From Hydnum rufescens UP504 (taxonomy: Eukaryota; Basidiomycota; Agaricomycetes; Cantharellales; Hydnaceae): 64,000 bases of DNA. The stretch spans positions 164,282 to 228,281 of the forward strand of contig MU128999.1 in the NCBI GenBank assembly GCA_014904985.1, written 5' to 3'. Below, piece after piece: positions 1 through 64,000 of this stretch. The notes under the pieces were generated by a model that searched no databases, was not told the origin of the DNA, and saw nothing but the letters and a program-made list of their open reading frames with translations. Position numbers and translations under genes: made by a program. Each line of letters opens with the position of its first letter. The stretch's first letter is position 1.

Positions 1-825
1 AGTAATGTCATTTTCCTCAAGAGGGAGATCACATTACTTAAACAGGCCAGATTTGGGTCATTACATAAGAAGTACATTTGGTGCTCAATAGAGCTCTAGT
101 CAAGCGGGTCCCAGCCTCCTATATAGATGGTAGGAACCTGCCTAGACACTTGTATATTACAGAATTTTTACAGTATGGCCCTGTTGAAATTGTGCTCCAC
201 AGCACCTGTCCCATATTGTTGTGAGGGGTATACAAATATGTGTGACAACACCTCTCCAAGCCCCGCCACAAGGTCACTGTGACCAGGGAGTATAACCTAA
301 GCTTGTGCTAAAACCCAGAGTCTTGAAGCTATGACAAAATAATGGGAGACAAAGCTGGGACAGAAAACTTCTTGTTCATATCTACCATTGTTCGGGAGAA
401 AATATGAAATGTGCATGTTAGGCGGTTGACAGCTCGGGGATCGGTAAATTGTGCCCGCTGAATGAACTTGAAAATAGCTGTAAGTAGGAATTGAACAAGC
501 CGAGTAAGTTTTCGATTGGTATAGCCCAGGTCATTTCCTGTTGAAATCAACCCGGTGCCCTGTCGGGGGCGGGCGAGTGTGCGCAGCCTTCACTCTAGAG
601 TAGAGAACAAGGCAACAAAACACATCTCATTCGCCAATCTCGGAAATCGAAGTGGGAGGGGAACGTCGAATTATGGTCGGATCGAGACGAATCCTCTATT
701 CGAATCAATATCCAGGAGCACAATTGTGGCGGCCTGTACCGCATTGTGACTACATATTCAGCAAGGTCATTGCCGAAAGGACGTCGATTCGCCCGAGACA
801 GGATATCACGGGTGGGACTCAATGC
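1..825. other. Intergenic, nothing recognised
   Basis: No open frame with a recognisable domain or plausible exon structure was found on either strand. The short open frames overlap one another on both strands and show no family motif. Confidence 0.4.
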
Positions 826-829
826 TCCA

Positions 830-1390
830 TTCCAGCTTTTGCTTCTTGGGTCAACTCTCTCACTCTGCTGCGAAGGATCTTCCCAGAACCACTGCGAGCC
901 GTGATGTAAGTCAATTCCGACGATCTCCAAAGACGATGACAGTTTTGAACTTGTGTCTTCGGGATCGTATCGATAATGAAGACCCACCACGAAGGTACTC
1001 ATAATGAGCGACCTTGGGTTTAATCCAGCGCTGCACCTCCCCGAAGAGTGCAGCCGGTCTGGGATCCTTCAATAACTCACCGTTTCGCGAGGCGACGACA
1101 TACGCTCCATACACTCCCAATAAATACCGTCGACAATTAAGGGTTCGAGTCCCACAGACAAAAATAAGAAACTTACACAGAGAGGGACGCAACAGGGAGT
1201 TTCGGTCGCCTCCCAGGCGACTCCACACCTATGACAGCTACATCCAAGATATCTTCTTTCAAGAGTAGCGGCGCATCGAACTCCACCCGTTGAAATCCCT
1301 TGTACTTTTACCAATTCTTTCTGGCAGTCTACAACACGGAAGAAAGTTTATTCGTCAACGATCATGATATCACCCGTCGGGAACGAAGGA
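830..1390 (-). pseudogene. AMP-binding (acyl-CoA synthetase / 4CL-like) C-terminal fragment
   Basis: Reading the minus strand from about 1380 downward gives TGDIMIVDE, then a TAA stop (1348-1350), then FFRVVDCQKELVKVQG. This matches the hinge of ANL-superfamily adenylating enzymes (TGD...VDRxKELIKxxG). Further on, VQRWIKPKVAHYEYLRGG and, in another frame, IPKT and GSGKILR match the C-terminal lid, including the conserved lysine region. The frame changes near 990, so at least one stop and one indel break it. The upstream ATP-binding and P-loop motifs are not visible, so only the last 150 or so codons remain. These enzymes activate carboxylic acids to acyl-adenylates and CoA thioesters. The piece is probably a relic that predates the Hsp70/NLR array. 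Confidence 0.6.
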
Positions 1391-3213
1391 TTTCCCGGCA
1401 GCGGTTGGGATCCTTTTTTAACGCTTGGGCACCCGGGCCTAGTGAAAGTGAGTGATACAGCCAACCGTAAGGACAAGAAACACTACACTGCGAGGAAATA
1501 GATACGCACGGACCCACAGCGGGACCCGATTTTCGGGCTCCGGCCTGATATCATTCTTTTCGTTGACAAGACGGGCGTGGTGGCTGGGGTTGAGCCAAGC
1601 AGAGCTCCCAAATTTGTGCATCGAGTCCTCAACCCCAGCCAGAGCGCCTGAGGTGTTCTGTCTGGAAGACTGTACCCGCTCCCAGGCAACACCGGGAAGA
1701 GTGAATTCCACCAAGTTGAATGCGTTTTGGGATCCCGTTTAGGTTGTAGAAGTTTTTTTTGGCCCTTCCAAGGCTCTACCAACACGTAAATGCGCGGGGT
1801 ATTTCGCCACGATTCGAATTTGGTGCTTTTTCTGTTCGGGGATTGGTGTGCCTGTGCCTGGCGATTGTCGATGTGTTGTTCCAACCGTAGGATTTGGTAT
1901 GAGTTCCACTACGTACGAATATCCTAATATCCAGATTCGGATGAAGGCGTACGGTGGCGAGGGCTATTTGGAGGCTGCGTCGACAAAGGGCAATGTGGCC
2001 AACTACTGGATTGGATCGTCGCTTGAGACTTGATATGCGAACGAACCGTTTGATTGCATTCGTATACTCAACCTGTATATACATTGCTTTCGACAGGCTG
2101 CGCTGACCTGCATGGATAGGAGGGTGGCTGGTGGTGAGGTTTCGCAACCATATCCCGAATTACTCCCATAGCCATTCTGCATCCATCCGGTTGCGAATCC
2201 ACATGCCTTGCACCAGGAGTTGGTGATGGTCAAGCTTTCGCCATACGACCTTTCGGCATGCAACTCGTGTTGTGAGAAAATAATTGGGTCGAGCATTGGG
2301 TACGGAATCAACCAAGAATGGCAACGACCCCTATTTGGGCCGAATGAAGTAGTCTCGTAACCAGACCCTCTGATAAGAGGGTCTGGTTACGAGACTAGGA
2401 GACAAGCGCGACCACGCCCCTTTAGTAATACTGTGCCACCGAGCACTCGGAAATCTGGACAGGCTGTCCGGGACTAGACCCACCGAGAACATTCCACCTT
2501 TTCTTACCGGTACTACTGGCACTCGAACATTTTCATGTACTTTGAACTCTTGTAAATACTATAAAAAGAGCGAGCTTGAGCTCACCAACAAATGTAAGGA
2601 CATCTTTTACAATATCCTTGCTATTTCGCTCGCCCTCTCCAATCTGCTGAATCTGCTCACAGTTGCTTAGTAATCAGGGGGAAAACACTAACTCGGGGCG
2701 GCAGGGATGGGGTGAACTGTTCATCGGCGCCAGCAGCCGTGATTTTAGACTTAGAGGTCGCCACTGGTTTGTAAGCTTAGGATTTATTGCGGGGACACCC
2801 GGCTTTCGGGGACACACAGAACCCCACGCTAGGTGGCCCCAATTGACAATTTGTTTTCTTCCTTATTGGGCAGACAGGGACATGTCAAAGGACGGTACGG
2901 TGTCCAGAACATAATAATACGAACCAGTTACAGTAATTCGGCACGTCAAAACCCACGGGAAGTACCGAACCTCATTTGAAAACCGTTGTAGTTGCTTATC
3001 ATGGCCATTACTTCCTCACTGGTTCCAGGGATGTTGTGTCTCTATTATATAATCGAATTTCTTGCGCGACGCCCAGTATAGGAATTGACTTGAGTCTCAT
3101 GCGATATGAGCTCAGTGGTTCTCGCTGCGCTCTTTCCTCTTGTACTTCTCTAGAGAGGCCATCCGCTGCACCCTTAGCGTTATCAACGCCTTTCATTGGA
3201 GCGAGAGAACGAG
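1391..3213. other. Intergenic region upstream of Hsp70-like copy A
   Basis: No convincing gene was found. The region holds the hairpin at 2350-2397 and an AT-rich stretch with a TATA-like run near 2558-2567. Short open frames on both strands show no family motif. The last 100 bases (3110-3213) resemble the 5' leaders of copies E and F, with a cc[t/c]TT...tat[c/t/a]aACGCCTTT...GCGAGA pattern just before the start codon. They are probably part of the class 1 promoter and leader. Confidence 0.4.
2350..2397. repeat. Perfect hairpin, 22-bp arms, 4-nt loop
   Basis: The left arm (2350-2371) is the exact reverse complement of the right arm (2376-2397), separated only by GATA. The core of the arm reads GTAACCAGACCCTC. 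No A-rich tract or T-run follows, and no target duplication flanks it. It could be a cruciform-forming site, a relic of a transposon end, or a small hairpin RNA locus. Confidence 0.9.
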
Positions 3214-6200
3214 ATGAAGAAGGTTTCGCCTCACAGGGGTGGGGGGGAGCATGAATCTCCCCACATCACAAAGGGATACGTGCTGCTTCCTGGTCCCCGC
3301 GCTCCTGTGGAGACTACATTGAGCCCGAAAGTGCATTCCTCTTGCCTGCATTGTATGGGTCGATGGGATCTCATTGGCTGTTATTTTTGGTGACAGTTCC
3401 CCCCCATAAAGCAGAGTTTTTTAGACCGGCCGGATCGCCACGGCTCCCCCTTATTTTCTTCCGTGTTTCGTCGCTTCTCCACAGCATCTGTACAGTCAAA
3501 TCTAGTTACGCACTCGTGGCCTCGTCCTGCAAAGCTCAAAATCTCAGATCTATCCTCATACATTACCTCCACTCCTCCGACTCCCATCACTCGCCTGAAA
3601 TGGTACAAAAATCGGTATGGAGTTCAACACGAGTTCTTGCTCTTGGAAGTCAAACGATCCGGGGATGGGAGCACCCTGTGGCTACGTCTCGACCGTCGAA
3701 TGCACGAGAATGCCAGGGTCCTGAAAATCATATCCTCTCCTGTTCCATCGGGCGACACTGTCAGTCTCGTGTCCCGATGTCCATCATATCTCAGCGTCTT
3801 TTCATTCTAAACCCATGCCGATGTCTTAGGTGGAAATATGTAACGATGTCTCGCGCCTGTTTGATGCTTCACAAAGCCTAGTTCAGGTTGAGACAGAATT
3901 CACTGTCCCACCACCTCTGCAAAGGCTAGGTAATCTTCTGTCTATCCTGATGGAAGATTCTCCCGATTATAAGCTATATTCGGTGCATATGTCCCGCTAC
4001 ATTTCTCCAATATTGACTGATACGACCATTTCAGGAGAATTGTTACTTTTTTTGTGCGGTCATATATGAGAATCTGGTGTCCATGGGCAAAGGGGTGAAT
4101 GTCGTCGGCGTTCCGAGCAAAATTTCTCTGTCGCTTGCTCCGCAGCTGAAGGCACAAATAAAAAGGCGTATGGGCATGTGGCTGTTAGTCCGTTCACTGC
4201 CCTTATGTCTGGACTGGCCATCGATGCCACCATTGACGGTTCCCCAGTAGCTCAGAACTTCCTCCTAGAATCCCAAGTCTCGAACTTCCGAATCCCTTGC
4301 CAATGGAGGGGCTGGCTTTTTCCACTCCGGTCTCCATCGAGCCCCTCCCAGACGAGATCTTGGTTGCAGTGCACGCGAACAATCATCCAGGCCCCATTCG
4401 ATCCATACCAATGCTGCCCACAGTGTCCTTGGCTCACAATCCTGGCTTCCAAAATTCCGCTATACATGTCCAACATGTCTCCAACTCCCTTGGACCCAGT
4501 CGTGCACCCTCGGACGAAGGGAAGATGTCTGTTTCGATCGACTTTGGTACCACATTTTCCGGCGTAGCGTATGGCTCCGCACATATCGCATCAGGCAAGG
4601 TACAACAGATCCTCTCGTGGCCTGGTTCAAGTGAGAATTTCAGGAAGATTCCAACTTGCTTGGTGTACGATGATGCGGGCTGTACCCTCGCCTGGGGGCT
4701 TGAGGCAAAGAATTTGAGCCCTATGCCTGGGACTACACGTTGTGAATGGTGAGCTTTGTCCTTGTTTTTCTAGGGTAGGGGGATGAACACTGTAGGAAGG
4801 TTTAAATTATTTTTAGATCCGATGGCCCTTCGAGATGACGAGGCCGTTGATCCTCGTCTACCAAAACTTCCCCCTGGAAAACAGGCCGTTGACCTGATCA
4901 TTGACTTCCTCGCGTGCATCTGGGAGGTGAGCATCGTTCATTTGAGGTTAATGGTCCGGATCTCACTATGTTTTCTCCAGTACGCTAAAGAGCAGATTAC
5001 CCGCGAAATTGGGGTTGTCGCAGATCTAAGTACGTGCCCTTACTTCGAGGATCGCATGCATTGCTCTTGACATATGACGCCACACTCCAGATGATGCTGA
5101 TGTATGGCTAAGTGCGTTGCTTCATTTCATCCATATCTTGCTACATATGTTCGCCGAATGTATGATCTCCCCATAGGCGTCCCGGCTGCTTGGGACTCCC
5201 GTGGCTGCCAAATCATGCGTGATGCTGCTCTTTCCGCGTACGTGCCACGGGTGGGATTTTGATGCCCATTTTTGACAGCAGTGCTTGCTTCTTCCCAGGG
5301 GTTTGGTTGGTTCTGCTTATGCAGGTGACCGTGACTGGCGCAACCGACTGCACATCATCACGTTCGCCTTAATATTCATTTAAATGATTTCATTTGGACC
5401 TAATTCGTGGCCGCATAATCAGAGAGCCAGAAGCTGCGGCTGTGCACTGTGCACATTTAACAAATTTGCACCAACTCAGGCCGAGCCAGAACTTCATGGT
5501 TTGTGACGCTGGAGGTGGTACTATCGTATGTTCTGTTCCATTTCGTGATTCCAATGCATTGCACCTCATCGAATGTGTCTGCAGGATTTGGCGATCTATA
5601 AAACCATTGGCAGCCTTACCGACCTTGATATCGCGGAAGTGTGTACGCGTTCGGGCTCCAATTGTGGCTCCCTTTTCCTTGATCTACGCTTCAGGGAGCT
5701 CGTTCTCACTCTTCTCGCAAACCACCCGGCCCACCTTGATGCCGCTAGTTTGGCATCCTTTATGCGTTCTTTTTCTGAGACAGAGAAGCTAGCTTATATG
5801 GGAGAAAGCGATGATTCAAATATGTTCCACTTCACTTGCTTTAATCCCGAGGATCCTGGTTAGTTCTTTCCTCATGCGTTAGCGCTCTTTGCACGTGGAC
5901 TTGACTCATGTGAGTTTTAGATGACCCTAGTGTGGGTCTTATCAACGGCGAATTGACGATTCCAGGATTCCTCTTACGTCGTGAGGTTTTCGACCCCGTA
6001 GTGGAGCAGGTGAAGCATTGCGAAACTTTTGATCCAAAAATCTCTGTATGACCCTGATTCGTATCGCACCCCAAAGGTACTCAAGCTTATTGAGCAACAA
6101 ACCCGGATGATGGAACAACGCATTGACGCGCTTCTCCTTGTGGGTGGTTTCTCGGCTAGCGAGTATCTGTTCAAGCGTGTCAAAGTACGTGACTTGGGCT

Positions 6201-7041
6201 GTAATTAATGCAATTGTTCATCGCGCTATCCTAGGATACCTTTGGCTCCCGCATCAAAGTCATTGCACGCCCTCTAGATGCGGACACGGCAACCTCCCGT
6301 GGTGCTGCTAAATATGGCCTTGCCCGTCGGCCACTTATTTCTTCGGTGATTGCTCCGAGGAGCTATATCATGCGTGTGAAACTTCCCGCCCAGCCAGAAG
6401 ATTGGCAAAGGCGACCTGCATATATCAAGAAGAATCATGCTGGATTTGACATCTGCCAGAATCGGTAAGGTCGGGTCTTCTCCCGGTGCCAATTATAGGG
6501 CTCACGCGTTTGAGCTCAGGTTGAAATATCTGGTATTCAAGGGTGCAATCTTACGGAAAGATCAGAGGGTTAAGAGTAAATGCCGCAAATTTTCAGCAAC
6601 ACCACAAGGTGCGTGCCATCTGACATCTCCCTCTGAAGTTCTAGTGAGATCTGACAATTAAGTCGATAGACCGAAGCTTCATCGCGGTGATTTATACCTC
6701 AGATTCTGACAAGACCATGCGGTACACCGACGAGGGCGAAATCTTCGAACTTGGTCGGTGGACCGTTGATGTGGGTTTGCTACCCAGTTTCCAGTCGCGT
6801 ACGAACAATGCTCCTCCTGGTGGTTTTTATACTGGTATTTCAATTGTGCTTGATTCTGGAGGTCCAAACTGACATTTCGGGGCTACAATAGACTTCGAAC
6901 TTGGGTTGGAGTTGGATAGTGCTGGCAAGAGCTAGCTTTTTTTCACCATCTTAATGATAAGCTGATTGTTATTTGACAGAGGTTCGCGTGGTACTCTTAG
7001 ATAACGGGTATGAGTGTGGAAAGGTCGATTTCCTGATTTGA
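3214..7041 (+). CDS. Hsp70-like (HSPA12-type) protein, class 1, copy A
   Basis: Multi-exon gene for an actin/Hsp70-fold ATPase with an extra N-terminal domain. Exons I can place: about 3214-3389, 3413-3759, 3830-3982, 4035-4183, 4251-4748, 4800-4926, 4981-5029, 5091-5111, 5177-5237, 5299-5361, 5423-5525, 5585-5858, 5921-6009, 6077-6184, 6235-6464, 6520-6608, 6670 onward, and 6980-7041. The N-domain (HEFLLLEV, LWLRLDRR, SGDT, VQVETEF, LLSILMEDSP, FFCAVIYENL) is followed by a Ser/Pro linker. The ATPase motifs are SIDFGTTFSGVAYG (phosphate 1), KIPTCLVYDD, EPEAAAVH, CDAGGGTIV (phosphate 2) and LLLVGGFSASEYLF (adenosine). HSPA12-type proteins lack the classical substrate-binding domain; their clients are unknown. 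The start is chosen by alignment with the leader and start of copy F. A TGA at 6870-6872 may end the protein before the last exon. Otherwise all exons join in frame. Confidence 0.82.
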
Positions 7042-7850
7042 GTGGGCTATATGTTCTAATACTCCTTGTTCAATGTATCGCTCTCTATACTCGCTATATT
7101 TTCTTGGATTTACTCTCGTCTCGTCTTACTGCAATCGGCGATATTATTGCGAAGGGCTCCTCTTTTGCTTGCTCGGAAAGTTAGGGGCTTTCACTTCACT
7201 CGTGTAGTTCTTTCGCCGCCCCTTTTAGTTTTCCCTCGATAAGACGATCACTCAGTTGTATTCTCATCGACACTACTGGAATTCTGCTGTAAAAAGTGGT
7301 TATACTTGCTGAAGTTGACCGAACCTCGGTGAAATTAGCCACCCTTGCGATCCCTTGCCATGAGTACTCATGCACGGTGCACGGAGATGAATTGCATTTC
7401 GAAGCACTCTTCGACCAAGCCCATGCCGATGATAATAGGTGAAGACGACCAGCGTTATATGTTCTTCACACAAAAGCAATACTGGACTTGGCATCTTGGA
7501 TGAAGTAAATTCTGTGCAACACTGAGAATGCCGCTGGCATTGTGAGCGGTGAAAGATTTTGATGGAACGACTCTGGTGGAATTCGGATTTGACGGACAGG
7601 ACTAACGGTTTGGGTAGTGACCCCTATATGGACGGATGCAAGCGCGCCTATGATCTTTGGAACACCGTTCGAGGACGTCTCCTTAATCCACGACGGGTTC
7701 CCTGCGTTTGTTTGCTTGACCCCTATTTCACTTCGTTGTTTTGTACCCTTTTTTCTCCTCTGTTCCATTTGTTTTCTTCTCCTATCCTGTAAGCCATAAA
7801 ATGGCTAGTGTACCAAATGTTATTAACGTGTCCTGCTTCAGCCCGCCCTC
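7042..7850. other. Intergenic between copy A and NLR remnant 1
   Basis: The stretch 7500-7560 resembles segments at about 14500, 21890 and 28830, each downstream of an Hsp70-like copy (pattern AATTCT...AGCACTGGGAATgcc...CTGGCATTG). It therefore belongs to the duplicated unit. No coding sense was established. Confidence 0.4.
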
Positions 7851-9905
7851 ACTCCGCTCGATCGTTGGGCGCTTATATAATCAATCCACGTTCACTAGAC
7901 TCTATCAGGCCCATGCATCGCTTTCGCATGCCTCTGCGGAATTTTCGTCAATTTATCGGGAGGGCACGGGCGGGTGTCTTCCGTACTGCAGACGGTTCAG
8001 GGAGGAATAGTCGATTCAGAGCAACTAGGATATGTCAAAGTCTAGTAGTCGATCAATGCTTCACTACAGTCACCATGTTCCCCACTGCATCGTCTTGTCT
8101 CACTATCGGAGCGTGTTTCTTTGAGCAAGTTAAAGCAACACTCGTCAGTATCCTATTTTCCAGGCTGGTGATACACATCGTTTGCTGGTCGGCAGCCGAT
8201 TGCGTTGCAAATGTCAAACTGAGCTTTCTGTTAAAATTTCGCACATGTACCCCCAGTTGACCTCGGATACTCTCGAGGCACAGAGAATGGTGTGTTGCTC
8301 CTTCTGATGCGGGAAGGTCTAGTCGTACCTGTGGATCTATTGTCATACAGTCTCGCTGAGTGTCTTAGACCGTGACCGCCGGATGAATGTAGGAGATGGC
8401 GACATGTCCTGGAGCAAACAATCTATATTCGAACAGGTTGGAGTTCCCCAGCCAACTAGCGGAGATCCCGATCTGGGATAGAGGCAAGAAGTCTTCTCGA
8501 TTAACCAGGTTCGTTTGTTTACCACCCGTCGTCAACGAGAAGTGGCTACACGGTGCGTCGTCAGCCGAAGCGGATAACGGGAGGTGTCGAGTATTATATC
8601 ACAAGTTATCCGTCTGTAGGCAGGAAAGACAAGGGACAGGTCACACAAAGGGTGATCGCTTCGAGAAAAAAAAGCACCCACCAAGTATAGCCTTGTTCGC
8701 CGCTCTTTTGGACACAATTGCGGTACTCACAGACTGGCCAGTTTCGGCGGGTCCATGGAGCCAGGATATTGGGGGTATACCAACCATGAAAGAATTTCGG
8801 TGAACATTCCGACTCGAGTGCCTGGGAGACATGACAGCGACGCGGTCTTCCCTGCTGGCGTCATACGCCGCATGGACAGCTCGAAGAAGAGACACGCCAA
8901 GTGCGGATCTTCCCAACTTGAGGATACTGGTGGCTGAACACTGGACGGGGCGTCCGCCCTCGGGAGAGGTCCCTTGGCAGGAGGCCGGGGGCTGCTCAGA
9001 TCAGGAAGGAGGCGAATTCGAACCAGGGAGAGAGAGATGCTTCAACATAAGCCATCAATAGCTTGGCCAAGCCGACAGAAACTAACACACAGCTCTTCAC
9101 GCGGCGAGTGATATTACTCCAATGTTTGGAGCAAGAGACGTGGCTAATTTAATGGGAATGCAAGAAGTACTCACCGCCCTCCCGACGGAAGATACACTCG
9201 TGTATGACCGAACCAAAGAAGAAATTATTTTGCTGTACGAGACAATTCTGTCAATAGATCGCCCTGCAAGTCAAGGCAAATACGCACCGGTCAGAGAATG
9301 TATTTCCCTTAGGATGGACAGGAGAACATTAAAGCTGTGCAAAAACCACCTCTATGACTCGCTTTTCGATTTGACCAGAGAGTGAAGATTCTCACTCAGT
9401 TTTTCCTGCGTGGGGAACCCAAGCATCCTCTCAACTCAGGTGGAATAAATCTATGCACAATGAGCGTGCTCACAGTGTCGTGGGACGGGGATCTCGAAGA
9501 GATCAGATGGGCGAGTTTGGCATTTCACCACGGATGCCTTGTTGGAGTAGGTGGTTACCGGCTACGGCGTATTAGTGTCACGTGCCCATTTGTGGGCGGC
9601 CTCTACCCCTCCCCGCTCTTCTGGCCCGCTCTAGGGCCGACCCCTTTTATTATATATAGCGTAGGTACTGTGTGTAAACCCCCACTGGTTTGTACCTCCG
9701 CGACACACGAGGTTCTTTATCCCAAAATGCCTTTCGATACGCAGCGCTTGGGCGGTGGACCTTCTACTTGCAGAAGTGAGAATTCGTGAGGAGCCCCTGT
9801 CAGCTCCCTGCACCATTTTGACAGGCTGATGTGAGCAGTGAGAACCCGGTACGTACGGGCATAGATTGGAAATGGTATAAGCGCTAGGCATCGCTAATTT
9901 ATGAT
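7850..9905 (-). pseudogene. NLR remnant 1: shared N-domain plus NACHT P-loop
   Basis: On the minus strand, fragments in several frames recur in the same order as in remnants 2-5. Near 9890-9780 come SAYTISNL and, in a shifted frame, KWCRELTGAPHEF. Lower coordinates carry the equivalent of VETDF...LLS. The P-loop region follows at about 8765-8720, reading WLHGPAETGQS. This order (N-domain, linker, NACHT) is that of fungal NLR receptors. The Walker A lysine is glutamine here. Frameshifts and the insertion at 9541-9733 break the N-domain. The WD40 repeats seen in remnant 5 are absent. The low-coordinate end is uncertain: clear similarity to remnant 5 stops near 8280, while remnants 1-3 remain alike to about 7900. 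Divergent from copy B, which starts about 460 bp away. Confidence 0.6.
9541..9733. mobile_element. Insertion of about 186 bp with 7-bp direct repeats
   Basis: The other NLR remnants run directly from the 'gcatttcgcc' segment into 'atgcctttcgatac'. Only remnant 1 has extra DNA between them, bounded by ATGCCTT at 9534-9540 and 9727-9733. The insert starts near TGTTGGAG, the same eight bases that open the copia LTR in its own orientation. It contains a TATATATAG box and ends close to TTATCCCA. It could be a solo LTR of a short copia or TRIM element. No coding capacity. Confidence 0.6.
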
Positions 9906-10163
9906 GGGATGTAAAAAGGACCGTCGAAGGGGTATCGGTTGAGGTGGGGGTGGACTAAGACGATTCCAGAGCATTTCACAATGGGAGATGCTGGAAAGGC
10001 TCCCGAAAGGTTGGTTAGCCGCTTCGAGGCCGACTATTGTTTTCGGACATCCGATCGTGTCACGTGCCTGGCATAAATAGAGGCAAATTATATTCCTACG
10101 CATACACCCATTTCCAGCCCCGGACCCTTTAAATATGGACGCAGCCACAGGAGTCCTCGGGAC

Positions 10164-10185
10164 TGGGCTGTGTGTACACAGCCCA
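10164..10185. promoter_or_regulatory. Near-palindrome between NLR remnant 1 and copy B
   Basis: GGGCTGTGT and ACACAGCCC form 9-bp arms around a 2-nt centre, with an outer T/A pair. The same element is a perfect palindrome in front of copies C and D. It lies in the shared upstream region of the divergent NLR and Hsp70-like genes, about 180 bp before the copy B start codon. A dimeric transcription factor site is the simplest reading; this is inference. Confidence 0.5.
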
Positions 10186-10361
10186 GGTCAGGGGCTTTCC
10201 CAGTATGGGTCGGGCGTCAAGTAATATCGTCTCCGGAGTATAAAGCTCCTGGTTTCCTGTATCTGTGGTTTCCACATTTCCCTACCCCGTCCTTTCTCCT
10301 TGGGGTCTTCTAGCCGCTCTCTTAGTCTTGCTGACCTTTCGGCCCTGAGCGCCAAGCCGAG

Positions 10362-13300
10362 ATGAGGGAACCTCTGCAGCTGGCGGTGCGTGAATATACC
10401 GATAGCATGAGATGATCAATCCTTGTTGATCCTCACACTTTCAAGAGCGAGGGATCTCGCGCTAGTGCAGCGACCGCCGAGTCACATTTGTTCAACCACT
10501 CCTGGAATCGTCTTGGCTCGTATAGCATTCCCGATCTATGCTCCTACATTGAATCCACTGCTCCAGCCCCCATCAGTCTCCTGAAATGGTGCAAAGTCGG
10601 AATGGATTCAGACACGAGTTCTTGCTCCTCAAAGTGGACAGACCGGAAAATGGTGGGACCCTATGGATGCGTCTTGAGCGTCGAGTGCATGAGAGTGCTA
10701 TGGCCGCGAATTACATCATCTCATCTGTTCTCTCGGGCGACACTGTGAGTACTTATGCCCATACAAGGATAACTTGTTGAATACTCTCCCCTATCAACCC
10801 CATGTCGATGATGATAGGTGAAGCTGAGTAATGATTTCTCGCGCTTGTTTGACGCATCGCAAAGCGAAGTTCGAGTTGAGACAGAATTCACTGTCCCACT
10901 CCCTCTGGAAATGCTACGCACTCTTCTATCCACCCTGATGAAAGAGTCTCCCGATTACAAGCTATATTCAGTGCGTATTTCCTTGTGCATTTCTACACAT
11001 CTATTGATACAGCCTTCACCAGGGGACTGTTATTTTTTCTGTGCAGTCATGTACGAGGTTCTCATTTCCGCGGGAAACGGGGCGAACGTCGCTGGCGCTC
11101 CGAGTAAGGTTTCCAACTTTTTTGGTCCCGAGGCAAAGAGCAGAATCAAAAAGCGCATGGCCAGTTCTCCGTCAGTCTCTTCATCGAGTTTATATTTAGA
11201 AGCATTGATGGCACTGTTACCCTCCTTATAGTTCAGAGCCTTCTGATAGCCTTCCCGGACTCAAGAGTCCAAAGGTGCCATATATTCCCCTTCCCACCTC
11301 CATCGAGCAGCTCCCGACCAGGGTCTTGGTTGCCCGGCAGACGGAACAAACGGTCGCGAGCCATCTCACCTCCCAGGAGGCACTGGATCCCCGGATCAAA
11401 CATGACACTTCGCCCTATAATCAGCTCTCAGCTTCCGATCGACCCTCCAGCGTTATTAGGTCTGGGGATGCTGTCAGCCCGGGCATTCCAGATATTCCTC
11501 CACATGTTCGCCCAGGTGGTCTTCAAGAGACTCGAAAAAATATTCCCTCAGATTCACGTCCTTTGTACGATTTTCCCTTAAGGAAGAGGGCGGGAATTGT
11601 TCGTTTCATGAACACTGCTCGAGTGGATCCTGAGTCAGACACGCGCCCAAGTCATCCGGAAGTTCGCCCGGAGACACTACGCCCAGACCTTACGCCTGGT
11701 CGGAGGGAATTTCTGTGGGATTAATTTTGGGACTGTGCATTCTGGAGTCGCAGTCGCATATGGCATCTCGCCACACAGGGTTGAGCAGATTCTATGGCCT
11801 GGGCAAATCGTGAGCTACCTAACTGCCTAGTTTATGACGCCGAGGGCCATGTCGTTGCGTGGGCCCATGCGGCCCAGGTTGTCCGCCTTGCAAGGGGTTG
11901 GATTCGTTGCGAAACGTACTTTGATGATTATCTTTACATTGTCTAATCACCTGCGTGTGCTCACCTGAAAAATAGGTTCAAACTTTTGTTTGGTCCTACG
12001 GGAGAGTCGCACCTCATCCAGGAAATCCTTCCCGTACGCATCAAACGCTTCCAAATCAACACCGCTCGTGTCGCTGACAATACATATTCAGTTAGGTAAA
12101 CTGCCGATCGATGTTATTACCGATTACCTGCGCGAACTTTGGCTGGTATGTTTGCTCCTTGTTCTAGTAATTTTTTCCTCAGTAAGGATCGTCTTCCCCA
12201 TATAGGACGCAAAATCAAGGATCCTCGAGTGTGGTTATTCAAAGGAGGACCTGGGTATGTCATCTGGTTCCCGTGCCTTGTCTCGATGTTGTTTTAGTAA
12301 CGACATGAGGTTGTAGAATCCGCTGATATCTGGCTTTGTGAGGTTCCTGGGGCCTATCTCGGTATGGATATGGTTTGACACCTCGCATTCGCAGCCATCC
12401 GGCGACCTTGAGCGTGCGAAACGGCAAGATGATACGAGACGCGGCCTATGCAGCGTGAGCATCAGCGTTAATTATCGAGTCGCCTCGTTTATATTCTTTA
12501 TTCAGTGGTCTGGTCGCGCCCCAGGGCTCCCAGAAAGATGCAGATGGTCGGGATCAGTTACACATCATATCGTATGTCACGCCTTGCCTTTGGGTATGAT
12601 CTGTTCATTCAGGATATCTGTCCTCAGCGAACCAGAGGCCGTGGCTGTGCACTGTTTCCTTTCGAAAGATCTCAAGCTCAAGTCGGACCAGTCTTTTATG
12701 GTGTGCGATGCCGGGCGTGATACCGTAGTGCGTCCTTTTCCTTTGTTCTTTCTCCCATTAGGTGATCAAGAATATTTGTACAGGATACAGTGATTTGCCA
12801 AGTTTTAGGGAATGTGACCCATATTTCACAGCTGTGTGCTTCTTCGAGCGCCAGCTGTGGATCGCATTTCCTGGACATTCACTTCCGAGCTTATCTGGAA
12901 GAGTGGCATAGAACTCGAAATATCGAATTGAGCGAGATGAATCTAGCGTATTATATGGATACTTTTACGTATTCGCAGAAACTTGGATTTACAGGAAAGC
13001 AGGACGAGGGGGACCTCCTTTTTGACTGCTTTGACGTTTTCGATTATTGTAAGTCTGATCATACCCTGGAATTTCCGCGGCCCAACGTTGGACTTCTTTT
13101 TTGATAGACAACACTGATCTTTCCGATGACGAGTTTTTCAATGGTCAACTCGTGGTGCCTTTGAATGATCTACGACAGCAAGTATTTGACCCTGTTGTCA
13201 ATCAGGTAGGATTTTTGTACCTAGATCTGGGCCTGTCCAAAATTCATGCCGCATTTCTCAGGTCCTCAGCTTTCTGGAAGCCCAATTAAAAAGAGTAGAC

Positions 13301-14273
13301 TCAGTGGACGTCCTCCTTCTCGTGGGCGGATTGTCTGCAAGCCCATATCTTTTTAATCGTATATGGGTATGGATATGGCGTCCTTCGATTTTCTTTATAT
13401 TTTTGTCACGTTTCGATAAATACAGGATACATTCCATGTGCGTATGCATGATAGGATTGTGAATCCCCCGGACCCGGATATAGCGGCATCCCTTGGAGCT
13501 GCGGAATCAGGTTTTGCGGAAAGTCTCATGGGACGACCAATCGGAGCTCCGGCAATCATTGCTCCCAAGAGTTATATCGTCGGGATCGGTCCCAATCTAG
13601 CGATCAGGCCTGGACGCAACCAGAACTCAGGAAATACTAATGAGACGATGAATGACTTCAACGGAGTTTTCGTGTATGTACCAGACTTGGATAATTGTGC
13701 ATCCCTTGTCGCCTTTCTGATGGATGCCCCTGCCTTCAAGAACGCGGTATTTAGTGGTCAAGGGCGCATGGTTGAACACGGGAGAACCAGTCCTCCGAGA
13801 ATTCACGAAGACGTCATATGATCCGTCGGGTAAGAACCCCTTTCTGTGTAGTATTCGCCTGGACTTGGACGTTCTAATTTATCGCCTGGTTAGATTCTCT
13901 TTTTACTGCAAGAATATACGCCTCAGATTCTACAAAAATATGGCCTGATACGAGTAGAGGCGATCTGGAACATATTCTGGATTGGCATATCGACCTTGGT
14001 GATACAGCGTTGTTCAAGCAAAATCTCCAGAATTCTCCGTATCACTTCAAGACAAGTAATTATTCCTCTTAGCTCACTTGGCTTAGTTGTCTAATTGTTT
14101 ATTTAGTTTTTAAGATTGGTATCGAAATTGATAGTCAAGGTGAGTCGACTCCACACGCTAGATGGCACTCTCACTTAGCCTGTTCTGCGAATGTTCCAGA
14201 GGCGCACGTAGTATGGTTTTGCGATGGAAAGCAGCGTGAGCGTTTAAGGCTACCCGGTATCCTTGGGAATTGA
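10362..14273 (+). pseudogene. Hsp70-like protein, class 2, copy B (frameshifted)
   Basis: Same architecture as copy A. The N-domain exons lie at about 10488-10743 and 10819-10971, and the third starts near 11037. After the linker (11240-11700) comes the ATPase. The phosphate-1 region reads INFGTVHSGVAVAYG, with Asn where canonical Hsp70 has the Mg-binding Asp. Phosphate 2 reads CDAGRDTVV, where class 1 has CDAGGGT. A one-base deletion near 11800-11806, relative to copies C and D (they read cctggggc, B reads cctgggc), shifts the frame and gives a stop soon after YLTA. A base is also missing in the run just before the phosphate-1 motif. The 3' half (12445-14058) is open exon by exon and nearly identical to copy C. 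Final codons end at TGA 14271-14273. Confidence 0.75.
12445..14058. repeat. Near-identical tract shared with 19805-21418
   Basis: Over this 1.6 kb, copies B and C align at a constant offset of 7360 bases with roughly 2-3 percent differences by eye. The flanks on both sides (linker and 5' ATPase on the left, final intron on the right) differ by 10-20 percent. Sharp edges inside homologous genes suggest gene conversion rather than whole-unit duplication. Confidence 0.7.
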
Positions 14274-14790
14274 AATCTCTACAACACCCTACTGTGAACC
14301 GAAACCTTCTACATGTACGGACTATGTGCGGACTGTGCACCCTTCACTCAATGTATCTTCATCGCTTCGTGTATAACAACGGTAGTGCTAACAAACTGCT
14401 CTCAGAAGTAGAAGATACATATTCTAGCGCAACTCTCCAGACACTCAGTCGATTATTGGTTTGTCAGACTGACTTGGCCTCATGTATGAGCGAAATTCTT
14501 CGGTACAGCACTGGGAATTCCTCTGGCATTGTGGACCTTGAGACTTTCGGAGGTACTTGAAAGAGAATGACCCTGTCAGGTCTTAAGCCCATAAATCTTT
14601 TGCATACCTTTGACACGAAATTCACGAGGCCGAGTGAGATGAACAGTTTGAGGACTGCCTCTGCAAGAGCTGAGTGCGTGTGTGTATATAACCACGAAAT
14701 TTGGATGGAGGATCACATTGGTGAGATGGCTAATGACTGCAGAGAACTGGTCTTGGGTTGGGACGACTGATAAAGGAAGTGAGTATCAGC
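14274..14790. other. Intergenic between copy B and NLR remnant 2
   Basis: Part of the duplicated unit. It matches 21643-22200 and 28591-29140 in order, including the AGCACTGGGAAT segment and a TATAACCACGAAATTTGGAT segment near 14690. No gene was supported. Confidence 0.4.
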
Positions 14791-16870
14791 GAGGAGGGGA
14801 GAGCAGAGGACTCATCCAAATCACGATGTACTCAAGCTCATCACACATTGTAACTCCTGGGTGTCGGGCTCTGTCTATTCCAAGAACCAGCGAGGCGACG
14901 CGGATGGTAGGCGACCAACCCTTTTTATCTGACGGCCTCTGGATATTTTTTGTCCAATTTATCAGGAATGCGCTAGCGGGTGTCTTCCGGACCGCAGAGG
15001 GTTCAGGAAAGAATAATGGATTCAGAGCAACTAGGATGTGCCAAATTCTAGTAGTCGACCGGTGCTTCACTATAGTCACCGCTTTGCATACCGCATCGTC
15101 TTGTCCCATTCTTGGGGCGTGTTCTTTGAGCAACACTCATCAGTGTCCTATTTCCCACGGTGATAATCCACCGTTTGTTGGTAGCCGATTGTGGGTGGCA
15201 AATGTCAAACTTGCCCTGAGAGTGAGCTTTCTTTTAAAATTTCGCACCTGCACCTTCTGCTGCCCTTAGATGCCCTGAGGTATGGAGAAGAGTGAGTGGC
15301 CCCTTCTGACGGGGGAAACTCTAGTCGTGCCTGAGGATCTATTGTCCTACACTCTCGCTCAGTGTCTTGGACCCGCGTGATGAATGCAGGAGACGGTAAC
15401 ATTTCCTGGTGCAAACAATCTGTATCCAACAGGTTGGACACCCCCATCAAGCTACCAAAGATGCCGATGCGGTGCAGTTGCAAGAAGCCTTCCCGATTAA
15501 CGGGGTTCGCTGTACAAGTCGTCCTTAACGAGAAGTGGCTACACGGTGCGTCATCAGTCGAAATGGATAACGGGAGATGTCGAGGATCATATTACAAATT
15601 GTTAGTCTGTAGGCGGGAAAAACGAGGGACAGGTCACGCAACGGGTGATCACCTCGAGAAAAAGAAAAGCTCCCATGAAGAATAGCCTTGTTCGCCGCTC
15701 TTTTTGACACAATTCCGGTAATCATAGACTAGCCAGTTCCGGCGGGTCCGTGGAGCCAGGATATTGGGGTACACTGCCTTCTCCAATCGAATTTCGGTGA
15801 ACATTCCGACTGGAGCCTGACAATGACGCGACCTTCCTTGCTGGACTCATACGCCGCATAGACGGCTCGAAGAAGAGACATGCCAAGTGCAGATAGTCCT
15901 TCCCAACTTGAGGATACTGGTGGCGGAACAATGGATGGGGCGTCCACGCTCGCGAGAGATCCCCTTGGCAGGAAGCCGGAAGCCCGCTCAGATCAGGAAA
16001 GAGGCGAATTCGAACCACAGAGAGAGGACGCTTCAACGCAGCCATCAAGAACTTGGCCAAGCTAATAGAAACTAACACACGGTTCTTCACGCGGCGATTG
16101 ATATTGCTCCAACGTTTGGAGCAGGAGACGTGGGTAATTAAATCGGAATGCCAGTAGTATTCATCCCCTCCCGATGGAAAATAGGTGCTGGTATGTGGCC
16201 GAACAAAAGATAAAATCATTTTGCTATGAGGGACGATTCCGTCAATAGATTACCTTCTAAGTCAAGCACCGGTAATAGCAAGTACGTAGGGGACTCCTCC
16301 CTTAGGATGAACAGGAGAACATTGGGGTTGTGCAAAGACGACGAATATCGGAATCCACTGTGACCTCGCTTTTTGATTTGAGGAGGGTGAAGATTCGCTC
16401 TCAGTTTTTCCTGCATGGGTAACCCAAACATCTCCTCAGCTCAGGCGGAATAAATCTATGCACAATGAGCATGCTCACAGTGGCATGAGACGGGAATCTC
16501 GAGGAGATCACATGGGCGACCTTTGCATTTCGCCACGGATGTCTTTCGATACGTAGCGAAAACCGCTTGGCTTGTGGGCCTTCTAGTTGCAGAAGCAAGA
16601 ATTCGTGAGGAACCCCCTGTCAGCTCCTTGTACCATGTTGACGGGCTGGTGCGGACGGTGGGTTAACCTGTGCGCATAGATTGGAAACGGTGTAGGCGCT
16701 GGCCATCCACAACGAGTGGCTGAATGGGATCTCGCTAATGTATGATGGCATGGGAAAGTCGGATAGACATTGGTTGAGGTGCGGCTAGACTGAGCAGACC
16801 ATTCCAGACCAACATTCTGCAATGAGACATGCTGGGAGGGCTCTGAAAAAGGCAGCTTAGCCGCTTCAAC
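14790..16870 (-). pseudogene. NLR remnant 2: shared N-domain plus NACHT P-loop
   Basis: Same minus-strand order as remnant 1. GVPHEFLLLQLEG is readable near 16610-16570, then a stretch ending in SLRIERH, then SSRFPSHATVSM around 16520-16465. The P-loop at about 15765-15725 reads WLHGPAGTG followed by a stop (TAG in place of the CAG seen in remnant 3). The start side is separated from copy C by about 0.7 kb that includes a MITE and the palindrome. No WD40 repeats remain. The low-coordinate limit is approximate and follows similarity to remnants 1 and 3. Confidence 0.6.
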
Positions 16871-16889
16871 ACCGATGAGGCCTTGATTG

Positions 16890-17030
16890 TAGTGTTGCCG
16901 CGACTCCGCTCGACTCCGCTTGTGCTCGGCTCCCGGACGGCTTCCGCCGACTCGACTTGTGCTCGAGCCGATGGAGCGACTCGAAAATGGGGATCGGTCC
17001 GGCTCGAGGCGACTTTCGGCGACTACACTA
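16890..17030. mobile_element. 141-bp hAT-like MITE
   Basis: The element is flanked by an exact 8-bp target duplication CTTGATTG (16882-16889 and 17031-17038). Its ends form an imperfect terminal inverted repeat: TAGTGTTGCC at the left, and TAGTGTAGTC reading the right end on the other strand. 8-bp duplications and TAGTG-type ends are typical of the hAT superfamily. It is GC- and CpG-rich, contains two tandem CGACTCCGCT units at 16901-16920, and has no coding capacity. Remnants 1 and 3 lack it at the same place. Confidence 0.8.
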
Positions 17031-17327
17031 CTTGATTGGGAAATCGCGATGGGCGGATCCGATGGTATCACGTGCCTAGCATACTGTCCTCGAAGACGGG
17101 CCTGAAGAGAACTCCTTGAGCTACGGGGCCTGTCATGTGAAGAGCGCAGTACTAGTGCTCGAAATACGCACAGGTAGGTCACTACAGATGTACATTATGT
17201 AATCAAGCGTGTATCTCAACACCATGCCTAGAAACAAAGCGCAGTGACGACAGAAAAGAATGCGATAGCGACCTCGGCAAGCTATATTCCCACACATACA
17301 GTACATCCATTTCCAGTCACCGGACCC

Positions 17328-17349
17328 TGGGCTGTGTGCACACAGCCCA
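17328..17349. promoter_or_regulatory. Perfect 22-bp palindrome between NLR remnant 2 and copy C
   Basis: The half-site TGGGCTGTGTG is followed directly by its reverse complement. It occupies the same position as the elements at 10164-10185 and 24412-24431, about 210 bp before the copy C start codon. A symmetric protein-binding site in a bidirectional promoter is inferred from conservation and position. Confidence 0.6.
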
Positions 17350-17559
17350 AGGTCCAATGGCTTCCGCGCTTCGTGCAAATCGGGTCGGTCTGGACGATAT
17401 CTTCAAACGATCTCGTCTCCGGAGTATCAAGCTTCTGACTTCCTGTATCTGTGGTTTCCACGTCTCCCTACCTCGTTCTTTCTCCTTGAGGTCTTCTAGC
17501 CAGTTCATATACCACTCTGTTGGTCTTGTTGACCTTTCGGCTCTGAGCAACAAGCCGAG

Positions 17560-20500
17560 ATGAGGCAAACTCTGCAACGGATACACGAAGAGGTGCATGA
17601 TTATGCTGATAGCACGAGGTGATCAATCCTTGTTGATCCCACACTTTCAAGGGAACCGCATCGAGTTCTAGTGATGATGACCCCGAGGCACGTTTTTTTA
17701 GCCTGTGTGAATCAGGAGGATCTCACCTGGCTATTTCTTGCACAGTACCAGGCATTATCACATCCTCGCAGTCCTTCCGATCTCTCCTCACGGTTTCGCA
17801 CCCACAACTTCTCTGCAGCGACCTTCCAGTCGCATTTGTTCACCCATTCATGGAATCGTCTTGGCTCGTACAGCATTCCCGATCTATGCTCCTACATTGA
17901 ATCCACTCCTCCAGCCCCCATCAGTCTCCTGAAATGGTGCCAAGGTCGGAATGGATTGAGACACGAGTTCTTACTCCTCAAGGTGGACAGACCGGAAAGT
18001 GGCGGGACCCTATGGATGCGTCTTGAGCGTCGAGTGCACGAGAGTGCTATGGCTGCGAATTGCATGATCTCACCTGTTCTCTCGGGCGACACTGTAAGTG
18101 CTTATACCCGTACATGGATCTCTCGTTGAAATACTCTCCCCCCTATCAACCCCGTGTCGATGATGATAGGTGAAACTGAGCAACGATTTCTCGCGCTTGT
18201 TTGACGCATCGCAAAGCGAAGTCCGAGTTGAGACAGAATTCACTGATCCACTCCCTCTGGAAACGCTACGCACTCTTCTATCCATCCTGATGAAAGAGTC
18301 ACCTGATTACAAGCTATATTCAGCGCGTATTTCCTTCTACATTTTTACGCCATCTATTGATATAACCTTTACCAGGAGAACTGTTATTTTTTCTGTGCAG
18401 TCATATACGAGCATCTCATTGCCGCCGGCAATGGGGTGAACGTCGTTGGCGCTCCGAGTAAGTTTTCCAACTCTTTTGGTCCCAAGGCAAAGGCCAGAAT
18501 CAAAAAGCGCATGACTACTTCTCCGTCAGTCTCTTCACCGAGCTTATATTTAGACTCAAGTATTGATGGCACTGTTGCTCCCCTTATAGTTCAGAGCCAC
18601 CTGATAGTCTTCCCGGGCTCAAGAGTCCAATGTTCCCATATATTCCGCTTCCCACCCCCATCGGCAGCTCCCGACTCGGACCAGGATCTTGGTTTCCCGG
18701 GAGACGGAAGGACCGGTCGTGAGCCCTCTCCTCACCTCCCAGGAGGCACCTGATCCCCGCATCGCACATGAACCTTCGCCCTATAATTGGATCTCAGCTT
18801 CCGATCGACCCTCCAGCGCTATTAGGTCTGGGGGTGCTGTCGGCTCGGGCATTCCAGATATTCCTCCACATGTCCACCAAGATGGTCTTCAAGAGACTCA
18901 AAAAAATATTACCGCCGATTCACGTCCCTCCTACACGTCTCCTTCAAGAAAGAAGGCGAGAATCGTTCGCTTCATGAAGTCCGCTCGAGTAGAACGTGAG
19001 TCAGATATGCCCCCCAAGTGATCCGGAAGTTCACCCAGAGATACTACGCCCAGACCTTACGCCAAGTCGGGGGGAATTTCCGTGGGGATTAATCTCGGGA
19101 CTGTGCATTCTGGAGTCGCAGTCGCATATGGCATTTCGCCACACTCGGCTGAGCAGATTCTATGGCCTGGGGCAAATCGCAAGGTCCCCACCTGCCTAGT
19201 TTATGACGCCAAGGGCCATGTCGCTGGGTGGGCCCATACGGCCCAGGGGTTCCGCCTTCCAGAGGGTTGGATTCGTTGCGAACCGTACTTTGATTATATT
19301 TGCGTTTGTCTTATCCCCTGCTTATGCGTCGCCTGAAAAATAGGTTCAAACTTTTGTTGGATCCTACGGGTGCCTCAGATCTCGTCCCGATAATCCTCCC
19401 GTATGCGTCACAAACTTCGAAATCAACACCACCTGGGTTGCTGACAATTTATATTCAGTTAGGCAAACAACCGATTGATGTTATAACCGACTACCTGCTT
19501 GAGCTTTGGCGGGTATGTTTGCTCTGCCTTCTAGCCATATTTTCCTCAGTAAGGATCATCTCCTCCATATAGCACCTAAAACTAAGGATCCTCCAGTGTG
19601 GTAATTCAGAGGAGGACCTGGGTATGTCATCTGCCTTCCCTCCATGTTCTTTGAGTAATGATGTAAGGTTGTAGAATCCGCTGATGTCTGGCTTTGTGAG
19701 GTTCCTGGGGTTTATCTCGGTGTGGATATGGTTTAACACGTCGCATTGGCAGCCATCCCGGCGACCTGGGGTGTGCGAAACAGCGAGATGATACGGGACG
19801 CGGCCTATGCAGCGTGAGCATCAGCGTTAATTATCGAGTCGCCTCGCTTATATTCTTTATTCAGTGGTCTGGTCGCGCCCCAGGGCTCCCAGAAAGACGC
19901 AGATGGTCGGGATCAGTTACACATCATATCGTATGTCACGCCTTGTCCTTCGGGTTTGATCTGTTCATTCAGGATATCTGTCCTCAGCGAACCAGAGGCC
20001 GTGGCTGTGCACTGTTTCCTTTCGAAAGATCTCAAGCTCAAGTCGGACCAGTCTTTTATGGTGTGCGATGCGGGGGGTGATACCGTAGTGCGTCCTTTTC
20101 CTTTGTTCTTTCTCCCATTAGGTGATCAGGAATATTTGTACAGGATACAGTGATTTGCCAAGTTTTAGGGAATGTGACCCATACTTCACAGCTGTGTGCT
20201 TCTTCGAGTGCCAGCTGTGGATCGCATTTCCTGGACATTCACTTCCGTGCTTATCTGGAAGAGTGGCATAGAACTCGAAATATCGAATTGAGCGAGATGA
20301 ATCTAGCGTATTATATGGATACTTTTACGTATTCACAGAAACTTGGGTTTACAGGAAAGCAGGACGAGGGGGACCTCCTTTTTGACTGCTTTGACGTTTC
20401 CGATTATTGTAAGTCTGATCATACCCTGGAATTTCCGCGGCCCAACGTTGGACTTCTTTCTTGATAGACAACACTGATCTTTCCGACGATGAGTTTTTCA

Positions 20501-21642
20501 ATGGTCAACTCGTGGTGCCTTTGAATGATCTACGACAGCGAGTATTTGACCCCGTTGTCAATGAGGTAGGATTTTTGGACCTAGATCTGGGCCTGCCCAA
20601 AATTCATGCCGCATTTCTCAGGTCCTCAGCTTTCTGGAAGCCCAATTAAAAAGAGTGGACTCAGTGGACGTCCTCCTTCTCGTGGGCGGATTGTCTGCAA
20701 GCCCATATCTTTTTGATCGTATATGGGTATGGACATGGCGTCTTTCGATTTCCTTTATATTTTTGTCACGTTTCGATAAATACAGGATACAGTCCACGTG
20801 CGCATGCATGATAGGATTGTGAATCCCCCAGACCCGGATATAGCGGCATCCCTTGGAGCTGCGGAATCAGGTTTTGCGGAAAGTCTCATGGAACGACCAA
20901 TCGGAGCTCCGGCAATCATTGCTCCCAAGAGTTATATCGTCGGGATCGGTCCCAATCTAGCGATCAGGCCTGGGCGCAACTGGAACTCAGGGAATACTAA
21001 TGAGACGATGAATGACTTCAACGGAGTTTTCGTGTATGTACCAGACTTGGATAGTTGTACATCCCTTGTCGCCTTTCTGATGGATGCCCCTGCCTTCAAG
21101 AACGCGGTATTTAGTGGTCAAGGGCGCATGGTTGAACACGGGAGAACCAGTCCTCCGAGAATTCACGAAGACGTCATATGATCCGTCGGGTAAGAACCCC
21201 TTTCTGCGTAGTATTCGCCTGGACTTGGACGTTCTCATTTATCGCCTGGTTAGATTCTCTTTTTATTGCAAGAATATATGCCTCAGATTCTGCAGAAATA
21301 TGGCCTGATACGAGTAGAGGCGATCTGGAACATATTCTGGATTGGGATATCGATCTTGGTGATATAGCGTTGTTCAAGCAAAATCTCCAGAATTCTCCGT
21401 ATCACTTCAAGACAAGTAAATTGTTCTTCGTGGCTCACTTCGCTTAGTAGTCTAATTGTTTACATAGCTTTTAAGATTGGTATCGAAGTCGAGAGTGGAA
21501 GTGAGTAGACTGCACGCGCTGGATGGCATCTTCACTGAGTCCTTTTGTGAATGTTACAGACGTGCACGTAGCATGGTTTTGTGATGGAAAACGGCGTGGG
21601 CGTTTAAGGTTACCCGGTATCTGGGAATTGAAATCTCTATAG
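17560..21642 (+). pseudogene. Hsp70-like protein, class 2, copy C (linker frameshifts)
   Basis: Exon 1 starts at ATG 17560. Exon 2 is 17746-18093 (HSWNRLG, HEFLLLKV, LWMRLERR, SGDT) and exon 3 is 18170-18322. Exon 3 is followed by a GC donor where classes A, B and E have GT. The linker carries a net 5-base change near 18660-18690 relative to copy B and one G too few before the ATPase, so the frame is lost. Past that point the ATPase exons are open: INLGTVHSG (Asn for the catalytic Asp), VPTCLVYD, SEPEAVAVH, CDAGGDTVV, LLLVGGLSASPYLF. Terminal exon ends at TAG 21640-21642. Its 3' part is nearly identical to copy B. Probably non-functional unless an unrecognised intron removes the linker lesions. 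Confidence 0.75.
19805..21418. repeat. Near-identical tract shared with 12445-14058
   Basis: Counterpart of the copy B tract at an offset of 7360 bases. Identity falls off abruptly after the 'acttcaagacaagtaa' splice-donor segment on the right and before 'gagcatcagcgttaatt' on the left. Confidence 0.7.
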
Positions 21643-22200
21643 TTCTTTAGTGTGAACTACCAACTTCTACACGTACAGATACGTGTAGCCTGTGTATTCC
21701 TCACTTAATGTATCTTCATTGTTTCATGTATAACAGCGGTAGTGTTAACAAAATGTTTCAGTGTCCCTCTGAAGTCGAAGATTCACACTCTGGCACAACT
21801 TACCAGATATTCAGTTGGTTGTTCGTTTACTAGGTACCGACTTGGCCTCATGGATGAGTGAAATTCTTCGATACAGCACTGGGAATGGCACTGGCATTGC
21901 GAACGGCGAAAGACTTTGATACTTTCTGAGGCACATGAAAGAGAACGACCCTATCAGGCCTTAAGCCCACACATGGATTTCGCATACCTTGGACACGGAT
22001 TCACGGATGTTCTACGGGGGTCGGGTAGGGGTGAACTGTTTGAGGATTGCATCAGCGAGAGTTGAGTGCGTGTATGTATATAACCACGAGATTTGGATCG
22101 AAGATCACATTGGTGAGATGAGTAATGACTTCAGAGAAGCGGTCTTGAATTGGAAAGGTCGAAGTGAGTATCGGGGAGGAATGAACATAAAGGCCCCATC
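21643..22200. other. Intergenic between copy C and NLR remnant 3
   Basis: Repeated unit DNA, very close to 28591-29140 (for example the shared segments 'ttcttcgatacagcactggg' and 'ttaagcccacacatgg'-like). Short open frames such as that at 21989-22234 contain VYNHEIWIEDHIGEM, which also recurs near 14685 and 29035. This may be a degenerate exon, but no family is recognised. Confidence 0.4.
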
Positions 22201-24180
22201 CAAATCGGGATGGGCTCCTCATCACACATTATGACTGGTGGGTGTCGGACTCCATCTATTCCAAAACCTACGAGGCAACACGGACGGGGGGGGGATCAAC
22301 CCTGTTTATCTGTCGAATTTCGGTCAATTTATCGGGAGAGCACTGGCGGGCATGTCTTCCGGACTGCAGAGGGTTCAAGGAGGAATAGTCGATTCAGAGC
22401 AACCAGAATATGTCATATTCTAGCAGTGCAACGGTGCTTCACTATAGTCCCCGTCTTGTGTACGGCATCGTCTTGTCCCACCATGGGAGCGTGTTTCTTT
22501 GAGAAACACTCGTCGGTGCTATTTTCCACTGGTGATCCACCATTTGATGGTTGATAGCCGATGGCGGGTTGCAAATGTCAAACTTGCCCTGAGAGTGAGC
22601 TTTCTTTTAAAATATTGCGCCTGTTGCCCTCAGATGCTCTCGAGCCGCGGAGAATAGTGAGTCGCCGCCCATCTAATGTGGGAAGTCCACTCGTGGGGGT
22701 GGATTTATTCTTATGGAGTCTTGCGCAGTGTCTTGGACTGCCTGATGAATGCAGGAGACGGCGACATTTCCTGGTGCAAACAATCTGTATTGAGTCCCTC
22801 AACCAGCTACCAAAGATCCCGATGCGGTGCAGTTGCAAGAAGCCTTCCCGATTAACGGGGTTCGCTGTACAAGTCGTCGTTAACGAGAAGTGGCTACACG
22901 GTGCGTCATCAGTCGAAATGGATAACGGGAGGTGTCGAGGATCATATCACAAATTGTTTGTCTGTAGGCGGGAAAGACGAGGGACAGGTCACGCAACGGG
23001 TGATCACCTGCAGAAAAAGAAAACCTCCCATGAAGAATAGCCTTGTTCGCCGCTCTGTTGGACACAATTCTGGTAATCATAGACTGGCCAGTTCCGGTGG
23101 GTCCGTGGAGCCAGGATATTGGGGGTACGCTGCCTTCTCCAACCATGAGGGAATTTCGGTGAACATTCCGACTCGAGTGTCTGGGAGACATGGCAATGAC
23201 GCGGTCTTCCTTGCTGGACTCATACGCCACATGCACGGCCCGAAGAAGAGATATGCCAACTGCAGATAGTTCTTCCCCGCTTGAGGATACTGGCGACTGA
23301 ACACAGGATGGGGCGTCCACCCTCGCGAGGGATTCCCTTGGCAGGACGCCGGAAGCCCGCTCAGATCAGGAAGGAGGCGAATTCGAGCCACAGAGAGAGG
23401 GACGCTTCAACACAGCCATCAAGAACTTGACCAAGCCGATAGAAACTAACACGCGCGGCGATCGATATTGCTCTAACGTTTGGAGCAAGAGACGTGGCTA
23501 ATTTAATCGGAATGCTAGAAGTACTCAACCCCCTTCCGACGGAAGATAGACACTTGTATATGACCGAACAAAAGAAATTTTTTGCTGCAAGAGACGATTC
23601 CGACACTAGAGTGCCCTCCAAGTCAAGGCAAACACGCACCGGTCATAGCATGCATGTGGAGGCTCTTCGCTTAGGACGGACAGGAGAACATTAAGGCTAT
23701 GCAAAGACGACGAATATCTGAAATCAGTTTCAACTATGACCTCGCTTTTTGATTTGAGCGGAGAGTGAAGATTCCTACTCAGTTTTGCCTGGCTGGGGCA
23801 ATCCAAACATCTCGTCAGCTCAGGGGGAATAAATCCACGCAAAATGAGCATGCCCACAGTGTCGTCGGACAGGGATCTCGAAGAGATCATATCGGAGTGT
23901 TTTGGTTTTCGCTACGGATACCTTTCGATAGGCAGTCAAAAACGCTTGATTGGTCAGCCTCCTAGTTGCAGAAGTAGGAATTCGTGAAGAAGCTCCTTGT
24001 ACCATGTTAACACGCTGATGTGAGCGGTGGGGTCAATGTATGCGCATAGACTCGAAACGCTACCCCGCGCGGGGCATCCATAATCTCGCTAATTTATGAG
24101 GGCATGGGAAAGTCGAAGAGATATCGGTTGAGCTGCAGTTAGACTGAGAAGACTATTCCAGACCAACGTTCCACACAAAG
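22200..24180 (-). pseudogene. NLR remnant 3: shared N-domain plus NACHT P-loop
   Basis: Best preserved of the WD40-less remnants. Minus-strand pieces: SDDTVGML near 23865; VETDF...LLSVLSEEPP near 23790-23690; AKNFFCSVIYKCLSSVGRG and SLAPNVRA at about 23590-23490. These align piece by piece with VQVETEF, LLSILMEDSP, NCYFFCAVIYENLVSMGRG and SLAPELKA of the Hsp70-like N-domain. Next comes a 146-codon open frame (23320-22880) with LLRAVHVAYESSKEDRV and WLHGPTGTGQSMITRIVSNRAANKAI. That is a NACHT Walker A region with Gln for the invariant Lys. Frames change between pieces, so the gene is broken. Confidence 0.65.
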
Positions 24181-24411
24181 GCTCTGCCGAAGGTGGGAAA
24201 TCGGGATTGGCTCCGATGGTGTCACGTGCCTGGCACCTGGCATATTGTGACCCTCGAAGGGAGGCACTCCCATTTTTTGGCTTGAGCTATGGGGGATGGG
24301 TCTGTCTGGAAACAAGTCGCAATGCAGACAGAAAAGAGTGGAATAGAGGCCTCGGCCAGCAGAGGCAAGCTATAGTCCTTGCCATACACCCGTTTCCAGC
24401 CACTGGACCCG

Positions 24412-24431
24412 GGGCTGTGTGCACACAGCCC
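24412..24431. promoter_or_regulatory. Perfect 20-bp palindrome between NLR remnant 3 and copy D
   Basis: GGGCTGTGTG followed by its reverse complement, about 190 bp before the copy D start codon. Third instance of the element in front of class 2 copies. Confidence 0.6.
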
Positions 24432-24622
24432 AGGGGCTTGCGCGCTTCGCCGTGTATGGGAATCGGGTCGGGTGTGGGGGGTATCTTCAAACGATATCGT
24501 CTTCGGAGTAACATGCTCCTGGTTTCCACGTCTACCCCGTCCTTTCTCCTTGGGGTCTTCCAGCCAGTTCATACGCCACTCTCTTAGTCTTGTTGAACTT
24601 TAGGCTCCGACCGTCAAGCCAG

Positions 24623-27600
24623 ATGAGAAAATTTTCGCAACTCAGACCCGAAGAGGTGCATGAACATGCTGATAGCATGAGATGATCCATCCTTGTTGAT
24701 CCGCACTTTCAAGGGAACCACTTCAAGTTCTAGTGATGATGATGCCGAGGCACGCTTTTAACCTGTGTGAATCAGTAGGATCTCACTTGGCTATTTTCTT
24801 GCACAGTACCCGATCAAAGGTCAGGCATCACGTTCTCGCAGTCCTCCCGACCACTCCCCGCGTCCCCGCAGTCTTTCCGGCCTCTCTTCGCGCCCAGCAT
24901 CCGTCCAGTCGCATTTGTTCACCCATTCATGGAATCGTCTTGGCTCATATAGCATTCCCGATCTATGTTCCTACATTAAATCCACACCCCCAGCCCGCAT
25001 CAGTCTCCTGAAATGGTGCAAGGGTCGAAATGGATTGAGACACGAGTTCTTGCTCCTGAAAGTGGACAGAGCGGAAAAGGGCGGGACCATATGGTTGCGT
25101 CTTGAGCGGAGGGCGCACGAGAGCGCCATAGCCGCGAATTGCATCATCTCATCTGTTCTCTCGGGCGATACTGTGAGTACTTGGGCCGGTGCATGGGGAT
25201 CACTTGTTGAAATGATGATAGGTGAAGCTGGGCAATGACTTCTTGCGCTTGTTTAACGCATCGCAAAGCGAAGTTCGAGTTGAGGCAGAATTCACTATCC
25301 CACTCCCTCTGGAAACGCTACGCACTCTTCTATCCGCCCTGATGAAAGAGTCTCCTGATTACAAGCTATATTCAGCGCGTATTTCCTTCTCCATTTCTAC
25401 ACCGTCTATTGATGTAACCTTTACCAGGAGAACTGTTATTTTTTCTGTGCAGTCATATACGAGACCCTCGTTTCCGCGAGTAATGGGGTGAACGTCGCTG
25501 GCGCTCCGAGTAAGTTCTCCAACTCTTTTGCTCCCAAGGCAAAGGCCAGGATCAAAAAGCGCATGGCCAGTTCTTTGTCAGTCTCTTCATCGAGTTTATA
25601 TTTAGACAAGCATTGATGGCACTGTTGCTCTCCTTACAGTTCAGAGCCTTCTGATGGCCCTCCCAGACCCCATCTCCTCACCTCCCAGGAGGCATTCGAT
25701 CCCCGGATCGAACATGAACCTTCGCCCCATAATCAGATCTCAGCTTCCGATCGACCCTCCAGCGTTATTGAGTCTGGGGATGCTGTCCGCCCGGGTATTC
25801 CAGATATCCCTCCACATGTTCGCCCGGATGGTCTTCAAGGGACTCGAAAAAATATTCCCGCAGGTTTAGGTCCTTCCTACGGTTCTCCCTTAAGAGAGAG
25901 GGCGGGAATTGTTAGTTCTATGAAGTCTGTTCGAATAGACCCTGCGTCAGATATGCGCCCAGGTCATCCGGAAGTTCGCCCAGACCTTACCCCCGGTCGG
26001 GGGGGAATTTCCGTGGGGATTAATTTTGGGACTGCGCATTCTGGAGTGGCAGTCGCATATGGCATCTCGCCACACACTATTGAGCAGATGCTATGGCCTG
26101 GGGCAAATCGCAAGGTGCCTACCTGCCTAGTTTACGACACCTACGGCCGTGTCGCTGCGTGGGGCCACATGGCCCAGGGCTTCCGCCTTCCAGAGGGTTG
26201 GATTCGTTGCGAAACGTACTTTGATTATATCTGCATTCTCTTATCCCCTGCTTATGCTCACCTGAAAATAGATTCAAACTTTTGTTCGGTCCTACGGGCG
26301 GCTCAGATCTCATCCCGGGAATCCTCCCTGTATGCGTCACACCTTTCAAAATCAACACCCCTCATCCTGCCGACAATTTATATTTAGTTAGGTAAACAAC
26401 CGATCGATGTTATGGCGGACTACCTGCGCGAGCTCTGGCGGGTACGTTTGCTCCTCGTTCCAGTCATTTTCTCCATAGTAAGGACCATCTCCCCCATATA
26501 GCACGTAAAACCAAAGATCCTCAAGCGCGGTAATTCAGAGGAGGACCTGGGTATGTCACCTGGTTCTCTGTGCCTTCTCTCGACGTTCTTTGGGTAATGA
26601 CGTAAGATTGTAGAATCCGCTGATGTCTGGCTTTGTGAGGTTCATGGGGTCTATCTCGGTGTGATATGGTTTGACACGTCCCATTCGCAGCCATCCCGGC
26701 GACCTGGAATGTGCGAAATGGCGAGATGATGCGAGATGCGGCCTATGCAGCGTGAGCATCGGCATTGATTATCAAGTCGCCTCGCTTATATTCTGTATTC
26801 AGAGGTTTGCCGGCGCCCCGGGGCTCCCAGAAAGGCGCAGGTGGTCGGAATCAGTTACATATTATATCGTATGTCACGCCTTGCCCATTGGGTACGATCT
26901 TTTCATTCAGGATTTCCTGTGCTCAGTGAACCAGAAGCCTGCGCTGTGCGCTGTCTCCTTTGGAGGGATGTGGAGCTCAAGCCGAAGCAGTCTTTCATGC
27001 TGTGTGATGCTGGGGGTGATACCGTAGTGTGTCCTTTTCCGTTGTTCTTTCACCCATTAGGCACTCAAGAATACTTGGATAGGACACAGTGATTTTCCAA
27101 GTCTTGGGGAATGTAACCCATATTTCACCGCTGTGTGCTTCGAGTGCCAGCTGTGGGTTGCATTTCCTGGACATCCACTTCCGCGCTTATCTGGAAGAGT
27201 GGCATAGAACCCGAGGTATCGAATTGAACGAGACGAATCTAGCGTATTATATGGATGCTTTTACGTATTCACGGAAACTTCGGTTTACCGGAAAGCAGGA
27301 CGAGGGAGACCTCCTTTTTGACTGCCCCGATGTTTTCGATTATTGTAAGTCTAATCATACCACACTAATCATACCATAGAATTTGCGCGGCCCAACGTCG
27401 GAATCCTTTCTCGATAGACAGCACTGATCTTTCCGATGACGAGTTTTCCAATGGTCAACTCGTGGTGCCTTCGAATGATCTCCGAGTGCGAGTATTTAAG
27501 CCCGTTGTCACCGAGGTAGGGTTTTTGGACCTAGATCTGGGCCTGTTCGAAATTCATGCCGCATTTCTCAGGTCCTTAGCTTTCTGGAAGCCCAATTGAA

Positions 27601-28590
27601 GAGAGTGGACTCAGTGGACGCCCTCTTTCTCGTGGGCGAATTTTCTGCGAGCCCATATCTATTCGATCGTATATGGGTACGAATATGGCGTCTTTCGATT
27701 TCTCTTACATTTTTGTCACGCTCCGATAAATGCAGGATACATTCCATGTGCGCATGCAAGATAGGATTGTGAATCCCCGGGCCCCGATATAGCGGCATCC
27801 CTCGGAGCTGCGCAATCAGGTCTGGCGGAAAGGCTCATGCAGCGACCAATCGAAGCCCCGACAATCATTGCACCCAAGAGTTATATCGTTGGGATCGGTC
27901 CCAATCTAGCGATCAGGCCTGGACGCAACTGGAACTCAGGAAATACTAATGAGACGATGAATGATTTCAACGGGGTTTTCGTGTATGTGCCAGACTTGGA
28001 TAATTGTACATCCCATGTCAGCTCTCTAATGAACCCCCCTTCGTTCCAGAACGCGGTATTTAGTGGTCAAGGGCGCATCGTTGAAAACTGGAGAACCAGT
28101 CCTCCAAGAATTCACAAAGACGTCCTATGATCCGTCGGGTAAGAACCGCTTTCTGTGTAATATTCGCCTGGACCTGGGCGCTCTAATTTATCGCCTGGTT
28201 AGATTCCATTTTTATTGCAAGAATATACGCCTCAGATTCTACAGAAATATGGCCTGATACGAATGGAGGCGATCTGGAACATATTCTGGATTGGGAAATC
28301 GATCTTAGTGATATAGCGTTGTTCAAGCAGAATGCCCAGAATTCTCGGTATTACTTCAAGACAAGTAATTATCCCTCGTGGCTCACTTCGCTTCGCAGTC
28401 TAACTCTTTATATAGTTTTTAAGATTGGTATCGAAGTCGAGAGTCAAAGTGAGTAGACTCCACGTGCTGGAATCCCATCTTCACTTAGCCTGTTTTGTGA
28501 ATCTTAGAGGCGCACGTAGTATGGTTTTGCGATGAAAAACGGCGTGGGCGTTTAAGGTTACCCGGTATCTGGGAATTGAAATCTCTATAG
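24623..28590 (+). pseudogene. Hsp70-like protein, class 2, copy D (late frameshift)
   Basis: Most complete class 2 copy. The N-domain (HSWNRLG, HEFLLLKV, IWLRLERR, SGDT) is open, as is the linker (about 25640-25990) and the ATPase through most exons: INFGTAHSGVAVAYG, VPTCLVYD, SEPEACAVR, CDAGGDTVV, LFLVGEFSASPYLF. After exon 3 (ends 25374) the donor is GC, not GT. Near 27775-27785 one base is missing relative to copies B and C (they read cccccggacccggat, D reads ccccgggccccgat), so a TAG follows directly and about the last 150 codons are lost. VGEFS replaces the usual VGGFS glycine in the adenosine motif. Copies B-D share the Asp-to-Asn change in phosphate 1, so that change predates their separation. 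Confidence 0.75.
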
Positions 28591-29140
28591 TTCTTTAGTG
28601 TGAACTACCTATTTCTACACGTACAGATACGTGTAGACTGTGTATTCTTCACTTACAACAATGTATCTTCATTGTTTCCTGTATAGCAGCGGTAGTGTTA
28701 ACAAAATGTCTCAGTGTCCCTCTGAAGTAGAAGATTTACATTCTGGCGCAACTCACCAAATATTTAGTTGGTTGTTCGTTTGCCAGGTACCGACTTGGCC
28801 TCATGGAGGAGCGAAATTCTTCGATACAGCACTGGGAATGCCACTGGCATTGCGAACGGCGAAAGACTTCGATATTTTCTCATACACATGAAAGAGATCG
28901 ACCCTATCAGGCCTTAAGCCACACATGGATTTCGCATACCTTGGACACGGAGTCACGGATGTTCTACGGGGGGCCGGGCGGGGGTGAACTGTTTGAGGAT
29001 TGCCTCGGCGAGAGTTGAGTGTGCGTGTGTATATAACAACGAAATTTGGATCGAAGATCACATTGGTGAGATGAGTAATGACTTCAGAGAACCAGTCTTG
29101 GGTTGAAAGACCAATAGAGGGAGAATCGGAGAGGAATGGA
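28591..29140. other. Intergenic between copy D and NLR remnant 4
   Basis: Repeated unit DNA homologous to 21643-22200. No independent gene was supported. Confidence 0.4.
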
Positions 29141-30510
29141 CATAAAGAAGTCTTCCCGATTAAACGGGTTTGCTGGGTTCAAAGTCGTCAGCGAGAAGTG
29201 GCTATACAGTGTGTTGTCGGGTGAGACGGATAACGGGAGGTGTCGAATACCATATCATAGTGGCCATTTGCGGGTGGAGTGACGACCCGCACAAAAGGTG
29301 ATCACCTCCGAAGGTCGACTGAAAAAAAAAAGAAACTCCCACCAAGCATGGCGTTGTTCGCCGCTATTTCGGTCACGGTTGTGACAATCATAGAATGGCC
29401 GGTCCAGTATATTGGGGGGCACGCTTCATCTACCTTCTCTAACCCTGACCGAATTTCGGTGAACATTCCGACTCGAGTTCTTGGGAAACATGACCACGAC
29501 GCCGTCTTCCCTGCTGAAGTTATATGTCACATGGACGGCTCAAAGAAGGGACATGCTAAGTGCAGGTAGCTCGTCCCAACTTGAAGACACTGGTGACAAA
29601 ACACTGGGGCGTCCGCCCTCGCAAGTCTAGGAGGACCCCTTTCCAGGAGGCCGGGGGACTGGTCAGATCGGGAAGGCGAATTTGAACCACAAAGAGGGGG
29701 GACGGGGGGCCACGCCAAAACAGTCGTCAACAATTTGGCCAAGCCGATAAAAACTAACAGACCTTCATGCCATTGATGGTTGCTGTAACGTTCCGAGAAA
29801 GGGACATGGCTGATTTGCTAGGAAAGTCGGAGGAAGTATTGACCCCCTCCCGATGAAAGATAGATGCTTGCATACGACTGAACGAACGGAGAAACAATTT
29901 TTCTGGAAACGATTCTGTCAATAGATTGCCCTCTAGTCAAGACAAATACGCACGGCATAGCTTGGACGCAGGGAACTCTTTCCTTAGGATGGACAAAAGG
30001 ACATTAAGGGTGTGCGAAGACAACAGATGGCTGAAATCAGTTTCAACTATGACCTCACTTTTCGATTTGAACACGAGTGGAGATTCGCACACACCTCTGC
30101 CTGCACAGACAACCAACCACCTCCTCACCTAAAGTGACCTCAATAAATCTATGCACAATGAGCATGCTCACAGTGTCGTCAGACGGAGATCTCGAAGATA
30201 TCAGACGGGCGAGTGTTGCATTTCGCCGCCGACGCCTTTTGACACGCAGCCAGAAACGCTTGGGCCTTCTCGCGGAAGTAAGAATTCTGGAGGTGACCCT
30301 GTCAGTTCCTTGCACCATTTGAAAGGCTGATGTGAGCGGTGTGAGCTCCGTCAACGTATGCGCGTAGATTGGAAATGGTGTAGGCGCTAGGGATCCACCA
30401 TGAGTGGGTGAACGAGATCGCACTAATTTATGATGGCATGTGGAATCACCATCGAAGGCGCATCAGTTGAGGTGGATATGGGCTGAGAAGGCGGTCCCAG
30501 ACAGTGCGAA
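29140..30510 (-). pseudogene. NLR remnant 4: shared N-domain, P-loop deleted
   Basis: The minus strand carries the N-domain pieces FWLRVKRR and SSRSPSDDTVSM near 30250-30160 and VETDF...LLSIL near 30050-29970. The segment equivalent to WLHGP is missing: sequence matching both flanks of the P-loop is joined across a deletion around 29400-29415. Frames are broken. Smallest of the five remnants. It lies head to head with copy E, about 0.65 kb away. Confidence 0.55.
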
Positions 30511-31144
30511 GGATCTCTGATGGGTTGGCTAGCTGGTTTCATTGCTTTCCTAGACATTCGCGATCATGGTCTCTCAAACCATTTCTGACTCCCTGTAGGT
30601 AGCTATAAGGCGCCTAAGGCGGTCCTCACAAGAGTCACAACTTCCTCACAGGGGGTTCACTTTCTCATTACGTAACCACTGGCCTAAATAATTTGTTTTC
30701 GCCCCCTCCAGCGGCATCTTCGTTGTCGTGCTATGGATTCGAGATCGATTGCCCTATGATACTTTTTGGACATGCATATATGCACGAATAAACGGGCTTG
30801 AGAATGGGTGCTTCGGTTATTCTATGTTATACTTAGCTTTGCAAATTTACTGTACTGTGGAACTCAGCCAGCCTATGCCCTTTGCGGCCCCCAGCGAGTG
30901 TCGCATTCGGCCATCCTCGATTGGACATTTTACCAGTACGTGTTTCCTGTCTGGGTCGACGCATTTTCGGTCATATTGCGTAATCAAATTTGCTGTGTTG
31001 TGCTGTGCCTCCGCCAAGGATGAGAATTACGAGGCTTGAGAAAGCTCGGTTTCGAGAGTATCTCACTTACTTTCTCTACACCCTTGGTATTATTAACGCC
31101 TTTGCTTAGAGTGAGAAGCCTAGACGAGCGAAACCTTGCCTCAG
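30511..31144. other. Intergenic / class 1 promoter region of copy E
   Basis: The last 130 bases match the leaders of copies A and F (pattern TAT[t/a]AACGCCTTTGCT[t/c]AGAG). The stretch 30808-31023 is open on the + strand for 71 codons, but copy F carries only part of it and no family is recognised. A splice-rich 5' UTR or promoter is more likely than a gene. Confidence 0.4.
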
Positions 31145-34100
31145 ATGGTTGAGGAGGTGCATGATCTCACAAGGGTATCCGTTCTTGTTGATCCCCGCAC
31201 TTCCACAGACACAGGACGGATCACGAAGGCACGTTTAATTCGCTTCTATGGGCTGATCGCTCACTTGCTTCCAGTTTGGGGAACAGTCCCGCTCCATAGG
31301 TCGGGGTTCTTCACAGGGGGCAGATCGTCCCCATTCTTCCTTGATCTCTCCCCTCTTTCACACTCTCAACTTGTCCACACCATCGGTGCGATCAGACTTA
31401 TTTAGGCACTCATGGCATCGTCTTGGGACGTATAATATCCCTGATCTATGCTCATACATCGCGTTCACCCTTCCGACTCACATCACTCACCTGAAATGGT
31501 GCAAAAATCAGGATGGAGTTAAGCATGAGTTCTTGCTCCTGGAAGTCAAACGGCCTGACAATCAGACCACCGTATGGCTACGTCTTGAGCGTAGAGTGCA
31601 CGAGAACGTCAGGGCCCTGAGATCCATATTCTCCTCTGTTCCGTCGGGCGATACTGTGAGTAATCTCATATGCCGATGTGAATCATATCTCTATACGTCC
31701 TTTGCTTCTAATCCCATGCCGATCTATTAGGCGAAGCTCTGTGCTGATGTCTCGCGCCTGTTTGATGCGTCACGAAGCCAAGTTCAAGTTGAGACAAAAT
31801 TCACGGTCCCACCACTTCTGCAAAGGCTAGGTGATCTTTTATCTATCCTGATGGAAGATTCTCCCGATTATAAGCTATACTCGGTGCGTATGTCTCGCTA
31901 CATTTCTCCAATGTTGACTGATACGACCATTTCAGGAGAATTGTTACTTTTTCTGTGCGGTCATATATGAGAATCTGGTTTCCATGGGTAAAGGGATGAA
32001 TGTCGTCGGCGTTCCGAGCAAAATTTCTCTGTCGCTTGCTCCACAGCTGAAGGCACAAATAAAAAGGCGTATGGGCATGTGGCCGTTAGTCTGTTCATTG
32101 CCCTTAATTTGGGCTGACCATCGATGTCACTATTGACGGTTCCCTTGTAGCCCAGAGCCCTCTCTTAATATCCCAAGTCTCGGACCCCAGGATTCCTTAC
32201 CGACGGAGGGGCTGGCTACTTCCACTCCCCCCATCGAGCTCCACCCGAACGAGGTCTCGGTTGTCCAGCAGCCGGAAGAAGTGATTCCGAACCACCCTCA
32301 CTTTCATGGTAATAATGGCCGGCTAGCCACCTCTGTGCAACCTAGCCTCCAATCACCTCCCCAGCATCACCAACCGCCGTCGACACCTTTGCAGTCGCCC
32401 TCTCCTGCGCAGATACACTCTAAAACTTCCCTTGATGCGAATCAGAGCCCCTACGAGCAACCGTTGTTTTTTAGTAGCTCAAATTTGAATGGTCTGAACA
32501 CTGCACACTCCGCAATCAACGGGGACAGCAATCCAGGAGCATACACGCCTTTCCTTGATCCAAATGTTCTGTGGCCTAGCCCCGTGCACTCGCATGATCA
32601 TCCAGGCTCCATGCGATCCATGTCAATGTCGCCCTCTGCGTCTTTGTCCCGCAACTCTAGCTTCTCAAGTTCAAGCACGCACGTCCAACATGTCTCCAAC
32701 TCTCCGGAACCCAGTCGTGCGTCCTCGGACGAAGGTAGGATGTCTGTTTCGATCGACTTTGGCGCCACATTTTCTGGCGTAGCGTATGGTTCTGCACGTG
32801 TCGCATCAGGCAAGGTACAGCAGATTCTTTCCTGGCCCGGTGCGAGCGGGAATTTCAGCAAGATCCCGACTTGCTTGGTGTACGATGGCATGGGCCGTGT
32901 GCTCGCCTGGGGTCTTCATGCAAATAATTCAAGTCCTAGGCCTGGGACTACACGTTGTGAATGGTGAGCATTCTTCTTCTTTCTCTGGGATAAGAAGATC
33001 AATACTCCAGGAAGGTTTAAATTATTAGATCCGACGGCCCTTCGAGATGGCGAGGCCGTTGATCTTCATCTGCCAAAACTCCCCCCTGGAAAACGGGTCA
33101 TTGACCTGATCATTGACTTCCTCGCGTGCATGTGGGACGTGAGCATCATTCATTTGAGCGTTAATGGCGCGGGTCTCACTATGTTTTCTCCAGTGCGCTA
33201 AAGCGCAGATTGCCCGCAAAATTGGGGTCGTCGCAGATCTAAGTACGTGCCCTTACTTCTAGGATGGCATGGATTCCTCTGACTTGTGACCACCATACTC
33301 CAGATGCTGCTGATGTATGGCTGAGTGGGTTGCTTCATTTCATGCATGTCTTGCCATTGAATGTACGATCTCCCCATAGCCGTCCCGGCTGCTTGGGGTG
33401 CCCGTGGCTGCCAAATCATGCGTGATGCTGCTCTTTCGGCGTAGGTGACAAGGGTGGGATTTTGATACTTACTGAGAGCATGCTTGCTTCTTTCCAGGGG
33501 TTTGGTTAGTTCTGCATTTGCAGATGACTGTGACTGGCCCGACCGACTGCACATTATCACGTTCGCTCGTAATATTCATCTAAATGTTTTCATTTGGACC
33601 TGATGCGTGACCATATAATCAGAGAGTCGGAGGCTGCAGCTGTGCACTGTGCACATTTAACAAATTTGCACCAACTCAGACCCAGCCAGAACTTCATGAT
33701 TTGTGACGCTGGAGGTGGTACTGTTGTGCGTTTCGTTCCATCTCGTGATTTGGAATGCATTTCACCTCATCGAATTTGTCTGCAGGATTTGGCGGTTTAT
33801 AAAATCATTGGTTCCCTTACCAACCTTGAGATTGCGGAAGTGTGTGCGCATTCGGGCTCCAATTGTGGCTCCCTTTTCCTTGATCTACGATTCAGGGAGC
33901 TCGTTCGCAATCTTCTCGCAAACCACCCGGCCCACCTTGATCCTGCTAGTTTAGCTTACTTTATGCATACTTTTTCTGAGACAGATAAGCTCACGTATAT
34001 GGGAGAAAGCGATGATTCAAATATATTCCACTTCACTTGCCTTAATCCCGAGGATCTGGGTCAGTTCTTTATTCACGCGGTTAGAACTCTTTGCGTGCGG

Positions 34101-35241
34101 ACTTGACTCATGTGAGTTTAGACGACCCCGCTGTGGGTCTTATCAACGGCAATTTGGGGATTCCAGGATACCTCTTACGTCGTGAGGTTTTCGACCCCGT
34201 GGTGGAGCAGGTAACGCATTCCAAAATTTTTGATGCCCCTAAACTCTTCGCATGATCTTGTTTCGTATCGCACTCTAAAGGTCCTCAAGCTTATTGAAGA
34301 ACAGATCCGGAGAGTGCGCATTGATGCGCTTCTCCTTGTGGGTGGTTTCTCGGGCAGCGAGTATCTGTTCAAGCGTGTCGACGTAAGTGTCTTTGGCTGC
34401 AGTTGATGCAATTGCTCATCCCACTATCCTAGGAAACCTTTGGCTCCCGCATCAAAGTCATAGCACGTCCTTCAGATGCGGATACGGCGACCTGCCGTGG
34501 TGCTGCTCAATATGGCCTCGCGCGTCCCCCGCTTGTTTCTTCGATCATTGCTCCGAAGAGTTATATCATACATGTGCAACTTCCCGCGGAGCCAGAAGAT
34601 TGGCGGAGGCGGCCAGCATATATCAAGAAGAATGATATTGGGTTCGACATCTGCGAGAATCGGTAAGACCAGGTTCTTCTCCCGGTGCCAATAATATGGC
34701 TCACGCGCTTGAGCTCAGGTTACAATATCTAGTATCCAAGGGTTCGATCTTGCGGAAAGGTCAGATGATTAAGACCACATTCTGCAAATTTTCAGCAACA
34801 CTACTAGGCGCGTCCCATCTGGTACCCCCCTCGGAGGTCCCACTGAAATCTGACGGTTAAGTCGATAGACCGAAACTTCGTCGCGACAATTCATACCTCA
34901 GATTCTGATAAGATCGTACGGTACACTGACGAAGGCAGAACCTCGGAACTCTGTCAGTGGACCGTTGACCTTGGTTTACTCCCCGGTTTCCAGCAGAATG
35001 CGAGCAATGCTCCTGGAGGTTTTTACACTGGTATTTTAACCGTGCTGGATTTTGATTCAAAACTGACATTTCGGGATTACAATAGACTTCGAACTTGCGG
35101 TGCAGTTGGATGGTGCTGGCAAGAGCTAGCTTTTTTTCTCCATCTTAATAACAAGCTGATTTTTGTTTGACAGAGGTTCGTGGGGTACTCTTATATGATG
35201 GACATGAGTGTGGAAGTGTGATCTTCGATGTCCTGATTTGA
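31145..35241 (+). CDS. Hsp70-like (HSPA12-type) protein, class 1, copy E, most intact
   Basis: I could read this copy exon by exon without a frame break. The ancestral start is ACG at 31124, so the next in-frame ATG (31145, MVEEVHDL) is used. The N-domain reads HSWHRLG, HEFLLLEVKRP, VWLRLERR, SGDT, VQVETKF, LLSILMEDSP, YFFCAVIYENL. The linker exon, about 32152-32964, is long and rich in Ser, Pro, His and Gln. The ATPase shows SIDFGATFSGVAYG (first Thr of GTT replaced by Ala), KIPTCLVYD, ESEAAAVH, CDAGGGTVV and LLLVGGFSGSEYLF. Exon 7 is a 21-nt microexon (33304-33324). One late intron (donor at about 34806) begins GC. The last exon ends at TGA 35239-35241. This type of protein is a cytosolic ATPase by family; its partner is unknown. 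The nearest gene on its left is NLR remnant 4, transcribed away from it. Confidence 0.85.
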
Positions 35242-35797
35242 GTGGCTGTTTACTCTAGACATTCCTTGTATGTGTCACTCTCTATGCATCCTACATTTAC
35301 TTCCATCTCTTGTTTTAATCCAGCGATTTGATTACGAACGGCCCTCATTTGGTTGCTTGGGTGTCAACTGAAGTTGCAGGCTTTCACTTCACTTGGAACC
35401 CCCGTCCCACACACCGAATCCAGGAATTTTGTGGACTTGATAAGTAGAGATGAGGATGTTAGAACGGTGCAGCTAATAGCCGAAGGCATGGAAGTCATGC
35501 CGACCACACATACTATAGTGTAAATAACTTTGGGTCGTACTATATTCCACGATCAGCCCTGCAGTACTCAATATTAAAACGTGGCCATTTGTATTTGTAC
35601 ATCCGAACGCAATCCGTCGGTCCGAGAGTCGATTTGAGTAGTGGCTGTGTAAGCGGCAGATCCTTTCAAACCGAGTCTCGAGTGGGAGATATTTCTATCC
35701 ACCGATCAACGAATTGAACCTGTGGGACCAGGCCTGCAGCGCGTGTGTGGATCATTGGAGATTCAGAGTCTAAGAAATAGAAGGAAAGCTGGGTCAC
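35242..35797. other. Intergenic between copy E and the NACHT-WD40 remnant
   Basis: Holds the 3' flank of copy E and that of the convergent NLR remnant. No open frame of interest and no recognisable element. Confidence 0.4.
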
Positions 35798-37226
35798 CTA
35801 GGAACGTCGCGTTAATAGCATGTAATGCCCACCAATAGAAAATTCAGCAAAAAGAGTGTCGTTTGTACGGTTTAATTGTGCAATGATTGTACGCAATACG
35901 GTGTCCCACAAATGCCCTTCGCGGTCCTCCGAGCAGGATGCCAAACGCAACCCGTCGAGCGAGAGTATAACTGACATAACCGACTTCGAATGACCTTTTA
36001 GTGTCGCATTGTGCGCCCCCAACAGGGCATCGCACAGCCTCACTGTTCCATCATGACAGCCCGAGGCTAGCTGCAACCCATCAGGAGAGAATGCAAGGGA
36101 ATTGACCCAGTCAGGATGACCTTCCAGCATCATGATGGACGTGCCCGACATGGCATCCCACAATCGCACTGGCCCATCATCTGAGCAGGAGGCTAATCGC
36201 AGCCCATCAAGGGAGAACACAACTGAATTCACCCAGTCGGAATGGCCTTCTAGTGTCTTAATTTGTGCGCCCGAAATCAGATCCCGTAGATGCCAGCCGC
36301 CGCCCGTCAGGAGAGAGCGCAATGGACTTGACTCTGCTAGAATGGCATTCCAGCGTTACAGCATGCCAGGCTAACATAGTGTCCACAATCGCACTGCACC
36401 ATCGTCGGAGCATGAGGCCAGCCGCAACCCATCGGGGGAAAATGCGACGGGTTTGACCTAGTCACTGTGGCCTTCCAGTGTTCCAACGTGTGCACCTGAT
36501 GGGACATCCCATATCCGCACTGTACAATCATAAGAGCAAGAGGCCAGCTTCAACCCCCTGGGAGAGAATGCTATTGAGTTGACCCAATCAGAATGACCTT
36601 CCAGTGTTACAATGGGCGCGCCCGACAGAGCATTCCACAGCCATATTGTAGAGTCATCCGAGCACGAGGCCAGCCACAACCCATCGGGAGAGAACACAAC
36701 TGACCGAACCCTGCCAGAATGGCCTTCCAAGGCAGCGATACATGCTGGCGGTACAACCTGCCACAATTGGAGGGTTCAATCATGCGCCCAGTCACAGCCC
36801 ACCGGGAGAGAATGCAGTACAATAGATCTCATCGGCATGGCATTGCAGAATGGCAATGGGTGCACCGGACATGGCGTCCCACCATCGTACAGCTCCATCA
36901 TCCGAGCACGAGGCTAGCTGTGACACATTGAGAGAGAAAGCAATAGACTTTACGCCACCAGAATGGCCGTCCAGTGTCAGAATGTGGGCAGCCGATACGG
37001 TGTCCCACAACCGCACTGTGCGATCATCCGAGCATGAAGCCAGCCGTACGCCTCCAGGGGAGAATGCAATAGACTTGACCACACCAGAATGATCTTCAAG
37101 GGACAGAATCCGCGAGCCCGACTCCGCATTCCACAATTGCACCGTGCAATCATTCGAGCACGAGGCCAGCTGCAACCCGTCGGGAGAAGACGCCACGTAA
37201 TTGACCCAATTAGAATGATCAATCAA
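35798..37226 (-). repeat. WD40 repeat array, about eleven 126-bp units
   Basis: Units of about 42 residues follow the pattern EGHSxWVxSxAFSPDGLxLASCSDDxTVRLWDAxSGAxIxTL. Repeats 1-3 lie in 37226-36830, 4 is broken by a frameshift, 5-6 lie in 36740-36480, 7 and 8 are damaged, and 9-11 lie in 36250-35880. The repeats resemble one another closely, as in the high-identity WD40 arrays of fungal NLRs that diversify by unit exchange. Confidence 0.85.
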
Positions 37227-39110
37227 TGCTCAAGCAGAGGGGCCAGCGAGACTCCACGCCTTCAAGGACGACAATCGACTATATTTCTCGATGAGAATAG
37301 GTTTTATGGGGGTGGTGCCGCGAGGGGTGAACGGTAATATACGTGTAGTGCATAGGCTCCGATGGTTTCTGCGTGGGCAAGAATGAAACAGTGCGCATCG
37401 GACAATATTGCCAGTGCAGCCGTTGGGTGGCGGAATCTTGAAACGATACACAGCAACATCAAAGAGGGGTGTACTTACCGCCCATCGAAAAACCGCGTTG
37501 ATGCTTCCAGCGGCAATAGGGACACTGCCAATGCGACTCATGGCCTCAAACCACCACAAAGTTATCTTCATCTAGAACATCTCTAGCGCTTGCATAACTG
37601 CCACATCTCCGTGTTCCGCACGCGATACACGAGGCAAGGAGAATAGTGAGTCGCCCCTTTTGATGCGGGAAACTCCAGTCATGCCTGTGGATCTATTGTC
37701 ATACAGCCTTGCTCAGTGTTTTGGACCGCCAGATGAAGGCAGGAGACGCCGACATCCCGTGGAGCAAACAATCTGTATTCAACAGGTTGGAGTGTCACAG
37801 CCAAGTGCCAGGGATCCGGTGCTATTGCAAGAAGTCTTCCCGATTAACCGGATTCGTTAGGGGCTACCAGTCGTCGTTAACGAGAAGTGGCGACACGGCG
37901 TGTCATCAGCCGAAACGGACGGGAGGTGTCGAGGGTCATATCACCGATTGTCTGTTTGCAGGTGGGAAAGATTAGTGACGGCCCGCGCACAAGGCGATCA
38001 CCAAGGCCCGACTGAAAAAAAAGTCCCACCAAGCATGGCCCTGTTCGCCGTTCTTTCGACCACAGTTGGAACAATCATAGAGTGGCCGGTTCCGGCGGGT
38101 CCATGGAGCCAGTATTAGGGACACGATATCATCGACCTTATCCAACCATGACAGAATTTCGGGGAACACTCCGACTGGAGTGCCTAAGAGACATGACCAC
38201 GACACCGCCTTCCCAGCTGGAGTCATAAACCGCATGGACCGCAAGAAGAAGAGACATGCCGAGTGCAGATAGCTCATCCCAACTTGAGGATACTGGCGAC
38301 TGAACACTCGGCCGGACGTCCGCCCTCGCGAGAGGTCCCCTCGGGAGGAGGCCGTGGGACTGCTAGATCAGAAAGTCGAATTCGAACCACAAAGAGGGGG
38401 ACACACCAAAACAGCCATCAATAATTTGGCCAAGCCGATAAAGACCCAAGAGTCTTTCACGCGATTGATGGCTGCTGTGACATTCGGAACAGGGGACATG
38501 GCCAAGTTAGCAGGAAAGTCGGAGGTTCACCCCTCTCTCGATGGAAGATAGATGCTTGTACGCAACCGCATAAAAGAAGGAACGATTTTGCTAGAGACGA
38601 TTCTGTGAATAGAATCAATAGATTTCCCTCCAAGTCAAGGCAGATACGCACCGGTCACGGCATGTATGCAGGGAACTCTTCCCATGGGATGGACAGAAGG
38701 ACATTAAGGGTGTGCGAAGGCGACGGATGTTTAAAATAAGTTTCAACTATGACCTCGTTTTTCGATTTGAACAGAGTGTGACGACCCGCGCTCACTTCTG
38801 CCTGCATAGACAAACACCTCGTCAGCTGGGGTGGCTTCAATAAACCTATGCACAATGAGCATGCTCACAGTGTCGTCGGCCGGGGATCTCGAAGAGATAG
38901 GCGGGCGAGTGTTGCATTTCACCGCAGACGCCTTTCAATACGCAGCCAAAACCGCTTGGTTTGCGGGCCTTCTGCGTGCAGAAGCAAGAATTCGTGAGGA
39001 ACCCCTGTCATTTCCTTGCACCGCTTTGAGAGGTTGATGTGAGCGGTAGGAGTCCGGTCAATGTATGCACGGAGATTGGAAATGGTGTAGGCACTGGTGA
39101 ATGAGACGCT
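35798..39110 (-). pseudogene. NLR remnant 5: shared N-domain, NACHT and WD40 repeats
   Basis: The only remnant that keeps the full NLR order. From high to low coordinates on the minus strand: N-domain near 39110-38860 (YTISNLRAYI, GVPHEFLLL, FWLRIERR, then a stop, then NATLARL and DDTVSM in another frame); VETYF...LLSI near 38790-38680; P-loop WLHGPAGTGHS near 38115-38080 (His for the Walker A Lys); an open stretch 37571-37230; and WD40 repeats 37226-35798. Stops include TGA at 37230-37232 and TAG at 36458-36460, with a frameshift between 36792 and 36766. NACHT-WD40 proteins are fungal NLR-type receptors implicated in nonself recognition, where the WD40 array binds the ligand. It is divergent from copy F, whose start codon is about 370 bp away. 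Confidence 0.7.
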
Positions 39111-39481
39111 AATTTTCGATGGCAGGTGGAAGGTCCATCGAAGGGGTATCAGTTGAGATGGATGTAGATTGAGAAGACGATTCCATATTGAGATATAGTG
39201 TGCTCAAACATTGGAGAATGTGTTCGCGTCGATGGGGGGACATTGCATTTTTCTGACCACTTACGTAACTGAATTGTGCCCCTGCTTCTGCGCGCGCCAA
39301 GCATGAGAACTGAATTGGGCGTCGAGGATGCCTTGAAAAGGCTCTGTTTGGAATATCTTCTGATTGGTTATAGCTGTGCCGAGCACTTCTCACTTCTCTT
39401 TATCTCTTGTAAAGGGTGCAGTCAGTGCACTCTCCACACCCTTAGTGTTATAAACGCCTTTGCTCAGAGCGAGAAGCCAAG

Positions 39482-41113
39482 ATGAGCGAGGCCCCACCCC
39501 AGATGCTTGAAGAGGTGTATGAATCTGCCAATATCCTGAGGGATCCCTGCTAGGTTCTCCCCGCGCTTCTATGAAGACCCTATGGAGCTCGAACGTACAT
39601 CTTTCTCACCCGTACGCGTTGATAGGATCTCACTTGCTTTCACTTTTGGGAACAGTCCCGCTCCACACGGGGGGGTTCCCCACAGGGAGCAGACCGCCGC
39701 CGTTCTTCCTTACTCTCTTCCCTCTATAACGCACTCAACTTGTCCACACCATCGGTGCGATCAAACTTATTTACGCACTCATGGCGTCGTCTTGGGACGT
39801 ATAACATCCCTGATCTGTGCTCTTACATCGAGTTCACTCCTCCGACTCCCATCACTCGCCTGAGATGGTGCAAAAATCAGGATGGGGTTAAGCATGAGTT
39901 CTTGCTCCTGAAAGTCGAACGACCCGACGATGGGAAGACCGTATGGCTGCGTCTTGACCGTCGAGTCCACGAGAACGCCAGGGCCGTGAATGCCGTATTC
40001 TCCCCTGTGCCGTCGGGCGATACTGTGAGTAGTCTCGTGTACCAATGTGAACCATGTCTTGATAGCCTCTTCTGGCTCTAATACCGCGCCCATATATTAG
40101 GTGAGAATCTGTTCCTATGTCTCGCGCCTGTTTGATGCGTCACGAAGTCAAGTTCAAGTTGAAACTGAATTCGCGATCCCACCACTTCTGCAAAGGCTGG
40201 GTAATCTCTTAACTATCCTGATGGAAGATTCCCCAGATTATAAGTTATACTCGGTGCACATGTCCCAGTACGTTTCTCCAACCTTGACTGATGCGGCCAT
40301 TCCAGGAGAATTGTTACTTTTTTTGTGCGGTCATATACGAGAATCTTGTTTCCATGGGTCGAGGGGTGAATGTCGTCGGTGCTCCAAGCAGATTTTCTTT
40401 GTCACTTGCTCCAGAGCTAAAGGCGCAGATAAAAAAGCGTATGGACATGTGGCCGTTAGTCTGTTCATTGCCCTGACATCCGGACTGAGCATTGACGACA
40501 CTATTGACGGGTGCCTTATAGGTCAGAGCCTCCTCCTACTATCCCAAGTCTTGAATTCCCAAACCCCTTGCTTCCGGAGTGGTCGGCTAGTTTCGCATCC
40601 CTCCCCGTCGAACAGGATTATGTCAACCACCCCTTAAAAGCGCCCGAGGAGTCCCCTTCTATAAGCGCCTATTCCGACCTGGGGACAGAGTACTTCCGCC
40701 TTGCTGGGTCGCAGGCCAAAGAATCCAGTCATGCCATCAAAAATCCGACTGAGAGGCGTAAGGCACCCATGAAGGCTGCTCTCCCCCTTCCTAAGCCACA
40801 GCGGCCATACCCTGCCAGGTTGATCTATGACAAGGTCAACAAGTGTACGCGCCGCTTGTTTTGTTTTGAAAGGAGAATCCAAACATCTGTATTTAACAGG
40901 GAGACTACCACCTCTCAAACGTATTCAAAGGAAAAGGATCCCAACAGACCGCTTGGTTGGGTCCTCTCCACCGCAGTCTGCTGTGCCTGGCCATTTTTTA
41001 GAACGACGGTACTCGCCTAGTCCAGGGGAGCGTGGTGATTTCAATCCCATTGATGTGACTGGTGTGCACACTTCAGCTTTTGATCAGATGGGCTCTAGTT
41101 ACCTCCCGAGTAG
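39482..41113 (+). pseudogene. Hsp70-like class 1, copy F, 5' part cut by a copia element
   Basis: Start codon at 39482 (MSEAPPQMLEEV). The N-domain is intact: HSWRRLGTY, HEFLLLKVERP, VWLRLDRR, SGDT, VQVETEF, LLTILMEDSP, YFFCAVIYENL, LAPELKAQIKKRM. The linker begins near 40533 with SEPPPTIPSLEF and stays open to 41113, where the copia LTR begins. The ATPase domain is absent on this side. A collinear but more diverged ATPase piece lies beyond the transposon at 46799. Whether both come from one gene is open: the N-domain is close to copy E, while the ATPase piece is not. Confidence 0.75.
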
Positions 41114-41498
41114 TGAGAGTTATGGTATTCGCGCGAGAACAACTCCCCCTGATTACTAAGCAGGTGAGGACGAATTCGGTGGATCAGCGAGACTTGAGTC
41201 GCCCAGGTGAATTAAGCAGGTGGCGGGAAGAACACACACAGAGAAGTCCTTGAGATTTATGTGGGCTCAAGCCCATCCTTTATACTATTTACATGAGGCA
41301 CAGAAACACATAAGATGGGGTAAAATATGGGGTAAGGATGAAGTAAAAGTCCAATGATGGCAGCAAGGAAAAGATCGCTGGTGAAACCTATCTACAAGAT
41401 CCTAGATAATTGAGGTCAGTGCTGTTTGCATAGCCCCTAGGGGTCGCGCTTGTCTCTGACATCGTATCCAGTCGCTTCCGTATCCGCTCGCTCCAACA
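41114..41498 (-). repeat. copia LTR (3' LTR of the element)
   Basis: On the minus strand it begins TGTTGGAGCG and ends CTCTCA. It differs from its partner by nine substitutions, all transitions, plus one C indel in a C run. Confidence 0.93.
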
Positions 41499-41508
41499 CT
41501 CCCCCTCA
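41499..41508 (-). other. Polypurine tract of the copia element
   Basis: The minus strand reads TTGAGGGGGAG directly before the TG of the 3' LTR. This is the usual position and composition for the plus-strand primer. Confidence 0.8.
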
Positions 41509-44500
41509 AGCGCGATATAACCCGAGTCTAGTCATGTGATAGTCCAGTTTCGCAGCCCCGAGGGCTTTTGTTAAAATGTCGGCCATCATAGTCTCTGTGG
41601 GACAATATACCAGGTTGAAAATACCGTCTTTAATTGTCTCATGGATAAAATGAAAATGGATGTCGATATGTTTTGTTCGGGCGTGATAGTTATCGCCCAT
41701 TGAGAGCTTTAATGCAGCCTGGTTATCGCAATACAGGGTTGTGGCCTTGAGTTGAGTGTGAAACAACTCGGCAATGAGGCTCTGCAGCCAAATGCCTTCT
41801 TTGGCAGCCTGCATTGCGGCGACGTATTCTGCCTTGGCTGTTGATAGCATAATTAGCTCCTGTTTTTGGGAGCTCCAGGAGACCGTTCCTCCGTCGATCA
41901 GGTAAGCATACCCTGTAATCGCGTGGCAATGTTCCTGCATTGCTCCGTCCGCATCCATATACCCGAGTAAGTTGTGACTTTTCAATCCGTACATTAGGCT
42001 GATATCTTTCGTGCCTGATAGGTACCGTATAGCTCGCTTTGCCATTTCCCAATGCATAGGTCCCGGCTGGTCAAGAAATCGCAATAGTGTTGATACCGCA
42101 AAGGTAATGTCTGGCCTTGTGGCCACAGATGCGTACATGAGGCTTCCTATGGCCTTGCGATATGGGGTCTTCTTCATCCATTCAATTTCTTCAGGATTCA
42201 TCATGGGATCCTCTTTTGTGAGTGTGGCCCCGGGTTCCATTGGCGTATTTACGAATTTCGAGTCACCCAAAGAGAACCGGGCTACAATTGAATCAATGTA
42301 TGACTTTTGTGATAATTGGATCATTCGTAATTCGTGGTCCCGTTCGATTTTAATGCCAAGTAGCCAGTGAAGTGGCCCTAAGTTGGTAATTGGGTATTTG
42401 TTGTTAATCTTCTGCTTGTATTTGTCAAGTAATGCCCTCAACGGGCCCGTAAATGTGCAATTGTCCACATGGATTGCGAGAATAAGCTCCTCCCCATTCA
42501 CTTGGGTATGGAACACACCCGGATCGGTGTGGCTAGCCCTGAAACCAAGATCATTAAGGGTGCGTGAAAGGGAATCATACCAGTGTTGCCCAGCCTGTTT
42601 GAGACCATATAGGGTCTTCCGTAGTTGTAGAATTGTGTCTTTTCCCTGGGGTTTATACTCGGGGGGAAAATGCATATAGATTTCTTCGTTTTCGTCGAGT
42701 TCACCATTGAGGTATGCACCATTGAAATTGAAAGAGTCGATATCCCAATCATTTCATGCAGTGAGTGCGATAATCGTTTGAAAACTTGCAAGTTGCGTGA
42801 CAGGGGAATACGTTTCGTAGTAGTCAACTCCAAAGATTTGAGTAAAACCACAGGCAACTAGACGTGCCTTGTATTTTAGAATGGTGCCATCAGCTTTCTG
42901 TTTGATTTTGAAGACAAGTTTACAATCGATGATGTTTTTGTTGGGTGGTCTTGGGACTTCTTCCCAAGTTCCAGCATCTTCGACGGTCTTGAGCTCGATA
43001 TCTATAGCTTGTTTCCATCATGGCCAATCCATTCGTGACTTGGCCTCTTCCAGGGATTTTGGATCTCCGTCTATATCTTGAATGGTCACGAAAGCCGCGT
43101 TGTTAAATTCTATATGATAGATGGTGTCATTTAGGAGAGATGCTGAATTCTTGCTGATATTATCACCACTCCCCCTGACGCCGGGGATCTGAGAGTCAGA
43201 TTTGTGTGTGTATCCATGAACTGTCCCTTCACCCTGTGCGAGGCATTGCACATATTGAGATGGTTTGGGGACACGTGTGGAGTGTCGTTCAGGTTCAGTG
43301 GGTGGGGTCTGTTCTGGCATAGGAGGGGGTTCGGTGGGGGTAGTTGGCCTAGAATTTAGGGTTTTGTCATCATCTGAGTCTTTGGGATCTGGAGAGTTGT
43401 TGTTGGTTGGCAGGGAATCTATCCATGGCCTTGAGCTCGTAACTGGGGGATCGACAGAAATGTCAATTGTCAAGGTAGTGAATTTTATGTTACGTTCGAC
43501 GGAAATTTTGTTCCTTCCCTTCCAGTAAACCCTATGAGCATGTGGGCTATCATTATCATAGCCCACCCAGAAGGCCTCATTTGTGCGTTCATTGAGTTTT
43601 GATCCGGAGTCATTATGAACCCAGACTTGTTGGCCCCAAATAGGGATATTCGCAAGGTTCGGCTTTTCCTTCGTAAGCCATTCGAGTGGCGTCATGTGGC
43701 CTAAGACATGTGTAGAGGTACAGTTTTTGAGCCAGATGGCCCAATTCACAGCCTCGCCCCAGAGATTTTTTGACAATTGGGATTGATGTAACATAGCATG
43801 AGTTCATTCGAGAATCCGCCAATTCAGTGATTCAGCAACTCCGTTGTGCTGGGGAGTATCGTGGGTGGTTAATCGGCGCTCTGTGCCCTGATCCCCTAGA
43901 AACTTCATGAATGCATGACTTGTGTATTCACCTCCGTGGTCAGATTGAAGCCGTTTAATTTGGACTCCGTGCTGTGTCTTCGCCCAAGCTGCGAAGTCTT
44001 TGTAGGCATCAAGTGCCTCATCCTTCATACATAATAGTTGAAGCTTTGTATATCTCATGGCGTCATCTGTAAACGTGATGTAATATGAGTGCCTGCCTAA
44101 GGAATTTAGGGGTGATGGCCCCCAAACGTCTGTATGAATTTCCTTGCTGAATGAGGAGGCAAGCGGGGCTGTCTGCTCTTTCTTGATGGCCTTCTGTGTG
44201 GCCTTGGCATACTTGCAGGAGTCACAGGAAAAATCCTTGATGTCATCAATTAGGTCGATGCCCTTGATAACGTTGTTTTTGATAAGTGTGCATATTGTAT
44301 CGACTGAAATATGGGCCAATTGTCTGTGAAGATCCGAGAGCTTCACTGTCTCACATGCAATTGTAGCTGCCAAATTAGTGTGTTTGACTTTGTATAAGCC
44401 ATTATCGCTGCCAGAGATGCATCCAATAAGGACACCTTTCAGGTTTTTGATTTTGCACAAGTTTCCGTTGAATAGGACTTTGTGACCCGCTTTTGTAATT

Positions 44501-45651
44501 TGGTTTATTGAAATGACCGTTAATCCGAGTTCTGGAGCATGGAGGGCATTGCACAAGATGACTGGGGTGAATTTCCCGTCATTCGGCACTTGAATCTTTA
44601 AGTTGCTGGCACCAATAGCATGGAATACTCAGTTATTAGCTGCAAGGATTGGGTGAGGGTCGATAGGATGGTAATTAATGAATTGCTCCTTATACAGAGA
44701 CATGTGTCAGGTGGCCCCTGAATCGTATATTTCAGCATAAGCAGGGGATTTCATCTGTTCATTCATTGTTGCTGTGATATCTGGCTGTGGTCCAATGGCC
44801 TCGATTGTTGCCCATGCCTCAATGTTGGCATGTGCAGCTGCTGAGGTGCTTTCCTTAGCACCCGTCCTAGAGTTCAGTGATCCATGGGGTCCCTGGCCTT
44901 CCTTTCCTCCCCCTTTCACCCAACAGTCTGCTTTGAAGTGTCCCTTTCGGTGGCAATTGAAGCACTTGACATCCTTCTTGCTCTTCCTTTGCCCGTTGGC
45001 ATGGAAGGCCTCGTCGTTATTTGATTTGGACTTCCCCTTCTTCAGGGTTCGCTGGTCATACTTGTCTGTCATGAGGCAGATTACCAGAGTCAGCGTAATA
45101 GACTTGCCACTGAGATCCGCGGCAGCCATAATCGAATTTATCATATTATCGTATGAGTCGGGGAGTGATCCCAATAGAATGTTTCCGTATTCTTCATCCA
45201 GAATAGTGGCGCCCATGGCTGCCAACTGCTCTTTAAGATCGGACAATTTGTCGAAGTGCGCACGGACATCGTCATCTGCGCCGCAGTGAGTATTCTGTAA
45301 TCACTTTCATAAGTCGACCAAAATTAACTTCGACCATCCTTTGTATAAAGCCCGGAGCTGATCCCAGACCTCCTTGGCTTTTAGTCCAGCCTTAATCTGG
45401 CTGAACACTGTATCGGGGACCGAGCTGGCCACAAGTTGTTTAACCATGGCCTTGTCCTTCTTCCATCGAGCCTCCAGCGTAAGTCCATCAACCATACCAG
45501 CAGCGCTATAGTCTGATGTAATTGCGTCACTCGTAAGGTGCTCAAGGAGCCCTTTCGCATCGAGGGCCCACATAATCCGGTCACGGTATGTGACCCAGTT
45601 CATACCGTCTGCTGCCAATTTCGTAACCTGAATCTTGAATTCGTCACTCAT
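41506..45651 (-). pseudogene. copia gag-pol polyprotein, 1382-codon frame with seven TGA stops
   Basis: A single reading frame without frameshift. Gag: MSDEFKIQVTKLAADGMNWV start, zinc knuckle CFNCHRKGHFKADC near 44970. Protease: YDSGAT near 44710. Integrase: HRQLAH...CDSC zinc site, HTDVWGP, SDHGGEYTS and VAESLN as the DDE residues (44330-43830). Reverse transcriptase: YETYSPVTQ, NFNGAYLNG (motif A) and HVDNCTFTG (motif C). RNase H: YMDADG and KAEYVAAMQAA. Stops are at 45307-45309, 45301-45303, 44707-44709, 44629-44631, 43804-43806, 43018-43020 and 42754-42756; all are TGA. Catalytic positions expected to be Asp are Asn in motif A (42727-42729) and motif C (42460-42462). Both fit G-to-A change. 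Confidence 0.9.
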
Positions 45652-45714
45652 AGTGATCTTTTCTAGTGATGGAAAAAATAGGGGGTAAATGTGTTTCTTT
45701 TAAGAGAGCAGCGA

Positions 45715-45727
45715 TGGGCCCATAACC
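45715..45727 (-). other. copia primer-binding site, half-tRNA type
   Basis: The + strand reads TGGGCCCATAACC, three bases inside the 5' LTR. This equals the anticodon-arm sequence of eukaryotic initiator tRNA-Met (CAT anticodon), so the minus strand is complementary to an internal tRNA segment. Priming by a cut initiator tRNA is known for Drosophila copia and relatives. Confidence 0.85.
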
Positions 45728-45730
45728 TAG

Positions 45731-46115
45731 TGAGAGTTATGGTATTCGCGTGAGAACAACTCCCCCTGATTACTAAGCAGGTGAGGATGAATTCGGTGGA
45801 TCAGCGAGACTTGAGTTGCCCAGGTGAATTAAGCAGGTGGCGGGAAGAACACACACAGAGAAGTCCTTGAGATTTATGTGGGCTCAAGCCCGTCCTTTAT
45901 ACTATTTACATGAGGCACAGAAACACATAAGATGGGGTAAAATATGGGGTAAGGATGAAGTAAAAGTCCAATGATGGCAGCAAGGAAAAGATCGCTGGTG
46001 AAACCTATCTACAAGATCCTAGATAATTGAGGTCGGTGCTGTTTGCATAGCCCCCTAGGGGTCGCGCTTGTCTCTGACATCGTATCTGGTTGCTTCCATA
46101 TCCGCTCGCTCCAAC
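45731..46115 (-). repeat. copia LTR (5' LTR of the element)
   Basis: Partner of 41114-41498. Its outermost bases GCTCCAAC (46108-46115) were duplicated when the MITE inserted, and the final A of the LTR is found at 46798. Confidence 0.92.
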
Positions 46116-46789
46116 TATGGATGCTGCAGTTCAGGTTTAAACCTGTGGAACCTGAGTTTAAACCTGAACCTGACCCAGGTCAGGTTCCATTGGGGTCAGG
46201 TTTCATTTCATTTTCTTCAGGTCAGGTTCAGGTTTTGCCCTTGCCCTGAATCCAAAAACTGGTCTGAAACCAGGTTTAAACCTGAACCTGAAAGGTAGGG
46301 TGTAGGTTCCATTCCATGTAAATTGACCACTATTCTGGCACCAAATCTGGCAATTTACACATGTGACTATAGTTCTGGAGTCAGAAGTCACATGACTTGG
46401 CCATCAAATGAGGTAATTGGTGCAGATCACAAGTCACATGACAGAATGTAGTGACTAAATACCATCTCCAGAAGATGTGTGAGCTTAAATTGAAGTGAAA
46501 GGGGGCTAGGAAGGAGATGTGGATCTAAAGCAGGATGTAAAGGGAGTGGCAGAGGCAGAGACTTGAGCAGAGGGTCTAGATATTCTGTAGTACCCCCTGA
46601 AAATGTTGGCTTCCCTCATACCTCAGGTTTCAGGTTTAAACCAGGTTTAAACCTGAACCTGACCTGAATGAGACCAAACCTCAGGTCAGGTTCAGGTTTT
46701 GCCCCCATGGGTGATTTTGGAACCTGGTCAGGTTTAGGTTTTGCCCAAATTGGGCAAAACCTGACCAAAACCTGACTGTGGCAACCATA
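46116..46789. mobile_element. 674-bp hAT-like MITE inside the copia LTR
   Basis: Exact 8-bp duplication GCTCCAAC at 46108-46115 and 46790-46797. The ends are imperfect inverted repeats: TATGGATGCTGCAG at the left; the right end on the other strand reads TATGGTTGCCACAG, continuing CAGGTTT on both sides. Subterminal regions (46125-46290, 46625-46780) are packed with the 14-bp palindrome CAGGTTTAAACCTG and variants such as CAGGTTCAGG. No transposase frame. Ends and duplication length fit the hAT superfamily. The element is younger than the retrotransposon. Confidence 0.85.
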
Positions 46790-46798
46790 GCTCCAACA

Positions 46799-48249
46799 CT
46801 GAGGGCCCCAAGTAAGTGGCTACCAAAACTCCCACGGCCCCAGGAAATCAAAATTTTCGTTTCTATTGATTTTGGGACAACCTATTCAGCTGTGTCGTAC
46901 ACCACTTCCACCAATGGGAAAGTGATTCCAATCGTTTCTTGGCTGGGATCAAACGATCCCTCACGCAAAATCCCAACATGCCTACTGTATGATGATCTAG
47001 GCAATCTTCACACTTGGGGCCTTGAGGCAAAGGAGGTCAATCTGAGGATAGGATGGGTTCGCTGTGAATGGTTAGCTGTTGCCTTGCATCCAAACATTTT
47101 GAGAGGCCAATTGACTTTGATAATAGGTTTAAGTTGTTGCTGGATCCAGAATCCGCAACTAGCACCATCAGTACATTACTTCCGGTGAGAGTTGCCCCCA
47201 TTTTGGAATATAGTTTCCTTCTGATGACATTTTAGGCCGGAAAACTGCCTCCAGATGTGGTAGTGGATTTCCTTTCCTCCTTATGGACGGTATTTGTAAA
47301 CTGGTATATAGTCTTATATATGACCTTGATGCCTCTAATTTTCCACAGTATGCTAAGGAAGAAATTCTTCGAAACACTGCATTGGACATTTCAAATGGGC
47401 ACAACATGCCTCTCTCAATATCCTCATTAGACTTTGTGGAGATTTACCTAAGTATGTTACCCCTAGAGACTCCGACACCCTGCCTCTGATTTCAAGTACA
47501 GCTGTCCCAGCATCATGGGATGCACACAAATATTTATTGTTGAGGGAGGTGGCTATCGAAGCGTGAATATTGTCCAGTTATTGACAAATGTACTTGGCTG
47601 ACGGATGCGGAAATAGTGGCCTGATTGTTCCAGAGACACCCCAAGACACACATTGGGAGGAATGACTACATATCATACCGTACGATCCGTAATTTCTTAA
47701 GACTTACCTATTATCATACTCAGCATGTATACGGTTTCTTTGATGAACAGTGAGACGCAGGCATCAGCCATTCATCCTGTGGCTCTGATGAATTTTCTGA
47801 TGGATCAGAAATTCATGATATGCAATGCTGGTGGTAGTTCCATCGTATGTCATCACCCATTCACGTTTTCGGCACACTCAAGATCCTGTAGGACATTGCT
47901 ACCTACAACATCGACCGTGCTTGGGGAATGCCCAAAATCACCGAAGTCTGCTTGCGCTCCGGGTCATACTGTGGATCCCTGTTTTTGGATGTCCACTTTC
48001 ATGAGCTTGTGCGAGCGTGCCTTGTGGACCATCCATTGCATCTGGACGAAGCGAGTTTGGCTCATTTTCTGCTCACATTCTCTGGGTCAGAGAAACTGCA
48101 TTATTCCAGCCCTGTGGATGATGCAAAGATGTTCCATTTCCCATGTCTTCGCTTCCAAGATTCAGGTATGCACCACTTCCTTGATGTGTGTCTAGGTATA
48201 TTAATGTTCAACCACGTGTGCCCAGATGACCCCTCAGTAGGTATGACAT
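46799..48249 (+). pseudogene. Diverged Hsp70-like ATPase fragment (F')
   Basis: Exon pieces of the ATPase: VSIDFGTTYSAVSY, KIPTCLLYDD and WVRCEW (46850-47070); FKLLLDP (47129 on); LPPDVVVDFLSSLW; YAKEEILRNTALDIS (47349-47392); VPASWDAHK (near 47500); ASAIH and MICNAGGSSIV (47760-47845, Asn and Ser-Ser where class 1 has Asp and Gly-Thr); then a long exon 47890-48165 with ITEVCLRSGSYCGSLFLDVHF. It ends shortly after DDPSVG, where the minisatellite begins, so the adenosine motif and C-terminus are gone. Only about half of the ATPase residues match copies A and E, much less than among the array copies. Confidence 0.7.
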
Positions 48250-48269
48250 GATCCATCAAAAATTATTAA

Positions 48270-48545
48270 ACTCTGATTTTCCTGACTTTGAATTTGGATT
48301 TTGGATCCGACACTCCACTTTCTCTGACTTTGATTTTGATTTTCCCGACTTTGAATTTCAACTTTGGATCTGACTCTCCGACTTCTCTGACTTTGACTTT
48401 GAGTTTTGGATCTGACTCTCCAACTTCTCCAACTTTGACTTTGGGATTTTGATCCAATACTCAGACTTTGAATTTTGGATTTGACTCGACTTTGGATTTT
48501 GGATCTGACCTTCCAACATTGCTAACTTTGGCTTTGGATGTTGGA
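48270..48545. repeat. Degenerate minisatellite, GACTTTGA-rich
   Basis: Tandem, imperfect units of roughly 40-50 bp with the core GACTTTGAxTTTTGGATCTGAC followed by TCTCCAACTTCTC. At least five units are visible. The pyrimidine bias is strong on one strand. It replaces the 3' end of the F' fragment. Confidence 0.75.
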
Positions 48546-49016
48546 TGTTGAGTTTTACAAGGTTCTGTGGATGTATGTCTTGAATATTTCATGTACTTCT
48601 AAGGAGACAAACAAGCCCATTGGAATTTCGGGGTGTTGTTGCTGACTAAGCACAGCTGTTCGCACGATGTACTGAATGCCCCCCCAGTTCAATCTGACCA
48701 AATGCTCTCCTTTTGCTTGGTTGTGTGAATCTAGGAGGCACAGGGCAGGGCAGATTCTTCAACAATTTGTATGTCAAAACAGAATGACTGTAAATTTCAG
48801 CATGAGCCTATTCTGGCAGGTGGCCCTTGGGGTTGAATTGGCCTAATTTAGCAACCACAATGCATGGCTAACCCAATAAATTGGATGATATTAAGGGGGA
48901 AGTTCTGGTTTTGACTTCTCTTTTTCCAGTGCTTCCCACATTCCTCCATCTCTTCTCAAGCCCTCCTCTCCTTTTTTCATCTCCCACTCTTTCACATTTC
49001 TTTCCATTTCTATCAT
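48546..49016. other. Intergenic, pyrimidine-rich leader at the right end
   Basis: No gene seen. From 48910 to 49010 the + strand is C/T-rich, directly before the ATG at 49017, similar to the leader before the minus-strand frame starting at 54852. Confidence 0.4.
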
Positions 49017-49742
49017 ATGTCCAACCCAAACATTTCTCCCAGCACAAGACAGAGGATTCATGATGTGCTTGATTATCTGGCCCAAGTGGGGGCCCTACCA
49101 GGCTCTCCTGCTTTGTTCTCTGCTTCTGCTGCAAGCCCAACCTCTTCTGAACTGCCAAATGCCCATCAAATGCAGGTTTCAGCAAACCAGCCCATCTCTG
49201 GTAATTTTGGTTTGATAGCCACTGGCAGTGGAATACCACTCTGGCCACCAGAAACTTTGAATGTCAATGATGGTCAATTCATTGAGCCACAGCCATCTTC
49301 ATTATCTTCTCACACTCATTACCATGGGGCTGGCCAAGCCCTTCCCCCAATTGTTTGTCCACCTCTCCTGCCATTCTCAACACAATCCCAACAATCAACT
49401 GTCTCCACTCATTCTCCCACTTCAAGTTCTATCCAACATGCACAGAGAAGTGATTTTCCAGCTGTAGCCCCTAGAATCTCTCCATATTCAACTAGGCATT
49501 CTCATGATGAAACCCAGATATCCAGTGCAATTGGAGCTACTGGGTGACCCAGTGTGGGCCTCAGAGGCATCCCCTCATCTGGTTTTCCAACAACTCATGT
49601 CAACCAGGATCAAATGGCATCATCTCAAAGGGCCCAATGTAGGGGTTTTCTGCTGATGTTCAGAAGAAAACAAGAGCAAGTCGAACAACAGAGTCTAGAC
49701 TTAGTCTTTAGTAAACAACAAGGAACTGGTTCTTATTACTGA
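49017..49742 (+). pseudogene. Unknown Ser/Pro/Gln-rich frame with one in-frame TGA
   Basis: Open from MSNPNISPSTRQRIHDVLDY for 176 codons, then TGA (49545-49547). It continues in the same frame for another 65 codons (GLRGIPSSGFPTTHVNQDQ ... QEQVEQQSLDLVF) to TGA. The product would be low-complexity, rich in Ser, Pro, Gln and His, without a domain I recognise. The pyrimidine-rich leader and repeat-rich setting suggest a gag-like gene of a retroelement, but this is a guess. Confidence 0.4.
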
Positions 49743-50374
49743 GATAGGCATAAGAATCAAAGGACTGGATATAGGGGTAGAGAGAGTGTGTGTGGAGAGT
49801 TTGGATGAAAGAGGCAAAAGGTTGAAAGGTTGATGGATAGGGCTAAAGTGTGAGAAGGGTGTGAAGTCAATCAAGAACTTAGGTAAGACTTGTTACAGAT
49901 TACTAAGGGCCTTAAATGCTCTCCAAGTGTACTGAAGATCTTCCTCTTGATAAGCTGTGCTAGACTTATTTATGCTAGGCTTAAGCTATTGAGGGCTTGG
50001 TCTTCCAATACTTGTGAAGTCAGATTTCTCCTTTTCTACTGTAGAACTTAGTCTAGTGTGGCTAAGGTGATCTGAATGTGTGAAGAATAGAGTGAATATT
50101 GGGGAATCCCCTCTTTTTCTTCTGGGTGGGTGAAGAATAGAGATTTCTGGGGAGCTGCCTCTTTTTCTTGTCTTTCTACCTAAGATTCCCCCTCCTTTTA
50201 TGCCTGTCAGAGAGCCCCTATTACGAAGCATTCCCCTGTCTAGTTATAGAAGGATGGGAAATGAACCTTTTGTGCTATCCTAAAAATAACCTATGACTCA
50301 TCTAGGACTCATATGCCCTATTGTTCCTAAGTGAACTTATTGTTCTACTCTAAAAATATCTTATGACTCACACA

Positions 50375-50431
50375 TTCTAGAAGGGTGTAGCACAGCAATG
50401 GTTCTAGAAGGGTGGAGTCCATGTTCTAGAA
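50375..50431. promoter_or_regulatory. Three heat-shock-element-like TTCTAGAA sites
   Basis: Exact TTCTAGAA at 50375-50382, 50402-50409 and 50424-50431. TTCnnGAA is the core inverted pair bound by heat shock factor. The sites are 22 and 27 bp apart, and two share the following GGGTG context, so part of the cluster may come from a small tandem duplication. Confidence 0.4.
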
Positions 50432-50656
50432 GAGCACAGCATCTCCTAATGGTGTTGCTATGGTGCCTTTATGAGGTCTAATTTAGGGTTGCTATGGCCC
50501 TCAATGTTTCCCTCAATATTGACTACCATTTATGGATCAAAAGGACTCTTAAGTCTTGAGGCTAGCCTTACCAGGTTACCTAATTACATGTCTAGGTCAC
50601 CTGGCTTTACTAGTGTGGCTGCCTGGTAAGACTTAGAGGTGAAATAGCCTAAAAAT

Positions 50657-50688
50657 CATTTCTTTGACCCAGATATGCTTGTACTTCT
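50657..50688. repeat. 32-bp exact match to 60550-60581
   Basis: The segment around TTTGACCCAGATATGC is identical, in the same orientation, to part of the spacer between RNase H and integrase of the gypsy element. It marks another fragment of the same repeat family. Confidence 0.8.
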
Positions 50689-50793
50689 ACAAGTGGCACA
50701 GACTTTTCATCACAGTCCCTTGTGATCACTGCAGCTTTACAAGGCTTTTTGGATGAGTGGAGACTTTTATTGTCTCAAAAACATGGACTACAT

Positions 50794-51309
50794 CTAGGTA
50801 TCAAGGTCATAGTCCTGCAAGGTTCTAACAAAGATAGCTCTCAGGCATGTCTCAGGGTCTACTTTTTCCTCTACCAAAAGATGTAGGAAAACACTCGTGA
50901 AAGGATCTTTTGATTTAGAGTTGAAACCATTGTGGGATGACTGCACTTTGTGGCTGTCACTGTTGTTGGTATTGGCCTCATTGGTGTTAGGGGTTGTAGG
51001 TGGTTCTGAAGTAGTGTCTTCTTGGTTGAAGTGGAACTTGATGTTGATGATTTGTGCATGGATAAGAGTAAGAGGAGATGTTGTAATGTCATTGGCAAAC
51101 CAGCCATGATCACTGGTGTGATACTGCAAGTAACATGATTGAGGGTTATCAATATCAAGCCTCATCATAAGGTGGGTGTAGATGGACAGTGTTCCTATCC
51201 ACCAGGTTAGTGTAGGGAAGCTGCCCTGTCCCTGCCCACACACACCTTTTTGGATATGGGCCTTGTGTGGTTTCTCAGGAGTTGTAGATGTCATTGCTGT
51301 AGTTGTCAT
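50794..51309 (-). CDS. Hypothetical open frame, 171 codons
   Basis: An open frame reading MTTTAMTSTTPEKPHK at the start and LQDYDLDT at the end. Thr/Asn/Ser-rich centre; no domain recognised. It may be an exon of a decayed gene or chance in AT-rich repeat DNA. Small minus-strand frames upstream (51834-51637, starting at a Met, PTHFQLPEKEYKGLDHF) could belong to the same unit. Confidence 0.25.
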   Translation of the reverse strand: MTTTAMTSTTPEKPHKAHIQKGVCGQGQGSFPTLTWWIGTLSIYTHLMMRLDIDNPQSCYLQYHTSDHGWFANDITTSPLTLIHAQIINIKFHFNQEDTTSEPPTTPNTNEANTNNSDSHKVQSSHNGFNSKSKDPFTSVFLHLLVEEKVDPETCLRAIFVRTLQDYDLDT

Positions 51310-52428
51310 CGATGTCTGGCTACTTCATGAGTGTTAGTTTCTCACCCACCCTTGGCACAGCCTTGGGACTTACATATCACTGGTGAATGAGAGCTGGAGG
51401 AGACGATGTGTTATGGGGTGCAGTTTGGGGCTCTTTAAGTGCTGAAACGGATATATGTTGGCAGTTAGTTTTCAGATACCCATATATGGTGGACACACCA
51501 ATATGATGGTATCTCAATTTCCCTTAGTACTCATGGGATACAGATCTTGGTATATCAATTTTTCTGCTATTTGTATCTCATTTCTAACCCTGGATCTTCT
51601 CACATACCCTTTGGAAGAACTTCCTATAGGCATGTGTTATGATGTGTAGGCAGGTTGGGCAATAGTACAGTGGTCAATTGTTCGTGGTGTTGGGGTGGAA
51701 TATAAGTATTCCTTGTTTGACCTTGGCTTTGGAGTACTTGCTGGAAGGAATACTCCATTCCAGTGTGACATCACAAAATGGTCTAGGCCCTTGTATTCTT
51801 TTTCGGGTAACTGAAAGTGGGTGGGTCTAGCCATATGGTATGTAGATCACATCAGTATTGGTCACAATGTCATTTCAATAGTCAGGGATGCCGAATATGT
51901 TATTGAGTGTGATGACACATTGGATATCTGTGGTATGATTTTGGTCAGGGTTTATAGGGTTGGAGCAAGAAAATGTGGTGTAGTTGGATCCAACAGAGGT
52001 TCATGCCATAGACCTGCATGGTTTGGTGGCATGGGCCATCATTGTCCTGTGTGCATGAATATGTGATGTGACATTATGTGGGTACCTTGTGGTGAACCAG
52101 CTGCCTGGCTCTCGGCTTTATACCTATGGCCTGGGTCCTTATGCTGATCACTTCAGGGTCCCTAAGGATGGGGCTTCTTATTGATTGCCTGAGTGATCAA
52201 ATATTGATTGCTGATTAGCTGAAGGTTTCCCCTTGATTCTCCAGTCCCATACTTCCCTCCCTTTTTTTAGAGTTGGCCTTTTTCTGTCTGTGGCTCATCT
52301 CTCCCCTTTTTAAATAAATAAAATATATTTAAAATGGGGGAGGTTTGAAAATAAACAAAGTACCGAAAGGAGACAAAGAAAAATTGAGGAACTGAGTTCC
52401 TCCTACTATACAAGATGTTCCAGGCCAG

Positions 52429-52498
52429 GGGGAAGAGCAGAAGGGAAAGGAAAAGGAAAGGAAGAAAGAAAAGGGCAGAAGGAAAAGGAAAATAGGAG
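52429..52498. repeat. Purine-rich tract (GGAAAGGAAAAGG-type)
   Basis: Seventy bases almost entirely A and G on the + strand; a second run lies at 52626-52665. Low-complexity sequence, possibly part of an untranslated leader of a repeat. Confidence 0.6.
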
Positions 52499-52668
52499 TA
52501 CAACCTGAGTTGGGTGGTGATACATCAGCTTATACCCAGTAGCCTAGGTTGAGGTGCTACTGGACATATAGCTATTACATACTGTCAATCTTATCTGAGA
52601 ACACAGTTTCTGGGTGGTGCAGCAAATTAAGAGAAAGAAAAGAGAGAAAAAGAGACAGAGATAGGCCT

Positions 52669-54852
52669 TTAGGAGAGGTTAGATTTCACAGGAGCCTCAT
52701 GTACAGCTTCAGGGTCAAGGATAGGAAGTCCCATAGGTTCAACTGTTAGGGTTACCTCAACTTTGAGGGAATCAGTATCAGATGGGGTATATGTCGGAGA
52801 GAGAGGTGGAGTTAGTGGGTCCTGGATGGTCACATTGAGTAGGTACCGTTCTGTCTCAAAGTCTGTAAACAGACCTGGAGCTGCAGCTAGCTCTTCTTCT
52901 GTTAGTTGACTGCACAAGCTCCTAATGAGTTTACAGAACCAAGACAGTTCCTGAGGGGGTGGCAAAATCTTGGGTATGATTTTGAGGTGTTCATGCTGTT
53001 GTAAAGTGAGCAGTAGGTATTTGAGGGGTGGAGCAATGAGACGGTAAATGGAAAATGTGCAAACAGGGCTGGTTTGGATGTTGTGTTCCTGGATGATGAA
53101 GCTGAGGTGCTGGACAATCGATCTGAGGGCAGTTGAGGGTGTAATAGGTACAGTAACCATGGTGTCCATGGCTTGGTTGAGTTCCTTAACAAAGCCAGCT
53201 AGCTGGGACAGCTGGTTTGCTGTACTATCACTAGTTTTGACTACACTTTTGGCACTGCATTGTACCGACTGCAGGAGCTGCTCCCAATCTCCCTTAATGG
53301 CCTGTTGGTCCTCCAATACCATCTTTTGGTGATCCTCAAGGTCCCTGCATGTTTCTGCCAGCAAGTCCACCTCCCACATACGAGCCTGATCCCAGATCCT
53401 TTGATGTTGTTCAAACTCACAGATCTGATGATTCAATCAGCACTTGCACTCTGCGAGATCACAACGATCAACCCATTTAGGCTTAAATGATGGGGAGAAT
53501 TGGCAGTTCTTGTGGCTGGAGGTCTTGCTTTGTGGAGCAATGGTGGTAGGCAAGGTGTTTTGCAGAAAGGGTGGAGTTGGGTGTCTCATGCTGGTAGTTA
53601 CTTGTGGGGAGGAGAGGATTGTATGAGGGGCAAAGGTAATAGTTTGCTGAGTCATGGGAAAGGGAGAAGGATTAATGTTTCCTTCAGTGGGTCCACTTTC
53701 AGGTCATGTGGGTCCATCCACCATGGTGTAGCTAGGTCTGAATGTGCCTGTGCAGAAAGCAGGTGAGCCAACAAGACCTGGGTGGACTTGATCACATGGT
53801 TTGTTCAGTATGCCCAGCAGGGGTTCGAACTCCTGAATTGGAGGAAGCCCTATTGAGGTTGGAGGTTTCCTCATGTCCTCCCAAGGGTTCAGGTCAGTGA
53901 CCAGAACAGCAGTGTCTGAAGGAGGCATGGATGACTTGGATTTTTGGTTAGGGTACATGTTGTGGTTACTAGCTACAAGGTCAGGTGAGGTAGGCAACTT
54001 CCCAATGGTTGCTTGCCTCAGTGGGCCCTGGTAGCAGTAACAAGTTCTGTGGGGGTCATGTGAAATTGGTGATTGATTGTTGTTATCATGGTCACTCAAG
54101 TCAAAGGACACCTTGGGGTATACGAGCTTAGGTGCTTCATCAGGGGAGAGGGATGCTGGTTTTATTGAGAAGGATCGGGCTTGGTGAGGAAATATGGGCC
54201 AGGGAGTGAATCAAGTTTGAGGTCGCAAAGGTATCTTCTGGGATGGTGATGTGCCTCTCCTGTTCACACTGATCCCATTTTGTGATGCCCAGTTGACAAA
54301 CTTTTTGATGGCATCAGGATTGCTGCATGTGGCTGGTAGTGCAGGTTGACTATGAGATGAGAATTCATTGTGATATTCTTTAGCCAACTCCTTAGAAGTC
54401 AGGACTGAGAATACATACTTCTTGTCTCCTGAACTTAGCTCAGGCCCTGGCAGGTGGCCATTGCCCATTTCTGTATTCCTGGTTTGGTCAAGGTATGCAG
54501 GGTGCCTCTTCTGTTTCAGGTCTTGAGCCAGTGTGTGGAGTGGATGTTTTTGGTTGGGAGAGGGAGGATGTAGTGGAGGTGAAATGGTTTGATGCATGGT
54601 TTGCCAATCATCAGTTTTAGATTCCAGAGTGCTGCCATGGTTAAACAGGGAGAGTCTAAGCATGGACTTGGGCTTCAGGAATCAGTTTTTGTTCAACAGG
54701 TTGTCGGTATATATGAGAGGATCAGTGTCTGGAGGAAGGGGAGACATAGTTTGTGCAAAATATGAATTGCCAGAATCTGAATCTGTTGTGTCTCCATGGT
54801 CCATTAGTGATAAACTGGTTATCGACTCATGGTTGCAGGACACATCAGGCAT
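52669..54852 (-). pseudogene. Unknown 728-codon gene broken only by four TGA codons
   Basis: A single minus-strand reading frame runs from ATG at 54852 (MPDVSCNHESITSLSLMDHG) to TAA at 52669-52671. It contains TGA at 54682-54684, 54211-54213, 53704-53706 and 53437-53439, and no other stop or shift. The first 450 residues are Ser/Pro-rich. The last 255 contain a likely coiled coil (EFEQHQRIWDQARMWEVDLL ... VKELNQAMDTM), then PPQELSWFCKLIRSL and an acidic tail. A C/T-rich leader precedes the start. No family recognised; a repeat-borne gag-like gene or a captured host gene are both possible. The stops fit CGA-to-TGA decay. Confidence 0.55.
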
Positions 54853-55023
54853 AGTGGATATGAAGAAGGGTGAAAGGATCGATGGAAAAGAGGAAGAAAT
54901 GGAGGATGGAGTGTATAACAGGTGAAGGAAAGAAGGAAAGGGAGTTTTAGGGTGGACCACAGGTGTCATTGGTTCCTCTTTTAAAGTCAGCCAGGGTGAT
55001 CCAAGGATCCCACACAGCATCAT

Positions 55024-58000
55024 TCCAAAAAGGCACCTGAGTCAGCTACTGGGTCAGGATTGCCCTCATGGACTGTTTCCAGGGGTGAAAACTGTGGAGA
55101 AAGGATGGATTGTCACCTGAGCTTCCTTAGTCATCTATGGTTTCTGGGGATTAGGAGGTCTCATATAATTCATGTGATTTTGATTGAGTCAGGTATGCTG
55201 AACTCACCGGGCTCATTGGGCACCCTCAGAACATTGACTATGCCATGAGGCGATGGCACAGTGATTCATTCTGGTGAAGCTTGGCAATTTCCAGCTCACA
55301 GAGTCTTCCAGTTGCCTGCAGGAATCTACAGTCACACTCGAGTTCCACTGTCACAGCTTTTCATGTTGACAAATTTTGATGACCTGTGGCAGTAGGCAGT
55401 GGAGAGATGCCAGAATTTCCTTGGTCCTGCACCTTTCATGTTGCCAAGGGGGCTTACCAGTTTGCAGAAGGGTTACTGAGGAAAACCCCTGGTAAGCATG
55501 GTGTTTTCTTCTTTGGTCTTTATAAGGTGGAACCCTGATATCTTTTTGCTTGTTGTTCTAGAAAGGATTTGGTTGTTGCCAGTAGCAATTGTTTTTGTTG
55601 GATGAATTTGATACTTGCCTCGCTTTGTGCGAGAGTTTCCTCTTTACAAGATGTGAGTCATATATGTATTTGCAACTGCTTGCTTCTATGCTGAATTTTG
55701 ATTGAGTGTGGTTCAAGTTCAGGTTTGCTGATTTTAAAGAGCCCAGCCAGGTTTCCTCCACATTATTTTTGGATGGGTGGATCTGCTAGATGGTGTGTTT
55801 TTGTGTTCTGTCCATGTTGATAATCCTCACATGTACTGCATTTGGTAGTGCAGTACTGCCCAAGCGAACTGTGTGGACTTAATAGAAGAGCACCAGCACC
55901 AGAAAACGACAGCACAGGATCTTGCACAGCTTGAAAAGCAATGGCACCTTGCTGCTACCCTTCATGACAAAACCAAAACTTGGTGGGCTTTGGATCTTGT
56001 TGCTAAGGTTCTGTTAGATGCCTTGGACAACTAGACAAAAGGAAGCAGCACTTGGTCTCATTCCCAGTGCTCTTGCCAGGGTCTCTTCGTCATCTTTGGT
56101 AGTCCAAAGGCTCACATCCACAGATTTGTGTTGCGATGCTAATACTCTCCAATATGGTGATAACAAGCTTAGATGCAATCACTGTGTGGTTAACAAGTTG
56201 AATAATGAGTGCGCCATTTGTTCGATTGTTGCTATTTGTCGAGTAATTCTCTGATGCTCTCCTTGACAGTATTAATAAGCCAGGAAATTCTTGCGCAAGA
56301 GACTTAATGAGGATGAAGGAGATATCACCTATGCATAATGAAGTCTTCAACAAGAAGGTAGGTATCGAGTTACTTCATTCCATGCATTTTGCCTGAAATG
56401 ATGCACTGGACTGCTCATAGATCACACGATACTATGATGTGTACACAAAGGAGATCAGGGATGGCTTTGAATGGGGGACTGCTCTGTAGGACTCTGTCAC
56501 CTCCATCTTCATGTCTAGCTACCTTTGTAACACTTGCGTGAGTTGGATGTGCTGCTTTGGAAGGGTCAGCCATAGGTTTGCTGGCCTCAACTTCAGTATT
56601 TGGTTTGACTGTATGTATTCTCAAAATCCGGTGAGTTGCTTTGTATTGAGATTAGGGTGGCCCAGCAAATTGATGATGAATTCTCCACATTACTGGGTCA
56701 AGGTGCTGGTCCTTCTAATCCTGAACTTCCAGAATTCTCCCCTATGGTTCAGACACCTTATCCATAGACAAGGAGAGTGAGCCTGACCATAATTCAGATG
56801 ACGGGGAAAGTGAAGATGAGGGTGACAGTGAAGATCAATCTGTGGTCAATGTGCACACAGACCTTTTATGACAAGGACTGCCCAGTTGTTGAGGAGGTCA
56901 TTGAGGAATCCGCTGTAACATATGAGTTCTGAAGTTATGTTGCCTTATATTAGTCCATCTCATTCTGCTTCTTCAAGTCCCTAGGGGATCACTTTTCTCA
57001 GCTGTGGAGTATAGATCTTAACAATCGGTGAGGAAGACCATGCAAAAACTGTGGAACACTTGGCCTTGCACAAATATCGCTCAGTGCAAACACTGTCAAG
57101 ACCATACATGGAGCCACAACTGGAAGCGGAACCTTTGAAGCCATCAGGAAGCTTTTCTCATGTGTGTTGATTATGACCAACCTTCTAAGATTGTTTTATG
57201 TATACCACACCGATCCTGAGTTTCTTGGGCTCATAAAATGGTGGTAGTGGATACATGCAGTCTCAAGGAATGTGTCACAGCTCGCAAGCAGGAGCTACTG
57301 GTCCAGAAGTGCTGGGAGCTGGCCAAGGTGCTGGACAAGCATGATGACCTTGTAAGCTCCCCTGTGTTCCTTGAGCAGTTTGTTACTCATTGGCCTCGAT
57401 CCTGAGCTGTATATATTTTCTCCCTAGGGCATGTTATAGGTTTCCCAGATGTTCATGTTGTGCGTAATAGGTCACCAAGATGGATGCCAGTTCAGTTCTT
57501 GAGGCTGGCAAGTGGACTGTGGTCATGTCTCAAGTGATTGGGGCCCTGGTGATCGTCATTCTCCTATAGTTTCATGACAAATACGATCTAGCTGCTAACA
57601 ACCTCCCAAGTCTTCCACTGCAGGTTTGTTGGGAAGACATGCTGCACATCAGGCAGTAAATGATCATCGGCGGTTTCTTGTTGCTGTTGGTTTGTCTGAC
57701 AAATCTTTCAAGAGTTCTCCTATCTTGTCCTTTCAAAGGAGTAAGGGGTGTGAATATTCACCCATGACAAATAGGGCAGAGCTGCCTCAGAAACCAACAC
57801 TGGGTCTTCAATTGCTTCCACTGTCGATGCCTCCTCCACTGGTATCGAGTCAACTGGTGGAATCTTCACCATACTTATTGAAGCAGAACACAGTATGTGC
57901 ATTTTTCCATATTCAGCTACTATATTGGAATACATTGAGGTGCTTCCCATGTACTGGGACAACCATCCTGTTGTGCTAATCTGAATGTGTGAGGGCGAAC

Positions 58001-59017
58001 GCACTTGAATGAGGGACAACAACCTGCACAGCTATGGGGCATTGACTTTGGTGCAGCATGGCATCCCTCGGATTGATATTTTGTTTGGTACTGCACATTG
58101 TGACTATCGAGCCATCTTTTGTTGTGATCCTGAATCAGCAAAGATCACCTATCAAAGGGAGAGATTGAATGTATTGCCCCCAATGCAGAGAAGTGTAGGT
58201 AGGGTGGGCTTAAGGCAACAGTAGGCATAGTTTTTCTGGGTTTTGAATTGCAACAAAGATGCTTTTGCCAGCACCTTGGCAGTATGAGTGGCACCTGGGA
58301 TTCCAACATGCCTTTCTACAGGTGGCAGCACGATTTGTGTTATGATCGAGTCATTATAGCATTAGTGACTCTTTTGGTGTTTGTATGGTGATGCCTCAGC
58401 GCAGTTGGTGAGTGATCTAGTTGGACAAAACAACTGGTGAGTCACAGTCATTGTAACATGAGGCTAAGGTAGTTTGGCCAAGTGCAGGTGATGTATCGGG
58501 CCCGACAGTAATGTTTTCATTTGTTTTTTGGTGTCGGTATTGATTTATTTTTCTTGGTGTAGTAATCCTTTGGTCATTGGGCATACTTTTGGTCTCTGTG
58601 GTATCAGATTTAGATTTGCTTGGGAATCATGGGGATTGATGTTTGGTGGGTCCTAGTATCTGTTGTTGGTTAACCAAGTTCCCAGTAATATTTAAACAGA
58701 GAGGGGGGATCTGTCTTTCAGAGGATTTGGGAATAGGGATTGGTGGCTTAGGGTTACATAGATGCTCTGGATAGAAAATTCATAACACTTGAAGTCACAC
58801 ATCCTTAAATAAAGGAGGTGTGGAAATTCATTAGTATGAATTTTAATCCCAGTCTGAGTTCTGATGGGCTTTGGGTTGATTGCTGGGCCATATGTGCCAA
58901 TATTGGGTGTAATGTGGCACAGACTTTTGAAATTGGCCTCAGCCATTTGTAGAAATGTGAGTCACTCTAATTGTGGATTGGATCTTCCATGTTCTGATTG
59001 TTACCGTTACCTAGGGC
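55024..59017 (+). other. CpG-poor region with decayed coding-like segments
   Basis: No intact gene. Coding-like + strand pieces include 55900-56030 (EKQWHLAATLHDKTKTWWAL), an acidic stretch at 56768-56868 (DDGESEDEGDSEDQS), and 57240-57350 (DTCSLKECVTARKQELLVQ, followed by GTAAGC). These may be exons of one dead gene or a DNA transposon, but I recognise no motif. The 3' LTR expected for the gypsy element should lie in 58.4-59.0 kb; it cannot be bounded because its partner is outside the window. Confidence 0.3.
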
Positions 59018-60205
59018 TCATTTCTGCTCCTGCCAACAGTCCCACACTGATTGCCAATCAGGAGGTGGTCTCCTGTATGAGGTTAGGAGGTTGGGGTTAC
59101 AGAAATATGCTGTGGATCCAGAAGGTATGGTCTTATCAATTAAGGGGTCAATTTCTAATTCCTCTGAGTCTGAGTCACTGTCTGATAGATCCTGGGCTTG
59201 GAGAAGGTTAGGTTCCCCAGTCCTTCTGAAGAATACCTTGACTCTATTAGCAGCAACAGATCCCTTCATAGGTGTCCCATCCAGTTCCTCAAGTTTATAG
59301 GCACCTGAAGATGAGCATTTTCTTACTCTGAATGGTCCAGCCCACCTGTCTCTATACTTTTTACCAGCAAATTTATTATTGACATCAAATTTTGCTTGGT
59401 AGACTAGCACTAGAGTACCAGGTGAATATGGGTCTGTGGTAAGAGGTTTTGCATGTCTTCTTGCAAAGTCCTGAGCTGCTCTAACTCTGGATTCTTTGTT
59501 GGATTTTGCAGCAAGCTGTCTGTCTCTGTTCAAGGCCACAAACTGTTTAGTCCTCATGGCTAATAAGTCTGTTGTTGTTTTGACCTTATGCCAGTCAATC
59601 ATTTGCCATGATTTGTCTGAGATATGAAAAGGGAACAAATGAGCTTTTCCATACAATAAGAAATAGGGAGAGAACCCAGTTGTTCTCTTTGTGGTGACTC
59701 TGTCTGCCCACAAAGCAGCATAGAAGTACTGACTCCAATGATGTTTCTTACATTCACAAAGTCTCCAAATGGAATTAATCCAAGTGCAATGGCCACATTC
59801 TATCATTCCATTACCTTGGGGATGATAGGATGAGGCCTTTACCAAGGGTATTCCATACTTTTTCATTAGAATCTCAAATGCACCTTCAAATTCACCTCTG
59901 TTATCTGAGGTTATTTGTGGTATGCATCCAAAGCAACATATGGTGTCTTGGTAGACAAATTCAGCTATTAGGTCTGCCCTTTTTTTCTTGAGCATCTGTG
60001 CTTCAATCCATCCAGTTAAGTCATCACGTGCATCTACAATGTACTTGAAGCCATTAGATGGCAGACTCATGTCTACTACATCTATATTGAACTTCTGCAG
60101 GATTGTGGGCACATGTGTGGGTCTCAACTGTACTTTTGGCCTGTATGATGATCTTAGCTGGCACTCCCTGCATGTTCTGCAATAGGTAGCCACATCTATC
60201 ATCAT
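59018..60205 (-). pseudogene. gypsy integrase, long open piece
   Basis: 395 codons open. CRTCRECQ is the second half of the HHCC zinc site; its histidine half is broken upstream near 60250. The DDE residues lie in FNIDVVDMSLP, TSDNRGEFEG and GNGMIECGH. The last motif has Cys where relatives usually have Arg, as expected from CGT to TGT. A C-terminal SH3-like part (DRWAGPFRV, GAYKLEELDG) and an acidic tail (DSDSDSEELE) follow. Integrase joins element cDNA to host DNA. Confidence 0.88.
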
Positions 60206-60403
60206 GTTGGGCCAGAAATAAGAATCAACAAGCTTCTTGTAGGTTGGATCTCACCCTCTATGGCCTGAGTTATCATGGGCTTCCTTCATAAGCTCTATTT
60301 GTCTCTCAGGATCCCATATAACAAGTTGGGGTAGGCCATGGTGATGTCTCCAGATTCAGTCATCATATAGGAAGTATTGGCATGTTGTTTGAATAAATGA
60401 CTT

Positions 60404-60928
60404 TCAGTTAGTGATTCCTTTTGGGACCTTTAGAGTGTTAAGGTACTGTTCAATCTGGTCCCAATAGGTGTCACTATCCTTGTCCTTTTGCTTGTGTTGA
60501 TGATCCAGGATGTCCTCAGAATCTGAGTCTGAATTTGCATTTTCATTTTCATTTCTTTGACCCAGATATGCTTGTACTTCTTGGGTCACTTGATTTTCTG
60601 AAAATGTGGCTGTGATCCAGAGGGTGTCATTGGCATCATCATGGGAATAGAATTTTCTTGAGGTTTTGAGGTGATGGATCACATTGGGTATTTCATTGGG
60701 TTCAAGTTGGAGTTGGGTTGTAGAGAGGAATTTGTTGTCTTTGGTGGAAAGTTGGAAGGGTGTGTACTCTTCAAGCTCCTTGGGGTTCATTCCTGATATG
60801 AATTGACCACTCATCTGCTTCCAGTTCATCCTCACTATTTGAAGAATCTTCAGATGTATGTCTTCACCGAGATAGACCATCAGGTCCAGCATGGCATTCA
60901 GCAGGGACATGATGAAGTTCAAAATCAA
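60404..60928 (-). pseudogene. gypsy spacer between RNase H and integrase
   Basis: Open frame of 174 codons overlapping the end of the RNase H frame in a different phase, in the same phase as the integrase. Acidic and Asp/Ser-rich (NSDSDSEDILD). It contains the 32-bp segment also found at 50657-50688. Confidence 0.6.
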
Positions 60929-62762
60929 ACAGCTGTATGTAGGAGACCCACCTAGTCATATCAGCATTGGGTAGGCTTGGCGTATTGATCATTTCTTTCA
61001 GAAACTTAGCATCCACTTCCACTCTGAAGTGAATACCCCATAGGTCATATCTGAGTGCTTTTAATGCTTGAAATAGGCCATACAATTTGATTTTTGGCTG
61101 GGAATAGTGGCTTTCAACATCATTCCAGGTTATGGATCCATTTAACAGTGGATGTCTTCCATCTTCAAGGGTTTGGTACATGACATATCCAACTGCTGTC
61201 TGTGAACTATCAACAGCAATTGTGACCAGTCCTAGGTCAGAGTCACATTATTCCTGCCGAGGTACCTTAGCTAATGTTATATCCAGTGTCTTTAAAGTAG
61301 GTATGATAGTAATGGCTTGTTTAAGGATTCCCATAGCTTCCCCTGCTTCTTCAGTCCACTGAAGTTCACTTGCTGGTATCTTTGTAAGCCTTGTCAATGG
61401 TTTTGCAATTTTAGAAAACTGCCAGATCCAGTTCCTAGCCACACCAGCTGTCCCAAGAAAGGCTTGGACATCAGTAAGGCTTTGGGGTCTAGGCCAGTTT
61501 AAAACCTTAGTTACAATTCCATTATGGGGTCTTCAGCCTTCTAGTGAGCAGACGTTTCCCACTATGTGTACCATTGGAGTGGATAAAATGAGTTTCTTTC
61601 CAGCTGCAGTACATCCTACCTCTATGAATGTTGCAAGCATTTCATTCAAGGTGTGGGCATACTCCCAGATGAATTGTCATATTCCAGGGTTTTCAGGTAT
61701 TGGCTTGTCATTGTACCGCATTTTTGGTCCTTTTAGTCCAATGTCATCCACAAAAACACCAGCATGATCTGGGATCATGTGGGATGCTGTATGGACAGTT
61801 GTTCGTTGGTACTCTTGCATTGAGTTGGTATAGCCCATAGGAAGTGATGTGAGTTGCATGTTTCCAGTTTCAGTCTGACATGCAGTCAAAGGTCTTGAAT
61901 CCCAGTGTAAGGCTTTTTGGTGATAGCCTGAGAAGAGATCAATTACATCATAGACTGAATATCCCACAAATGATTCAGCAAACTCATGAACATTTAGTGG
62001 TAACATTGAATATTGGATTGAGACTGCATTGAGGGGCTGAAGATCATGGACAACTCGCCAACCACCTTTAGGTTTAGCAACTACAAATACTCGAGAGTGA
62101 TAGGAGGATCGAGAGGGTTCGAGGGTGCCAGCCTTTATTTGGGATTTGAGCATTTCGATTAGGTCTGGTTTGACAGCTTTGGGAATGGGGATTGGAGGTA
62201 AGTGCCAAGGTATGTGTGGCACTGTCTCCATTATGTAATCCGGAAAATAATCAATTTTTAATTGACCACATTCATCATCTGTGAAGGAAATAGCTTTTTC
62301 ATTTTGTTCAAGGATGTAGACCATCAAGTCAAGTTCCTGAGGTTGAAGGAAATCCTGGGGTATGTTCCCCATGATTACCTCCATTCTCTCAGGGGTAAGT
62401 CGGTCTGTGTAGTGGAATTCGCTCATTGGAGGAGGCCTTGTAGGTAAGGGCTTTAAATGTGGATGTTGTATGGGCTTATATGTAGCAATTTTGGGGGTTT
62501 GGTCTGGTACACTCATAGGTATAGGCAGCTTCTTCTTGGCAACTGGTTTATACTTCCCTTTGCCAGAGGATCTAACAAAATATCCTAGAGTGCATGCAAG
62601 TTGATGTTCGTATGTTGTAGGTCCAGTGTACTTTTTGCTTTCTTTGTTTCTGGCTTTTGCTAAGACATGTGCAAGATTGTCCTCCAGATTCTGTGTTCTG
62701 CAGGCCACAGAGGTCTGCCAGACTGCATTCAGATATTCTGCAGGCATTCCTCCTTCTTGCAT
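60864..62762 (-). pseudogene. gypsy reverse transcriptase and RNase H
   Basis: Reverse transcriptase in the 62762-61677 frame: SSYHSRVFVVAKPKGGWRVV, YDVIDLFSGYHQ (motif A) and FVDDIGLKGP (catalytic YxDD-type motif, 61741-61760). The same frame continues through TGA at 61677-61679, further stops and a TAA near 61248 into the thumb and RNase H: AVDSSQTAVGYV, YSQPKIKLYGLF and HVPAECHAGPDGLSR. In the second motif the expected catalytic Glu is Lys (61086-61088), a G-to-A change. It would copy element RNA into DNA; here it is inactive. Confidence 0.85.
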
Positions 62763-63049
62763 AGATACTCCTAGGAGATAAGGATTGTGCTCCAGGTCTG
62801 GATCTCTTGAATGTGTCTCTGGAAGTCAGAGAGCTTCAGAGAGCTTTCATCCAAGGGATGGGATGGTAGGTTCTTCATTGTTTTCCGCATTTTTTGAAGG
62901 TTGAGCACCATACTGTCTGTATTCAGATAGAAGCTGGTCATCAACTTCCAGGCAAGCTGACATGGAAGTGTGAGATCACAAGGTGGGTCTTCTCCTGAGT
63001 GGTTCACACTTACTGGGATCTCAACTTGGATGGAGCTAACCCTATTCCT

Positions 63050-63790
63050 TCAATTCCTTTTATTCCTTTTAAATTGCTGATTGTCTCCTGGCCAATGGTC
63101 TTCTGGTGTTGGTTCTTGGCAAGACCAAAGCCAAGATGAGTGATTGTGGTGGGATGTGTTGGCAGCTAAAATCTCATTTCTGGTGTGGTTGATAGGTTGA
63201 TTGTCTATGGTGTGTGTATTATGAGATGGTTGCTGATTGTTTGGTGTTTGGACTACCAAGCAATTAGGGGTGGAATTGTGATTGGTGAAAGGAATAGCAG
63301 GGTTGTTAAGTTGTGTATTAGGGAAATTAGGAATGATAGGAGGTTCAGGTGCTCCAGGATCAGGTGAGTTGTTGATGAGTTCTGCAGATTGGATGAGCTT
63401 TGTGGCTTCACGTCTTTGGTCCACAAGGAGGTTGACAATTACTGAGTTTCTGAGTTTGTTCCCATTCTCAAAAATGTGGATTTTCATAGGTCCTGAATCC
63501 TCACTTCCATCAAATAGAATCTCTGCTCCCACAGCTTTCAGCCAAGGTTGTCCCATGAGTAGGTCATAGTCATTGCCTAAATCAGCTTTCTTGATAAAGA
63601 AGGCATGGTCAAACCTAAGACCACCTATCTCAATAGGAACCTTTCTGCAGCATCCATGCAGGGTTTCAGTGACTCCATTGATTCCTTTAATTCCCCAGGC
63701 TGCTCCTGCAGGATCTAAGGGCAAGCCTAGTGCTTCCTGTATGCACCTGGAAATTAAACAGATTTGGATCCAGTGTCTATCATTGCTGAG
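63050..63790 (-). pseudogene. gypsy protease region
   Basis: The active-site motif IDTGS lies at 63766-63780. A frameshift follows within ten codons, and the frame starting at 63724 continues with LPLDPAGAAWGIKG, FFIKKADLGNDYDLLMGQPWL and a low-complexity Asn/Pro/His tail to 63050. The order DTGS ... DYDLLMGQPWL is that of fungal gypsy aspartic proteases. Confidence 0.75.
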
Positions 63791-64000
63791 ACTTGCTCAG
63801 CTGCTCCAACCTTGACTATTAGTTGACCTGTACCCATTTCAAGAAGAGGCAGGCTCCAGGTTATGTTTCACATCTCCAACATCCACAGTTTGAGACATGA
63901 ATCCATAGCTAGAGTCTGGCCATTCTTCTGGGTCAGTTTCATCATCTAGGTCCAAGTGGTAATCACTTTCATCTGTTTCCTCATATGTTTGTACCACTTG
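63791..64000 (-). other. Probable gypsy sequence running out of the window
   Basis: Minus-strand sequence is partly open (DETDPEEWPDSSYGFMS-like pieces) and lies just upstream of the protease. It is likely the gag-protease junction; too short to define. Confidence 0.3.

What the first reader, a model, noticed from the sequence alone, without database searches (positions are those of the whole stretch)
31145..41113. One N-terminal domain shared by divergent Hsp70-like and NLR genes
Seen: the ~150-residue N-domain of the + strand Hsp70-like copies (HEFLLL; VWLRLERR; SGDTV; VQVETEF; LLSILMEDSP; FFCAVIYENLVSMGRG; SLAPELKA) has a collinear counterpart at the start of the - strand NLR remnants (HEFLLL; FWLRIERR; S[PH]xDDTV; VIVETDF; LLSxxxEExP; FFCSVIYKCLSSVGRG; SLAPNVRA). 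Clearest are NLR 5 (39.1-38.7 kb), NLR 3 (23.9-23.5 kb) and NLR 4. The two gene types sit head to head. Known: fungal NLRs often share an N-domain with the adjacent effector (NWD2/HET-S). Inference: the shared domain lets an NLR and an Hsp70-superfamily ATPase signal to each other. I know of no described pair of this kind.
Basis: partly seen in the sequence, partly recalled or inferred. Interest (0 to 1): 0.88.

Follow-up and report, generated by a model that had tools for sequence, protein, structure and literature searches.

The report
One domain on two ATPase switches
In a hedgehog mushroom, immune-receptor-like genes and Hsp70-like genes standing back to back begin with the same enzyme-like domain, but in the pairs that could be read at least one partner is broken, so the domain looks more like a part mounted on two kinds of molecular switch than a proven signalling pair.

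Summary
The window lies in Hydnum rufescens UP504. Six + strand Hsp70-type copies (five with a body) and five - strand NACHT-WD40 (NLR) remnants begin with homologous ~170-residue domains; profiles of either set find the other far above shuffles, and two phase-0 introns sit at matching places. It is a tandem array of one ancestral head-to-head unit. All five window NLRs are broken; Hsp70-like copy 5 is intact and copy 1 nearly so. The only near-intact NLR of this type found (contig C225) has no head-to-head partner, and its tail-to-tail Hsp70-like neighbour is broken. The domain also occurs alone in Hydnum and, in Cantharellus anzutake, on a NACHT-TPR NLR, on an RA-SH3 protein and doubled; no Hsp70 fusion was among those hits. 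His, Asp/Glu, Tyr and Asn-Cys are strongly conserved, and the predicted fold resembles circularly permuted papain-like (LRAT-type) enzymes; that is suggestive, not proven. Best reading: a Cantharellales, probably enzymatic effector domain mounted on two unrelated ATPase switches. The proposed NLR-to-Hsp70 signalling stays possible but is weakened. No such pair turned up in the papers searched.

The parts
31428..32068 (+). N-domain of Hsp70-like copy 5 (three exons: 31428-31655, 31731-31883, 31936-32068); putative His and Asn-Cys conserved
   Evidence: start codon not found, coding similarity continues upstream (S-x-LF-x-HSW)
32156..34857 (+). Low-complexity linker and Hsp70-superfamily (HSPA12-like) body of copy 5; no lesion called over N-domain and body, 14 introns
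   Evidence: the query was assembled from this copy, so this shows an open spliced frame, not similarity; weak collinear match to yeast SSB1
35801..39089 (-). NLR5: N-domain, degenerate NACHT (Walker A reads GTGHS), WD40 repeats; pseudogene with 9 stop and 15 frameshift calls
39797..40612 (+). N-domain and start of linker of Hsp70-like copy 6; body not contiguous
41509..44628 (-). Ty1/copia-type retroelement pieces (RVT_2, SH3_retrovirus, gag_pre-integrs, rve) between the copy 6 N-domain and the next Hsp70-like body
   Evidence: the Ty1/copia label is from the domain set, recalled
46910..48161 (+). Hsp70-like body with no N-domain match of its own; possibly the displaced body of copy 6
   Evidence: linkage to copy 6 is inference
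3541..6655 (+). Hsp70-like copy 1, N-domain lesion-free; one frameshift and four deletion calls, all in the fast-evolving linker
10518..13587 (+). Hsp70-like copy 2 (second lineage), five frameshift calls, N-domain included
17866..21176 (+). Hsp70-like copy 3 (second lineage), five frameshift calls; the one in the N-domain is probably a GC-AG intron
24945..28125 (+). Hsp70-like copy 4 (second lineage), three frameshift calls and one stop call; the frameshift call in the N-domain is probably a GC-AG intron
8619..9882 (-). NLR1 remnant (N-domain and start of NACHT region)
15618..16697 (-). NLR2 remnant
22973..24061 (-). NLR3 remnant
29326..30382 (-). NLR4 remnant

Best explanation
Shown: one homologous ~170-residue domain with two shared phase-0 introns starts both the Hsp70-like genes and the NLR genes of this array; it is also a standalone protein and, in Cantharellus, part of an NLR, of an RA-SH3 protein and of double-domain proteins. 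Shown: the window is a tandem array (steps of 6.5-8.4 kb) of a head-to-head Hsp70-like/NLR unit in which the NLR halves have decayed. Inferred: the domain is a catalytic effector of the circularly permuted papain-like (NlpC/P60, LRAT-like) kind, with His at a strand, Asp/Glu on the next strand and Cys at the start of a helix, acting as a thiol hydrolase or acyltransferase on lipid or protein. Inferred: it is mounted on two unrelated nucleotide switches, a STAND NLR (NACHT-WD40 or NACHT-TPR) and an HSPA12-like actin-fold ATPase, each of which would hold it off or cluster it on in response to its own cue (non-self or damage). The two genes would thus be parallel receptors for one output rather than sender and receiver.
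Confidence: 0.5

Rival explanations
1. Paired signalling: the NLR oligomerises on sensing non-self and its N-domain recruits or templates the N-domain of the adjacent Hsp70-like protein, which executes the response. The broken NLRs of this strain would be recent losses or alleles, and the C225 NLR could serve the many Hsp70-like copies.
For: 9 of 10 NLR-type domains lie head to head with an Hsp70-type domain; the near-intact C225 NLR is tail to tail with another; in Cantharellus the NLR P0011 has a domain 73% identical to that of P0001, and three of the four hits carry the same longest-contig length, 770264; domain sharing between an NLR and a neighbouring effector is an established fungal arrangement (PMC3321046, abstract).
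Against: Among the loci that could be read, none keeps both halves intact (at C91:139065 only a fragment at the edge of the fetched stretch was read); 14 of 23 Hsp70-type domains lack an NLR match upstream; the Hydnum NLR and Hsp70-type domains are separate clades sharing 41-57% identity per exon; the window pairs are copies of one unit.
Confidence: 0.25
2. Accident of genome turnover: an inverted duplication placed the 5' exons of one gene in front of another, and the array then expanded as a neutral tandem repeat; the shared domain has no common job.
For: Many copies, decay of the NLR halves, retroelement pieces in the array, further copies on other contigs.
Against: dN/dS well below 1 for Hsp70-type and standalone S domains; conserved His, Trp-x-Arg, Asp/Glu, Tyr, Asn-Cys, Phe-Phe; the same domain on an NLR in a second genus with a different repeat type.
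Confidence: 0.14
3. The domain is a homotypic adaptor (death-fold-like in role) and not an enzyme; conserved His and Cys are structural.
For: Standalone T copies lack the Asn-Cys and three of four are lesion-free; fold matches to enzymes are weak.
Against: His, Asp/Glu and Asn-Cys are kept in 6 of 6 Cantharellus and 6 of 6 standalone S domains, and the Y-x-L-x(3)-N-C-x-x-F spacing is that of bacterial LRAT domains.
Confidence: 0.11

Closest known systems
NWD2/HET-S type NLR and effector pair (Podospora)
   Same: An NLR and an adjacent gene carry a homologous module; the genes are clustered (PMC3321046, abstract)
   Different: Here the module is a ~170-residue predicted globular, enzyme-like domain rather than a short amyloid motif; the partner is an Hsp70-superfamily protein; no intact pair was seen
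Fungal NACHT-WD40 and NACHT-TPR NLRs
   Same: C225 copy: NACHT/NPHP3_N then WD40; Cantharellus P0011: NPHP3_N then TPR
   Different: The N-terminal domain fits none of the 12 annotation classes listed in PMC4986451 (passages), where only about 15% of basidiomycete N-termini received an annotation
[quoted passage not shown] CLN5)
   Same: His before Cys, Asp/Glu on the strand after the His, Cys on a helix, Y-x-L-x(3)-N-C-x-x-F as in the LRAT domains read here
   Different: No family-level sequence match; fold match only suggestive; fused to ATPase switches
HSPA12-like Hsp70-superfamily proteins
   Same: ATPase motifs (IDFGATFSG, DAGGGTVD, LLVGGFSGS) and collinear weak match to SSB1
   Different: Extra N-domain; 7 of the 13 contigs with Hsp70-like matches show no N-domain match at E up to 1e-5

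Membership tests
Permuted papain-like NlpC/P60 (LRAT-like) enzymes | Order His then Cys, both conserved | tested here: met
   His 12/13 and Cys 13/13 lesion-free Hsp70-type, 6/6 standalone S, 6/6 Cantharellus; Cys absent in 4/4 standalone T
Permuted papain-like NlpC/P60 (LRAT-like) enzymes | N-terminal five-stranded sheet, helical second half carrying the Cys, extra strand after | tested here: met
   Predicted model only, pLDDT 80.8, against the description of BcPPNE in PMC3142127 (passages)
Permuted papain-like NlpC/P60 (LRAT-like) enzymes | Structural similarity to solved members | tested here: inconclusive
Permuted papain-like NlpC/P60 (LRAT-like) enzymes | Sequence-profile similarity (PF04970) | tested here: not met
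   No Pfam match; PF04970 0 hits in genome; hhalign probability 28% against five LRATs
Permuted papain-like NlpC/P60 (LRAT-like) enzymes | Thiol catalysis | not testable with these tools
   Needs biochemistry
Fungal NLR (STAND NACHT-WD40) | NACHT with Walker A followed by repeats | tested here: met
   C225 copy NPHP3_N 101 bits, NACHT 38 bits, GLAGTGKS and WD40 frame; one apparent frameshift between them. Window NLR5: WD40 yes, Walker A degenerate
Hsp70 superfamily, HSPA12-like | Actin-fold ATPase motifs in order | tested here: met
   sequence; collinear phmmer match to SSB1, E 0.013. The motif knowledge and the HSPA12 label are recalled
Hsp70 superfamily, HSPA12-like | Pfam HSP70 match | tested here: not met
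   0 families at E up to 10
NLR/effector shared-module pair (NWD2/HET-S like) | Homologous module at NLR N-terminus and on adjacent gene | tested here: met
NLR/effector shared-module pair (NWD2/HET-S like) | Both genes intact at one locus | tested here: not met
   NLR half broken in 5 of 5 window pairs; of the other five NLR-type loci, four show lesions or only a fragment in one half and C91:139065 was read only as a fragment at the edge of its fetched stretch
NLR/effector shared-module pair (NWD2/HET-S like) | Signal passes from NLR to effector | not testable with these tools
   Needs genetics

The most novel reading that the evidence does not exclude
An Hsp70-superfamily ATPase has been recruited as an NLR-like immune switch: the same LRAT-like thiol-enzyme effector is mounted on a STAND NLR and on an HSPA12-like protein, which once stood as a head-to-head pair, and in this lineage the Hsp70-type chassis has largely replaced the NLR.
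Probability: 0.3. Interest if true: 0.86.

Novelty: new variant of a known kind. Interest (0 to 1): 0.6.

Why it matters
If true, nucleotide-switch immune receptors in fungi would not be limited to NLRs: an Hsp70-family ATPase would carry the same output domain, and basidiomycete NLR N-termini, mostly unannotated in print (PMC4986451 and PMC9815663, passages), would gain a candidate enzyme class that can be tested by mutating one Cys. It would also offer a reason for the many HSPA12-like genes in this mushroom.

Tried and rejected
Rejected: chance motif similarity (shuffles). Rejected: recent gene conversion between NLR and Hsp70-type domains (separate clades). Considered and dropped: a short amyloid-type motif (the domain is ~170 residues with a predicted globular fold). 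The first fold with 10 rows was poor (pLDDT 51) and its matches are not used. Fold searches without a clear relative; LRAT and YiiX/PPPDE entries are not among the rows shown, which excludes nothing. No relative confirmed in viral contigs (44 pattern matches, none confirmed by tblastn). Pfam HSP70 does not match the body. Contig-level co-occurrence of N-domain and Hsp70-like matches (6 shared, of 13 and 13 contigs entered by hand, out of 539; hypergeometric P 8e-8; 4 shared and 3e-5 without C91 and C225) is not weighted for contig length, so I give it little weight. By eye, one of the 90 listed NACHT matches (90 of 139 candidates were scored) lies in the same gene as an N-domain match; a marginal N-domain match (E 0.008) on C6 lies about 5.5 kb from a NACHT match and was not followed. 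Frameshift calls at the second intron of copies 3 and 4 are probably a GC-AG intron. Some frameshift calls in diverged genes may be artefacts of my aligner.

Rows dropped: 4 of 44 domain stretches covering under 140 query residues; three degraded rows before the tree; 14 of 46 rows (10 with two or more lesion calls, 4 of T type) before the LRAT comparison, leaving 32. Not all N-domain places were fetched (contigs C87, C110, C149, C39, C269, C247, C187 and others were not), so counts by architecture cover the window and 30 other loci only.

Literature searches for a described NLR/Hsp70 shared domain or an LRAT-like NLR domain: (listings of an open-access library, only the best-ranked rows shown); none seen.
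Full report
Where it is. The window is contig C91:164282-228281 of a 63.2 Mb, 539-contig genome.

Observation. I wrote a splice-aware protein-to-genome aligner and read 44 domain stretches in the window and 30 other loci. The window has six + strand copies (3541, 10518, 17866, 24945, 31428, 39797) and five - strand copies (9879, 16694, 24061, 30382, 39089), in steps of 6.5-8.4 kb. A profile from 16 Hsp70-type domains of C91 scores the C225 NLR domain at 198 bits and the five window NLR domains at 72-122 bits; the reverse profile (8 rows, one of them the C26 standalone) scores 22 of 22 Hsp70-type domains at 82-185 bits; of 920 shuffles the best scored 5.8 and 7.9 bits. Two phase-0 introns lie at the same alignment places in NLR, Hsp70-type and both standalone classes: one after the first exon, one just before the Asn-Cys motif. 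A few degraded copies deviate or lack one.

The Hsp70-like side. Copy 5 reads as one open spliced frame of 859 residues with 14 introns and no lesion called (the query was built from it). Its body carries IDFGATFSG, DAGGGTVD and LLVGGFSGS and aligns collinearly, weakly, to yeast SSB1 (E 0.013); Pfam HSP70 does not match, so the HSPA12-like label rests on recalled motif knowledge. Copy 1 is nearly intact (one frameshift call and four deletion calls, in the linker), copies 2-4 form a second lineage with three to five frameshift calls each, and copy 6 keeps only the N-domain and start of the linker. Retroelement pieces lie at 41.5-44.6 kb and an Hsp70-like body without an N-domain match follows at 46.9-48.2 kb, so copy 6 may have been split by the insertion (inference).

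The NLR side. Aligning the C225 NLR to the window, NLR5 spans 39089-35801 with 9 stop and 15 frameshift calls and a degenerate Walker A (GTGHS); NLR1-4 align over about the first 335 residues with 2-4 stops and 5-10 frameshifts, and WD40 repeats were found only in NLR5. Shuffled and wrong-strand controls of the NLR5 stretch score 45 and 47 against 514-2576. The C225 copy has an open N-domain to NACHT frame (NPHP3_N 101 bits) and a long WD40 frame, with one apparent frameshift between them. By eye it is the only one of the 90 listed NACHT matches that shares a gene with an N-domain match.

Pairing. Nine of 10 NLR-type domains have an Hsp70-type domain on the other strand within 2 kb upstream; the exception is the near-intact C225 copy. 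Seen from the other side, 9 of 23 Hsp70-type domains have an NLR match there and 14 do not, in 1.5-2.0 kb searched. The C225 NLR is tail to tail with an Hsp70-like gene that has 17 frameshift and 4 stop calls. So at nine of the 10 loci a break or only a fragment is seen in at least one half; at the tenth (C91:139065) I read only a fragment of about 45 residues that runs into the edge of the fetched stretch. The window pairs descend from one unit and are not independent evidence.

History. In a tree of 43 rows the Hydnum domains fall into an NLR clade (99/96), an Hsp70-type clade (93/83) and two standalone clades, apart from the Cantharellus domains. Median dN/dS is 0.31 for lesion-free Hsp70-type, 0.27 for Hsp70-type with lesion calls, 0.32 for standalone S, 0.52 for standalone T, 0.64 for window NLR pairs and 0.38 for C225 against window NLRs. 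That fits constraint on the former and relaxed constraint on the window NLRs, but it reports past selection.

Other carriers. Protein searches found five named Hydnum records and two metagenome proteins of standalone size (7 hits) and four Cantharellus anzutake proteins: an NLR with NPHP3_N and TPR (P0011), an RA-SH3 protein (P0001) and two proteins with two copies each (P0009, P0010; the second copies read by eye and recovered by the profiles). Three of the four carry the same longest-contig length, 770264. No Hsp70 fusion was among them; that search admitted proteins of about 400 to 1270 residues that share exact words, so absence is not proven.

Mechanism. I think it most likely that the domain is the output enzyme and that NLR and Hsp70-like bodies are alternative switches for it. 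The steps shown are homology, shared introns, conservation, decay of the window NLRs and the several architectures; catalysis, switching and a role in defence are inferred.

Novelty. Fungal NLR N-domain surveys list 12 classes (PMC4986451, passages) and later additions (PMC9815663, passages); 'LRAT' and 'papain' do not occur in the main text of the latter and 'hsp70' occurs in neither. Searches listed no paper on an NLR/Hsp70 shared domain.

Noticed in passing
window 41509-44628 (-): Ty1/copia-type retroelement pieces between the copy 6 N-domain and the next Hsp70-like body; the sixth gene may have been split by it.
   Followed up: partly
window 59021-62825 (-): Integrase_H2C2 match and a sub-threshold RVT_1 match: probably a second retroelement near the contig end.
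   Followed up: no
window 48270-48509: Minisatellite with units of 63, 42 and 24 bases just after an Hsp70-like body.
   Followed up: no
L042, L043 and L044 (C24): Four same-strand tandem pairs of two standalone forms of the domain: one with the Asn-Cys and one (T) without it, three of the four T copies lesion-free; a natural Cys-less partner beside a Cys-bearing one.
   Followed up: partly
L040 about 2850-7000 (-), C225: Downstream of an Hsp70-type N-domain lie long, strongly repetitive frames (units like EQLPDKFSVATQTEQTVERHPITPI) in place of an ordinary linker.
   Followed up: no
contigs C158, C53, C247, C253, C96, C185, C182, and C88, C110: Many more Hsp70-like (HSPA12-like) matches in this genome (127 exon-level matches on 13 contigs, a lower bound); seven of the 13 contigs have no N-domain match at E up to 1e-5.
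   Followed up: partly
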